Below, in pieces: positions 1 through 64,000 of a stretch of DNA of 64,000 nucleotides (positions within the stretch are counted from its first letter, which is position 1; each line of letters starts with the position of its first letter). Source of the stretch: Plumapathes pennacea (lineage: Eukaryota; Cnidaria; Anthozoa; Antipatharia; Myriopathidae); contig OZ038466.1 of assembly GCA_964036295.1 (NCBI GenBank), positions 25,189,997-25,253,996 of the forward strand. The letters are read 5' to 3'. The notes under the pieces were generated by a model that saw nothing but the letters and a program-made list of their open reading frames with translations, did not search any database and was not told the origin of the DNA. The translations under genes and the position numbers were made by a program.

Positions 1-81
1 TACAGGGTTTGGTTCAAATGATGCAGCTTTGTGTTGAAGTCATATACTATACGATCAACTAGCATCTTAAAGTCTTTATAC

Positions 82-1508
82 CTTGAAAATATCGTCAAAT
101 ATCTTCAAGTCATTTAGTTGCAACATGAGCTCTGGGAGGTAGGGAAGTTGGAAAAAGAAAATGTACTGAAAGAAAACAAACAAACAAATTAATAATTAGA
201 CAGTTAAGCAGCCACTAAATTGAAAGAGAGAGAAAACTAGAACAGAATAAGTGCACAGCAGACAAACATGTTGTCAAGGTTGGAACAGCTTTACAAACCC
301 AGGATTTTCTGAATTGTCTCCAGGATGTTTTTATGAACTTTGCAAAACACCTGTAAAAGTAACAACATTGGTTTCACCACTACTTCATGTGCAACTGATA
401 CTACTGCTGCTACTGTTCTACAACAACAACTACCACTACTTTGGCAATGTGATTCTCGATGTTCAGGTTTTTGCCAATTTCCCTGGTAAAAGTTGTCTGG
501 CAGCCAGTGTATTTAATTTTGTATACAGCTTCTAATGTCTGTCAAGATTGCTTAGAAGCAACACTAACATCTAAAGTGCCTCCACTTTTACAAATGACTA
601 ATACAAGACCTCAAACAAACTTACCAAAATTTAACAAAGAATAGATGCTGCTGCTGTTGGCACAACACAACAACAACAATACTAATACATCATAACAAAT
701 GGTGCATCTATGGACTGTTACTAACATTGGATGAGGAATATTCATGATGATCAATCTCTGGACATACTCTGGGTACCGATGAGCAAATGACCTGCAGATA
801 GACCCAAAATACAGGTAAAGTTACAACTGCTGCTGCTGCCGCAACAATAGATGCATATCACCCAAGCTCCATGATCAAGTAACAGGATTGGATATGTGTA
901 TAGTCTAAGTTTGTTATACAAGAAATTGGCTGCAATTTTAATTGAGATATAGCTGACTGCATTGGAAATAGAAGTTCCCTGATTGTTTTTGGGGCTTTGT
1001 AATACATGTGTACACATCTGCACCTGCTGAATGCTTGATTATACTTACCATGCAACAAAACCACCCCAGTCATGACCCACCAGAACACAAGACTCATATC
1101 CAAGGGCTTTGATCTTAAGTACAAGAGAGATCAGATGAAGTTACAGTCAATATGTGATCACTTATTACTGATCAGTTATTCTTTTTAGTATTGACAGGCT
1201 TTGTAGTTCTATATAGCCACAAGTAAGGGCTGATGTATATTAAGTTGCTAGCATTCTTTTACTTCTACTCATTGCTGTTATCAATATTCTGCATCATTAC
1301 ATGGTATATGGACAGATCCAGGAGAAAATCTGACTGGTTTTCAAATGTGTGAGCGCTGAAGACATGAGCTTCAGTGCAGAACTGCCCTAAAAATGGCTCT
1401 CCAAAATGCCATTTCCAGAATTAAAAAAAAAAATTGTAAACAGGTGTAAAGTGGTCTGGATCCACCCCAAACATGATCATTATCACACACACACACAAAA
1501 AAAAAAAA

Positions 1509-1540
<32 letters not shown>

Positions 1541-2661
1541 GGAATGCTTACAATCTCTTTGACATCATTTGTCAGGAGTGAAACTTTGTACAATCCAACT
1601 CCCTGTGGATGGTCACTGTCACCATAACCTCTAAAAACATGAATCATTTGTCAGTCAATGAGGAGGATGGAGGATAAAAATTCATGTACCAATAATTATC
1701 TGAGGAAACTGTACCTCATATCAATAGCAACAACTCGATAACTATCACTAAAAGCTCTCAGCTGGTACCTCCAAGAATACCAGAACTAAAGACAGAAAGA
1801 AAAGATGAAATGTCAATCATACAACCAAGTATTTTTATGTAACATACCAGATACATACATACATACATACATACATAATATTACTATAGTCATACAAATA
1901 ATTTGTTATTATAGGTGTGAACTGTGGGTAATATTATATAATAATTATTATTTAACTTTATCTTTGATTGCCTTTACAAAATACCTCTGGAAACCCATGA
2001 AGAAAGAGCATCAGAGGCTTGGAGGCATCTCCTTTAGCGACATAGTGAAACCGCATATTGGACTCGGTCCTCAGAAAATGGTGATCTCCCCAATCTGGAT
2101 TCAGCAAGCAGGGCGGCACTGAAATACATTATGATTTAGAAAAACTCCTTCATCAAAGTCCAAGGTAACCATGCATTCCCTACCAGCCTGTGCTGGGTTG
2201 ATTGCTGACTGGTAATCATGTACTTATAAGTTTTCACATCGAAATCTACTGGTCCTGCACATGACGTCATAACAGCCTAGGGAGGGGGAATCCCATATAA
2301 AAAAGGACAGGGAAGCTTATCGCACCTCTTAGGGGTCAAAATCATGGGTTTTGGTACCGCTTAGGGTGCTGATCAACACCAAACGCTGACATTTTTATGT
2401 TGAAGCTATTTGCAAGGTTGGCTTCGGTAATACACGTGAGTCATGCATACGATTTGAGGAAAGCGATCTTTGATCTTTGGACCCTGCAGCTGTATGTAAC
2501 TTACTTTCGCGTCGTTCGCTTTTGTGCAGAATCTTTGGATTTCGAATGGCCCTCCACAGTAGTCCAATAAGCACCAGAAAACCATAGAACAAGGCGATGC
2601 TGTAAAGCATGATGTACCGGGCGACTTTCGCGAGGAAATTAGCCATGTTTGGTTCACCCAA
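82..2661 (-). CDS. EPHX4: Epoxide hydrolase 4-like alpha/beta hydrolase (EPHX4/ABHD7 type), 3' end off the window
   Basis: Exons on the minus strand, in order of translation: 2646-2505, 2118-1985, 1785-1715, 1630-1552, 1113-1049, 791-726, 350-299, 165-82. Reading phase is continuous through all of them, and the rest lies left of the window. A second in-frame ATG five codons upstream (2661) is also possible. The N-terminus (MANFLAKVARYIMLY...) has a hydrophobic segment at about residues 5-32, fitting the membrane anchor of EPHX4. Exon 2 carries the oxyanion motif HGFPE. Exon 5 carries GHDWGG, the nucleophile elbow with its catalytic Asp. Other family-typical stretches are FWYSWRYQLRAF, RGYGDSD and FFFQLPYLPE. 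The catalytic acid and His are not in the window. By family knowledge these are membrane-anchored epoxide hydrolases. The donor after residue W of exon 7 is GTTTGT, which is weak. The gene is divergent from GTF2F1. Confidence 0.85.
1511..1541. repeat. (TAA)n microsatellite
   Basis: Pure TAA repeat in an intron of the EPHX4-like gene, next to an A-run. A short (CATA)n run lies at about 1855-1876 in the neighbouring intron. Confidence 0.9.
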
Positions 2662-2861
2662 CGTGCGAGCGCAGACGAACTGCGGATGTGACGTTTCGGT
2701 TTCGATCGTTTTTCATTGGACAGCCAACCAAAAACTTCTCCCGACGCAGGGCATGTCCTGTCCCGACCGCTTTCTCGTTCTCAGGCTCTTTCCTGTCCTA
2801 CTTAGAACGAGGCTGCTAAGCTTACTTGGGGTGGCTACCAAGTAGTCCATATTTTCAAGCG
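2647..2861. promoter_or_regulatory. Shared divergent promoter region
   Basis: Only about 215 bp separate the start codons of the minus-strand EPHX4-like gene and plus-strand GTF2F1, so both promoters must lie here or overlap the 5' UTRs. I see no TATA box. That fits a bidirectional housekeeping promoter but does not prove it. Confidence 0.55.
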
Positions 2862-5800
2862 ATGGATTCAACAAAAAAGATTTCAGCGGCTGCAGGAAGT
2901 AGCAGGATTTCAGCCCAGGTGAAATTTTCTTCACTCGAACTACTTGTAATAGGGCTGCCATGGGGCAGTGGTCATATACAGAATGTTTACTCCATGTTCT
3001 ATCATATTATTGTCATTTATCTTCAGGCCCCCTCAACATCTCAACGGCAGCAGGGAAATGTCACGACACCAAATCCTGAAGACTACACTTCTTATAAAGT
3101 TCGAGTACCAAGGCAAGTGTATTTTTTACAAGATAGCTTTGATCTTCTTAAAAGAGCTGGCACGATATTTTATGTCACTAAATATAATGTTGATTTAATG
3201 TTGTTCCGAGCTTTACACCCCCCCCCCCCCCCCCCCCCCGCATAATTTGTCAGTTGGTTTGGCAACCGTAGGCATTTAATAAATTGAGGGGGAATAATCA
3301 ACTGTACGCTGTCCGCTGGGTGCTGGGAAATTGTAACTATGCTGAAAATTTAGTCCCTGGAGGGGGTTGGGGGGGGGGGGGGGGGGGGGGGGGGTGGGGG
3401 TAGGAGTGATGATTGCAGATGCATGACACATGACCCAGTTTACAACATTGAAGAGAATTATAGGGACAATGGGTGGAAACAGATGAGTTATCCCTACATT
3501 CAATATTGCTGTGAGGATTTCTGAGATTGATTCTGGGTATTATAATATGCATGCCCCCCCCCCCCCCCCCCCACCCAAGGGTTAGATTGAGTACCACCAT
3601 TTCTCTTGTCCTCACTGAGCTTGGGGCTCCCCCTTGCCCCTTTTTCCATCTCCCCTACACCAGTGAATGTGTTTTCTTATTCCAGGCACTTAGTAAAGAA
3701 GTACAATGTGATGGGCTTCAATTCTGCAAGTCGTATTGACTTGTCTTCTGTTACAAAGGTTTGTGGAGTCATGAAGTACCCACAATATGTTTTTCTTTCT
3801 TTCTTGCAAATTCCTTCTCTCTTCTCTCAATTTTGGTCTTTTGTCTTTATTTTCATTCTTGATCTGTTCATTTGTCATGAGGCAGATTCTCTAGACCATT
3901 CAAGAAGAAACTATATGAATGATGTACTGTACATGTACTGAGAATTTTGATGCATATTCAGTAATATTAATCTATGAAGTACCAAGTACTTAGTTTCCCA
4001 AATGTCTCCATCTTGTTTCCACTGGCCTACCAGTCAGATTTCTCTGCACATTTTTTCTAATGCCCTAACTTGTCAAGATGAAAAAAAAAAAAGGAAAAAG
4101 AAAAAGGAAAAAAAAAAACAGTATTAACTAAGGTTAATAATAATAATTCAGTTTGAACAGCTCAAACCAAACCATCTCCTGTATTTTCTCTATATACATA
4201 TTGAACTTCAAATAGCTGACTGTACATAAAAGGAGAATATTGTGTTTTTGATCACTCTCAAAACAGGCACAAATGAGTCGAGTGCTTTCTGATCCAGCTG
4301 AAGAGAAAGAAGGTGAGGCAATGCCAGAGCGTGGTGAAGGTAGTGAGTATGGCTGGCAAAAGCGCGAGGAAGCTCGCAAAAGGCGTTTTGGATTTACACC
4401 CAAGCCAAAGAACCCAGAAATGGCTCCCTGGAGTCTCAGACTTGGAGGGAAAGCTGGCAAGCGGTATGAAAATATTTCTTTCTTCAAACTACCATATGTC
4501 AGACCTACCAGCTTTTACTCTTTATGCTTGATTCTCCTGGATCCCGTTCTACCACAGACTCCTGCATCAGTGCTTGGTTTCTTGCTCCTAGTCTCCTCCA
4601 GCTGATATCTACCAGACTTAAAGTCAAGGCCAGTGTTGCTCGGACCTTAGAAGAAATAGGGCATGTAAGCAGGGCTTTAGTCTGTTCCTAATTATTCCTA
4701 TTTTCCTGCAGATTCACAGGGCGTAAAGAATCCGGCTTCAACTCGAACTCTTCCTACTATGTGCTGACCCAGTGCACTGACGGAGCATTTGAGGCTGTCC
4801 CCATCAGTTCTTGGTACAATTTCACACCCGACATAAACTATCAAACATTAACCATGGATGAAGCGGAGGAGGAGTTCAGCCAGCGCCACAAGACCATTAA
4901 CTACTTTGCAATGATGGTCAAGAAGCGACTGGAGAACAAAGATGATGAACAGGATGAACCGACGTCTGTTGTAGCTGCTTCTAAAGCAGCAAGTAAAGCA
5001 TCTGGTCTGGTGAGTTTGTTTTACTTGGTACTTTGACTCTTGTCTTTTGAGTGACGATTGGTAATGAAGTGATCAGTACTGTAAATGGTTGGTTATGTAG
5101 TCGGTACTGTGATCAGTAACATGGCTGGTATGTGGTCGGTAACGTGGTCGGTATGTTGTCGGTAACGTGGTCGGTATGTGGTTGGTAACGTGGTCGGTAG
5201 GTGTTCGTTATGTGGTTGATGTTAAGTGGCCAGGAAGCGGTTGGTTATGTGGTCGGTAGCGTGATCGGTAGTATGGTCGGCAACGTGGTTGGTAAGTGTT
5301 CGGTATGTGGTCGGTAACGTGTTCGGTATGTGGTCGGTAGCGTGTTTGGTATGCGGTCGGTAACGTGTTCGGTATGTGGTCGGTAGCGTGTTCGGTATGC
5401 GGTCGGCAATGTGGTTGGTAAATGTTTGGTATGTAGTAGGTGAAACACCGCGACTGTACAAACAAAAAAGTTGACGTGTTGATCACCATAAAGAATGAGT
5501 TGACAGACGTTTCAAGTGCAGTAATTTCTCTCTCTCCATTTCAGAGAATCCATGACGACGACGAAGAACTTTCTTCATCTGAGGACGAGGATTACAATGA
5601 AGATAACCAGCGTGGTCCAGGTACAAAATAAAATACCGAGATTATTCTTATGAAGCCAAAATAGAGCAGTTTTTGGATGTCTGTCGAAAGTAACCGTGTG
5701 ACTGATTTGGTTTTGCGTTTACTAAGCTTTGGGTTGGTTCAAACAACTTTAGCAGCGCCATAGCGTTTCCTCACACTGCTGATTGGTGTCTTCTTCAAAG

Positions 5801-8084
5801 TAAAACTGACTTCTGATTGGTTGAGAGTGTTTCTTACAGCCTCTCTGATTGGTGGTATACCTACTTGCGTGCATGCGTGAGAGGATAGCAATCAGGTTTT
5901 GATTTTGTACCTGATTGGCCCTAGAATACAGCCAAGTTTGTTTGGACCAACCCGAAAGCGTAAGAAACGCAACCGAAAAAATCACGGTTATCCAAAAACG
6001 GCTCTAATTATTCAGTTTTGGTTTTACAAAAGTCATCTGTAAGTCGTTTTTTTTTATTATATAGAGAAATACTGTAAATCGCTGACACATTTGATCTTCT
6101 ATGTTTCTTTGCAGATAACAAACCCAAAACGAAGACGACACAGAAGAAGAAAAAAGACTCGAAAGACGCGGCTGAAGAGAGCAATGCATCTTCAGAGGAG
6201 GATGGTTATTTTGACTCCAAGGAAGTCGACTACATGTCAGACAGCTCTTCAGGTAGAACATGTTGAACATTATAAATCCATTACCTTCCTGCCCTTCTGT
6301 TGAGTTATCTTGTTTGGGTTAAAACTCTACAGACAGAGTAATACTTCAATAAAGGAGCAAAGAAAGCGGTATTTTTTCCGCGCGCATGCGCGTGTGCGTG
6401 AGCGTGAGCATGGGGTGCGTGTGCGTGTGCTTGTGTGCGTGAACAATGCTTTTGTGTCCAGTAGGAAAGATGAGTTATCGTTTCCATCGTCTCAATTTGT
6501 TCGTTTTACTTCCCAGAAGAGGAAAAAGAGACAGAACAAGCCAAACCAAACGCTAAAGATGACCTGAACGCTGAAGAAGGCTCGAGTTCAAGTGAAGACG
6601 ACGAAGAGTTGACAAATGAAGGCAAGAAGCTGAAGGAAATGCTGGACCGGGACGCGGGAAGACGCGACTCAGATGACGAGGATGATGACGATGAGGAAGA
6701 CCCAGATGCTAACCCAAATGTCGGAGGACCGTCGGCGCTCTTTCTGCAGGGTAGGGTGGCAAAACGTGCGGCAACTTTGTTGCGCTCAGTGCGGACGCGA
6801 CAAATGTTTTTGAAGTTTTTCAGAAACATTTTTGTCAGTGTCCATGACACAACTTTGTGTTCGCAACGAATGCTTCGCGCGTGGCAAAACGGGCAACATT
6901 TGGGCAACATGCGCGCTAGCAATGTTGCCGCTACAATGTGTCCTCGTTTTGCCAGGCCTTAATACTGAACGCAGAGTAAAGATTCTACTAACTGACGTTT
7001 CGACCGTTCGCCTTTTGCTAGTGGTTAGTAAATTGCAATGGCTTTTGTTTCATTTCAGGAGGTCAAAAGGAGAAGAAAAATAAATCTGGCAGCGGTTCTA
7101 GTTCCTCTTCTAACAGCCGCTCGTCCACACCGACTATCGCTACAGAAGGCGGCGCCGCGTCGACCATCGCTGCTGCAGCCAAAAAGTTAAACGAGGACAG
7201 GCCAGGATTATTGTGTAAGTAGAACAGTTGATCAGGCCGGTCCAGTTGCTCGAAACTCCATTGCGCGATTCAAGATTAACCAGGTTTTGGGGCTCAGGGT
7301 CCGTTGTCTAAAGCACGATTAAGGTATAGACTTGGAAATAATGTGATTAATCCTGGGTTAGTTTATATCGGTAATCCTGGGCTAGGTCAACTGTCTTAAT
7401 CTGTCGTTCACGGAGTTGGCTTTGATGGGAGAAATGCCAAGGCCGGATGAGTCCAATCTTAAGACAATTTGCTTCTCTGAAAGCAGATTTATTAGTTTTG
7501 AGTTTTCCCCCTGGCTTTGCTTCAATCTCCTTCCTGTAAAACGTTTTTCTATGAAAATTGTGCCTGCCAGATATTTTTAGGAAATCGTACACTGTAACCC
7601 GTCCCCCTCCCCTCCCGCACTGCCTAGAGTTTGACCTTTTGTAATTCTGAACGTGCGCGTTTCTGTTTCAGCAAAAGGAAAGAAAAGACCAAAAGGAGGA
7701 ACAGACTCGGAAGACGGAAGTTCCGCATCGAAAAAGGCGCGAGGATCTCCTTTGAAAAGATTAGCAGAAGACGACGGCCCCGCGGCAAAAAAGGCGCGAA
7801 ACTCGCCGGCACCATCCACGCACAGCAACTCCGGCACCAGCACCCCCACCCCCAGCGTAGGGGGCGAGGATAGTTCTGCAGGGATCACCGACGAAGCCGT
7901 GAGAAGGTACCTCACGAGAAAGCCCATGACCACGAAGGACCTGTTGCAAAAGTTCAAAACCAAGAAAACGGGCCTGACGAATAAACAAACGGTTGAGCTA
8001 ATAGCGAGCATCGTGAAGAAACTCCAGCCTGAACAAAAGACGATTAAAGGCAAAATGTACTTGTCTCTCAAACCAAGCCAGTAA
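2862..8084 (+). CDS. GTF2F1: General transcription factor IIF subunit 1 (TFIIF alpha / RAP74)
   Basis: Ten coding exons: 2862-2918, 3027-3112, 3686-3758, 4267-4463, 4712-5009, 5545-5620, 6115-6252, 6517-6750, 7059-7214, 7672-8084. They sum to 1728 nt, an intact 575-codon frame. TFIIF binds RNA polymerase II and acts in initiation and elongation in the nucleus. The N-terminal dimerisation region is recognisable (YKVRVPR, KYNVMGFNSASRI, MPERGEGSEYGWQKREEAR, TQCTDGAFEAVPISSWYNF). A long acidic and serine-rich middle includes EVDYMSD, which the animal protein also has. The C-terminal winged helix is very conserved (AVRRYLTRKPMTTKDLL, KFKTKKTGL). Intron 2 begins GC rather than GT. A poly(A) signal (ATTAAA) is at about 8185. 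The human protein is 517 aa, so the length is normal for an invertebrate. C9orf72 starts 252 bp downstream on the same strand. Confidence 0.96.
3218..3571. repeat. Poly(C)/poly(G) homopolymer runs in GTF2F1 intron 2
   Basis: Three long single-base runs: C at about 3219-3239, G at about 3370-3394, and C at about 3554-3572. The C and G runs could pair with each other. Exact lengths are probably unreliable because such runs are hard to sequence. Confidence 0.85.
5085..5440. repeat. Degenerate minisatellite, core GTCGGTATGTGG
   Basis: About 350 bp of imperfect repeats built from GTGGTCGGTATGTG and GGTCGGTAACGTG-like units, in GTF2F1 intron 5. The same unit recurs in introns of C9orf72 (10946-11037, opposite orientation) and the RAVER gene (26680-26730). 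Confidence 0.85.
5663..6004. mobile_element. MITE-like element with long terminal inverted repeats
   Basis: The ends match as an inverted repeat: GAGCAGTTTTTGGAT on the left against ATCCAAAAACGGCTC on the right. Further inside, a stretch around TTGGTTTTGCGTTTACTAAG is mirrored around 5930-5980. There is no coding capacity. It lies wholly in GTF2F1 intron 6. Confidence 0.6.
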
Positions 8085-8335
8085 ACCTTTAAAAGCAAGC
8101 TAGTGACCTTGGAAACCCTCAGTCAAGCTAGGAAGTTCTCAATAGCGCGGGAGTTGTTGCGTTTCATTCTCCATTCCGAATTCAATTAAAATTTTGAACT
8201 ATTATTGAGTTTATTTATTTGATATGAAATATAAGGTGAAGATCGTTTCAACAAGCCCGGAAGTGGCACTGTCACGCGACGGGACCTGGTGATGAGGTCT
8301 CCCGGGCATCCGGTTTCCCGTCGTTCATAAACAAA

Positions 8336-10058
8336 ATGGCTGCCATGTATGCTGACGGGGAGGCGGCCAATTTGTGGACAACTCCGGCGGACGAGGCGTT
8401 CTCGTTTGCCAATTTTCCTTCCTCGTTCGTGTCCAATTTAAAGAAAGACTGCTGTCCCTTTCTGGCGATCGTCCTGTGTTACTGGGACAACGTTTTGGGA
8501 CCGAAACTTAGTCACGTCTGGCGTGGTTCAGGAGACGAAAAGACTCAAGAAGAAAATGTCAAATACGTGGTATCCAGAACCTTGAATGGAGAACTACTTC
8601 GAGATGCACCTGAAAATGTTGTCGACAACAAACTGTTTGTGCTGAAGGACAGAGGAATAATCTGCTTGACCTCCATTTTTACTGGCAGAGACAAAGGTGG
8701 ACCCAACATATCGGCGTTCTCCTTGCTTGTACCTTACTCTCAGTTAAAGGAGTTCTTGCCGTTTGTGGAGTTGATCGAGGAGCGTGTTAAAATACTTATA
8801 GCGAAGCTCAGAGTTCTGCAGGTTAAGGTATAATTCAACCCTTTCATTGCTTAGCTCAACACAAATTCTCCTTACCATTCAAAAAGAAAATGGGTTGGTG
8901 GATGTAGAGAGAATTGATATTTTAATCAGGTTTAGCGAGATATTCAAGTTCTCCATACTGTATTATATAAGTCTGGTGAAAGGCTGAAGGAGATGATCGC
9001 TCAAGAGCAAAAAGTTTGAACACTGCTGCATGGGGGGGAAGGGTGCCAACTCTCATGCTTTGCGCAGGAGTGCACCTGTGCCTCATCTACTGCTCTCCTA
9101 TGAATTCACATCAATCTCCCAAATTTGAGCCTTATCTCGAGCTGGAAAAGGTACAATATAGCTTAATTACCAAACTTGATGTATTTGGATAAGTCAGTTC
9201 AACTCTAAAGTTCAGCTAACCAATTCACCCCCACCCCCAGAGAGATCCACCCTTCCTCTGAGTGGGATCCAGACCCACGCTTGAAAACCTGCCTGAAAAT
9301 TAGTGGAGGTTGGTGTACTATGTCTGCTGGTCAAAGCCCCTTTATAGGAAACATCAGATTATAATGTAATACCAGCTCTTAAGAGAACTAGGTTGACTGC
9401 GTCGGCATGGCGGAAGACAAACTGGTCTGTCAACTAAGTGTTGATGAGGGTAATGGAACGCCGTCAAAGAGACTATTGTCTCTTTGATGGCGTTCATTAC
9501 CCTCATCAACACTTAGTTGATACACCAGTATATCAGATTATATGTTGACCATGGTTTGGTCTTGTTTGTTGGCTTTTCTCTCTTAGGACTTGACGACAGC
9601 CATCCCACTGTTTTCCTCGTACCTTCCAAGGTTTGTTCAGACCATCACAAGTCTACAGTCTGCTGGTGTTCCTGAAAAAGTTCCTGTGAGTTTAGGTTTT
9701 TTGTCTTGATATGCATGACCTGCATGTATGAATTTTGGATATTGTTTAAATTCTCTTACAGCTTGCAGACACAGCCTTTGGACCAGGGCATGAACAACAG
9801 TTTGACACAACTTTTCTGAGAAGGTATAAACTTGACCCTTTGTCAACATAAGCCCCATGAAATGAGCCTCCCTCATGTCTTGAAGTAATCAAAGCTTTCT
9901 TATCACAAAATTTATATGAAACCAGAACATGTGCAGAAAGCACTCAGACACACAAAGCCAAGATCATAAATTAAAGTATTATTATACTAATTGTGTGGAA
10001 TAAAAATGTATTGATGTGGCTTTTCCCCAGGACTGAATAGGGTGCTGCAGTTGGAAAA

Positions 10059-10117
<59 letters not shown>

Positions 10118-12665
10118 AACTTTAATCCTTCATAGTGAATCTCAATGAAGTTTACTTAGTTTACTTTTTACCTATTTGAATGTTGTGAAATAATGCACTT
10201 GTTGTTCTTGTATATCATTCTCCAACAGGGCCATCACTTCCCATCTGCAAACTTTTGGTAGCACCATGGTGGTTGGCAAATCTATAGATAATGTTAACAT
10301 GGTAAGCTCAACTTGAGTTGCTTGTTTTGGTCTCCTGCAGGGTATACAACAGTGAACCATACATTAAAGCAATGAAATGGGCTGATTTGGATCTGCTGAG
10401 TACACTGTAAATGATGTATCAGCTGTTATTCTGAACATTAGGTCTTCACTATCTCCCAGGCATTTTATGGGGTTCTAAAACTCAAGCCTTGATTGAGACC
10501 TTAGCAAATTTGGGATTGCTGAGTCATTTGCGCGCAGTTTATTTGGATGTCTTCCTGTTGGAAGGCATAGAAAAGGGAAAAAATTTTACATTTTGAGCCC
10601 AGAATGGAATCATGAAAGGGTAAGTTGTTGAAAGGTTCGGTGGAGCCTACCCATATAAATGGCAGAGGAAAGAGGCATATGCTTAACATACAATGAAATA
10701 TATGAAAAAAAGGTCTTGGGTGTGTGCTTTTTCCACAGATGGTCAACACCCTAGCCATGTTTCTGTCCCCAGAAGAGCGACGAAGATCTCGCTATCCCCT
10801 TCAAACTACGGATGAATTAAATCCAAATCTGTTTGACCCTGATTTATTTGTCCAGGGTCTCCTGAAGGCAAGGCTGGTTATTTTTATGCAGTATGTACAA
10901 CCTTTGGCTTACGTAAGAGAATCCTGGAAGGACTGAAATCCAGATTGCGGCCACATATATCGACTACTTACCGACGACGTTACAACCACATACCGACCAC
11001 GTATCAACCACGTATCGACCACATATCGACCAGTTCACAATCACCCTCTGAGTGCTGTTTCTTTGTTTTTCTATTTTATCTTCAGGGTGAAGACGGTGGC
11101 TTCACTCTTTCAGTGAAGGGCGTGATCACCAGTCTGTGGCCCAGTACGCTGGTTGATGTGGACAATGCTGAAGTGAAACAGACGCACCCATATCATGAAC
11201 ACGCCATTATTCGACAGGAGTTCCTGGATTTAGAACTGACATTGATGTGGGAGGGACAAGAGGACGCGCCGGTCTTCCCTTCTATGTGAGCACGATTCCC
11301 CACCCCTCCCCCCTTCCCCCTCCCTCTTCCATTGTAAAATGGAGAGTTCTGTGACAAAAAGCTGTTAGAGCTGGAAGCATTATTATATTCTTGTTTCATG
11401 TCTTTGTTGTTTCTCTGTGAGTATCTTTCTTTGTCTTGTATCTGTCTTTTTTTTCTGTCATTGTCATCTTCTGTTTGTCTTTGTCTGTATCTCTTCTTAT
11501 TTCTTGTCTTATTTCTGTCGCTAACTCTTTGGTCAGACTTTGTGTCACACTTATTTCTCTGCACTTTCGTGCAATTAATGCGTATCTTCACACACAGGGG
11601 CTTATTTCACACCACGGACGAAATAGCACTGAGAGTGAATAGCTTCATGAGTGACGTAAGCATCATGTGACCCCAACTGAACTGTTTAAATACATCAGGC
11701 TCCAACAGAGTTCAGATAACTCGCGTTTTATACGCCACTGAACCGTTCCAGGAATGCTAAACCCGCGCGCAATAAACGTCACCGATTGGCCGTTTGATTT
11801 CGTATAATTTCGTTATGAAGGTTTTTCAAATGATGTAAAGCAAGAGTTCTGAAAAAATGGCGGATAGGAAACAATCAAATAGCTTCAAAAAGAGACGGCT
11901 AACCGTGCTAATTCACTGTAGTCCAACCGAGTTGTAAGGTAGTGATTCAGGAACAGATCCAAGAACAAAATCTTTTGAACACATCTCAAATAGTTTAACG
12001 AGGCTCTAATACGTCGTGCGAACGGGAGTTTAGTTTAGCCCTCTCGCGTCAGATCAATTTCCACTAGTAAATTATGAATGAACTTTATGTGCGACAATCT
12101 CTGATCATAAAGTATTTCATCGTCTGCAGATTAATTTGCTGCCATCAGTGTGTGGAGTACGCGAAGGTTTCATCTCAGATTTCTTGAGAGTTTTGGACCG
12201 AAAAGCATTGGCCCTCATCAAATACGTAGAAGCCAAATCGTAAGTAAGCTGTGTGTGTTTACTAAGTATTTGTGTATTTGATGTTCACTTGTGTATTTTG
12301 TGACAGCTGGCGCTCACAATGAGCATCACAAACCAAGATTAATCCCCTTGCACGAAAAGTGACTCAGTTTTGGAAAGCGAGAAAATGTCGACCAACTCAG
12401 TTCTACCAATGAACTTCACCATAGTAACTCACGGGTGTGTTAATGAAGGTTTCACTGTATTGTTTACCATAGCAACCAAGGTTCTTCAGCTTTGGACTAT
12501 TCCGCAGTGCGTCAGTTACGTCATGACCTGCAACTGCCGACTGGACCTGACTACACCATTGTGCTCGTCAGAGCGGAGAAGCTCAAGCCTGGCGTGATGT
12601 CCTTCTTGATGGGTGACCCACGCCGCTCCGTCTCCAGAGTCCAGGAACTTCTCGAGTCTCTTTGA
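8336..12665 (+). CDS. C9orf72: C9orf72 orthologue (DENN-type guanine-nucleotide exchange / autophagy protein)
   Basis: Nine exons: 8336-8827, 9587-9685, 9762-9823, 10229-10301, 10739-10867, 11086-11285, 11598-11655, 12130-12239, 12473-12665. They total 1416 nt, giving 471 aa against 481 in human. The first donor could instead be at 8821, which removes two residues. Family-diagnostic stretches are FLAIVLCYWDNVLGPKLSHV, RTLNGELLRDAPENV, LFVLKDRGII, ITSHLQTFGSTMVVG, FLSPEERRRSR, LFVQGLLK, VLDRKALALIKYVE and LKPGVMSFLMG. The human protein forms a complex with SMCR8 and WDR41 at lysosomes and acts in autophagy and small-GTPase control. That role is carried over from the family. Intron 5 has a GC donor. 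No intronic GGGGCC array is visible. The last exon was placed by phase continuity: only the acceptor at 12473 keeps the frame. Confidence 0.94.
9430..9520. repeat. Near-perfect palindrome in C9orf72 intron 1
   Basis: Two arms of about 43 bp (beginning TCAACTAAGTGTTGATGAGG) face each other around a 4-base centre at about 9475, with one or two mismatches. It would form a strong hairpin. It may be a tiny foldback element. Confidence 0.85.
10060..10114. repeat. (AT)n microsatellite
   Basis: Uninterrupted AT dinucleotide repeat in C9orf72 intron 3. Confidence 0.95.
10946..11037. repeat. Minisatellite, reverse orientation of the GTCGGTATGTGG family
   Basis: Repeats of CGACCACATATCGACCA-like units fill C9orf72 intron 5, just after its unusual GC donor. 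They are the reverse complement of the minisatellite at 5085-5440. Confidence 0.8.
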
Positions 12666-14137
12666 TGCTCATCTCTACTCGCACAGTAAGTCCAACACCG
12701 ATAACGCGGGCTCACGCAAGTGTCAGCGGTTATACACCACGTGCGTACCACCGCTTATCACGTGATTCAGCGTTCGCCTTAGTTGCTTAGTTACTAGTAA
12801 TGAAGAATGCCACAGGATTCACTTCACTTGGTTTTTTCAAGCGACACAGCCACAAGAGTCCTTATTTCACAATGAAAACAGGCTCAACACAAAGCGCAAG
12901 CGAAAGGATTTTTTTTCTCTTTTCCCTGGTGCTTGCGCTTATAATTGCGTCGCTCGTTTTACTAAAAATCTGACGTCCTCTTCTGAGAACATACTGTCCA
13001 AACCTTAAACCTAACTCTAGACCTGGCTTAGATATAGAGCAGGGTTAGTACGTACTCTGAAGTGGAAACCTAAGCTTAGTTGAGTAGCCATGAATTAGCC
13101 ATCAATTACAATAGGCGCGGGCAATGTTATTTTAGTAAACAACAGCGCTTCAAGTGGTCAGAGAATTCTTCGACAAACCCTCGTACGTGCTCAGTCATAA
13201 AGAATACTTCAGATTGTGAGAAGTTGTTTATTTGAAAATGTAACCACTGAATGTGCATGCAAGCACGTAAAACTAATGCGATAGCACATAAATTATTACA
13301 CACGTTGTAAAGATGATATATTGAATTAATGCAACAAATTGTATAATATAAATAAATGAAACGTAGAAACCAGAAAAATAAGGGGAAATTGCTGTTGTGG
13401 TGTGTAGTAATATTTCCCTGCTAAGTAGGTTTCGCGGTATTCGTAGCTAATAAACTGTTTACAAAGGAAAGTTTGCCGCCCATTTTACTGATGTTTGTAT
13501 CTGTAATCTAAAGTTAAAAAGTCCGCACTAGGGAATTTTGGTTCTACGTCTGTTTTCATACGCAGGGAGTGCTTGTATTATACAAAGATCAGTTTTGTAT
13601 CGTCAGCTTTTTCAGTGGATAAATTACCGTCCTTATAATGTGCCGTACATGCGTCTTCAGTTAAGTAGAGTGGCATTTATCAAGTAGCCTGGCGTTGAGA
13701 GTCGAATTATGTCCCGTTTCCAAGGCTGAAATGGTTTCCACTCTCTGCTATTTAGTTTATATTGCTCGAGTGTAGCTCTGTTGAAAGTCTTGTCAGTATA
13801 GTGGTCCTCCTTCCACAATGCATTGCTCATCAAAGTGCGTACGTTACAACGTAGGCCAGCTGTGTCGCGTCGAAAGCTTTGCAGATTCCCCTCCGTAAGA
13901 ATCTCAGCCGTTGTCATGCTTGATAGAAATTTGTTTTTCTTGTTGTGTTCAGAGTGTGTAAAGAGTCCAGCAATTCTCGTCGACTATTTTTTTTTACAGC
14001 TTTCTTTTCCATTAGAATGTTATTAGTTGTCGTAAGACAAGTTTTGTTTCCTTTGTTGTGCTCACCAAAGTGCGTGCAGTGCTCCAAGTCCAACAACATC
14101 CAGTCGAAAGTTTGCAGTTTGTTTCTTCTTTAGAGCT
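12666..14137. other. Gap with no recognised gene; degenerate duplicated segments
   Basis: Nothing recognisable as conserved coding sequence. Segments near 13823-13890, 13926-13980 and 14036-14110 resemble one another (variants of GCTCACCAAAGTGCG followed by GTCGAAAGTTTGCAG), suggesting old local duplications downstream of the small ORF at 14138-14305. Confidence 0.5.
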
Positions 14138-14305
14138 TCAGTAGTTCTGGTTTTCTTGGTCGGAACGTTTGGCAGTTTCCTTCTGACGGTCCTCCGCTTT
14201 TCTCTCCTCCGAAGATGTCTTCACCATTCGCTTCAGAAACGTCGTGTACAACAACGTAAATACCATGGCAGAGCCAACAATCACTCCTGCTTCTACGATA
14301 ACCAT
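14138..14305 (-). CDS. Small single-pass membrane protein candidate A (55 aa)
   Basis: An intact 56-codon frame beginning MVIVEAGVIVGSAMVF. Residues 2-22 are strongly hydrophobic. The rest is charged (KRMVKTSSEERKAEDRQKE), so the predicted layout is a short outside end, one membrane helix and a basic/acidic cytoplasmic tail. The layout matches the small ORFs at 17279-17443, 18420-18611 and 19546-19719. A TATA-like GATATAATAG lies about 130 bp upstream on the coding strand. No family is recognised. The case rests on shared architecture and sensible composition, and chance ORFs of this size are common. Confidence 0.45.
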   Translation of the reverse strand: MVIVEAGVIVGSAMVFTLLYTTFLKRMVKTSSEERKAEDRQKETAKRSDQENQNY

Positions 14306-15952
14306 CCTGAGTACTTAATGCTATGAAATTTCAGCGGTTTGTGTCAAATATTTGCTCGATGCTTAGCGAGTTGGTATTTCTCTGTTCGACACCTCTACGT
14401 GAATTTGCCTCTTCGACGTGAGCAAATTTCTATTATATCGTTGTTTACGCCCCAAAACTGCTGCTTATGCTGAGTCTGAGGGATTTTGCCAACCGCAAGA
14501 AAGTTCGTGAAAACATGCACGACCGCACAATGTATACACAACGTGTTATTTGCATCTTGTGCTTTTGGCCCCAACGCTCCTGTTCTCTTTTCGGACGGAC
14601 GCCCCAGTTGTGTGTTGTTGTTTTTGGGTTGCGTTTATTTGATTTGAACTTGTTTACTCTTTAGGTCGTTTGTATTTTTGTTCAACAACGCAGGCAGCGT
14701 TGGAAACCCTGTCGAGTCGTGTTTGTGATGGCCAGATTTTCGGCTTATTGCGAATTAGCTACCCGTATTTTTCTTAGATTAGCTTGCAGCAAAAGGATGC
14801 CTCATTTAAGGCTGAAAAGTCGTCGGGTTTGTATCCACAGTCCACGAAAAGCAAAGAGGGAAACGAAAAGTTAGTACTAATATGTGGGCGTTTGTCCTAA
14901 AGATAGAGTTTTGGCTCTGCGAGGTTGTGGATGCTTGCTGCGATTGAGAAGTTGTTTGAACTTAACTGTGACAAATGTAGCTGTGAATGGCAGATTCTCT
15001 AAATTGATTTTTCAAGCGACAGGTAAAGATTCCAGAGAAACAGTTTTTTCTTTTTTTTTTTTTGTAGTGTACACCTCACTACATTCCCACATGTTGAACT
15101 TGATTGCATGCTTTTCAAAATCACTTTTTTTTCCATTGGCTTCCCATTACGTAGTTGATAACCAGTTTTTAATTATTTATATAAATTATCTAAATTATGA
15201 AGCACCCACCTGCTGTAATCAGCGAAACATCATACTTCATGTTCGACAAACAAGAATGGTACGGGAATAAAACGTGACGTGATAAATCAACTAAAATCCG
15301 TCAAAAATGCTAAACGCCGTCAAAAATATTTAAGCTGACGATCTTTGTGGGACGTTTTATTTCTGCGCCGACGCAGTGTAAAGCTAGCATTCCATTGCAT
15401 TCTGGGAGAATACCCAGGCCCCCACCATTCTGTTCCCCGGCCACAAGTTACCGCAGTTTATCGATTTTCATCATTTTAACCGTAAAATTGGCCAAGGTAG
15501 TATCGCTTAGTCTCGGGTGTTCTGTGTTTTGTTCTGACAACCCCAAGCTGTTTCTAACTCGAGGTGAAAGTTCGCCTCGCGTGTGAAAGCCTCGTTTTAC
15601 TTATGCACAATTTATGTTATAGAAAATGCACTGAACTGACTTACAGTTGAGTATCGAGTCCTAGTACTGAGTTTCTTGGCCGCGAGTCTTGAGTTTTTAC
15701 GACCGTTACACTGAATTGCAAATTCTGCACTTGAAATCACAGTTTTGTGCAATGACCGCTGACTCAAGATGACCGCACAGCCGAAAAGCGCCGCCTTCCG
15801 CGGTGTTCCAAATATTTTCTCAAGTACGTGCGTGGGTTTGGATAATAATTTTTGGATCGAATTGTTCTCCTGTTTTTTAATAGTCGCCTAGAATTCTCGC
15901 TCGGCTCTCCAACTGTTACCCCTCCGCCTATTATCACCTCTCTTGGTGCATG

Positions 15953-16023
<71 letters not shown>

Positions 16024-17278
16024 TTAATCTCAAACCTGAATGTCTGTAAAGATAAAAGTTTGGCTTTGAAGCTCTGAGTTCAAAATGTGTATCGTGTTCA
16101 AGGAGCTGTTTTATCGCGATTTGGCTGAAATGGCCGCAAAAAAAGAAACAGCACGACAGATCTCCTTAAGCCGCAAGATTAAAGTCTGAAAGTGTCACAA
16201 ACAAATCAACTTGAACCCTAAAGAGATTGGTCGAGATCATCTGCCATTTTCTGGTCGTACTGAAAGAGCTTTTGTGATTACTGTATCTGTACCTTTGTGG
16301 AGGTCGTTTCCACGGACAACACTGCAAATTGCCACGAAAAATGTGAACTAGAAGCTTGACGCTGAAAAGCCTGCATATTTAATTTTTTTGTCTGTGTGAA
16401 AATCACATCGGAGAATTTAGAAGAACGTTGCCTCTCAGAGGACTCAGCGAGAATCAACAGATATCGCATCTCAATATCTATTTTATGTCCCTAATATAAT
16501 ACACTGGCAAAATTTCGCGAGTGACACGCATCACGATCAATTTTTTTTTTTTGTCGACAACAAAATTTCTCGAAAAGCTGATATCAAATGATCTCGCCAT
16601 CCACTCAGGGATTTTCAGATCGCACAAGTTAAAAGGTAAATCTGCATCTAAATCAACGCTGTAAAACTGATATTTGTCATTTTTTAAAATTTCTGTTGAA
16701 GTACAACAAGATGAATGATTCTGTCATCAATCAATATAAGCTAAACCGTAGAGATCGCCTGTCTTTTCGTGAACATAAGGCAACATAGAATCCTTCCAAC
16801 CCCAGCGATCTAATGGCAAACTGCATGCAAAAAAAAAGCCGGCAGACCAAGCACGACTCTGTTGTAAATGGAGAAATGTCCTCGGCGATTCTGTTGACAC
16901 AGTTACAAATTAAAGCAAAGTTGGCGGCACAGGCTGCCCTTTTGTTCCTCCAACTGCAGTGTTCCTGTTCAGTTCAAATCTCTGCCAGATGTCTGAAGCT
17001 TGTGTGCGGTTAGCGTCCTGACAGCAGCTCCCGTTTTACTAGTTGCCACACATTCCCGGTCAGTCGCCTCTGCATATAATATATATTCTGTATAGAAAAT
17101 ATCGCTCGGCTTCTTTGGCAAATTCTGTTGACGTAGGTACAAAAATAAAGTTGGCATCACAAACGTCTCGTTCCTTCAAATGCAATGTTCGTTTTAGTTT
17201 AAATTTCCCCAAAATTTCTTAAGCTCCTGTACGTGGGTACATCTACTGTGTTTCTTTGTAGCGTCGATGGCTTCAGTT
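14306..17278. other. Intergenic stretch without a recognised gene
   Basis: Contains the ATT microsatellite at about 15956-16024 and several short unsupported ORFs. A degenerate direct duplication joins about 16890-17000 and 17126-17225 (shared ATTCTGTTGAC...AAAGTTGGC...), lying downstream of small ORF B in its orientation. Confidence 0.5.
15956..16024. repeat. (ATT)n microsatellite
   Basis: About 23 uninterrupted trinucleotide units. In one frame it reads as a run of tyrosines, which is an artefact. Confidence 0.97.
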
Positions 17279-17443
17279 TTAGTAGTAAGCATGACCGTTG
17301 GCTTTCAGGTCTGCCTGGCGAGGCGTGTACTCTTTGGCTTTCTTCTCCGATGATTCACGCTGACACCTGAACACACAAGTGTTCATTCCAATCAAGATTA
17401 TGAAACTGCTGAGGATCACAAAAAATTCAACAACCGCCATCAT
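17279..17443 (-). CDS. Small single-pass membrane protein candidate B (54 aa)
   Basis: Intact frame starting MMAVVEFFVILSSFIILIGM, with a hydrophobic segment at about residues 3-25. The charged tail (CQRESSEKKAKEYTPRQ) ends HAYY. Architecture as in candidate A. A canonical TATAAAAG box lies about 215 bp upstream on the coding strand, leaving room for a 5' UTR of roughly 180 nt. No homologue is recognised. Either of the two adjacent ATGs could start it. Confidence 0.48.
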   Translation of the reverse strand: MMAVVEFFVILSSFIILIGMNTCVFRCQRESSEKKAKEYTPRQADLKANGHAYY

Positions 17444-17656
17444 TGATCCTCCCGACCCAGCTTCCCGCCTTCGCTTTGACTGTTTGCTTGTCAGACGCGG
17501 AGGATACCCCCTCGGGAAAATTTTGATATTAAATAGGTACCAGTGAAAATGGCGATTAGAAGCCGCTTCTCTTTTCTCGGCACGAAAAGGTTGGTCGCAT
17601 CATCCGATTTATAACCACCACCCAAAACCTTCTTCAGGAAGGACTCCGTGTAGAGT

Positions 17657-17664
17657 CTTTTATA
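17657..17664 (-). promoter_or_regulatory. TATA box (TATAAAAG)
   Basis: A perfect TATA box on the minus strand, correctly oriented for small ORF B. Assignment to that gene is inference. Confidence 0.45.
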
Positions 17665-17850
17665 GTGCGTCTCGTAATTCAAAGATTGTCATGTCATTCA
17701 CTCGTGAAATTAGCATTGAAATTTTTGATATGATTATTATAATAAATATTTATATATTGCATAAAATGGTCAGTGCACTGCGAACTGTGTGTGACTATAT
17801 GCGAACTTCGGCTGGCCGATGCGTGATTTGGGGCAAAGAACAGGCAAGTC

Positions 17851-18351
17851 TTGTTTAGGTTGTCTAAACTAGTGCGAAGAACCGACATTTTATACAGCAC
17901 ACTGGAAAGGCGACCAATCGAGACACTTTGCATATTTGGCAGGACATTTGTGTCAAATGTTTGTGGATTTCTTACGGGCCTGCGGTTGTGGATGACTCTA
18001 GTACTGGTTTCTTCCAGAATTGTAAGTATGGATAACGATCAGGAAAGACTGGATATCTTCCCTGTGAATTATTTAACAAACAGGCCTCGGAAAAGCCTTA
18101 GTAAACAAATCGAAATTACCATATTCCTCATTACCTACGAATGCAAAACAACCAGTAAAGTTTGGTACTTTGAAGTTGCAATCATATACAAAGAGTTCTG
18201 CTCATCTAGTGGACCTCATATAATCGCCTATCTTATCGCTGTGTTAACAGGCCAGTTAGTGACACCCATAAAAATCACTCTTTGGAAGAAACATCGCCTC
18301 AGTCAAGAAGCTACAAGACTTGATTCGACACCCTGGACCAGTGATCTGTGA
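17851..18351 (+). other. Open frame of 166 codons, probably not a gene
   Basis: An ATG-started frame upstream of small ORF C. It shows no recognisable domain, and one frame of this length is expected by chance in 64 kb. It could contain the 5' region of small ORF C. Confidence 0.12.
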
Positions 18352-18419
18352 ATCTGTCCGCGTCCAGCTCTGAGCCTTGGTTGATCCGATTTAAAGTGTG
18401 CATACAAAGCGTTTCGATT

Positions 18420-18611
18420 ATGGTAATCGGAGTTTTAACTGCAGGAGCAACCCTGACGGGAGTTGGGTTTTTTGCATTCTTTTACTACAAGATCTTCCAT
18501 CATTTCATGCAGGAGCGGCTGACTGAACTAAAGGCTCGGCTACAGGAAAGTAAATCTACCTCTGAATGCCGTGCGAAGCTTGTACAAGAACTTGATATTG
18601 AACGAGCTTAA
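18420..18611 (+). CDS. Small single-pass membrane protein candidate C (63 aa)
   Basis: Frame starts MVIGVLTAGATLTGVGFFAF, with a hydrophobic segment to about residue 24. A heptad-like charged tail follows (MQERLTELKARLQESKSTSE), which may be a coiled coil. It has the same layout as candidates A, B and D but is on the opposite strand. Directly after the TAA the same frame continues for 16 more charged codons (LTQTSDKAAELEENYA) to a second stop. The stop may therefore be a recent shortening. No family is recognised. Confidence 0.45.
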   Translation: MVIGVLTAGATLTGVGFFAFFYYKIFHHFMQERLTELKARLQESKSTSECRAKLVQELDIERA

Positions 18612-19243
18612 CTCACACAAACATCTGACAAAGCTGCCGAACTTGAAGAGAACTATGCATGATTGAGTAGATATGAGTTTGTGTGTCGGATGAGGTTCAG
18701 ATTTTTAAAAATGCACTTGGCTATAAAGTAAGAGTGCATTCGAATTGTATGTATTATTGTGTGTATATATGTATGGACAAACATATGATATATGATGTAA
18801 CTATACGCAAACTAAGATGTGAGAATCTTAACAACTTTCTGACTGAAAAACTATGCGACATAAATGAACGAACTTATGAATATTGAAGAAAACGTCGTCT
18901 GCGAGCTTAGCGATTTTTTTCAATATGTAAACAAAAACCATTCACTTAAACTGTTTCAATATTTAACGATACTCTCTTCTCGTGAGCAAGGGGAGTTCCC
19001 ACGATAACATAAATTGGTCGAAAATGACTGATCGAAATATACATTTCACGTCAGCAGGAATGTTGCCAAGTTTAGCGCCTGATCAGTTCTTGCATATTAA
19101 ATAAGCTTTTTGAAAAACGAAATGCTAAACCGAACCAAAAGACACCCCATACCTAAAAGATATGCCGCTGTATTTGCCGTACAGTTAACAAGAGAACGGC
19201 GTTTTGTTCTAACTTTCCCTCTTTATTTACATCGTTTGCTATA

Positions 19244-19607
19244 GTGCTCGTCCAACTCTGTGAACGAAATTGCGAACACCTACGGGTCCAGTGAAACAAA
19301 GGCGAACATCCAGCAAGAAAACAAAAAAACTGATGCAGACACAGCACGTAAAATATACAAAAAAATCAACGCAGTCATATTCTTGGTGTTTGTAGCCATG
19401 AATCTCCTGGCTGCATCTTTTGGCGAAGAATACGTCGAGACAGTTTCCAGATACAGTTTCCTGTTGGTAGTAATATTATACACATTCATCTCAGAAGAAA
19501 CTGAATTCCATGTTGATCCATGCACTACAATCCATGCGGGTATTTTCAGAACGTGCGCACAACAGGTACACGCATTGGGTAGAAGCGTCCCCACTGGCCA
19601 GTCTTAG
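19244..19607 (+). other. Possible exon with membrane-like segment (unassigned)
   Basis: An open frame preceded by an acceptor-like CTATAG. It reads through charged sequence (TARKIYKKINAV) into two hydrophobic stretches (VIFLVFVAMNLLA and FLLVVILYTF). It has no upstream ATG, so it would have to be a spliced exon. It overlaps candidate D on the opposite strand, so at most one of the two is likely real. Confidence 0.18.
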
Positions 19608-19719
19608 TCGACGTTTTCGAGTCTTTGTCTTCCTTGATCAAGCTATAGATCTGAACACCTGTAACAACGAAGGCGATGCCGACGAGAGTACAAGCAAGCA
19701 CTGCGACCTCCACAACCAT
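19546..19719 (-). CDS. Small single-pass membrane protein candidate D (57 aa)
   Basis: Intact frame starting MVVEVAVLACTLVGIAFVV, a hydrophobic helix at about residues 2-25. A charged segment follows (LIKEDKDSKTSTKTGQ), then a short basic end. The start (MVVEVAVL) resembles candidates A (MVIVEAGV) and B (MMAVVEFF). A full CRE-type TGACGTCA lies about 75 bp upstream on the coding strand. No family is recognised. Confidence 0.42.
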   Translation of the reverse strand: MVVEVAVLACTLVGIAFVVTGVQIYSLIKEDKDSKTSTKTGQWGRFYPMRVPVVRTF

Positions 19720-19935
19720 ACTGCTGGAACGCTACGGCGTAGTAATCGTTTTGGCGTTTGATGAAGTGAAAATGGATTCGAAGGCCAATAATGACGTCAA
19801 CCATAATAAATATCAAAATAAAAATATTTGCATTTATTTTTACAATAGCAGGACAGTTTCTCGCTTTGTGATTGGCTAACTTTTGTGACCAATTTTTGTC
19901 CGTGTATTCCGCCCCCACGAACGACTTGTTCCTAC

Positions 19936-20176
19936 AGGGCCCGGTTTTTCGAAAGTCGATTAAGCTAATCCAGGATTAACGAAATTCTTTCTCTCGACCT
20001 CTCTCCCAATAAACTGCAGGGTTTTGTTCGAAGATGGATTAGAAAGCTTGTTTCAGCTTAAAACGTTATCAAGAAAGTCGTTGTGGACGAAATTTTTACG
20101 TTTTCAGGCTAAAAAATTGCCGGAAAGTTTAGACCTAATCCAGGATTAGCCTAATCGTGCTTTGAAAAACCGGGCC
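19936..20176. mobile_element. MITE with GGGCCCGGTTTTTCGAAA terminal inverted repeats
   Basis: The left end GGGCCCGGTTTTTCGAAAG is mirrored by TTTGAAAAACCGGGCCC on the right. Internal AATCCAGGATTA motifs are also mirrored. It is non-coding. Degenerate relatives occur near 7240-7380 and 33650-33700. Confidence 0.75.
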
Positions 20177-20543
20177 CAGATGGCTGCAAGTACATAAACA
20201 ACAGCAAAACATGATAATAGGCTTGCAAAAGTACAAGAACTCTGGCCCAACCGCTGTCACCACCTGATGATGGTCAAACCAATGTTTTATGTCATAGATG
20301 GAAAAAGTCAGGCCCGCGACTAATGTGGTTGAAACCGTACCTCTCCCCACCCTGCTTCGTCTCCTCGTCTCCTCCCCTCCCCTCCCCTCTACGTCATGGC
20401 ACACTTTCGTGACTCCGATCCCAGAGGCGCTTGGGTAGATGGATAGCTTGATAGGAGTGAGCTTGTGGTTGAGAACGATTAACCTCTCTCTATCCTAAAA
20501 TAACACTCTTGGAACCCCAAGTACCCGACACATTCAGGCAATA

Positions 20544-23500
20544 ATGAATGGTCTGAACTCTGAAGTCGCGGAAAATGAAACGACTGCTTACGCCAAAGAA
20601 AAAAGCGACCATGCGAGAACCGAATTTGCTAAACGGCGCCGAATCCTTATCACGAATCTCCCAGACGCTGTGGACGAAGAGGTAAGGGTAGGTAGTATAC
20701 AGGGAGGGTCAAAGCGTGCTGTTCAAATACAGAGGTACACGTTTTTAATATAGCTGAGTGTTTCAGCCATCTTAAATTTTGTGGGAAATAAGGGGGTAGG
20801 GGTGGGGGTCCGTGGTGGTCTCAAGTTATCTCGGCTTTGATACTCAAACAACATCATTTTGATGTTGTTAATATTCGTACCACTTGTGTATTTTGAATTA
20901 TGATTTCTATGGTTGAACTTTTGTTTATAGGACCTACAGCAGAACTTTCTACATGGCTATGATGTAAATGAGTTGAAAGTTACCAGCAACACAGGTACAG
21001 GGCACCTTCCAGATCATTATGGATCAATATGATGATGTTTCGATATTCTGGTATATGATGATCATTTTACAAAAATGTTGCAACTGACAGTAACAGACTG
21101 AGGGTTACAACTTATACACCAAACACATACAGTCATCCCCCTTCTGTTAACCCTTTTGCTCCCAAGAGTGATCAACTTCGATTTTCTCCTTCAGTTTCTC
21201 ACCAGAAGTGTATCATATAGTGAGGAGAACTTGGCTTTTGATACCTTGCTCAGATGAAAGCTGATTAAACTAACAATTCTCACTGTATCACTCATACATT
21301 TTCCTCTTAAAAGGTTGGGAGAATCTGCATTTTGAACTTGGGAGTGAAAGGGTTAAGACGGACACCTGGTAGGAGCAGTCACTGCTGTTTCTTCAGACAT
21401 TTCCTCTAACTGGACAATTTGTCTAATGGGCACCTTTGTAAGGTCATGCTTGCAAGCTGTAATCAAAATTATGTCTCAATATAATATTTAATCCCAAACA
21501 TCTTTTTCCTCTAGCCACGGTACTTCTTGCAGATGCTAATCAAGCAAGGGAAGCAATAAGTGCTCTGAATAACAAAACTTTTCACAGCTGTGAAGTGGGA
21601 GTATCATTTGCACCTCCGGATGCTTTGTTGTTTGTTGGAAACCTACCATTTGAGTTCACGGAGGAAGAGTTTCGTCAACTTGTGAGTCCTTTTGGACCCA
21701 TCGAAAGGCTTTTTCTTGTTTATAGTGAAAAGACAGGTAAAAGTAAGGGCTATGGATTTGTGGAGTTCCTCCATCGAGATTATGCCACTCAAGGAAAGCA
21801 GTCCTTAATGTCATCAAAATATGTTGGAGGACGGATCTTGCGTATTGACTTTGCGGAGCCTAACCTCATATCTTATGATGACCTGCACTCAAAGACTCTG
21901 TTTGTAGACCGGCTGCCAAGAAACTTTAGGAGTAGTGCAAAACTAGAGGAACATTTTGGACAAAGCGGCACAGTCTTGTTTGCCCAGGTAAGAACAGTCT
22001 GGCCTCCACTGGCCACTAGTTTTTTTGTGGACCCATTTACAGTGTTGAAGCAGCTCTTATAGGCTAACACCTTGAGAAGCAGAAAAAGTGTTTGATAGTG
22101 GACCTATCCGCTAACGAGAATGTGTAAATACAGAGTTTGACTGAACTAGAGTTTAATCAGGGTTTATTAGAGGCATTCGAAAGTAGAGCTGTTTGCAGCC
22201 GTTTACAGTAATTATTACAAACAATACCAAAACATATTTGTTGTTTATCTGGAACAGGTAGCAGTAAATGTCCAGACTGGCATGTCCCGTGGCTTTGCAT
22301 TCGTAGACTTCATGACAGGAGAAGATGCAGAAAAAGCGCAAGGAGCATGCAATGGGAGTGAGCTGGAGGGATCACACATTCGTGTAGCATTTGGCACTCC
22401 AGGCCGCTCTGGAGCTGGAATTTTGGGCAACCACCAAAAAATTGGGGTGTGTTGCTGATTGTGGCAATTAATTAACAGTTTGTAGTGATCATCCATTCCA
22501 GGATTTTTATATATTATTTGGTTTAATTTGCCTTGATGGCAGAGCCTTGGAGTAAACTTTGACTTTCTTTGTTGAGCATGTGTGAACTGCTCTCCTAAAC
22601 ATTATGGATGAGTCAAACCAGTTCCATCCTTGGTGACAAAGCACCATTGAACTTTAAACATTAAAAGTGTCGACAATATTTTTGGTTAAATTTTACAAGA
22701 GTACAAATTGGGCCTTGCAATGATAATAATTTTACAGTACTGTCTGGTACAATCAGAAAGTAATATTTCAAGAAAAACTTCATGGAATTATTTCCTTTTT
22801 TGTTTTCAGGCTGGCCGGGGACCAGGACTTCCTCATCCATCAGGCAGTCTCTCTTCAATTCGTCCCCTCCTTGGTCCCCGACCACTAATGGGTGTGGAAC
22901 CCTTAGGACTACGACCTCGAGGGGGATTGTTAGGTCCCAGGCCTCAACCACCAATGTATCAACAAGCATTGTTGGTATGTACAGCACGTGCAATAGTATT
23001 TCAAAGAAAGCCTTGTCCTCTCAGCAGTACACTGTATACTATGGTGTATTTTTGTAAGCAAAACTGGTACAATGTACTATTTTTAGTACAACGATGCATA
23101 CAGTACATAGTTTGAAGATAAAGTTGTATATACTTGCCGTGTACATAATATCAAACTGTACTTTATTCAGGGACATGGACCAAGACCTGCGATGCGGCCA
23201 GGATTCTTGGGCCGACTGCGGGGTCCTAGCCAACCGTCTAGACCCTGGATGTTCCCCAGGGGGAGCCTCCTTGGTGCACCAAGAGGGAACCCCCAATCAC
23301 TCCTGGGCAGGCTTCCAGGTGAGTTGAAAAATTGAAACTTTCACAAATTTTCTTAACCGTTCAAGATGTAGGGAAGATTTATTGGTTAATTTTTCAATCA
23401 GTTTGAAGTGATCAAATTCAATGAACTATCTGGGCTATTCATGGCTGCAGCTTGTTCTTGGGTTGCCGAAGTATGTTTAAATTACCCCCTCCCCTTGGAA

Positions 23501-26500
23501 GGTGTGGTACAGAATGTTCACTAAAAGTTTCATTGTTTTTTCCCTCAGGCCCCAGAGGTTTGTTAGGAGCAAAGCCACAGGCAGCCAGATTACCACAACC
23601 TCTCATGTCTTTACCAGAGACTGTGTCACAGGTAAAGGACCCACTTTCCCTATATAAATTCTTAATTTGATTTGTAGCACTTTACATAAAAACACTCAAG
23701 GATAATGTTTGTGACAAAATATTAGAATTCACATCTTTCTTATATAGTCATGGCCGACACTTCGTCATGGCCACACTGTGTGCACACCCAAAATCCACCG
23801 GCACTGGTTTCTTTTGTATGAATTATTGAGTCTCAAATTGTTAAAAACAGTACTTGGCTTTCATGTCATTTTGTTGGTGTGCTGGCAGAAAACTCATCAA
23901 CAATACTGTACCGGTACGGTACTCTTGCAACTGCAGGAGAGACAACCCCACAATGCCCAAACAGGGCTTGGACTTTTACAGGACCCTCCACAAATGCCCC
24001 ATCAGACAGACACAGCACTGTTCAGTTCTCCATATAGCCAAGGAAATGAAAGTTATCCCTCAAATCAGTATGAAGCCCAGGCAAATGTTCAACAAAACTA
24101 TAGTCAGCCCAGTGTAGCACCTCAAGTGGTGGTGCAGCCTCAACTTCAGCTACAGCAGCAGCAGCAGCAACAGCAGCTGCAACAACAACAACAACAACAA
24201 CAACAACAGCAGCAGCAGCAGCAGGCACTACTACAACAGCCACTACTACAACAGCCACCTGCTGTTGCCGCGCAGCAGACAGCTCAGGTTTTAGCCAATC
24301 AGCAAGCACAGGTATGGTCCTGAAAATGATGAAATTTAAGGTTCCTTCCTTCCTTCCCTGAAAGAGATTACCGCTGCATGCATACATGCCAGTATCAAGC
24401 ATACACAGTCTCATGGCATTTCATTTCTTTGTGCATGCATGAATGCATGTACTTTATGTACTTTGCAGTAGCTAAAGTGGTGTCATGTGTGATTATCATG
24501 GCCTGTTAGTGTTTTGGGAGACATTTTATAACGTTGTTTGTCTCTGTGTTGTAGGGCATAACCCAACAGCAAGCCCCGGCTCTTGCTGCATCACTCAGTT
24601 ACCCTCCAACTGCTGCGCAGGCTCCCACAGTGGCAACTGTACCTGTCCAACCTGCCAATCACGTGATATCAGCTGTGACGCCAACCCAAGTCCTTCCTTC
24701 ACTAATGTCAGTGCCTGTAGCTTCGGCTGGCACCAATTATTTCACAACCGATCCCCAATACATGACTACAACTTTGGCACAGCAGGTACAGTGATGCATT
24801 GATCAATTTTGGCTGTTTACCTAGGCAACCCTGGTATTTGTCAGAACTTGTTAGCCTGATAGTGGGGAATTTGAGTGACAAATTTTATAGGAAAACAGTG
24901 ACATTAAGGCTGACAATATGCCAGACCATCCAGACCACCCTAAGTTTCTGAAGCACTATTGAGGAGTGTGGTTTCAAAAGTGTAGAGGGAGGGCTGGTAT
25001 AACTTCACTGCTCATCTGCATCTTGGCAGATTATTGGGTTGCCCTAAAAATATGGGGTGATCTGTAGTCTGACTTTGGTATGGTGAAAAGAGTAGAGTAG
25101 ACACTAGTCTACGTAATCAGTCTGTGCTAACATTCTTGTCTGTTCTTTCTAAGTCTCCTGTGGTGACTCAAGTGTTCAGTACCCAGACAGGCACTGCATA
25201 TCTGCAACCGCAACAAGACATTACACAGCAGCAGCAGCAGCAGCCACAGCCACAGCCGCAGCCGCTGATGTACGCACAACCAGGAATAGTACAATTGCAG
25301 GGCTACCCACAGGTAAAAGCAAAAGAGTATATAATTCTCTTCCGATCCACGTTCCTTGAATGCATATAGTAAATAATTTTGAAGAACCAAAAATGTTTCA
25401 GTGAATACATTAGACTTAGCTTATGTGCTGTTGTTGTTTTGAGTTGTTTTGTTTATTTGTTTGTTTAGTATATGACCCCAGCACAGCAGCAGACATTGAT
25501 TCCAGCTCAGCCACAGATGTTGGTCCAACCTGGCACAGCTGTGCAGTTCCAGTATCAGTGGCCACAGCCCACACAACCCACCGCTCAAGCTGCTGTTGCT
25601 GTGCCATCACAACCAACTCAGCCTTCTTTTGTGGCTCCAGGTGAGGACACGGGACCTCTGACATCTCTTAAGAAGGATTTCTGTGTAAATATTCATCACT
25701 TTAGTTTTAATAAAACCTCAAGACAAGAAGCCCAATACTAGGACTCGATTACACAACTATAAGTTAGTTCATTGCGTTTTTTATAACACATGTTGTTCAC
25801 AAGAAAACGGGCCTTGCACAGGAGGTGACAATTTTTCCTCGAGTTAGACCAAGTTGCCTTAGAAATAGCGACGAACGCTGACCAGCGGAAGTGACGTCAA
25901 CAACGTACTTTGATAAAGGTCTACTTCCACTGACATGCGCATTGCATTTGGTCTTTTTTTTTTTTTTTTTCAGCGGCTGCTACGGCTCAGTGGCAACAGG
26001 GTGTGGTCAGTGCTGGTAGCGTTGCCATGCAACCCACCGGACAGCAAGTGGCAGCGTATACAGCACAATATCAGCCGTATCAACAGCCCATAGTCGCGAT
26101 GAACCCGCAGGCTCAACCGGTGACTGCGGACACAGCGGCTCTTCAACAGCCACAGGTAAATCCCGTTCTCATTTCCAGACCCAACCGTGTGACGTCATGA
26201 GAGCGGTCTGGGCCCTAGTGCAGGATCAATTTCGATTTTCTTTCATCGAAAAGCGGAGGAAAAGTCGAGTCAAGAGAAGTCAAGTTAGAATGTAATGAGA
26301 GCTTTCATTTGAGTGGTCACAGTTTTAGTTTTCATTTGACAGTTCAGGAGCTGAAAGGATTTTTTTAACTTGGGTAATATTCGCCTTTATCATTGAAAGG
26401 ACGAAACAATATACTGTGCGTCGTTGCTCTTCAGGTTGCAAGTGAGCCCGCGAGCCAGCAGCCCTATATCCAGGCTCCCCCGGTCTCCGCTGCGTCTTTC

Positions 26501-26950
26501 AACACGGTGAGTGCAGACTTAAAAGTGGCTGATCGCCCGTTTGGTCCGTTCTAGTTCCCAAGCTCTTTTCCCTAGGGTAGGGAAAAGAGCCTGGGACTGA
26601 GGATGCGTTTGATCTTGGCATGTTTTTGTGAGGACGGCACCAAGTGCAGTTGTCAATCTATTTAGTCGGTTCATCAGTAATCTTACCGACCACATACCGA
26701 CCACGTTACCGACCACGAACCGACCTTAGCGTTGCTGTTGTTTCTGCTATGAGTGGCTTGGTTTGTGGCTTTTCAAGGAACATGTAGTCCGTACAGTCAG
26801 TGGTTTCATTGGTATATCTATTAACGTTTCTTTGTCTTTCAGGTGGTGGGGCAAAAAAGAGCCTCTGAAGCAAGCGCTGCTGCAGGGCAATACGTTCCTC
26901 AAGATCAGTCACGACAATACTACGATGCCAGCAAGCGGCCCAGATACTAA
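20544..26950 (+). CDS. RAVER1: RAVER-type protein (PTB-binding, three RRMs plus Gln-rich tail)
   Basis: Fourteen exons: 20544-20681, 20931-20994, 21515-21987, 22258-22446, 22810-22974, 23171-23318, 23549-23631, 23937-24311, 24555-24785, 25154-25312, 25469-25640, 25974-26155, 26435-26506, 26843-26950. They total 2559 nt (852 aa) with every junction in phase. RRM1 starts RRRILITNLPDAVDEE. RRM2 has LLFVGNLPF and SKGYGFVEFL. RRM3 has KTLFVDRLPRNF and SRGFAFVDF. The order and spacing fit RAVER1/2, splicing co-regulators that bind PTB. The middle is Gly/Pro/Leu rich (RPLLGPRPLMG), and the tail is Gln/Pro rich with a polyQ run. The end YDASKRPRY resembles the basic C-terminus of vertebrate RAVER1. 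Whether this is RAVER1 or RAVER2 cannot be told; one pre-duplication gene is likely. Confidence 0.88.
21147..21356. mobile_element. MITE, TTAACCCTTTYRCTCCCAAG family, copy in RAVER intron 2
   Basis: Terminal inverted repeats TTAACCCTTTTGCTCCCAAG and CTTGGGAGTGAAAGGGTTAA delimit about 210 bp of non-coding DNA. Relatives: 28196-28366, 58926-59100 and 62677-63166. Confidence 0.8.
24151..24227 (+). repeat. CAG/CAA repeat encoding polyglutamine
   Basis: A mixed CAG/CAA tract inside RAVER exon 8, broken once by CTG. A second short CAG run is in exon 10 near 25228-25245. Both are in frame. Confidence 0.9.
26680..26730. repeat. Third copy of the GTCGGTATGTGG minisatellite family
   Basis: CGACCACATACCGACCACG-type units in RAVER intron 13, in the same orientation as the C9orf72 copy. 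Confidence 0.75.
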
Positions 26951-27045
26951 ACAAGAGTTACGCTGTGCGAGATGCAGCACTCCGCAACACGGAAGCTTGA
27001 AACGCGAGGCGAGGCGAGACGAACTACAAGCGGTAGACAAGAGCG

Positions 27046-27462
27046 CGTCTTTGTTGTTGTGTCGGGCTGGACTTTTATCTTGTGTTAGTGCTTTTTTGCC
27101 ACTGTTGGTGTAATCTCTTTGTTGTTGTTGTTGTTTTGTCGGGCTGGACTTTTATGTTGTGTTAGTGTTCTTTTGCTACTGTTGGTGTGATTTCTTTGTT
27201 GTTGTTGTTGTTGTTGTGTCGAGCTGGACTTTGATCTTGAGTTGGTGTTCTTTTGCTACTGTTGGTGTGATCTCTTTGCTATTGTTGTTGTTGCTGTTGT
27301 TGTTGTGTTGGGCTAGGCCTTGAACTTGTGTTAGTGTTCTTTTGCCATTGTTGGTGTGATCTCTTTGTTATTGTTGTTGTTGTTGTTGTTGTTGTTGTTT
27401 CTGTTGTTGTTGTGTTGGGCTACGCCTTGATCTTGTGTTAGTGTTCTTTTGCCACTGTTGGT
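27046..27462. repeat. Five-copy tandem repeat, period about 80-107 bp
   Basis: Each unit pairs a (GTT)n stretch of varying length with a conserved segment around GGGCTGGACTTTTATCTTGT and TGTTGGTGTGATCTCTTTG. It begins about 95 bp after the RAVER stop codon and probably lies in its 3' UTR. Period differences come mostly from the GTT count. Confidence 0.88.
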
Positions 27463-28195
27463 GTGCTGGTGTGTTTGGTTTGTGTTTCTTTTCAAGCCTG
27501 TTTCTGTTTCATTGTCCTTGCTGTTTCCTTACTTTCTAACCCCTACCTTCTGGCCCGAACTCTATATTTACTGTAGAAACTTAAAACCCAAGAATAACTT
27601 ACCGGGTAGCAGACAATTAGTAGTTTATTAATTCTCTATTATCTTGTGATATCTTACAGTTCATTCAGCAACCCCTCTTCTCATCCTGCAGTGTATACAA
27701 CTAGTTGCATAGGCATTTGCACGTTACCCTGATCAACGACCTTATCTTGTGTCGATGTTCTAGTTTCGCAGCTCACAGAACACTCGTATCTCTAGGAGCT
27801 TCGGGTCGAAAATTGGCAAAGAAGGTAGTACTGGCTCATGCGACCTCAGTTTATTCCCAATGAGTTTTGTGCCTTCACCAACATAACATTTTTACTTATT
27901 GAAGAAATTGTTTCCAAACAAACTTGCCTAATGAATGTTTTTCAACGAACACCAATAGCGTTATTACTTATATCATGGTCTTTAGATCGACGTTGACCAT
28001 GAAATAACTTGCTTCTGTGTTGCACGTAAGAGTTATCTAATTTTAAGGTGCATGTTTTTTAAAACATAGTTGTTACGTTGGGTAGCATGTCTCGTGAATG
28101 TAGTTCTTTTTTATTATATTTAGTGGTACGGATAGGTTAGGTGTTATGTTATATTCAAAGGTATTTAGGATCGCCAATAATAGATTATTTCAACA

Positions 28196-28366
28196 TTAAC
28201 CCTTTCGCTCCTGAGCTCATAATACACAATCTCTCAACCATCCGAGAAAAAAAAAAAACGTTTGAAAGGCATAATGAGAAGTAATATTTTGATCAGCTTT
28301 TTCTTTGGCAAGTTGTCAAATCTCTGTTGAGAAAATTGAAATTGATCACTCAGGTGTGAAAGGGTA
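28196..28366. mobile_element. Degenerate MITE of the TTAACCCTTT family
   Basis: Left end TTAACCCTTTCGCTCCTGAG is mirrored by CTCAGGTGTGAAAGGGTAA on the right. More diverged than the copy at 21147. Confidence 0.65.
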
Positions 28367-28739
28367 AGTGTGAGCAATTCTTGTTAATCATAAGATCATG
28401 CGTTCATTTGGTGTTTTGATTGCGTTTATGTTGTGATATATGGATGCGCTGCTTGTTGCACCAGACACGTGACACTAGACACGTGACCTAGATTTCACGA
28501 CACAATGAACATCCAAGATGACGTTTTGTACTGAAATCTTTGACGTGTCTGACCTTATTTAGATGCGCCAATCAGGCTGATGAACGAGAGGTATAAATTC
28601 ACAGTGCAGCCTCGTTTTAAAACAGTAGTCATGCATTCACATATTTCCGTATTTCCTGATAATTACAGGTATATCTGATTTTTAGACCGTGTCATGAGAG
28701 AGTGACTTGACCGCCCCTCTGCTATAGAGTTTGTTATAC

Positions 28740-29075
28740 TTTCTTGAGTCGTCTTTCTTGATTTCATATTTTTTCTTTCTTTCGTTCTTTTTGTCCTCCT
28801 TGCTTCCTCCCTTCTTTCTGTATTTTCTTTCCATTCTTTAATTGTTCTATTGTCCTTCCTTTTTCTTCCTTTCTTTTCCTTTCTATTCTTTCGTTTCTCC
28901 TCTTCTCCCTTTTTTCTGTCTTTTTCTTTCCATTCTTTAGTTGCTCTATTGTCCTTCCTTTTTTTTCATTCTTTCGCTGCTCCTGTTTTCCTTCTTCCCT
29001 TCTTTCTGTACTTATCTTTCCATTATTTCGTTGCTCCTTTATTGTCCTTCCTTCCTTTGTCTGTTACTGTGATGT
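28740..29075. repeat. Pyrimidine-rich imperfect tandem repeat
   Basis: Repeated TTTCTTTCCATTCTTT..GTTGCTCTATTGTCC-like units, two to three imperfect copies. A Phe/Ser-rich ORF through it is compositional. Confidence 0.7.
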
Positions 29076-30114
29076 TACCCACTCCCCTCCCTATATATAT
29101 CGGCAATAGATTGTACCGATGGAAATGTGTAGCTTGTGACCTAACAGCAATGGCGTATTAACTAAGGAACTTTAAAAGATTCCCTATATTTGTTGGCACG
29201 CACCCCAAAGGTAGTATTCCATGTAATCAAGGTAAGAGTTTACAAACAGAAGGGTTACCCCCTTTGCTGCCGTGTCTAAACTAAACATGATGCAGCAAAA
29301 CGCAAGCAAACACGAACTTGAAACAACAACGTTGACGTTGCCGTTAGAACGTACTGTATAAAGAAAAAATTCTCTCAAACAGCGAACTTTTAGACATCTG
29401 TGAAACAGTGCACGACACTTAAATCAGTACTTGATGAAAATTGGCAGAACAGTAATCTAAAAGTGTTATGAAGGAGGAAAGAGTTCTGAGATTACACGCA
29501 CATCAACATTTGGGGTATCAGACGCATTCCTTTCTTGATTTATCTGATGTCCATTAATGTCTTGCACCGACACTCGTATTCTCGCACGATTAAACACAAA
29601 CATAACAACGCAACACAAACTACAAGCAAAACATGACCACATCATACGAAACGCAATACCATAGCACAGAAAACAACTCTATCATACCACAACTGACATG
29701 ACATTTACATAACCACCACATCCTATGACACGACACAATACCTTGCCACACACATCATAACACCCATACCGACAAAAAACCGTAACATAAAGGACTCCAG
29801 AAGTAAAGTCAAGTCACGAGTGAGATACCCCATATAAACGTTTTTCTACAGGGTAGAGTACTTTGCAATGTTTTCGTGGTATGATCCTGCGATCACCTTA
29901 TTTTCAGGTCAGCAGTCAATTAGAAGCGATATAATTTAGTTGGTCGCGAGCGGGTACGGTTAGGCGAAAACCTGACTAACTAGAGATTTTAACAACTCAA
30001 CACTTACATAATTATTTTATTGGGTGAATTTGTTCCTTCATCTTACTTTATTCATCTGTCTATATCTTACTCTTTTGAAATATTACGCCCGTTCTTTTCT
30101 TGCGGATTAGACGA

Positions 30115-30817
30115 GTTCTGACTGCGGCGCTAATTTTACCCGAACCAGACCAAAACCTATTGCCGATATTTTTTGCCCCGTTTATAGGTGAAAACATCCA
30201 CCATTTGAACAGTCGACTGAGGCGAATTGACTCGACCAAGAACAGAAATCCTCCAGCTCCTAAACTAGTGTTGGGTATGAAACTTAAAGATGTGGCCACT
30301 CTGATGACAGCTCCTGGTGAGTACATGATAACAGGGTTGAGCGGTGTTAATATATCTTCATTGCATAAACCAGGACCTTGTCCACATATGTCCGTTTTCG
30401 CTTGAAAACGATTTTTTTTTCTCCGTTTTCAAAAACTTCTCTGTCTACACGAGAGCGTTTTATATTCCATCCACACTAATCCGGTTTCGTTTATAAACGA
30501 CACAATCATTGTGACGTCAGCGTTTCGGGTATAAAAACGCCGTATTCCAAAATTTCTACTTTGAAGAGCGTTTTGGAAAAGTTCTGTTTTTGACGACCGT
30601 TTTTTCACTTTTTACGTGTGAACGGAAGGCCGAACCGCAATAAAAAATAATTACGTTTTCAATTGAAATTTAATGTAGAAACGGAGAAACAGTAAAATGA
30701 CTGGTTTATATTGTTCCTGCAGTGTTTGGATTTGGGTCCTCGACGGAAAACAGACTGAGAGACGGTGCTGACATGCGCGAATCATCATGCGGCCTCGAGT
30801 CCTCGTCACCATGGTGA
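30115..30817 (+). CDS. 3' end of an unrecognised plus-strand gene
   Basis: Two phase-compatible exons: about 30115-30316 and 30723-30817. The first encodes a hydrophobic then polar stretch (ALILPEPDQNLLPIFFAPFI, later LVLGMKLKDVATLMTAPG). The second ends ESSCGLESSSPW before TGA. An AATAAA signal follows at about 30877, so the gene probably ends here. A possible preceding exon is 29855-29909 (EYFAMFSWYDPAITLF), which would make the region membrane-like. The first acceptor is uncertain (CGAG or TTAG). No family is recognised and no start codon is identified. Confidence 0.35.
30378..30665. mobile_element. Probable MITE remnant
   Basis: Non-coding, with repeated GTTTTC/GAAAAC motifs around TCCGTTTTCGC and AAAACGCC. 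Similar text recurs around 33410-33545 (CGAAAACGGAAGATTAACG) and 34958-35090. Exact ends are not clear. It lies in the intron of the unknown gene at 30115-30817. Confidence 0.4.
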
Positions 30818-31675
30818 GCAGATTAAGAATGCTTGCGTTTTATGTCTTGTTTCTTGCTTTTTCTGTTTCGAGTTCATAATAAAAGTCGTTTAATTCAAAG
30901 TTCATCTGATGTGTGGTGTGTTGCCTGCCGTCGATCCAGAAATATTTAATTGGTGAAAGTGCAGCAGCCATAATCCTCGCAAAAGTTTGTTTATTGTCTC
31001 TTTCACTTAGAAACGTGAGTGGAAGGCAGCGTCTTTATCTGTGATCAATAATATTCTAGCTTTTGATGGAAGCGTTCAAAAGGGGGATTACGAGCGGAAA
31101 ACCTCGTCTATGAGGGAAAAAAGGGAAAGAAAGCATGGGAAGGATGATTGAGAGATAAGTGGTATCATTATAAATCACCACGTCGCTGTTACTTAAACTG
31201 TCAGCATGGATTATGATAAATGAGCTCTTTTTAATGACCACGAACAAAACACGATATGCCCACGGGGGAATGCGCTGGATAAAGGTCATTGTCTCGCAAT
31301 ACGATATCAATAAGCACAGGCGCCGAAAGCCTCATGCAAATGGTTGCCATCGAGTCGTGAAAACGGAACTTGGTTAATCGTACGTGCATGTTTGCACCCC
31401 TCGTTATCGGACTAGAATATTTTACGGTTGCGCGAACGTGCGTTAAAGTTTGTAGCGGGAATGTTTTGCTGAGTCAGCCGTCATGGCGTGATGTAACGAT
31501 AATCGGTGTGTTTACGGTTCAAACAAAGTGATACAGTTGGAGTGTTTGCATAACCCCCGGAAATGCAGAGACTCCAATTCCAGGCGACGGTGGCTTGTGG
31601 TTAAATTTTGTTCTACTCCAAACGGAAGTTCTGCTTTTACTGGATAAAAAGGCCACTGGCAGCACGGAACCCCAG

Positions 31676-32863
31676 ATGTCATTACATCAAGTGATAACGA
31701 CAGGCAGACTTCATCAAGCCAGGCTGTTGTTGGACATTGGAGCCAACGTGAATTCAGTAGACAGACAGTCAAGAACACCGTTTATGTTGACTGCTGTGGT
31801 TGAGCAAGAAAAGGTTGGTCTGAAAATGGCGAAAATGCTGCTAGACAAAGGAGCAAGCGTGGAACACATCGACTTTCAAGGACGAAGCGCTCTGTCCTAC
31901 GCATGTCTGTACGGGCGAGACAAAATAATCCGTCTACTCTTGGACGAAACAGACTATGATTTCATCATCAACTTGGCGGATAAGGAAGGAAACACGCCGT
32001 TAATGTACGCCGCTATGTCAGGGAGTACGTCAGCTCTACGGCTTGTCTTGGAGATCATTCTAAAGTACGGCATCAGCGTGGATCTTCGCAACAGGAAGGG
32101 GTTCTCGGCTTACCTTCTTGCTGCAAAAATGGGACACACTCAATGTGCGCACGTGTTGAAGACGGATGGAGGGGCCTCTGATGGAATTAGGGATATGGAG
32201 TTCTTTCTCTGCGACAAAGAATGGGTCAAAAAGGAGAGAAAAGAGCTTCAAAGACAGGGTTCAACAGCTGCGATATACCACAGCTCGTCAAACCAACGAC
32301 CAAAAACTTGTCCAAACTGGTTTAACCGCAGCAAAATCACTCAGGAATCGACTCGAAGAGAGATACGCCGAGGGGCTATGCGAAGCAATGCCAATCTCAA
32401 AATGATTTCCAGAACACCAGCTTTGTCACCAACAGTTGAGGGGGAACCGATGCGCGCGTTATCACGGTTAACGACGCGCAGCGAACCGGCGCGACCTCGC
32501 GAATTTCGACTGGAGCGCAACTGTTGGCTTGGAGATGTGGAGGAGACGAGCCGTGAGAACGAAAGCATGAGCGGTCGAAGCCTTATTCTCTCTGAATCAT
32601 CTCGTACAAGTTCTATTCCCGCCGCGGCAAGGACTCAAACGCCCGATCTGCACGCGATCTTCAGCCATTACGTTCGTCTCGACACAGTCCCCATGGTGAC
32701 ATGCGCAGACAAACCAAACGTTGAAGGGACAAGTAAGTTGAACAAAGACTGTGGACCAGCGCTGGAGAGCAGAGAGAGTGTAGGCCTGAAAACCAGAGAA
32801 CGCAGGCGTGGAAGAGTTTCTCTGACGGTCGGAAAGAAAAATGTACTTAAACTGCCAGCTTGA
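31676..32863 (+). CDS. Ankyrin-repeat protein, ANKRD34/ANKRD63-like
   Basis: A single open exon of 395 codons from the first good ATG (MSLHQVITTGRLHQARLLLD). Four to five ankyrin repeats cover about residues 1-180: LLLDIGANVN, MLLDKGASVEHIDFQGRSAL, LADKEGNTPLMYAAMSG and RNRKGFSAYLLAAKMGH. The rest is basic and serine/arginine rich, with no domain I recognise. Opening directly on repeats and following them with a long disordered tail resembles vertebrate ANKRD34 and ANKRD63. The frame stays open for 27 more codons upstream without an ATG and passes an acceptor-like CCCCAG, so a 5' exon is possible. Ankyrin repeats bind proteins; the partner is unknown. Confidence 0.72.
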   Translation: MSLHQVITTGRLHQARLLLDIGANVNSVDRQSRTPFMLTAVVEQEKVGLKMAKMLLDKGASVEHIDFQGRSALSYACLYGRDKIIRLLLDETDYDFIINLADKEGNTPLMYAAMSGSTSALRLVLEIILKYGISVDLRNRKGFSAYLLAAKMGHTQCAHVLKTDGGASDGIRDMEFFLCDKEWVKKERKELQRQGSTAAIYHSSSNQRPKTCPNWFNRSKITQESTRREIRRGAMRSNANLKMISRTPALSPTVEGEPMRALSRLTTRSEPARPREFRLERNCWLGDVEETSRENESMSGRSLILSESSRTSSIPAAARTQTPDLHAIFSHYVRLDTVPMVTCADKPNVEGTSKLNKDCGPALESRESVGLKTRERRRGRVSLTVGKKNVLKLPA

Positions 32864-34024
32864 TATTTGCTCAGATAAAACTTTAAAATACAAGACATGA
32901 GTGGTCACACCTTTAAGTTACATTGGACAGTTCAGGAGTTGGAGGTGAACACTGTTATTAGAATGTACCCATTGAGAGCTTTCATTTGAGTGGTCACATT
33001 AGGACAGTGCAATTTTCTATAGGCTTGGGGCCTTGGCAGTAACATTAATATGTGCCTGATGATCAAAAATCTAAGTGTTATTGGGAGAATTTGGAGTTTA
33101 GCGAGTCTGGACTTAACTTAATAAAGGGGCAGGAGAAATTAGATAACTTGCTATTTTATTAACCCTTTCCATCCCGAATTTTTGAAATAGTTTATAAAGA
33201 AAATGTATGAAAGTGACCAAGCTGATTGAGGTGAATGATCATTCCGTCAGGTTTCATCCAGAAAGCTAGAAAATGCCAATCATGCTCTATAGAATATCTC
33301 TGAGCTTGGTTACCCGGGGTGAACCAAATTTTTTCTCTCGTGCTCTTGTTCAACAAGAGTGCAGAGTTTTGATCAAAGACTAGCTAAAAAGTTTGTGCCG
33401 TCAAACCTAAAACGGAGGTACATATAAAAACGTAGGTTTTCAAAAACGGTTCGCAAAGAGACTTTCGAAAAACGGATGCATTTCAAATGAAAACGTGTGG
33501 ACGGGTAACTCGAAAACGGAAGATTAACGTGGACGGGCGAAAAAAAGCGTAGGCCGAATACAATGTAAATTAGCTGAAACAATAGATTATACTTATAGTA
33601 GTGAGCAAAAAGCTTCTCATTTTCAGACTTAAAATGACAAAAAGTCATCGATCTAACACAGGATTAGCCTACTCGTGCTTCGAACAACTGGACCCCGGCG
33701 AGAAAACGAAAAAATGAAAACTGATGTATTGCTCGCGAGTAAATAGAGGCTTGCCGTATCTCTCGTGACTGCATTTGCCATTTTCATTGGAAATTATTGC
33801 GTTTAAAACTCATAATGGACTGCAGAGGTGAAAGAAATATTAACAGTTACGGAGCAATTCGTATGTCGCTTTTCAATTGTTTGTAACAAAAAAAAAGATA
33901 AGGCAATTTGTAACAGTTGTTGCGATTAGAATTGTACCGAAACACGCTGAAGTATATGAGCAAATTCAGTATTTTTCTTCTCTTTAGCATTAATTATATA
34001 CTCAAACATTTCAGTCTGCATTTT
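32864..34024. other. Intergenic, dispersed repeats only
   Basis: The 32900-33000 segment (GAGAGCTTTCATTTGAGTGG and GACAGTTCAGGAG) recurs at 26300-26350. The stretch 33410-33545 resembles the repeat at 30378. I see no gene. Confidence 0.5.
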
Positions 34025-34714
34025 CTATTGTTCACTTTGCTCTGTCACTTGTCCTGGCGCATGATTTGCCTGCTGCTGGCCGCCTTTTCCTTCTGTCACG
34101 GCGGCCGTACTCGCGTCTTCTTTCCACTTGTGCACTGACATTCCAGCCTTCTTCTTCGAGCAGAATACTTCTTCTTTCACAGAACCCGGTACCTGTGGGA
34201 CGTAGTTAGTGTATGTCATAGGACTGCATGTTGTCCAATTTGGAAATGATTGGATGAGAAAAATCCCGAGGACTGCCAAAATTTGACGATGCCGCGGGAC
34301 GAGTCTATTTTGGCAGTCGGGGGAACTTTTCGAATTAAATTATTTCCAAATTGGACAGTATGTAGTCCTACAATGTATGAGGTTTGGAGTGTACAATATA
34401 ATTATGGTTACCATGAGAGCTACATCAGTCGAACGTACGTTACACTATCTCGTGTCCTGAAAATAATTCTACTTTCGTACCGCAGTGGTTGTGAACCTCT
34501 CTCCGCCCTGCATGGGTCCCTTGTCAGGAGAATTGCAATTCTCCTGAAGACTTTCCATTTCAGCTCCTCTATTAGTAGGCAGTGGCTCTCTTCTCTCTAA
34601 ATATTTTCTCTCTAAATTTCTTAGGCGCTCTCGCTGCTCGTCTATTCGTTTTGACAACGCAAGCAGCGACGGGGGATTAGTATACTGAGTGGGTTTCTGG
34701 TTTTTTCTTGCCAT
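34025..34714 (-). CDS. Divergent relative of the tandem family, probable two-exon gene
   Basis: The first frame (34714-34469) starts MARKNQKPTQY. It contains PSLLALSKRIDEQRERLRNL, which parallels the tandem copies' VSLLEMSRRVDDRRARLRRL. In the ORF it stops after 81 residues. A donor at about 34483 would splice in phase to 34192-34025 (VPGSVKEEVFCSKKKAG...), ending TEQSEQ. The intervening sequence holds a palindromic element (34218-34374), which fits an intron. Function unknown; charged and probably helical. The splice is inferred. Confidence 0.45.
34218..34374. mobile_element. Palindromic MITE-like element
   Basis: Arms run from CATAGGACTGCATGTTGTCC inward and are mirrored by GGACAGTATGTAGTCCTA. 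The inner parts ATTTTGGCAGTCGGG and CCCGAGGACTGCCAAAAT also pair. Confidence 0.7.
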
Positions 34715-36724
34715 TTTCGTTTCTTGCTCAAGTGGTGAAAAGTAATTTAACCTGCAATTGATGTGGATAACTCAGCACCTAATGGCCAAATAATTGATCG
34801 CTAGCTCTTAAAAGGAGATTACCCTTTCGCTGGCAGTTAGTTGTAATTTAGAACTAATTAATTGTGGGAGGTTTTAATTAGTCACCTAAACCATGTTTCT
34901 GAATATCGTTACTAACAACTGTGTAATTTGAAGAATTCTTGTATTATCATTAGCGGAGTGAGTTTACGACCAATCGTTTTCTGTTCGTTTTTGGTCGTCC
35001 ACACTTTAAAAATGCTGGCAAAGTGTGGAAGGAAGAAAACGGAAAGGAAAGTTTTGGTTTTCAAAGAATTCTGGACTAGTGTGGTTACAATAGGTTAATT
35101 AAAAACGTCGGGTTAACTAATAACGATAATGAAACTAGTTCCATTTGAGAGTTCATCTGGCCGCTTTTTTTTTTTTTTCTTGTCAGTTCTTCTTGGAGAG
35201 AAAGGGATTACTGCGAAGTTCTGCAAAAGCTATGTTCATTGTGTATCATTCATGTGTATTTTAAATGAGAACTTTATGCAAAAGAAAATCATTTAAAAAT
35301 TAGTTATTTGTTTGCATTTTTCTTACGAGTTTCATTTTCTCTTTTTGGACATTTCATACTTACGGAAACTCTGTTCACAAAATCATGTTGCTCATCTTAT
35401 TCCCAGCCGCATTACCGATACCACCGGAATACGTTTTTCGGCCTTGTGGTCGACATCTTATTTTTGAGTCAGCGGCCATTGCAAAAATACTATGGATGCA
35501 AGTGAAGACTTTGTACTTTACCCAGATTTAGGAATCGATACTCGACTATAAATTAGTCCAGTGAATTCAAACATACATTGTGCACAAGAAAAACGGGGCT
35601 AATGCACACAAGAAAACCTTTACGAACGCTGACCAACGGTGGTGACGTCAAGTACCGTGTTTCCGGGATGTCGCCATTACCTTGTGAAGCGGGTCTAAAT
35701 TCAAACTTTCCATTCCGTTTCACGATAAATAACGAGTGTGATATATGTTTTGGGATGTGTGCAGGAAGATTCTTTATTATATACATACTGAGACATACTC
35801 ACGAAAAAGCCATATCGTAAAATTTCGTACGCAAATGAGTTCTAGCCAATGAGAGGCCGCGAACGACGCTTTTCACACGTGAAAAAAATCGTTCGTCCAA
35901 TCACAAGCTGCGAACGACGATTTTTCACTACTTTTAAAGGGTTTCCCGGTCCCATCATAAATGTCTCAGTATGTATATAATAAACAGAAAACATCATGGA
36001 AAGTGCTTTGTACAGTTTTTATTCACTCGTTGTTTCGTATCATAAAACTCACTCGCTCGCAAAGCCTCGCTCGTTCGTTTTATGATACTTCACAACTCGT
36101 GAATAAAAACCGTACGCGCGCACTTTCCATGAAGTAATCTCTATTTATTTGCTTCGTTTTCCTTACCCTAAGGAACGGTCGGCTAAATTTAAATGCACAA
36201 CGATTCTTCGATCACTGGAAACAATGGGTTAAACACTGCTAAAGAACTACCCTGGTTCCAGAGGTCCTTATATTGCTCCTTTAAGAGTTTTCCGACAATA
36301 ACGGCGGCGACGACGCGAGCAAAAAGGACCCCTGGGCTTGCGAGGTAGCAGCCTCACTTTCATCAGTTCACAATCTAAACGTTGTCGCTGATTTGTTAAT
36401 CGCCTCGTAACCATCGTAACTGAAAGCTACTTCGTTTTGATTGGCTCTTTCAAACCGGTTTTACTAGTTCTGTTTGACAAACAAATGGCGTGCGCGAAGA
36501 ACTGGAAGAGATAAATAATTTGGGCTTCGAACAACCCAGCCCAGATGTTTATATACTATCCTTATTTTAAAGCAACTTGCTTTTCCGTTCCTCTAGTTGG
36601 GGATTGCAAATCAATAATAACTTGAGTTCGATTAACAAAAAATAGGCACAAATACCGCCAACCCTTCCACAGGCGTTGGGTTATAACAGTTATAGTGTCG
36701 TTTTCTTTTTTCTTGATTGAATGT
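34715..36724. other. Intergenic stretch flanking the tandem array
   Basis: Contains a GAAAACGGAAAGG-type repeat near 34958-35090, a diverged array spacer near 35680-35780 and the composite MITE below. No supported gene. Confidence 0.5.
35774..36147. mobile_element. Composite MITE, copy 1 of a near-identical pair
   Basis: 374 bp, essentially the same as 50220-50593. It is two inverted-repeat modules side by side. The first is bounded by TATATACATACTGAGACAT and ATGTCTCAGTATGTATATA. The second is bounded by CATGGAAAGTGC and GCACTTTCCATG. CCAAT-box-like sequences are inside. It is non-coding. Confidence 0.85.
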
Positions 36725-36886
36725 TCAAAGTCTCTTTTTTAAAACACGAGCGGTCCTCCTGTTGCTGGCCGTTGGGTCCGTTGCTTCACAAATAGCCACT
36801 CGTCGAAATGCGGCAGTTGTTTGCGTGTTGTTCCGGTGTCCTCCGTTTTCATGCTGATCTTGTAGTTGGATTTCTAGATCAATTTC
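36725..36886 (-). pseudogene. Truncated fifth copy of the tandem gene family
   Basis: Matches the last ~54 codons of the copy at 38487-39092. The match then breaks abruptly at GATCAATTTC, where unrelated sequence and a LINE fragment follow. The 5' part of the gene is gone. Confidence 0.8.
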
Positions 36887-36908
36887 AAGAAAATTTACAT
36901 TATGAAAA

Positions 36909-37144
36909 TAATTAAATATTCATATATTTCTCAGTTTACTTTTAAAAGTTAAAAAGGAATCTTCAGCTATATCCTTTGGAAGATCGTTCCATTCTTTAAG
37001 AATCCTGACGAAAAAAGAATGATAAAAACAATCAAGTTTTGCTCTCGGTCTTCTCAATTTGAGGGAATGGTTCGCTCTAATTGTTAAAATTGGTAAAAAT
37101 ATGATTTGGTGATTTGTAGCTTTTTTGTTTACAATTCTGTCCAT
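36909..37144 (-). mobile_element. LINE (non-LTR retrotransposon) 3' end of reverse transcriptase ORF
   Basis: The frame reads SLKLRRPRAKLDCFYHSFF then VRILKEWNDLPKDIAEDSFL and FKSKLRNI, followed by a stop. The pattern FF-R-W-LP-S-FK-L is the usual C-terminus of LINE reverse transcriptases. It is a 5'-truncated fragment next to the broken fifth gene copy. Its left-hand sequence (around GATTTGGTGATTTGTAGC) recurs as a stub in each array spacer. Confidence 0.7.
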
Positions 37145-37280
37145 TCCGTTTCGCGATCAATAACGTTCGTGATATGTGTTGGACTGTGTCCAGGGAGATT
37201 TATATTTGCTTCTTTTTCCATACTCTAAAGGAACGGTCTAAATTATAATGCACAACAATTCTCCACTGGAAACATTGGAA

Positions 37281-37584
37281 TTTATTATATACACACGAGT
37301 GTTTTACTGGAAAATATACCGTGTGTAAAATCCATACGAAACTACATCCGGGACCCGAGTGGCGTATTTTCCATATCCTCACTAGTGAGGATATCGTTGG
37401 CATCATTTCCCGCTTTTGCACGGTTGTTTATGCAATTTCTCGTAAAACACTCGTGTCTAATATAATAAAAAGAAAATTACACGGCAGCTTGAAGATATGA
37501 CTTTTATTTTCAAGTGGTTAAAACAATATTTTACCACTCGAAAATAAAATTCATATCTTCGCGCCACCGTGTAATATCCTCTAT
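37281..37584. mobile_element. Composite MITE with ACACGAGTGTTTTAC ends, copy 1
   Basis: Ends ACACGAGTGTTTTACTGG and GTAAAACACTCGTGT form inverted repeats. A second palindromic module (ATTACACGGC.. / ..GCCACCGTGTAAT) is attached. A close copy is at 63569-63872. Confidence 0.8.
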
Positions 37585-38486
37585 TTAATTTGCCGTAGTG
37601 TATGCACTGAATAAGAACATGATTGAATATGCAATAACATGATGTAAGAAGTAAACAAGAAGGTCACTAATCAGCACCCGAAGCAACAGATGTTCGATAA
37701 ACATAAAAATAAACTCGAGGTGGGATAGGCCGGAGTATATGTGGCCAATCGGCTCGGACCTGGTGCCCTTCAAGCCTGCGGGGCGGAAAAAAATATCGTC
37801 TGCAAAACCAATCACAGGTTGTTTCAACAGCGACCAATAATCACGAATAATATGGGCAGGTGTTACCTTTATGTTACTTTTTGATTAATTGATTAATTGA
37901 CAAAGCCTTGACGTCATGGAAGTCGTTTGTCGGCTTCTTCGGTTTCACAGTCGGTACTTTTCGGGCTCTCCAAAAACACGATCAAAACGTGCTTGATATG
38001 TGCTGGAATGTGTCCAGCAAGATTTTTACTTGCTTCCTTTTCCTTACCCTAAAGGAACGTCGGCTAAATTATAATGCGCACTAACTGGAAAAATTGGGTT
38101 AAACAATGCTAAAGAACATGATTGAACATGCAATAATATGAAGAAAAAAGTAAATTGAATAATATATAAATATACCACAAACTAAACAATATGTTAGAAA
38201 TACTTTGAAAAAATAAAATCAAAACGAAACCATTAAAATCAGAAGCGACGCACCTGCGCGTGCGTTTGTCAAGAGAATATTCAGTAAACATGAGCAAACT
38301 AGACACTTTTATCTAGATGTTTTTATACTTTCTTTATTCTAAAGCAACTTGCTTTTCCGTTTCTCTAGTTGGGGATTGCAAATCAATAATAACTTGAGTT
38401 CGATTAACAAAAAATAGACACAAATATCGCTAATCCTTCCACAAGCGTTGGTTTATAACAGTCAGTGTTTTTTCTTGATTGAATTT

Positions 38487-39092
38487 TCAAAGTCTCTTTT
38501 TTAAAACACGAGCGGTCCTCCTGTTGCTGGCCGTTGGGTTCGTTGCTTCACAAATAGCCACTCGTCGAAATGCGGCAGTTGTTTGCGTGTTGTTCCGGTG
38601 TCCTCCGTTTCCCTGCTGATCTTGTAGTTGGATTTCTAGATCAATTTCTCTTACAATTCGCCTGTACTCCATGGTGTTTTTGTCCCAGGTCGAGCTGCTT
38701 GTTGTAGTTACGTGGAAAACCTGGTGTGTTGCTTCCCTTTCATGGCGAGTCACTACCTGCAATTGGTCTTGGCCGTTAACCTGTGTAACAACTGCGTTTC
38801 TCCTCCCTGGACGTGTCTCCTCTCTCGAAACGACACGCACACGAGCAAGCAGACTCTGGTCGCCGTTATGTCTCTCCAAACGTGGGCCATTCCCAGCAAT
38901 TCCATACTTTCTGTGTCGTTCTTGTTTATCTATGGGAGAAAAAGGACAGAACGGCGACTCTTCTTGGCTTTGGTTGCTAATGACTGGCCATCGGCTGTCG
39001 GCGTAGTCCTCCGCGAGACGTCTGAGCCTGGCCCGTCTGTCATCTACTCGCCTGCTCATTTCAAGAAGCGAAACCGGTTTCGAAAAAGACAT
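38487..39092 (-). CDS. Tandem family copy 1 (201 aa, unknown function)
   Basis: Intronless frame beginning MSFSKPVSLLEMSRRVDDRR and ending ARVLKKRL. It is charged, Arg/Gln rich and probably helical at about residues 8-35. The middle contains PRLERHNGDQ and RVRVVSREETRPGRR, the C-terminal half IVREIDLEIQLQDQQGNGGH. No signal peptide or membrane segment. No family recognised. An AATAAA signal on the coding strand lies about 150 bp past the stop (38333-38338). Upstream are a TATA-like TTATATAG, the GAAA-repeat element at 39197-39211 and an inverted CCAAT box near 39240. Four copies keep open frames with in-frame indels, which argues that the protein is used. Confidence 0.7.
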   Translation of the reverse strand: MSFSKPVSLLEMSRRVDDRRARLRRLAEDYADSRWPVISNQSQEESPFCPFSPIDKQERHRKYGIAGNGPRLERHNGDQSLLARVRVVSREETRPGRRNAVVTQVNGQDQLQVVTRHEREATHQVFHVTTTSSSTWDKNTMEYRRIVREIDLEIQLQDQQGNGGHRNNTQTTAAFRRVAICEATNPTASNRRTARVLKKRL

Positions 39093-39196
39093 ATTTAGTG
39101 TTACTTAACTGTTATGATCGTACTGGGTGAGTGATAATTCTCTCTTGGTCGAGCAGCACACGAATTGTGTAATTACTATATAAATTTGATGATAAT

Positions 39197-39211
39197 GAAA
39201 GTGAAACCGAA
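39197..39211. promoter_or_regulatory. ISRE/IRF-like element, copy 1
   Basis: GAAAGTGAAACCGAA: three GAAA-type half-sites at 2-nt spacing, matching the IRF consensus GAAANNGAAA. It lies about 105 bp upstream of the copy 1 start codon, just upstream of its TATA-like sequence. Confidence 0.55.
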
Positions 39212-39379
39212 GTGCGTGGGATAGGCTGGCATGTATCAGCGGCCAATCAGCTTGGATCGACCTAGTCGGATGTATTCGTTTAATTAACTTTTAGATCCAC
39301 CGACAATAAAGTACACAAGCGTGGGTCCAGACCAGTTTACAGAAATCGACCAGAGTTTCGGAACTTAGGGTCAAGTAAC

Positions 39380-39960
39380 GGTGCATTTTGATTTGGTGAT
39401 TTGTAGCTTTTTTGTTTACAATTCTGTTCATTCCGTTTCACGATCAATAACATATCATGATATGTGTTGGACTGTGTCCAGGGAGATTTATATTTGCTTC
39501 TTTTTCCATACTCTAAAGGAACGGTCTAAATTATAATGCACAACAATTCTCCACTGGAAAAATTGAAATGTAATTTTCCGTAGTGTATGCACTGCGAGCA
39601 TGATTGAATATGCAATAACGGGATGTAAGAAGTAAACTAATACAGATGAACAAGCCGATATCAACATGAGATTTATACAACGAACCAAAAACAATATGTT
39701 AGAAATAATCAGAAAAGAAAACAGTCAGAAGGAGTACACTGTTTTATTTGTCGGAAGCCAAGAGAATATTCACAAACAGAATATTAATAAAACAAACCAA
39801 CAGTGTTAGAAATAACTTTGAAAAAAGAAAATCAAACGAAAAAATTAAAATCAGAAGCGACGCACCTGCGCGTGCGTTTGTCAAGAGAATATTCAGTGAA
39901 CATGAGCAAACTATACACTTTTTTTCTAGATGTTTTTATACTTTCTTTATTCTAAAGCAA
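39380..39960. repeat. Array spacer with LINE stub
   Basis: Spacer sequence shared by the units (also about 40980-41250 and 42305-42880). It begins with the LINE-derived GATTTGGTGATTTGTAGC stub, continues with GTTGGACTGTGTCCAGGGAG, and ends in the 3' flank of the next gene copy. Confidence 0.7.
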
Positions 39961-40099
39961 CTTGCTTTTCCGTTTCTCTAGTTGGGGATTGCAAATCAAT
40001 AATAACTTGAGTTCGATTAACAAAAAATAGACACAAATGTCGCTAATCCTTCCACAAGCGTTGGTTTATAACAGTCAGTGTTTTTTCTTGAGTGAATTT

Positions 40100-40708
40100 T
40101 CAAAGTCTCTTTTTTAAAACACGAGCGGTCCTCCTGTTGCTGGCCGTTGGGTCCGTTGCTTCACAAATAGCCACTCGTCGAAATGCGGCAGTTGTTTGCG
40201 TGTTGTTCCGGTGTCCTCCGTTTCCCTGCTGATCTTGTAGTTGGATTTCTAGATCAATTTCTCTTACAATTCGCCTGTACCCCATGGTGTTTTTGTCCCA
40301 GGTCGAGCTGCTTGTTGTAGTTACGTGGAAAACCTGGTGTGTTGCTTCCCTTTCATGGCGAGTCACTACCTGCAATTGGTCTTGGCCGTTAACCTGTGTA
40401 ACAACTGCGTTTCTCCTCCCTGGACGTGTCTCCTCTCTCGAAACGACACGCACACGAGCAAGCAGACCCTGGTCGCCGTTATGTCTTTCCAAACGTGGGC
40501 CATTCCCAGCAATTCCATACCTTTTGTGTCGTCGTTCTTGTTTATTTATGGGAGGCAAAGGACAGAACGGCGACTCTTCTTGGCTTTGGTTGTTAATGAC
40601 TGGCCATCGGCTGTCGGCGTAGTCCTCAGCGAGACGTTTGAGCCTGGCCCGTCTGTCATCTACTCGCCTGCTCATTTCAAGAAGCGAAACCGGTTTCGAA
40701 AAAGACAT
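40100..40708 (-). CDS. Tandem family copy 2 (202 aa)
   Basis: As copy 1, about 95% or more identical by eye. It has RRHKRYG where copy 1 has RHRKYG, an in-frame insertion of one codon. Keeps the WDKNTMGYRR segment. The TATA-like TTATATATTAA and the element at 40814-40828 lie upstream. Confidence 0.7.
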   Translation of the reverse strand: MSFSKPVSLLEMSRRVDDRRARLKRLAEDYADSRWPVINNQSQEESPFCPLPPINKQERRHKRYGIAGNGPRLERHNGDQGLLARVRVVSREETRPGRRNAVVTQVNGQDQLQVVTRHEREATHQVFHVTTTSSSTWDKNTMGYRRIVREIDLEIQLQDQQGNGGHRNNTQTTAAFRRVAICEATDPTASNRRTARVLKKRL

Positions 40709-40813
40709 ATTTAGTGTTACTTAACTGTTATGGTCGTACTGGGTGAGTGAATACTTCTCTCTTGGTCGAGCAGCACACGAATTGTGTGGTTAATATATAA
40801 GTGCGATGAAAAG

Positions 40814-40828
40814 GAAAGTGAAACCGAA
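40814..40828. promoter_or_regulatory. ISRE/IRF-like element, copy 2
   Basis: GAAAGTGAAACCGAA, identical to the copy 1 element, inside the longer GGAAAGTGAAACCGAAGTG. It sits about 106 bp upstream of the copy 2 start. Confidence 0.55.
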
Positions 40829-41399
40829 GTGGGATAGGCTGGCATGTATCAGTGGCCAATCAGCTTGTATCGATCTTGTCGGATGTATTCCGACAATGAC
40901 GTACACAGGTGTGGGTCCAAACCGGTTTACAGAAACCGACCAGAGTTTTAAAATTTATATGGGTCGAGTAACGGTACAATTTGATTTGGTGATTTGTAGC
41001 TTTTTTTGTTTACAATTCTGTCCATTCCGTTTCGCGATCAATAGCGTTCGTGATATGTGTTGGACTGTGTCCAGGGAGATTTATATTTGCTTCTTTTTCC
41101 ATACTCTAAAGGAACGGTCTAAATTATAATGCACAACAATTCTCCACTGGAAACATTGGAATTTAATTTGCCGTAGTGTATGCACTGCTTAAGAACATGA
41201 TTGAATATGCAATAACATGATGTAAGAAGTAAACAAGGCGAGATCAACATATTGCAGATTGCTTTTCCGTTTCTCTGGCTGAGGATTGCAAATCCGTCGA
41301 TGATAACTTGGATGCGATCAGACAAAATAGGTGCAAATACCGCTAATCCTTCCACAAGCGTTGGTTTATAACAGTCAGTGTTTTTTCTTGATTGAATTT

Positions 41400-42005
41400 T
41401 CAAAGTCTCTTTTTTAAAACACGAGCGGTCCGCCTGTAGCTGGCCGTTGGGTCCGTTGCTTCACAAATAGCCACTCGTCGAAATGCAACAGTTGTTTGCG
41501 TGTTGTTCCGGTGTCCTCCGTTTCCCTGCTGATCTTGTAGTTGGATTTCTAGATCAATTTCTCTTACAATTCGCCTCTGCTCCATGTTGTTTTTCCTGGT
41601 CGAGCTGCTTGTTGCGGTTACGTGGAAAACCTGGTGTGTTGCTTCCCTTTCATGTCGAGTCACTACCTGCAATTGGTCTTGGCCGTTAACCTGTGTAACT
41701 ACTGCGTTTCTCCTCCTTGAGCGTGTCTCCTCTCTCGAAACGACACGCACGCGAGCAAGCAGACCCTGGTCGCCGTTATGTCTCTCCAAGCGTGGGCCAT
41801 TCCCAGCAATTCCATACTTTCTGTGTCGTCGTTCATGTTTATCTATGGGAGGAAAGGGACAGAACGGCGACTCTTCTTGGCTTTGGTTGTTAATGACTGG
41901 CCATCGGCTGTCGGCGTAGTCCTCCGCGAGACGTCTGAGCCTGGCCCGTCTGTCATCTACTCGCCTGCTCATTTCAAGAAGCGAAACCGGTTTCGAAAAA
42001 GACAT
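41400..42005 (-). CDS. Tandem family copy 3 (201 aa)
   Basis: As copy 1, but with TATSSSTRKNNMEQRR in place of TTTSSSTWDKNTMEYRR and RSRR for RPGRR; changes are in frame. Copies 3 and 4 share these features and form a subgroup. The TATA-like sequence is weaker (TAAATAG). Confidence 0.7.
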   Translation of the reverse strand: MSFSKPVSLLEMSRRVDDRRARLRRLAEDYADSRWPVINNQSQEESPFCPFPPIDKHERRHRKYGIAGNGPRLERHNGDQGLLARVRVVSREETRSRRRNAVVTQVNGQDQLQVVTRHEREATHQVFHVTATSSSTRKNNMEQRRIVREIDLEIQLQDQQGNGGHRNNTQTTVAFRRVAICEATDPTASYRRTARVLKKRL

Positions 42006-42109
42006 ATTTAGTGTTACTTAACTGTTATGGTCGTACTGGGTAAGTGATAATTCTCTCTTGGTCGAGCAGCACACGAATCGTGTAATTACTATTTAGGTTT
42101 GATGATAAT

Positions 42110-42124
42110 GAAAGTGAAACCGAA
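42110..42124. promoter_or_regulatory. ISRE/IRF-like element, copy 3
   Basis: GAAAGTGAAACCGAA, the same 15-mer and about the same distance (105 bp) from the copy 3 start codon. Confidence 0.55.
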
Positions 42125-43017
42125 GTGGGCGGGATAGGCTGGCGATCATGTATCAGTGGCCAATCAGCTTGGATCGACCTTGTCGGATGTATTTCGTTTG
42201 ATTAACTTTTAGATCCACCGACAATAAAGTACACAAGTGTGGGTCCAGACCAGTTTACAGAAATCGACCAGAGTTTCAGAACTTAGGGTCAAGTAACGGT
42301 GCATTTTGATTTGGTGATTTGTAGCTTTTTTTGTTTACAATTCTGTTCATTCCGTTTCACGATCAATAACATATCATGATATGTGTTGGACTGTGTCCAG
42401 GGAGATTTATATTTGCTTCTTTTCCCATACTCTAAAGGAACGGTCTAAATTATAATGCACAACAATTCTCCACTGGAAAAATTGAAATGTAATTTTCCGT
42501 AGTGTATGCACTTCTTAAGAGCATGATTGAATATGCAATAACGGGATGTAAGAAGTAAACTAATACAGATGAACAAGCCGATATCAACATGAGATTTATA
42601 CAACGAACCAAAAACAATATGTTAGAAATAATCAGAAAAGAAAACAGACAGAAGCAGTACACTGTTTTATTTGTGGGAAGTCAAGAGAATATTCATAAAC
42701 AGAATATTAGTAAAACAAACCAACAATATGTTAGAAATACTTTGAAAAAAGAAAATCAAACGAAAAAATTAAAATCAGAAGCGACGCACCTGCGCGTGCG
42801 TTTGTCAAGAGAATATTCAGTGAACATGAGCAAACTATACACTTTTTTCTAGATGTTTTTTTACTTTCTTTATTCTAAAGCAACTTTTCCGTTTCTCTAG
42901 TTGTGGATTGCAAATCAATAATAACTTGGATTTGATCAGACAAAATTGGCACAAATACCGCTAATCCTTCCACAAGCGTTGGTTTATAACAGTCAGTGTT
43001 TTTTCTTGATTGAATTT

Positions 43018-43620
43018 TCAAAGTCTCTTTTTTAAAACACGAGCGGTCCTCCTGTTGCTGGCCGTTGGGTCCGTTGCTTCACAAACAGCCACTCGTCGAA
43101 ATGCGGCAGTTGCTTGCGTGTTGTTATAGTGTCCTCCGTTTCCCTGCTGATCTTGTAGTTGGATTTCTAGATCAATTTCTCTTACAATTCGCCTCTGCTC
43201 CATGGTGTTTTTCCTGGTCGAGCTGCTTGTTGCGGTTACGTGGAAAACCTGGTGTGTTGCTTCCCTTTCATGTCGAGTCACTACCTGCAATTGGTCTTGG
43301 CCGTTAACCTGTGTAACTACTGCGTTTCTCCTCCTTGAGCGTGTCTCCTCTCTCGAAACGACACGCACGCGAGCAAGCAGACCCTGGTCGCCGTTATGTT
43401 TCTCCAAACGTGGGCCATTCCCAGCAATTCCATACTTTCTGTGTCGTTCTTGTTTATCTATGGAATGCAAAGGACAGAACGGCGACTCTTCTTGGCTTTG
43501 GGTGTTAATGACTGGCCGTCGGCTGTCGGTGTATTCCTCCGCGAGACGTCTGAGCCTGGCCCGTCTGTCATTTACTCGCCTGCTCATTTCTTGAAGTGAA
43601 AGCGGTTTTGAAAAAGGCAT
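43018..43620 (-). CDS. Tandem family copy 4 (200 aa)
   Basis: Starts MPFSKPLSLQEMSRRVNDRR, so it is the most diverged of the four at the N-terminus. It ends in the same LKKRL. Its upstream region differs from copies 1-3: it has GGGATAGGGCGGAGTATATG and a CCAGTCAG box instead of the GAAA-repeat element. The same alternative upstream block occurs alone at about 37660-37800, next to the broken fifth copy. Confidence 0.68.
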   Translation of the reverse strand: MPFSKPLSLQEMSRRVNDRRARLRRLAEEYTDSRRPVINTQSQEESPFCPLHSIDKQERHRKYGIAGNGPRLEKHNGDQGLLARVRVVSREETRSRRRNAVVTQVNGQDQLQVVTRHEREATHQVFHVTATSSSTRKNTMEQRRIVREIDLEIQLQDQQGNGGHYNNTQATAAFRRVAVCEATDPTASNRRTARVLKKRL

Positions 43621-43929
43621 AGTTGTTTCTCTCGAGGTTACTAATCAGCACACGAAGCAACAGATGCTTGATAAACATCAAAATAAACTCGAGGTGGGAT
43701 AGGGCGGAGTATATGTGGCCAGTCAGCTCGGACCTGGAGCCCTTCAAGCCTGCGAGGCGAAAAAAATATTGTTTGCAAAACCAATCACAGGCTGTTTCAA
43801 CAGCGACCAATAAATAATCACGAAGGAATTATGTTACCTTTGTCTTACTTCTTGATTAATTTGAGAGCTAATTTCCGATTGAACAAAGCCTTGACTTCAT
43901 GGAAGTTGTTTGTCGGCTCGGTTTCACAC
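43621..43929. promoter_or_regulatory. Divergent intergenic promoter candidate
   Basis: About 310 bp lie between copy 4 (minus) and the small plus-strand ORF at 43930. The block is duplicated at about 37660-37970. Both copies contain a GGTTTCACA half-site, the core of the GAAA-repeat element, near the plus-strand end. Confidence 0.4.
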
Positions 43930-44193
43930 ATGGCCAGAAATAGCGGACATTCTGAGCCCGCAACATTGTCAGCGGGCCCCGTTCCACCAAAAACAACTCT
44001 GGCGGCTAATGCGAAAGTCGATTATCTCCAGTTGCACAGCCTCTCGTCCCCGGTACCCATGAAACTAAACCGAAAAGAAGTATTCAGAATCCGGACATCG
44101 CGGACTCCCTACAAAGTATTTCTCACTTCGCGCAGTTCGTCAAACACTCGTCTGATAGCAATTTCCTCAGTCGTACCGTATCAGTTTAATTAG
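43930..44193 (+). CDS. Short ORF (87 aa), divergent from copy 4
   Basis: Starts MARNSGHSEPATLSAGPVPP and ends VVPYQFN. Composition is plausible but no domain is recognised. The first codons (MARNSGH) recur on the minus strand near 46731, where they lead into an unrelated sequence, so this 5' segment is itself a repeat. A minus-strand frame at 44533-44285 (NPDVQAHELVPTTERKNL...) is equally uncertain. Confidence 0.25.
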   Translation: MARNSGHSEPATLSAGPVPPKTTLAANAKVDYLQLHSLSSPVPMKLNRKEVFRIRTSRTPYKVFLTSRSSSNTRLIAISSVVPYQFN

Positions 44194-44761
44194 GCAGTGG
44201 TCGGAATCTGCCACGAGAAAAACACTGTGGCGGGAGAGATCAGTAGAAGATTTTAGAAGATCGATCGCTGGTGGCAACAGCGACTTACGAGCTACATAAC
44301 TGAGGCGTCTTGCTATAAAACAAAAGACAGATCTTCTTAGAGAGTATCGAGGTTTCCCCGGGAGAGAGTTTGGCCATGAAGTCCAAGATGCGACCTTTGA
44401 GAAGGTAAACTGCGTTGTCCTTAACAAGTCTCTTCTTCCCACTGCAATAATGTAGGGCTCTTTCACGCAAGTTTTTTCTTTCAGTTGTCGGCACCAATTC
44501 ATGTGCTTGAACATCCGGGTTATTCAACGACAAAGATTTTGTCTCCAGATTTCCTGGTGATTTGTCATGAATTATAAGTGGAATAGGTTTTGTTGAAGAG
44601 AACTTTTCTTGCCTAGAAAGGGCATTTATAACAAAGATTGGTCACACCACAAGGTTCAAATAAAACTGACTGTGATCTTGAATCTCAACTTGACTCCTAA
44701 TTCGCTGGTTCTTGACAGTTGACTTTGCAATGGCTTTCTCGCGCGCTGAAGCGTGAAATTT

Positions 44762-44923
44762 AACAAATTGACGTCAGTTTTTTATGTGTCTGTCCTCTTA
44801 TTGATCATGAAACGCGTCATAACATTGTCAAAAAGTTGTGGATCCGCAACTTTTTGACAATGTTATGACGCGTTTCATGATTAATAAGAGGACAGACACA
44901 TAAAAAACTGACGTCAATTTGTT
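44762..44923. repeat. 162-bp near-perfect palindrome
   Basis: Symmetric about GGATCC at 44842. The outer arm AACAAATTGACGTCAGTTTT is mirrored at the other end. The arm segment ATGTGTCTGTCCTCTTATTG is also present in the 288-bp repeats just downstream, so the two are related. Confidence 0.92.
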
Positions 44924-45106
44924 TTTTACAATAACAAAACTCAAGCGACGACGCGGGGAAAACACGCAAGAAAACTGGAGTTTGTTCCATTTGACCGAAA
45001 TGTTGTCAACAACTTTTCCCGCTTTCTAATTGGTCGAGTTTGAAATTCAAGACATTTCATTGGCCAAAAAGTGACAGCTTGACGTGAGCATTTCGCGCGT
45101 GCAAAA

Positions 45107-45682
45107 TAAAATTTTGTCAAAGAAGTTGGAAAGAAATGAAACTAGACGCTTTTCTGCTGCGGTTTTCTCGACAATTTCAAGACAAAGCTCAAGGAAATTC
45201 GCCTCTGAACACTTCTGGTTCTCTACTTCAAATGCCGAATGTCGCTTTTGCAAGAACTGAGGTAAAATTGAAGCTGAATTCACCTTCTTCGTCCAAATCA
45301 CTGTCGTCAGCACTCGATTTTATGTGTCTGTCCTCTTATTGATAATGAAAATTAGCCAATCACAAAGCGAGAAACTGACGTGTTATTGTAAAAATAAAAT
45401 TTTGTCAAAGAAGTTGGAAAGAAATGAAACTAGACGCTTTTCTGCTGCGGTTTTCTCGACAATTTCAGGACAAAGCTCAAGGAAATTCGCCTCTGAACAC
45501 TTCTGGTTCTCTACTTCAAATGCCGAATGTCGCTTTTGCAAGAACTGAGGTAAAATTGAAGCTGAATTCACCTTCTTCGTCCAAATCACTGTCGTCAGCA
45601 CTCGATTTTATGTGTCTGTCCTTTTATTGATAATGAAAATTAGCCAATCACAAAGCGAGAAACTGACGTGTTATTGTAAAAA
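45107..45682. repeat. 288-bp tandem duplication
   Basis: Two units (45107-45394 and 45395-45682) differ at only a couple of bases. Each ends with ATGTGTCTGTCCTCTTATTG and GCCAATCACAAAGCGAGAAA. The latter also occurs near small ORF D (about 19850-19880, reverse). ORFs through the units are mirrored between copies and look non-coding. Confidence 0.93.
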
Positions 45683-47041
45683 CATAATTTCATTGTTTTT
45701 CTTTGACGTATGCGGTTCAAGAAAAATTCACTGCCTGACGAGTGAATTCCACGTTAAATTTCACTCGAAAAACCGATATCGCACTCATCACTTTGCGATT
45801 GCTGAAAAACTGTTCCGAGATCGTAGTGATTATTGGAAACAGCATGCCTCGAATGAAAAAGCTGAAATGTTTTAAACATGGCGACTGGTGACACGCACGG
45901 TCAGTTTTGTAAAACTTGGTGCTGTAGTTTAATTGCAAATTCTATGCTGAAGTTAGAAGAAAGGATGAACAAGTCTTACAATTTAGCGGTATTTAAACAG
46001 CTCCTGCTTTGTTGGACAGAGTTTCCTTGTCCGTTCTTGAACAACCGTATTTATGCGCCACGATTCGCGACGTCTCTTTCAAAGCTTCATTAAATTCCCA
46101 AAACAAATCCTGAACTCACTTTGAAGGATGGTTTACTCACAAGGCTACACAGTTTGTTTTGAACAACTTGGTCAATTGCCGGGGCCGATCAGAGGGAGCT
46201 ATAGAACCGATCGTGAGTAGCATCGAACCTTGCTTCACTAAGCGTGCGTATCAAGTGAATGTGCGGCTAAATTCACCAAAACACATCTTTATAATCCAAA
46301 AGCGCAAGAGATACAAAGTGCCGAGGGTTACCAATAAGTTTGTTCAGAAGAATGACCTTTCTCGAAGTAAGAACCGATTGAACAGCTTCGATATTTCAAC
46401 AACTTCGAGGCAAAAAAAAAATGGTCAGTTACTCTCATCCAGTATGCCGTTTTCAGCTTGTCTGCCATACTGTAGTCTCTTAGACGTGTCTTGCATCTTT
46501 ACATTGGAAAAACGCAAGAAGTACAAATGGACAGCTACTGATTTTGTGTTAATATTTTCGGTATCATTGTATTATAAGAGAATTCGGTTGAACAGCTTGC
46601 TAATTAGTCTCTAGTTCAAAGGTACGATGATTTTTGTGTCCATCTTCATAGTAAAGTCTCTTGTTTAGTTTACACTGAAAGCCAAATAAATTGCAGCCCC
46701 TAATGCGCATGCGTGTCCGCTATTTCTGGCCATGGTCGGTATTTTTCGGCCTCGCAAAGCAACAGGCAGAAAATCCGTTTGTTTTCGCGGGCAAGTGCCA
46801 GTTGGCGACCATGTACATGTTTTTAACAAGGTGGCTTTATATGTGGTAATGCTTTGTTTGCAGGCAACCCAGGAGCAGAAGGCTACTATGGACATGAGAG
46901 TAAAATGACACTGAAATTCTGTATTTGACAAGACACAACAAGCCCTCGCAAAACGGGCATTTATTAACATATTTTTGGATTGATGAAATGTACAATTATG
47001 TTGTTAACAAAGTTCTCATGATATAAGCTTGATCAAACCTA
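45683..47041. other. Intergenic, no supported gene
   Basis: A 151-codon frame (46159-46614) and others are open, but I recognise nothing. An inverted copy of the MARNSGH segment is near 46710-46735. Confidence 0.45.
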
Positions 47042-47718
47042 TTTAAGGTCACTCCGGAGTTTCATGTGGCGCACTCGTCCATGACAAACTTTGGATCATA
47101 ACTTTTTTGGCTTTTACGTGATTCCTATAAAATTTTGAGGAACTTTGCAGCTATCATTCAGCAATAATATGATGAATTCGATTTAACTGGGGAACAATAT
47201 TTTTAGTGATATTATAGCTTAAGTGGACAGTTCTTTTTGAACAAAATCGCACCCAGTGAAAAATTCTGCTGGTATATTATTGTTAAATTCCTAGAATTAG
47301 CTTATATTAACAGAGTACATACCTTAACCAAGTTTCAGCAAAATCGTCGGAGCAGAAGAGAAATTCATGGCGAAATTTTGATAGTTTTATTACCTCCGCT
47401 TTTCTGCTCCGACGATTTTTCTGAAACTTGGTTAAGATATGTATTAAGTCAATATAGACTGATTCCAGAAATTTAACAAAAATATACCAGCAAAATTTTT
47501 CACTGGGTGCGATTTTGTTCAAAAAGTGTTGTCCACTTAAGCTATAATATTACTAAAAATACTTTTCCCCAGTTAAATTGAATTCTATCATGTTATTGCT
47601 GAATGATAGCTGCAACGTTCCTCAAAATTTAATAGGAATCGCATAAAAGCCAAAACAGTTATGATCCAAAGTTTGTCACGGACGAGTGCGCTAAATGAAA
47701 CTCCGGAGTGACTTTAAA
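47042..47718. mobile_element. Long foldback element (arms about 320 bp)
   Basis: Ends GTCACTCCGGAGTTTCAT and ATGAAACTCCGGAGTGAC. Inverted similarity continues inward through ACAAACTTTGGATCATAAC, ACTTAAGC and AATCGCACCCAGTGAAAAAT, to near the centre at 47380 (GTCGGAGCAGA). Arms have diverged by scattered substitutions. Non-coding. Confidence 0.88.
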
Positions 47719-48164
47719 CAAACGTTTGTTAAAATATCTGTTCTAGGTTTACATTTGCTCCAGGGCTCATGAAGGGAGCTTTTTTTGACTTTATACGACA
47801 AGTTATGTTCCTATATAGAAACCATATAGGTATGTGCCGCCCCAAAGAGTATCATTTTCAGTATTTTAGTCTGAAATAGGGTATCGATTTTGAGCCCTTG
47901 GTCGGGAATAGGGTAGGAGATTTTGATATTTGGTCTGAAATAGGTCGAAAATCGAATGTTTTGGTCTATAATAGGGTGGGAGTGTGCCGCCTGGGGCTGA
48001 AAACCCTTACCTAAAATTTTTAAGGAGTACCCCCGCAGGGCCCAAGTACATTTTTCCTGGAAAACAAAGTTTCGCACCGGTGCATAACAACGCAACTCCA
48101 ATATGCTGCAGGGAGTAGGCTAGCAGTGGCTTCGGTTCTATTAGGTCGTATATTATAAGTTGTA

Positions 48165-51100
48165 TTACAGGTACGCCAGCAGCACGATTTTGGGTTTCGT
48201 GCGAGGTAACTTCATGGACTTGTTTTGTGGGCCAAAAAAATTTGGCAAAACGTCCAGCGGATCACGGTCTTCTTGGTCCACTCCAGATGGCCTGCCATCC
48301 TGTCCTGGTGGTACACAATCAAGTTCGGTGGAGTGGTCATTGCACTCCTTTAACTCTTGAAAGCTCTGGGTTTCCGGCCCCAAATCTTTGCTAGCTGGCG
48401 TCTCGGGTATGAAACATAGGACTTTTTCGCAGAAGTACATCTGGTTTTCGAACATCGTTGGTCTATCGTATTGCGCTAAACGGCCATCAGCGCATTTACG
48501 TCGTTTCGTTTCGACTTGAGCATCATACTCAGCCACAGTGTCGTTATTCCCGGTTTTCGGTCTGCCTTGAAATTTCTTCACGAGACCTCCGTTTTCCGTT
48601 TGCTCTTCCTCCTCGGGCGTAGGTTCCTGACCACCGTGGCGCTTGATGATGTGCGAGTCAATTGTGTTTTCGTAAAGATGTCTGGGTAAGTCGTCTAGAG
48701 GCGGCACTTTTTGATCGACGGATCCGTCCTTCTTGTCCACTTCTTTCTTCCTTCCATTCTGAGCTTCACTGATCGTCGTGAGGTCAGAGCTGGGCATAAC
48801 TGGCGTGGAATAATAACCGCGATTTTCCAACATATCTTTTCGACTTTCGTTTGGCAGAGGAGAATAAAGTTCTACTTCAGTAAAGCTGCCAATCATCGAT
48901 ACGTCGGTGTGTGTGACAACCTCGTCATATATGACCACCTCTTCATTTGTCATACGTTCCTCAGACTTCCATTCGTCCTTCCCGGATTCGCTACGAACAT
49001 CCCCAGACGCTGTCACCGTCAAATTGCAATGGAGATTACCTGTCTGCATATCCGTCTCTTCTTTGTTACCACCTGCATTAACGTACATATGGAGCTTTGT
49101 GCGAGGGGCTGGTATGGGCTTATGCTGTGGGCCAGCGGTGTTAACGTAGTACCCGTCATGCTTAGTGGTCTCAAGGTGATGGTAAGCTGAATCGCTTGTA
49201 GCGGCGGCAAGCGACTTGTACGAGCTCTTGTCAAGTATTGTGACTCCGTATAGTTGAATGGTAGATCGACACCTGCGTCGCGTTGGAATTCTTGATTTCG
49301 TTTTTCTATGAAACCATTTCTTGCCACACTGGGAATACTCGTATCCCGACGCGTACTCCGACGGATCTTCGTATTCTTCTTCGTATTCCGCTTCCGACGT
49401 CCCACCGACATCATGTGAGGTTGGGTCCTGCTGCTCTAATACCTCTTCGTAAGGATCTTCGTCGAAATACGGTCTTGTGTAAGTATATGTGTGGTCTGAG
49501 AGGAACTCTCTCGAACACATCGAGCGAATCTTCTCCCCTGTAGGGTGGAGTTCGTCCGCGCGCACATGGATGGCTCCTTCCGGCTGCGTGACGTCAAGAT
49601 CCAGGATCATTGAGTCTTCAGCATGTTGTATTAACCAAACTTTCATCATCCAAGATTTCATTGGCTCACTGTAAGGAAAATGAACACAGGTAATTACTAT
49701 TTTCCTGTAAGCGGCATTGATGCCGGTTGGCGCAGCCAGGTTAAACTGCCGCAGGTGTGTTAGTGACAGCATTTTACGAATGTTAGTTGCTATCTTTTTT
49801 TCTTTCTTTTTGTGATAATAAGGTGGCCATTCTGTTGACACCGCGGAAATACGGCATTCTTGACGACACGTTCGTCGCAATTACTACTATTATTACTACA
49901 GTATGTAACTCGGTTAAACCGGAGGTAAAATTTCACCTCGTGTGCAAACCCCGTTTTTCTTGTGCGCAACTTATGTTATAGAAAATGCATTGAAATTACT
50001 TGTAGTTGAGTATCGAGTCCAAAAGCAGAGACAAAGAGAGTCACGGTAGCAGCGAGTAAGCCTGAATAAAGAGGTTATTACATGGGAAGGAGTGCAATAC
50101 GGCGAAGTATTTTTACGAGTCGGTTTTATTTTTTCGAGCCTGCTTCAGGCGAGAAAAAATAAAACTGACGAGTAAAAATACAGCCGTATTGCACGACTTT
50201 TCGTGTAATAAATTGTTTATTATTATATACATACTGAGACATACTCACGAAAAAGCCATATCGTAAAATTTCGTACGCAAATGAGTTCTAGCCAATGAGA
50301 GGCCGCGAACGACGCTTTTCACACGTGAAAAAAATCGTTCGTCCAATCACAAGCTGCGAACGACGATTTTTCACTACTTTTAAAGGGTTTCCCGGTCCCA
50401 TCATAAATGTCTCAGTATGTATATAATAAACAGAAAACATCATGGAAAGTGCTTTGTACAGTTTTTATTCACTCGTTGTTTCGTATCATAAAACTCACTC
50501 GCTCGCAAAGCCTCGCTCGTTCGTTTTATGATACTTCACAACTCGTGAATAAAAACCGTACGCGCGCACTTTCCATGAAGTAATCTCTATTTACACGACA
50601 AACGAGGCAGGGCAAACATTCTCGCCGCGCGCAAAATGGAACAAAAAAATGACGCGTTCGTAAACTTTGCTTGCGAAAACTGATCACGTAAGCTGATAAA
50701 CCAGTTGATCTGGTTCCTGACGAGTGCAATACGCTCCCATCTTTGCACTCGTTTTGGCCTGTATTTGCACTCAAAAATGTGAAGTCGTGTAATAAACTGT
50801 TTTCTTGGAGCTGCTTGGACGGACTGATTTACCTGCTCGTGAGACAGTCTGCGATTGCGATGAATGGCGGTCTCTGTAAGCGCTTGTATGGCCAACACTG
50901 GTGCATCACACAATACAACCAGGGAGGACAGTTCTCTGGCTGAGGAAGCCTCGCACCTTGGTCCAAATGGCTTAAAATCTACAAACCAGAAGCGAGAGTA
51001 CGTCAGTTGTTGCTTAACTCTTTAAGTCCTTCCAAAATATGTTTTTTTTCTTGCAATGATAAGGAGTATTAGAACATCATTGCTTGCCGGTAGACACAGT

Positions 51101-54100
51101 GGCTGATCCAAGTATAAACTCCCTCGTGACATTCCTGCTTTTTTGCCGAGTAGTGGAAAAAAAAAAGTAGTACAAAGAGCAGCTAAACAACGTGTCTCGA
51201 GTGGTACGGCCTAATACACTAAACTTTAGTGCGAAAAACTCCTTCCAGCTTCAATATGAGCCGGCTTTTGTACTAGATTTATGGAGAATTCTATTTTACA
51301 AGATCTGACAATTTAAGAAATTGAAATAAGAACCCAAAGAGGGCCAAAAGAACGATAATGTAAAACACACCTGGTCGTCTTCAATATCCATAAAAGGAAC
51401 TATCTGCGCGGTCCCAGGCCCACCGCCGAAAGTCGCGGCCGCTGCGAATGTTTCCCAGGCCAAGACTCCAAAGGCCCACACGTCACTCGCGTGCGAGAAA
51501 TGTTGATCCGTAATCACTTCCGGTGCGCTCCTGAAATGAAGCAGATGCAAGGAAAAGTCTTTTTTTTTTTTTTTTTTTTTTACTAAATTTCTTGCATATC
51601 ACTGATCGAGAATTTCATTGACGATTTACGAAAAGGTTCAAATTAATTCCTCTAGTTCCCTCTAGCAAAAATGTGACATTGGTATATATGATTTCGTTTC
51701 GGCCTAATGCTAAAACGCTATAAAGTCGATACCGTGAGACTAATCAAGGACTTTCGCTCGAATAAACACATTTGTGTTTTGGTCTAAGCAGCTATAACTT
51801 ACTGAAAGTTATACAGTAGTAGTAGCTGTTTTTTGTTTTTGTTTTTGTTTGTTTTTCCTGAACTACTGCTGAAGTCATTTAGAAATTCTTGTTGTTCGTA
51901 AGTTCGCTGTACCAACTAAAGGAAATTTTGTGTTCTTCGATAAACTTTCCGCTTAAATACTTCTGATTGAATTGTAACAAGCTCTCGCAAGGACTGTTTT
52001 GGTGTAACAATGGCATCGAAAGAAAAAGAACAACAAAAAGAGATTATGTTCTTACAGGGTGGCCCGAAGGATCTTGCAAAGAATTATAAAGGATATCTTC
52101 TTTCTTCTTCTTTTTCCATTAAAACTCATGTGATATAAGATAAGGTATCCTGCCCATGAACACACATGCAGCTACAGTAAATTCTTGGGCATGCATTCAA
52201 TTGTTACTAATGTTTCGCCTATTAAAACTCACCATCGCAATGCATCGCTGTACAAGGGACATTTGGCCGTTTGGTATACAGGTGACAGGTCATACAAAGG
52301 TTCATCATATGTGGATGAATAAAGATCATCTGGTTCGGTGAGGCGCGGGACACTGCCACGGTAAGAGCGACCAAACCGGGACACTTTCACCTTCGAAAAA
52401 TTGTACACGGTTTGTGACTGAAAACATTTCAGGCTGGGGATCTGGGCCCCCACTCAGTTGAGCCTCTGACTCGTCCCCATTCGTCCCTCCTCTTATATGC
52501 CCTTGGTCATTTCTCCTTCCCGTCACTCCCCGTGAGCCCCCGCAAGAATAAAAGAGAAGAATGGGGACGAGTCAGGTTGAGCCTGGGGTAGGGGTATTTA
52601 GCCCGAAGTCGACTCGACGAAACATTGAGACCTTTTTCTAGCTATTTTCTAACTAGACGTGATGTGACGGGAGATAAGTTCGGAGTACTCTGGCCCCAGA
52701 GGTTTCCTCGCTCTCTGTGGGCCGCGGGGAGCATTTGACCTGAGTATCATGCTTTTTCCGGGGAGTTTTAATAGGCCGGGGGGAAATTGCCAGCGCCAAG
52801 GCTCTCATCAGGTTGGCGCGCCCGCACTACTGATCAGCAGCGTCGAGCTCGTGCCCAGGGCCTTCGCATTACGTGTCAGTTTAGCTTCAGGCGGCAAGTC
52901 AGGTAAGTCAGTTGGGCTTTGTAGTTCTTTTTTCTGTTTTTAAGAGTACTTGCATTATTCATAAATTTGGAATGTCCTCTTGCAACTGCGTACATGTGAA
53001 AGTTTTGGTCGCGTCAGGTGCATGCAGCTCAGGAGTTCTGGGATACCGGTTTTCTCTGTTTCAAAACAAACTCCAGTGCGTCCAATCCTTCTTATGAAAA
53101 TTAATTTTCGTTTTCATGCAAATCAAACTCATTTTCATAAGAAAAGTTTCACACTAGGCCTCGGTTTCAAACAGAGGAAACAGGCATTTATCTTATTCTG
53201 TAATCCTTGTATTGTTTAAGGTCCCTGATAATGCTCTTCCCCATTTTAGGGTCAGGAATTTCTACCGTCAAGACTATTTAATAGACTTACCTCCATGTGG
53301 CTTGTCACAGCAATGTTTTCAGCTCTCAGGTCTCCATGAACAATGTTACTGTGATGCAGGTATTCCATGGCAGATGCCACTTGAGAAAGATACCTGATCA
53401 AGTCAGTGTTAGAACATCTGGTTTTCAGGACATAGTCTTTTAAGTTGCCCATTGATGGTGCTGCTGAGATCTACAGTGAAAGATATTGAATTTTAGTCAA
53501 AATGATGGGAACAGTTCTCAAGGGTGTTTACCATGTCTGATATGAACTATAATTTTAAAATTTTAGGTATCATAAGAAAGGCTGGACTGGGGAAAATCTA
53601 TTGGTTGAAGAATATGAAAGATATGTTTTTTAGTTTGAAATAATACTTCAGGGCCTGACGAGGTCCATGTCCATTTTCTGTTGTCCACCCCAAAGTGTAA
53701 GATATAGTATACTGTATTTGTAATATTAGAACCCTTGTGGTGAGAGAATAACCAGCTGAAGGGATAGAGCTCTTACCACTTGGATTCTGGAACCTGATTG
53801 GCTGATTTCCAGCACTTTACAAAGGTAGTCATTATCCAGTTTACACAGTTCTTGTAGATGCTGCAGTTGAGTGTTTCCTCTATACACAATGGACTCTACT
53901 GCCACAGGGCCCTGCCAAATTGACAATAACATTACATTGCTTATTGCTAAATATTTATGCATTTTACTGACTAAGCTTATAACCTTAATTTACTCTTTGA
54001 CTGACACATTTTTTGCCTGCTGTAGCTGTGTGACCCTCATACACTGGATGTGTATACGAGTCCAGGCACGCATGAAAGGTCTGCTAACGGAAAAAGATAA

Positions 54101-57100
54101 AAGACTGTGCCTGAAGTACGCACAAGACATGGTTCCATTTTGGTAGGCTGGTTGAGAGGGAGGAGGGAGGGAGAAGAGCTGTATATACTATATTATCTTA
54201 TACACAATAATTATTATTACCCTCTTCCAACAGCTGGCTGACATAGGGTGATCTGATGTAAGACTGACTGGCAGTTCCCCAAACTTTCCAGAGGCTACTC
54301 CAGGCTCAAAAAGTATGGGATAGAACTGTGGAAGTATTTTAGAGTTATTTAGACTTATGGGTTTATGGAGTACACATGCAAACATGTGTAGACAAAAACC
54401 AGCAATGGTAAGAGGCAGTTACAAACACAACAACAAAACCAGCAACAACAAGATGATGAGCACAACAGTTAGATGTGTAGAGATTAGTAGCACCTCCACA
54501 TATACCTGTCCAGTACATTATACTGATTACGTTGATCAAATTTTCACTATTTGTTTAATGATATTTTAGAGCCATCTCTTTTGCTGGATTTAAGGTGTTT
54601 CCAAAAGATGATTGGCTTTTTCTTTTTTCCTTTTTTTTTTGTGCAGGCAGGGGGGGGGGGGGGGGGGGGGGGCTTTATCTGAAATTAACACAAACATTAT
54701 TTCATGGTTGGCTTTGTGCAGTTTGTGAATTTGAAAAGGTGTCACATCTTTCTGTTTTGCAGGCTGCTGATGTGACATCAGCCTGGCATTCATAATATCC
54801 AAATACCTACTATGCCTTATGTGCATATATTATCAACCATCAAGAAATCTCCAAGGGCAGTCAATACACAACAAAGCTAAAGGTAAGAGCAATCCAATGT
54901 ACTAGTGTATTATTTTAATGGTATCCTGTTTTCAGGGCAAAACTCTCCTTCAAGTTGGGAAAATATTTGTAAAGTATGACATGAATTTCTCATGTATCAT
55001 ATTAGCTGAGCATTTACTTACTGAATTGCTGGTTATTGTGGCATTTTTCAGTGGGGGTAGACTTGAAAGTGGTTTGGCGTTTTTACCTAAACCAAAAATT
55101 ACTGTTAAATCAACAATAAAGAAATACAAACACATGGGACATAAACAAACATGAATCAGTGCCACTAAAATGATAATGTTCATGTGCATATGGGGATTTC
55201 CAATACAAAGACAAATGTGGCATTGGCCAAGCTGTGTGGTCTTAGGCTTTTACTCCTGTGAATTGTCAATCAGGAGCTGGAATGCTCACTAGAAAATAAT
55301 ACAACATGCAGTTTGGATGAAACTTGGGTTTTGACAGACTTGCTTAGATATGGCTTCACTTGTATACATGTAATGATTGCTATGGATCATATTAGTTTTA
55401 TCTTACCGGAAACCATGTTTTCTTCTTGGATCTCTTGAAGTTTACATGTTATGGTCTCAAGGTCTGGTCTCTTGTTTCTGTCCATAACCCAGCAAGACTC
55501 CATTAAATCATAGATGGAATCTTGAAAGCCAACCTCTTTGGGTGGATGTCCCCCTTTGCTTACCTGAAAGAAGAGTGGGTGCCCAAGGAAAGTTGAGCTT
55601 CGTGTGAATTAGTTCTAAAAGACAAAATACATAAAGTTGAAAATTTGATTTTATGCATCCTTGAGAAACTGAGGTCGATAATTTGTGAGCGGTTTCCACC
55701 GACTTTTGAAAACCGAAACCTGGAATTAATTACAGCGCCAGTTTTAACCATCTGAAAGCGAAAAGTAATTTGCAGCTTGTTATACGTGAAAATATTGCAA
55801 TCCGGATTCACTTTTGCTCGTGGTTGGTCAAATCGAATAGTCTAAAAAGCGCAGCAAAACCAAAACAGTGTCACAGGAAAAGTCAAAAACCATTCTAACT
55901 TACGTAATCAATGACATCTTGATCACAATCCAGAGATCTGCATTCTCTTGTCCGTGCATAAGGCTCACAGCCAAACGTGAAGATCTCGTACATGGTTACA
56001 GCGAGTGCCCATACATCAGATGCTGTGGAGAAATGGAGCGGAGGCTGCAAACATTCTGGGGCGGCCCAACGCACTGCTATGCCCTCCGTGTCTCGAGAAA
56101 CAAACTCGTGCGTCTCTTCTACGCTGCAATACGAATATGTGCCATCGGTATCCTCGTGTGGTTTTAGAGGGCGTGCAAAATCCAGTGAAGTTAACTTGCA
56201 TGTGAAGTCTTTGCCAACCAGAACGTTTCGAGCCATGACTGAACGATGGACAATATTATGCCTCTTCAAGTGAAGCAGCGCCGCTGTGATGTCGATGCAC
56301 ATTTGGAGGAGGCGGTCAATCGACATTGACAGCGACTCTTCATCTCGCATACCCCTCAGGACGTCAAGGAGGTTTCCTCTCGCCTCGAGGTCAGTGATGA
56401 TGTGGTAGGGAAGTCGTTCCGTGTCGTATGCCAGCAAACTCGGGATGTTTGCATGAGGGCTGAGCTGGCGGAGGTTGAATGCTTCTATGATGAAATTCTG
56501 GTGACGCTCTTTAACTTTGTTATCGTCCGCGGCTTCTTTGGTTGTGGGCCTGAGAATCTTCACTGAAGCTTCGCGCCCGCGAAAGACACCAGCAATGATC
56601 ACGGAAGAATCGCTTTTCCTTTGAGACTTCGTGTTTTGAAATTCTAATGCCTGATTTTTATGATACCAGCCCAAGAACTCCTCCAAGACGTGGCAAGGAA
56701 TGTGCTCTCGGTCATGCCAGTAGAGCTTGTAGACAACGCCCTTTCTTGTGATCGAGTCAGGACTGAACACGATTCTGGACGCATGGTACTCTAGAATCAT
56801 TCGTGATGCCTGAGTCTTCTTTATTTCTTGGATGCTGAGGAGCTGGATCATACAGTAACCGGCTTCTGTTCGGATTGCTGCCAAAAAGGAATTGTGAACT
56901 GTTATAGCCAAAAAAATTAAAGGGAAAATTATAAACTACTTGTTACTCTCATATTTCATACTGTGTATTTTCTAAAAAAGTTCGTACATGTCCAGTTTTC
57001 TCCTTCACAACTTTCCAGTTTTATATATTATATATATTTTTGACATCTTGTTTGTCTTTTAGGATATTTTCGCATTGTGCATCTCGAGAGATCAGAGACC

Positions 57101-59556
57101 TATTATTGTTCAGAACTATCTCGCAGCTCGGGTGTTCCCGCTGTGAACAGCATTAGTTTAAAGACGGACAGCAGCAGTCAAATGGATGTCAAATTGGACT
57201 GGGCTGCTGCTAACCTTTCTTTCCACTTGTCATCGCCATGTCTGTCAAGATGGTGGACATCAGGAGGAAAAACTTCCAGTCTTCTCGCACATCTTTTTTA
57301 AATTCGCTACCTTTGAATAGATGTGCTTCCTGTACACGGCGTATTGCCTTTATGGCTTGTTTAGGGTTTTGGATCGCCTGCAAAGAAATTAAAATCGATT
57401 AAAACCAAAGTGGAAAAAAGGAAGCACAACTGGGAACTAAGGCCAGAACAATTTCTACAAAATCTAGGATGGAAAGAACGAGAAGGGACAAGACACAAAA
57501 CACAAGGCAGACTGAAACAAGAAAAGACCAGAATCCTGAATTGGCCATTTCTGAGTTCCCTGATTGTGACAATTTCTTCGTAGACGTGTTTAAACTAAGG
57601 TTTCTTCCTCAATATTTTTCAGTATTTGAAATATTCGTTTAGAAACAACTTTACCTGATTGTGAATGTAGAGCAAGAGCAGATGTAGATCGAACCAGTTC
57701 ATCTTGGCCTGGCTAATCCTGCGAAGAAAGCCAATTTCCTGGAAATCTTTCGCGTTTGGGTTTGTTATCCTTTCGCATTCGTCCAAAAAGACTTTGTTCC
57801 TTATGCCGCTCTTTTTCTTGTTGAGAATGCGACCGATGGCCTCTTGAATAAACTCGGCAGAGTAGCGTAACTGACCTTTCTTTCTGTACGCTGTAGCCCC
57901 GGCAAGCCTCGTTAGCTTGTCAACGACCACACCAAGTTCCTTCAAATCTTCGTCGGCGATAGTCTCTCGAAGTAAGTACTCCTGCTCCATGTAGATCACC
58001 ATAAGAGCAAGTACGCGACTGTAGACCGTCAGACGGTTCATTTGTTGCTGTGGCCCGGCGTCGGTAAAGACACTGTTTGATTGAATTAAAGGGTCTCGCA
58101 GGATTTTTTCGACTCTCCTTATTTGGGCATTGCAGCTTTTGGTATTCCCCTTGCAGATGAGGTGTAACAGCAGTTGTTGTGCGTGTTTTATGACTGTCGG
58201 GCTGTCTGTGCATTTGCAGCTCAGCTTGGCGAGGATCACGTACGTCTCAATGGCTCTGAAGTCGTCTTTGAGGCAGGACTCTTCCAGGAGTGGCAGAATT
58301 TCTTGTAGGAGTAACTGTTCTTGATCGTCCCGTGCGTCTGCTGTTAGTTTGGAGAAGCTTTGTAGGAAAGTGTCCACGTCTTTGAAGAATTCACCCACCC
58401 GGCCGCTCCTTTTGGGATCTAAAATAACAATCACCATTGTCAAAATTGTGATCACCACCACCACCACCATCCCATCATCATCATCAATCATCGCTATCAT
58501 TGTAAAGGCAAAGTAAAAAAAGTAATTTATTTGTTTAACGATGTAGTTCCGTCAGTTCTGTTACTGTATCAATGAAAGATCATTAATCGCCATCATCATC
58601 GCCACCGCAATGGAGGTGGTAATGGTAATGAAATCATAGTGATGGTATTCTTCATCTACTCGGATGTCTGATTGTTTCTTCAGCTCTTTCCGGGTTTATT
58701 ACCTTTCTTGGCTGCAGCTGTGATCACCCTTCCTGGTTCTGGATTCCATAATTTCTCAGTGTGGAAGGGAACTTTTCCCCGCGTTACACAGTATCCGGGG
58801 CCGATGTTGGTTGGTTGGAACGCGTTATGACTTGCTTCGCTCAAGGTTTCCTCTTCATTCTCATTTCCTTCAACGCGACAACAAAGAAAACGAGGCAGTT
58901 AGCAGAATACAACTGTAGCTTTTGTACCCTTTCACTCCCAAGAGTGAATTTGATCAACTTCAAATTTCTCTTTTCATTTTCTCACTAGAAATATATCACA
59001 TGGTGAGGTAAACTTGATCAAACTACCAACTCTCACAACAGCACTCATACATTTTCTAAGTTGTTGGGAGAATTTGTATTCTGAGCGAGTGAGTGAAAGA
59101 GAAAGAGCATTACGACCATGTCGATGCTCAGGCCGAGCCCTAGTTAGAATGAATCCTAATTATTTTGTCCCCTGTGTTCGGATTTCAAGTTCTTTGGCTC
59201 GTCCAGTAGTCTGCTCAGGCCGAGCCCTAGTTAGAATGAATCCTAATTATTTTGTCCCCTCTGTTCGGATTTCAAGTTCTTTGGCTCGTCCAGTAGTCTA
59301 AGTGTTGATAGTTGTAATATTTTTTTGGTTGTAGAATATGCTTTTCCGAGCAAGAAAACGACTGACCAGACAAAGAAAATAAACAAACAAACAAACAAAC
59401 AGGACAAGACACACACAGAGCAAGACACACACAGGACAAGACACACACAGGTGAGTTAGTCACATCTGTTACCTGGTTGGTTGATTATAGTAGTCCCCTC
59501 TCCCACGATGATGTGGCCTCTACCCGACTGACGGACATTCACAATTCTAGGTCTGT
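48165..59556 (-). CDS. Dual tyrosine-kinase-like pseudokinase with Tyr-rich tail (5' end not found)
   Basis: Fourteen minus-strand exons, all junctions in phase: 59556-59473, 58867-58703, 58418-57655, 57377-57215, 56898-55904, 55563-55407, 55086-55022, 54325-54221, 53911-53777, 53470-53291, 52417-52233, 51530-51371, 50978-50833, 49668-48165. They give about 1,601 residues. Residues ~85-390 look helical. Kinase-like domain 1 (~495-776) has ASVK but IVHRSVMARN (Asp missing) and SLDFARP, then RWAAPE and CWVMDRNKRP. Domain 2 (~800-1100) has VAVE (Lys missing), IVHGDLRAEN and VSRFGR (DFG Asp missing), then RWSAPE and CWPYKRLQRPPF. The ~500-residue tail is rich in YxN and YEEV-type sites plus PIPAPR. 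No membrane segment or SH2 seen. The layout recalls JAK, but I see no FERM domain. Probably a signalling scaffold (inference). The start codon lies upstream, unidentified. Confidence 0.8.
50075..50211. mobile_element. Palindromic MITE
   Basis: TTATTACATGGGAAGGAGTG and ..GCACGACTTTTCGTGTAATAA form the ends. Inside, GTGCAATACGGC and GCCGTATTGCAC pair. It lies in the last intron of the pseudokinase gene, directly left of the composite MITE. Confidence 0.8.
50220..50593. mobile_element. Composite MITE, copy 2 of the near-identical pair
   Basis: Same length (374 bp) and almost the same sequence as 35774-36147. It is in the last intron of the pseudokinase gene. Confidence 0.88.
53100..53175. repeat. 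Dispersed repeat segment
   Basis: ATGCAAATCAAACTCATTTTC and GTTTCAAACAG recur, inverted, at about 59715-59775. Both lie within or near the pseudokinase gene. Confidence 0.55.
54648..54673. repeat. Poly(G) run
   Basis: Long G run in an intron of the pseudokinase gene. The length is probably unreliable. Confidence 0.9.
58926..59100. mobile_element. MITE of the TTAACCCTTT family, intronic copy
   Basis: Left end ACCCTTTCACTCCCAAGAGTG matches the copy at 21147; the right end is degenerate. It lies between the first two identified exons of the pseudokinase gene. Confidence 0.65.
59125..59298. repeat. 86-bp tandem duplication
   Basis: Two nearly identical units start TGCTCAGGCCGAGCCC at 59125 and 59211, differing by about one base. 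A short ACACACAGGACAAGAC tandem repeat follows at about 59398-59450. Confidence 0.93.
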
Positions 59557-60493
59557 CTATAGTGAAGAAGATGAGAACGCTGTCAATTGATTACTTTGTT
59601 TAGCAACAACAATGACAACAAGACCACACTGTCAAGTTGTGGTACCCTTTGAAACACGAAAAGGAAGGGCGTTGCTGGGAGGACATTTTTGAGATGTCTG
59701 TTGCGTCTGTTTCAAACGGAGCCCTATTGCGATTTCTTTCTTATGAAAATGAGTGCGATTTGCATGAAAATGAACAACTACTTCACTAAAAAAAACTGTT
59801 TCAAGCCATTTCTGAGCGTTTTTCTCAGGGTTCCCATGCTTATCTTTGTATTTAAGTTTTGCATGAGTCATTCGATCTATCTCTCGTTTTGTTTAGTTAT
59901 TTGTTTCCGTCTTTGTTATGACCTTTAACCTTTCTATTCTTTTCTTTTTTACTAATGAAATAACATGACAAACAGGGATGATTTTTGAAGAACTTCATAA
60001 GAACGCGTAGCCATAGTAATGGTGTGGTTGAACACTTCCTGGTTCTTGATAGTAGACACAAGTGTCGAGCAGCAGACAACTGATCGGCCAAGCTCTATCA
60101 AGTCTTTAGCAACCACTCTTGTTCAATTCCATTTGTTACGAGAACTTATTTGGAACTGATTTTGTGTTAAGTAAATGTTGACGTGGATTTGTTGATGCCG
60201 ACTGGACTTTTATCAGAGTGAAAGAAACATTTCTCGAGGCTTCACAGTGGGGGCTAACTGCGTCTTATATTTCCATGGTTACTTTTCAGTGCAAGTCTGT
60301 AAAAAGGCGGTCTGCAGGGGAATCCCTTTCGCTTCTAAAAATATAGAAACACTAATGCGATTGGTATGCCGGCCATTTTTATTTAAATCTTTTGCGACAT
60401 CGATTTCTGCAAGAGTTCTGATTCAGTGATTTCGATTGATTTCTACCGGAGCTCAGTTTAACCAGTGTTTGTTGTTCAAGGAATACTGCGATT

Positions 60494-60684
60494 TAGTATA
60501 TACCACACAAGTGAATAGTGCTTTTCGCGTGCTCTGATTGGCTTCTCAATCTCGGAATATCAAGTGCTATTCACCTCCCGGCGGCTTCCGGTAAAACAAA
60601 ATGGCGCGCGAACCCAATTTTTGCCCACTTTCGTCGGAAATAAAATAGCTATTTGGGAGTTGGCTATTAAACTTGCGTGGTATT
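60494..60684. mobile_element. MITE with TAGTATATACCACACAAG ends, copy 1
   Basis: Begins TAGTATATACCACACAAG. Its interior (AATGGCGCGCGAACCCAATT) matches, in reverse, the copy at 62846-63038. The right end is degenerate. Confidence 0.75.
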
Positions 60685-62737
60685 CGCCTCAGTGTCGGTG
60701 AATAATTATTAACTAATGCTGTTTCGTAGTGCCGGTATTGGGCATATATGTTGCGGGAAGTTTTGTTTGCGTTGTTTCACGATATGTTACTTTCGTTTGT
60801 CGACGTGGCCTCGCTCAATTTGCATCCCTTACGATCACAACCGGTCGTGTTTAACGGATTACATTTCGAACAGAAAATATACAAATCGCGGGTGTACTTC
60901 GTTCAAGACTGAAAATTTGCTTGCATGACACTAGTGTATAAAATATCCGGTGCTTATTTATGTATCGGAATTTGAGTAACTGCACTTCCGCATCTGTTTT
61001 CTATACGCAAATCAACATGCTGTACAGTTCTACGAGTAACTGTTTCTTTTCTTTTTGTTTTGACTCGCTGGGCCATCCAAAGCTGACTTCTGTATCGCAA
61101 ATGCGCAAGAAAATCGAGTTAGTGGTCGGATGATACTGGAACTATTTATATCGTTTGTGTTGCGGCACTTGAAATCTCTGAGCTTGTTTGCAATTGGGTT
61201 ATCATGGACGCACGGCGGCCAGATAAGTTAACTTAACACTGTGCTAATCATTCGAATAACAACATCAGAACGGAGACAATATGTAATAACTCTTGTGATC
61301 AGACGATCTTTGTACTGATTCACCTGTTGCTTGCGGTTCTTCTCTGCTTGGTTCGTCTGAAGCCATTTGGGTTTCGTGCAACCCGCTTTAGCTGGCTGTT
61401 AGCTGCAAATGTTCTCGCCTAAAGAGTCTGTGAACAACTGATTGGCTTTCTTTATGTTTCAGCACCGAATTCCATGGAAACAAATACGGGAAAGCCCCCG
61501 GAAGTGACGAGGTTTACCCAAACTTGTCTGAATGTTCATTTGCCGCTGTGGACGGCCCAGCCATGACTATCAAAACTTACACGGACATAGAAGTATTCCA
61601 AACTCAATATTTTCATCGTTGAGGTAGTACTTTTCTTTTTAAATGACGTTCTGTACTTTAAAAGTGCTTAAAGGAACTCAATGATGTATTTTGTACAAAC
61701 AGGAAGTTAATACGATTGGATGCCTAATCTATTTTTCCTCATTGTTTCAAGAGCGCTTCGCAACAGTTTCTTGTCGTGCCCTTCTGTTATCTTGTGCTGA
61801 CTCGTGCTGGCCAATTGAATTCGCGCTTTGCAGGTCGTTTGTAGTTTTGATGTACTAAACTTCAAAATTTCCAATCCAGCATGGAACAGTGGATAAATTT
61901 TGCAGGCTATAAATAATACATTCGCGTGAGCGATATAGCCTTCAACCAAATATAACTTCACATTCTATTGTGCAACGTTTAAATATCGAACAGAGACCAC
62001 AATTTATCACCGTAAACACTCCTATTGCAAGTTTGGGTCGCGTAGTTGTAATGTATTGCGCCGGCCGAATGGTTGGTGGGGTTTTTCCGGTTTTGCAGGA
62101 ATGAGTTATTCCTGTTTCTATTTCATTTGTGGTTTTCAAATTTACTTTATTACAAACACCGAGTTCACACAAACAAACAGCCAGTTCTTGTGTGTCGGGA
62201 AAACGTGTTGAGCTGTTGCAAGTCTCGCTCTCACAGCTTTTGCTAACTTTACAGAAGAAAATTCATTCCTTTATTCATACTATTGCTTCTTTTCACATTC
62301 TTCCAATTCCAATTCTCGTTTTTACTGTTCGCGATGATGGCCACGTTTTTGTGGGTCAGCTTTATCTGAGAGTATATTTTATTACATTTTACCTACTGTT
62401 TCACGTTTGTTTGTTCTACTGTCCTCACGCAAACACGACGCAGCGAGAGCATTTGACGTTATAGTTAAGCGCTCTCTTTGTAGCACAAGAACTAGTGTTG
62501 ACTTGTGCTTCGTCTTAATCGGGTTAGCAATGAAAAAATGATTGGAAAGTTATTGATGTGTACCAAATGCTTTGAGATAATTGCTTTTGGTGACGTTTTG
62601 AACGCCCGTCAGAGCAAAAAGGGGCCGGAGACCTGTGAAAGAACTAATGCTGGAAACGGCAACATTCTTTACGTAGTTTAACCCTTTCACTCCCAAGTCA
62701 ATTGCAATGTTCTCTTTAGGTTTTTCACAAGATATTT

Positions 62738-62844
62738 AACAATTATTCGCCGAAGTGAAGGTGAATAGCGGTGGATATTTACCGAGCCGTTTCGACGAGG
62801 TAAATATCCACCGCTATTCACCTCCACTTCGGCGAATAATTGTT
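62738..62844. repeat. Near-perfect palindrome, arms about 45 bp
   Basis: The AACAATTATTCGCCGAAGTG arm is mirrored by CACTTCGGCGAATAATTGTT with one mismatch inside. The centre is around 62791. Confidence 0.9.
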
Positions 62845-62845
62845 T

Positions 62846-63038
62846 TAGTATATACCACACAAGTTAATAGCCAATTCCCAAATAGCTATTTTATTTCCGA
62901 CAAAAGTGGGCAAAAATTGGGTTCGCGCGCCATTTTGTTTTACAAAGCCACCGGGAGGTGAATAGTACTTGAAATTCCGAGATTGAGGAGCCAATCAGAG
63001 CGCGCGAAAAGCACTATTCACTTGTGTGGTATATACTA
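62846..63038. mobile_element. MITE with TAGTATATACCACACAAG ends, copy 2 (nested)
   Basis: Ends TAGTATATACCACACAAG and CTTGTGTGGTATATACTA are perfect inverted repeats. It sits inside an older MITE. Confidence 0.88.
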
Positions 63039-63256
63039 AACAGCATTATACGGAAGAGAAGACCTGGTTTTTGATGGCGTTCTCAGTTTCTCTCCACATC
63101 ACTCATACATATTCTTCTGGATTTGTTGAGAGAATCTGCATTTTGAACTTGGAAGTAAAGGGTTTAATACATCATTGAGACAATCTATGTTTTTGTAGCC
63201 TTGCTTGTAGTACGATATTGCTACACTCTTGTGCAGCTCCCTTTGTTATGCATCTG

Positions 63257-63545
63257 CTACAGCTTTGTATTATACACGTCTGTTGCTGTTGTGTCCGGAA
63301 TTATATCATAGATGCGTTCTTCTGGCACGTACGACAAACAAGAGGCTTGGTTTACGTAGATATAGTAGTGGTTTTCGAGGAATTCTCTCGAGCACATTAT
63401 GCTGATGTTGTCTTCCATGGGGTGCAGTTCATCCGGTAGCACATGGCTCGCACCCTCGGGCTGTCTCACTGCAGTGTCCAGGCTCACGGAACTCTCCTCG
63501 TGATGATTCAGCCAAACACGCATCATCCAAGAGCTCATTGGCTGC
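63257..63545 (-). CDS. Last exon of a second dual-pseudokinase paralogue
   Basis: The acceptor at 63546 and the reading phase are the same as in the last exon of the gene at 48165-59556. The start aligns: QPMSSWMMRVWLNHHEES against EPMKSWMMKVWLIQHAED, then DELHPMEDNISIMCSREFL against DELHPTGEKIRSMCSREFL. The tail stops after 95 residues (ending TDVYNTKL) instead of 500, still with several Tyr sites (NHYYIYVNQ). Upstream exons lie past the right edge. It is a tandem duplicate with a truncated tail. Confidence 0.75.
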
Positions 63546-63568
63546 CTACACAATATATAATAAAGATA

Positions 63569-63872
63569 TTTATTATATAGACACGAGTGTTTTACTGGAA
63601 AATATACCGTGCGTGAAATCCATACGAAACTACATCCGGGACCCGAGTGGCGTATTTTCCATATCCTCACTAGTGAAGATATCGTTGGCATCATTTCCCG
63701 CTTTTGCACGGTTGTTTGTGCAATTTCTCGTAAAACACTCGTGTCTAATATAATAAAAAGAAAATTACACGGCGGCTTGAATATATGGATTTTATTTTCG
63801 AGTGGTAAAAACAATATTTTACCACTCGAAAATAAAATTCATATCTTCGCGCCGCCGTGTAATGTCCTCTAT
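63569..63872. mobile_element. Composite MITE with ACACGAGTGTTTTAC ends, copy 2
   Basis: Close match to 37281-37584, in the same orientation. It lies in the intron directly upstream of the paralogue's last exon. Confidence 0.82.
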
Positions 63873-64000
63873 ATACAATAGACAGAGATACACAATAGAC
63901 TGGTGAACAGACGTTTACAAACAGGAAGCCAAAGTAACGCGACTTCGTTTGCAAATTCTTTTTGCATCTCGTATTGTACAATCAGCTTGAAAAGGCAAAT

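Follow-up and report, generated by a model that had tools for sequence, protein, structure and literature searches.

The gene analysed here encodes a protein in which a predicted ARM/HEAT-like helical domain is followed by two tandem tyrosine-kinase-like domains (K1 and K2), each missing part of its catalytic residues, a conserved 60-residue module and a long tail rich in tyrosines; we propose, with a probability of about 0.6, that it acts as a non-catalytic scaffold that would be phosphorylated in trans and would dock SH2 proteins. The gene lies on the minus strand of the window, by which we mean the whole analysed stretch of 64,000 nucleotides (25189997-25253996 of contig C5, in a genome of 290 Mb). 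By sequence similarity, it belongs to an undescribed protein family whose relatives are found here in stony corals.

Rebuilt from the raw sequence, 14 minus-strand exons between 48165 and 59556 give a single frame of 1,594 residues, with GT donors and AG acceptors throughout, agreeing phases at 13 of 13 joins and a closing stop codon at 48165-48167. The rebuilt model thus agrees with an earlier note on this DNA, which had described fourteen phase-matched exons forming one protein, and both ends of the interval are exon borders. For each candidate peptide, the surrounding open frame was matched to splice sites and the resulting exons were joined, giving the following features, the first of which stands outside the count of 14:

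61324..61366, minus strand: tentative first coding exon (MASDEPSREEPQAT) with a phase-1 donor; sole ATG-plus-donor candidate over the donor threshold in 59557-63300
59473..59556, minus strand: exon A, an 84-base frame-preserving cassette with the motif GHIIVG (splice sites and phase; 75-base counterpart in the paralogue)
58703..58867, minus strand: exon B, N-terminal linker (splice sites, phase; paralogue counterpart)
57655..58418, minus strand: exon C, bulk of the predicted ARM/HEAT-like helical domain, residues 83-337 (AlphaFold2, fold comparison)
57215..57377, minus strand: exon D, further part of the helical domain (donor 57215 by homology to the relative P0001 and the paralogue)
55904..56877, minus strand: exon E, end of the helical domain and most of pseudokinase 1 (PF07714, E 9.5e-34), with Lys retained, HRD changed to HRS and DFG to DFA (motif table)
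55407..55563, minus strand: exon F, end of pseudokinase 1 (PF07714, E 3.2e-5; phase)
55022..55086, minus strand: exon X, short linker between the pseudokinases; start alternatively 55101 or 55164; the least certain exon
54221..54325, minus strand: exon G, degenerate glycine-loop region of pseudokinase 2 (splice sites, phase; paralogue counterpart)
53777..53911, minus strand: exon H, N-lobe of pseudokinase 2, VAIK changed to VAVE (splice sites; motif table)
53291..53470, minus strand: exon I, pseudokinase 2 with the HGDLRAEN loop (Pfam, E 1.8e-11; 73% identity to the paralogue)
52233..52417, minus strand: exon J, pseudokinase 2, DFG changed to RFG (splice sites; motif table)
51371..51530, minus strand: exon K, pseudokinase 2 with SAPE and DVWAFG (Pfam, E 8.8e-10)
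50833..50978, minus strand: exon L, end of pseudokinase 2 (frame set by phase and homology)
48165..49668, minus strand: exon M, post-kinase module (EPMKSWMM...MCSREF), tyrosine-rich tail and stop (genome matches; tail motif statistics)

The model is complete apart from its start: the first exon listed is unproven and the start codon is not called with confidence, the candidate being abundant in acidic residues and Ser as at the starts of the coral homologues. Exon X was inserted because the strong donor of exon F is in phase 1 and exon G starts in phase 0. The gap between F and G holds six open phase-2-to-0 candidates, three of them with the same strong donor at 55022, and the shortest of these three (55086-55022) was picked because the paralogue carries a 59-base proline-rich exon there; exon X and its paralogue counterpart, chosen partly by phase, have the least independent evidence. 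Direct joining of F to G (donor 55414) was dropped after comparison with P0001 and the paralogue. Donor 57311 of exon D was likewise dropped in favour of 57215, the matching stretch being present in P0001 (DWRFCLQMASILSEIAM vs DWKFFLLMSTILTDMAM), as was exon L in the frame of the open-reading-frame list, which fitted neither neighbouring phase. It is hardly credible that two adjacent genes, or wrongly joined exons, lie behind the model: exon X and the start exon do lean on phase and weak evidence, but several corals have proteins that carry both kinase-like domains together with the post-kinase module, the contig of one relative is too short for introns, and the paralogue repeats the structure. 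Because of this repetition and of the 13 homologous proteins found, chance is excluded as the source of the structure, and this is a real animal gene.

Elsewhere in the window, exons of a TFIIF alpha subunit gene (4692-8081, plus strand; Pfam) are directly followed by an exon of a C9orf72-like gene (8240-8830, plus strand). RRM-protein exons and then glutamine-rich open frames occupy 21463-25366 (plus strand), and a 443-residue open frame at 31532-32860 (plus strand) contains ankyrin repeats. Four very similar open frames of about 205 residues (MSFSKPVSLLEMSRRVDDRRARL... and variants) form an array on the minus strand (38490-39104, 40103-40720, 41403-42017 and 43021-43644), with a diverged relative near 34472-34771; one of the four frames, tested against Pfam, gave no match. 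Upstream of the window gene, similar sequence in opposite orientation is seen by eye near 60500-60650 and 62850-63040, perhaps a short mobile element.

With the first 81 residues of exon M as query, the genome yields two matches, the window gene and the next upstream gene on the same strand, a tandem paralogue; exon C as query finds both of these plus a divergent copy in two pieces on contig C12:

63257..63545, minus strand: final exon of the tandem paralogue (58% identical to residues 2-66 of the 81-residue module query)
C12 9536164-9542439, plus strand: third family copy (L017/L018), with the helical domain and one kinase-like domain

The paralogue, which like the motif of exon A goes unmentioned in the earlier note, extends beyond the window, reaching at least C5 25261188. 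Its exons are recovered by tblastn in the same order as those of the window gene; once assembled, it too comprises 14 exons, agrees in the incoming phases and encodes 1,157 residues with a short tail. The two genes share 49% amino-acid identity over 1,121 aligned codons, and dN/dS is about 0.24 overall, 0.18 in K1 and 0.25 in K2, rough figures given a dS of 1.8, near saturation; the ratios indicate that the tandem copies are under purifying selection. In the C12 copy HRD reads HRK and DFG reads GFG (the last exon piece being assigned by eye), and tblastn gave no match to a second kinase-like domain in the 19.5 kb searched. This copy may be a one-kinase form predating the gain of the second domain, or one that has lost it.

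Relatives were found by protein searches. With a first model of 1,538 residues as query, a search that scored only the 7,987 candidates sharing most words returned six proteins, P0001 being the sole whole-length relative (E 1.1e-144, 29% identity). Residues 100-450 of P0001 in turn retrieved 13 proteins from 3,472 candidates: P0001 itself, three from Stylophora, three from Oculina, one from Desmophyllum and five Montipora rows. These relatives (Stylophora pistillata LOC111322652; Oculina patagonica ACROYT_G043148/G043149 and LOC144638109; Montipora foliosa and Montipora capricornis; Desmophyllum pertusum) are annotated as 'uncharacterized', 'hypothetical' or, once, in Desmophyllum, 'ptk6'. The 1,551-residue frame of P0001 runs uninterrupted along a contig of 4,875 bases that has 38 member sequences; for a family with 14 exons, the simplest reading is a spliced transcript. 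The coral proteins are 30-35% identical to the window gene product and have in common with it the domain order, the post-kinase module and the catalytic losses, which makes them homologues; at this level of identity the window species is probably a further anthozoan. Both kinase-like domains occur in all 12 homologues aligned (the thirteenth, P0009, a third Stylophora isoform, was omitted), P0012 from Desmophyllum lacking much of K2 as annotated, and Oculina has a tandem pair of its own, judging by the adjacent locus tags G043148 and G043149. A third protein search, with the whole alignment as query, was crowded out by other kinases and failed to recover even P0001, so that absence outside stony corals is weakly tested; the restriction to stony corals, the window species apart, reflects one region search that found nothing else. 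Sub-threshold Pfam matches were also seen in P0011 (ORC-CDC6-like, E 0.0049; THP2, E 0.32) and P0010 (MLVIN_C, E 0.38).

That the protein carries tandem tyrosine-kinase-like domains, as had been claimed, is borne out by an HMM search in which PF07714 (PK_Tyr_Ser-Thr) matches the first model in three stretches at E 3.3e-83, above the curated cut-off, and P0001, P0010 and P0011 in two stretches each. The state of their catalytic residues was read from an alignment of 14 rows (window gene, paralogue and 12 homologues), not all independent, P0007 and P0008 being isoforms of one gene. In K1, the VAIK lysine is kept in 14 of 14 rows and the HRD aspartate is lost in every one (replaced by S, T, A, V or C). 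At the DFG site of this domain, the window gene has DFA, its paralogue DSA, and the homologues HS- or QY-type sequences. In K2, where P0012 lacks the segment, the catalytic loop is HGD in 8 of 13 rows and HGA in the other five, all Montipora, and DFG has become R-[FLM]-[GE], with loss of the aspartate, in 13 of 13; K2 of the window gene has VAVE for VAIK, a glutamate taking the place of the lysine, and RFG for DFG. Neither domain unites the VAIK lysine, the HRD aspartate and the DFG aspartate of a competent kinase, and both are probably without catalytic activity, in keeping with the earlier dual-pseudokinase reading. Weak or unusual activity is nevertheless conceivable from the motifs, since the K1 of window gene and paralogue retains, besides its lysine, the DF(A)/DS(A) aspartate. 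One domain, or both jointly, might then transfer phosphate by an altered route, an idea favoured by the complementary pattern of a universal lysine in K1 and a loop aspartate in most K2 rows. We nonetheless consider an active or atypical kinase unlikely: the loop aspartate of K2 is an alanine in five of five Montipora rows, its DFG aspartate is lost throughout, and we know of no precedent for catalytic residues shared across two separate domains, which we count against it.

Both domains are old. A quick tree of 37 rows, from which the near-copies P0007 and P0018 were removed and in which long branches, among them the C12 copy, were flagged, gathers K1 (13 rows, including the C12 copy) and K2 (11 rows) into one group apiece, both with an SH-aLRT of 100, so both domains predate the divergence from the corals. 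In K1 the two genes of the tandem pair fall together (98), apart from the corals; in K2 they stand at an open fork, again apart from the coral group.

The arrangement calls to mind the Janus kinases, in which a pseudokinase and a second tyrosine-kinase-like domain follow FERM-SH2 in tandem. The same order of the two domains would be expected of a Janus kinase that has diverged, or of a protein that descends from one and has shed FERM, SH2 and JH1 activity, and K2 (from P0013) does match JAK2 kinase-domain chains at 86-87 bits. However, the solved-structure ranking, over the best 60 rows for each domain, does not single out JAK: IGF1R (90.9 bits) and ACK1 (87.3 bits) match K2 as well as JAK2 does, and K1 (from P0012) is nearest to ABL (up to 102.9 bits) and Eph chains. 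The EGFR entry 9p9u, which tops both lists, was set aside as the nearest structure to K2, as it has two kinase copies per chain, each at 68.1 bits against K2. Unlike a Janus kinase, the window gene product has a helical domain in the place of FERM-SH2 and a long tyrosine-rich tail, and its second domain, which in a JAK would be the active JH1, is also without the DFG aspartate and the VAIK lysine. Pfam found no FERM or SH2 match at E <= 10 in the first model or at E <= 1 in P0001, P0010 and P0011. On these FERM/SH2 and second-domain tests membership of the JAKs was rejected, as the earlier note had anticipated, and a JAK origin is highly improbable.

The N-terminal domain itself (exon C, residues 83-337) is predicted by AlphaFold2 to consist of helices without strands (mean pLDDT 80.2, pTM 0.83), and its best matches in a fold comparison are of ARM/HEAT type, FERM, SH2 and death folds being absent from the fold-search matches listed. 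A helical N-terminus had been proposed before; the putative repeat-like fold is new to the present model. The kinase parts of an AlphaFold model of P0012 are poor and of low confidence. At the other end of the protein, 501 residues follow K2, as the approximately 500-residue tail of the earlier note requires, and the 437 that lie past the module include 22 tyrosines (5.0%, against 3.3% in the body). The window gene tail contains 11 SH2-type contexts (YxN, YxxM, YxxP, Yxx[VIL]) against 5.9 in shuffles (p = 0.014), so that calling it 'phosphotyrosine-type' holds in a statistical sense only. Such motifs exceed shuffles at p < 0.02 in nine of the 12 long-tail rows (the exceptions being P0007, P0008 and P0016), and acidic residues preceding tail tyrosines do so at p < 0.05 in just two of the 12. 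The long tail is not universal, because the paralogue has 32 residues past the module and P0012 has 31, both outside the motif tests.

How might such a protein work? The putative ARM/HEAT-like domain would bind a partner, the tandem pseudokinases could serve as docking or conformational modules, K1 perhaps still binding nucleotide, and active tyrosine kinases would phosphorylate the tail in trans, allowing it to recruit SH2 proteins. A cytoplasmic location is probable because no 19-residue stretch is hydrophobic enough for a usual membrane helix (highest mean hydropathy 1.26, in a model without the true N-terminus). A scaffold would account for kinase-like domains that appear conserved under purifying selection despite the loss of catalytic residues, and this selection, together with retention in several stony corals, implies that the protein does something these animals need. 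A different use of the same parts is suggested by some plant tandem kinase proteins, for which a decoy or sensor role has been proposed: the pseudokinases could mimic kinases targeted by microbes or symbionts, and the protein would detect the interference. The tandem kinase-like layout and the separate tandem pairs of the window species and Oculina are compatible with this, but duplication by itself is weak evidence and a comparison of the tandem copies reveals no rapid evolution of the kinase-like domains (dN/dS 0.18 and 0.25), which leaves a decoy an improbable reading. For the scaffold, the recurrent tandem duplication fits a role in immunity, stress or symbiosis, a guess from the duplication history.

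A further element is the frame-preserving exon A, whose V-x-[VI]-G-type motif may control self-assembly. Skipping this exon keeps the frame because its length is a multiple of three (84 bases, or 75 in the paralogue), and of the Stylophora isoforms P0007 and P0008 one carries its equivalent and the other lacks it. The motif reads G-H-I-I-V-G in the window gene and G-S-V-F-I-G-D-N in the paralogue; the pattern G-x-[VIF]-x-[VI]-G occurs once each in 6 of 15 family proteins, only within the first 53 residues of chains of 1,090-1,670 residues, and a looser G-x-[VIFTA]-x-[VI]-[GA] in 8 of 15, neither form being found in the five Montipora rows and two Stylophora isoforms. When the first 100 residues are shuffled, the strict motif turns up in 0.4-3% of the shuffles and the loose one in 2-8%, figures to be read knowing that the pattern was picked after viewing the sequences and that related sequences are not independent. 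RHIM cores have the form G-[IV]-Q-[IV]-G (PMC7885112), and the cRHIMs of mosquito PGRP-LE and IMD read VHIG, the glutamine occurring in PGRP-LC only (PMC9531809). The family motif shares with these a hydrophobic-x-hydrophobic-Gly tetrad whose conserved places are taken by V/I and G (PMC7885112, PMC9531809, PMC12119088), and the glutamine can be absent in cRHIMs too (PMC9531809); it differs in that its tetrad stands one residue further from the first Gly, and in lacking the glutamine. At E <= 10, three family motifs had no Pfam match, and a profile built from eight such motifs retrieved no PDB chain. Run over the genome, the RHIM model PF12721 hit two sub-threshold places, neither at the window gene, and single motif sequences searched against the genome returned the two query places themselves and nothing more. 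With no Pfam score and no Q in the tetrad, RHIM membership was rejected, and we keep a partial resemblance, by pattern, to RHIM/cRHIM amyloid cores. It is a doubtful idea that this splice-removable RHIM-like exon nucleates amyloid-type assembly of the scaffold, joining N-terminal clustering to phosphotyrosine-tail docking in a necrosome-like hub of the coral lineage. Should tail phosphorylation or N-terminal assembly prove true, the family would open a way into phosphotyrosine signalling, and possibly amyloid signalling too, in the immunity or stress responses of cnidarians.

Set against known systems, the novelty would lie in a new architecture of known parts, one without description in the open-licence papers among the matches listed, as far as their extracts go. 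The earlier claim that no described protein has this layout stands to the same extent. The protein is not alone, relatives existing in coral protein sets. The open-licence literature searched yielded no papers on tandem pseudokinases in cnidarians and none naming the Stylophora locus LOC111322652. Few animal proteins carry two kinase domains, and to our knowledge none with two conserved pseudokinases behind a helical domain has been described. Plant tandem kinase proteins are not known to have an ARM-like domain or a tyrosine tail. Their likeness to the present protein is the tandem kinase-like layout, found for example in the kinase-pseudokinase disease-resistance protein Yr15 of wheat (PMC6170490). 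RIPK1 homologues are reported not to have been found in cnidarians (PMC12119088). The family is also separated from RIPK1 and RIPK3, which have an active kinase at the N-terminus and a RHIM at the C-terminus, with a death domain in RIPK1: its kinase-like domains lack catalytic residues and are placed after a helical domain, and Pfam gave no death-fold or RHIM match in the first model, the family motifs or three homologues. The closest likeness in proposed working is to ErbB3 and PEAK1/Pragmin, scaffolds in which a single pseudokinase is combined with tyrosine motifs that dock SH2 proteins; they differ in having one pseudokinase and no ARM-like domain, and ErbB3 is a receptor, whereas the window gene would place two pseudokinases between a helical domain and an SH2-docking tail.
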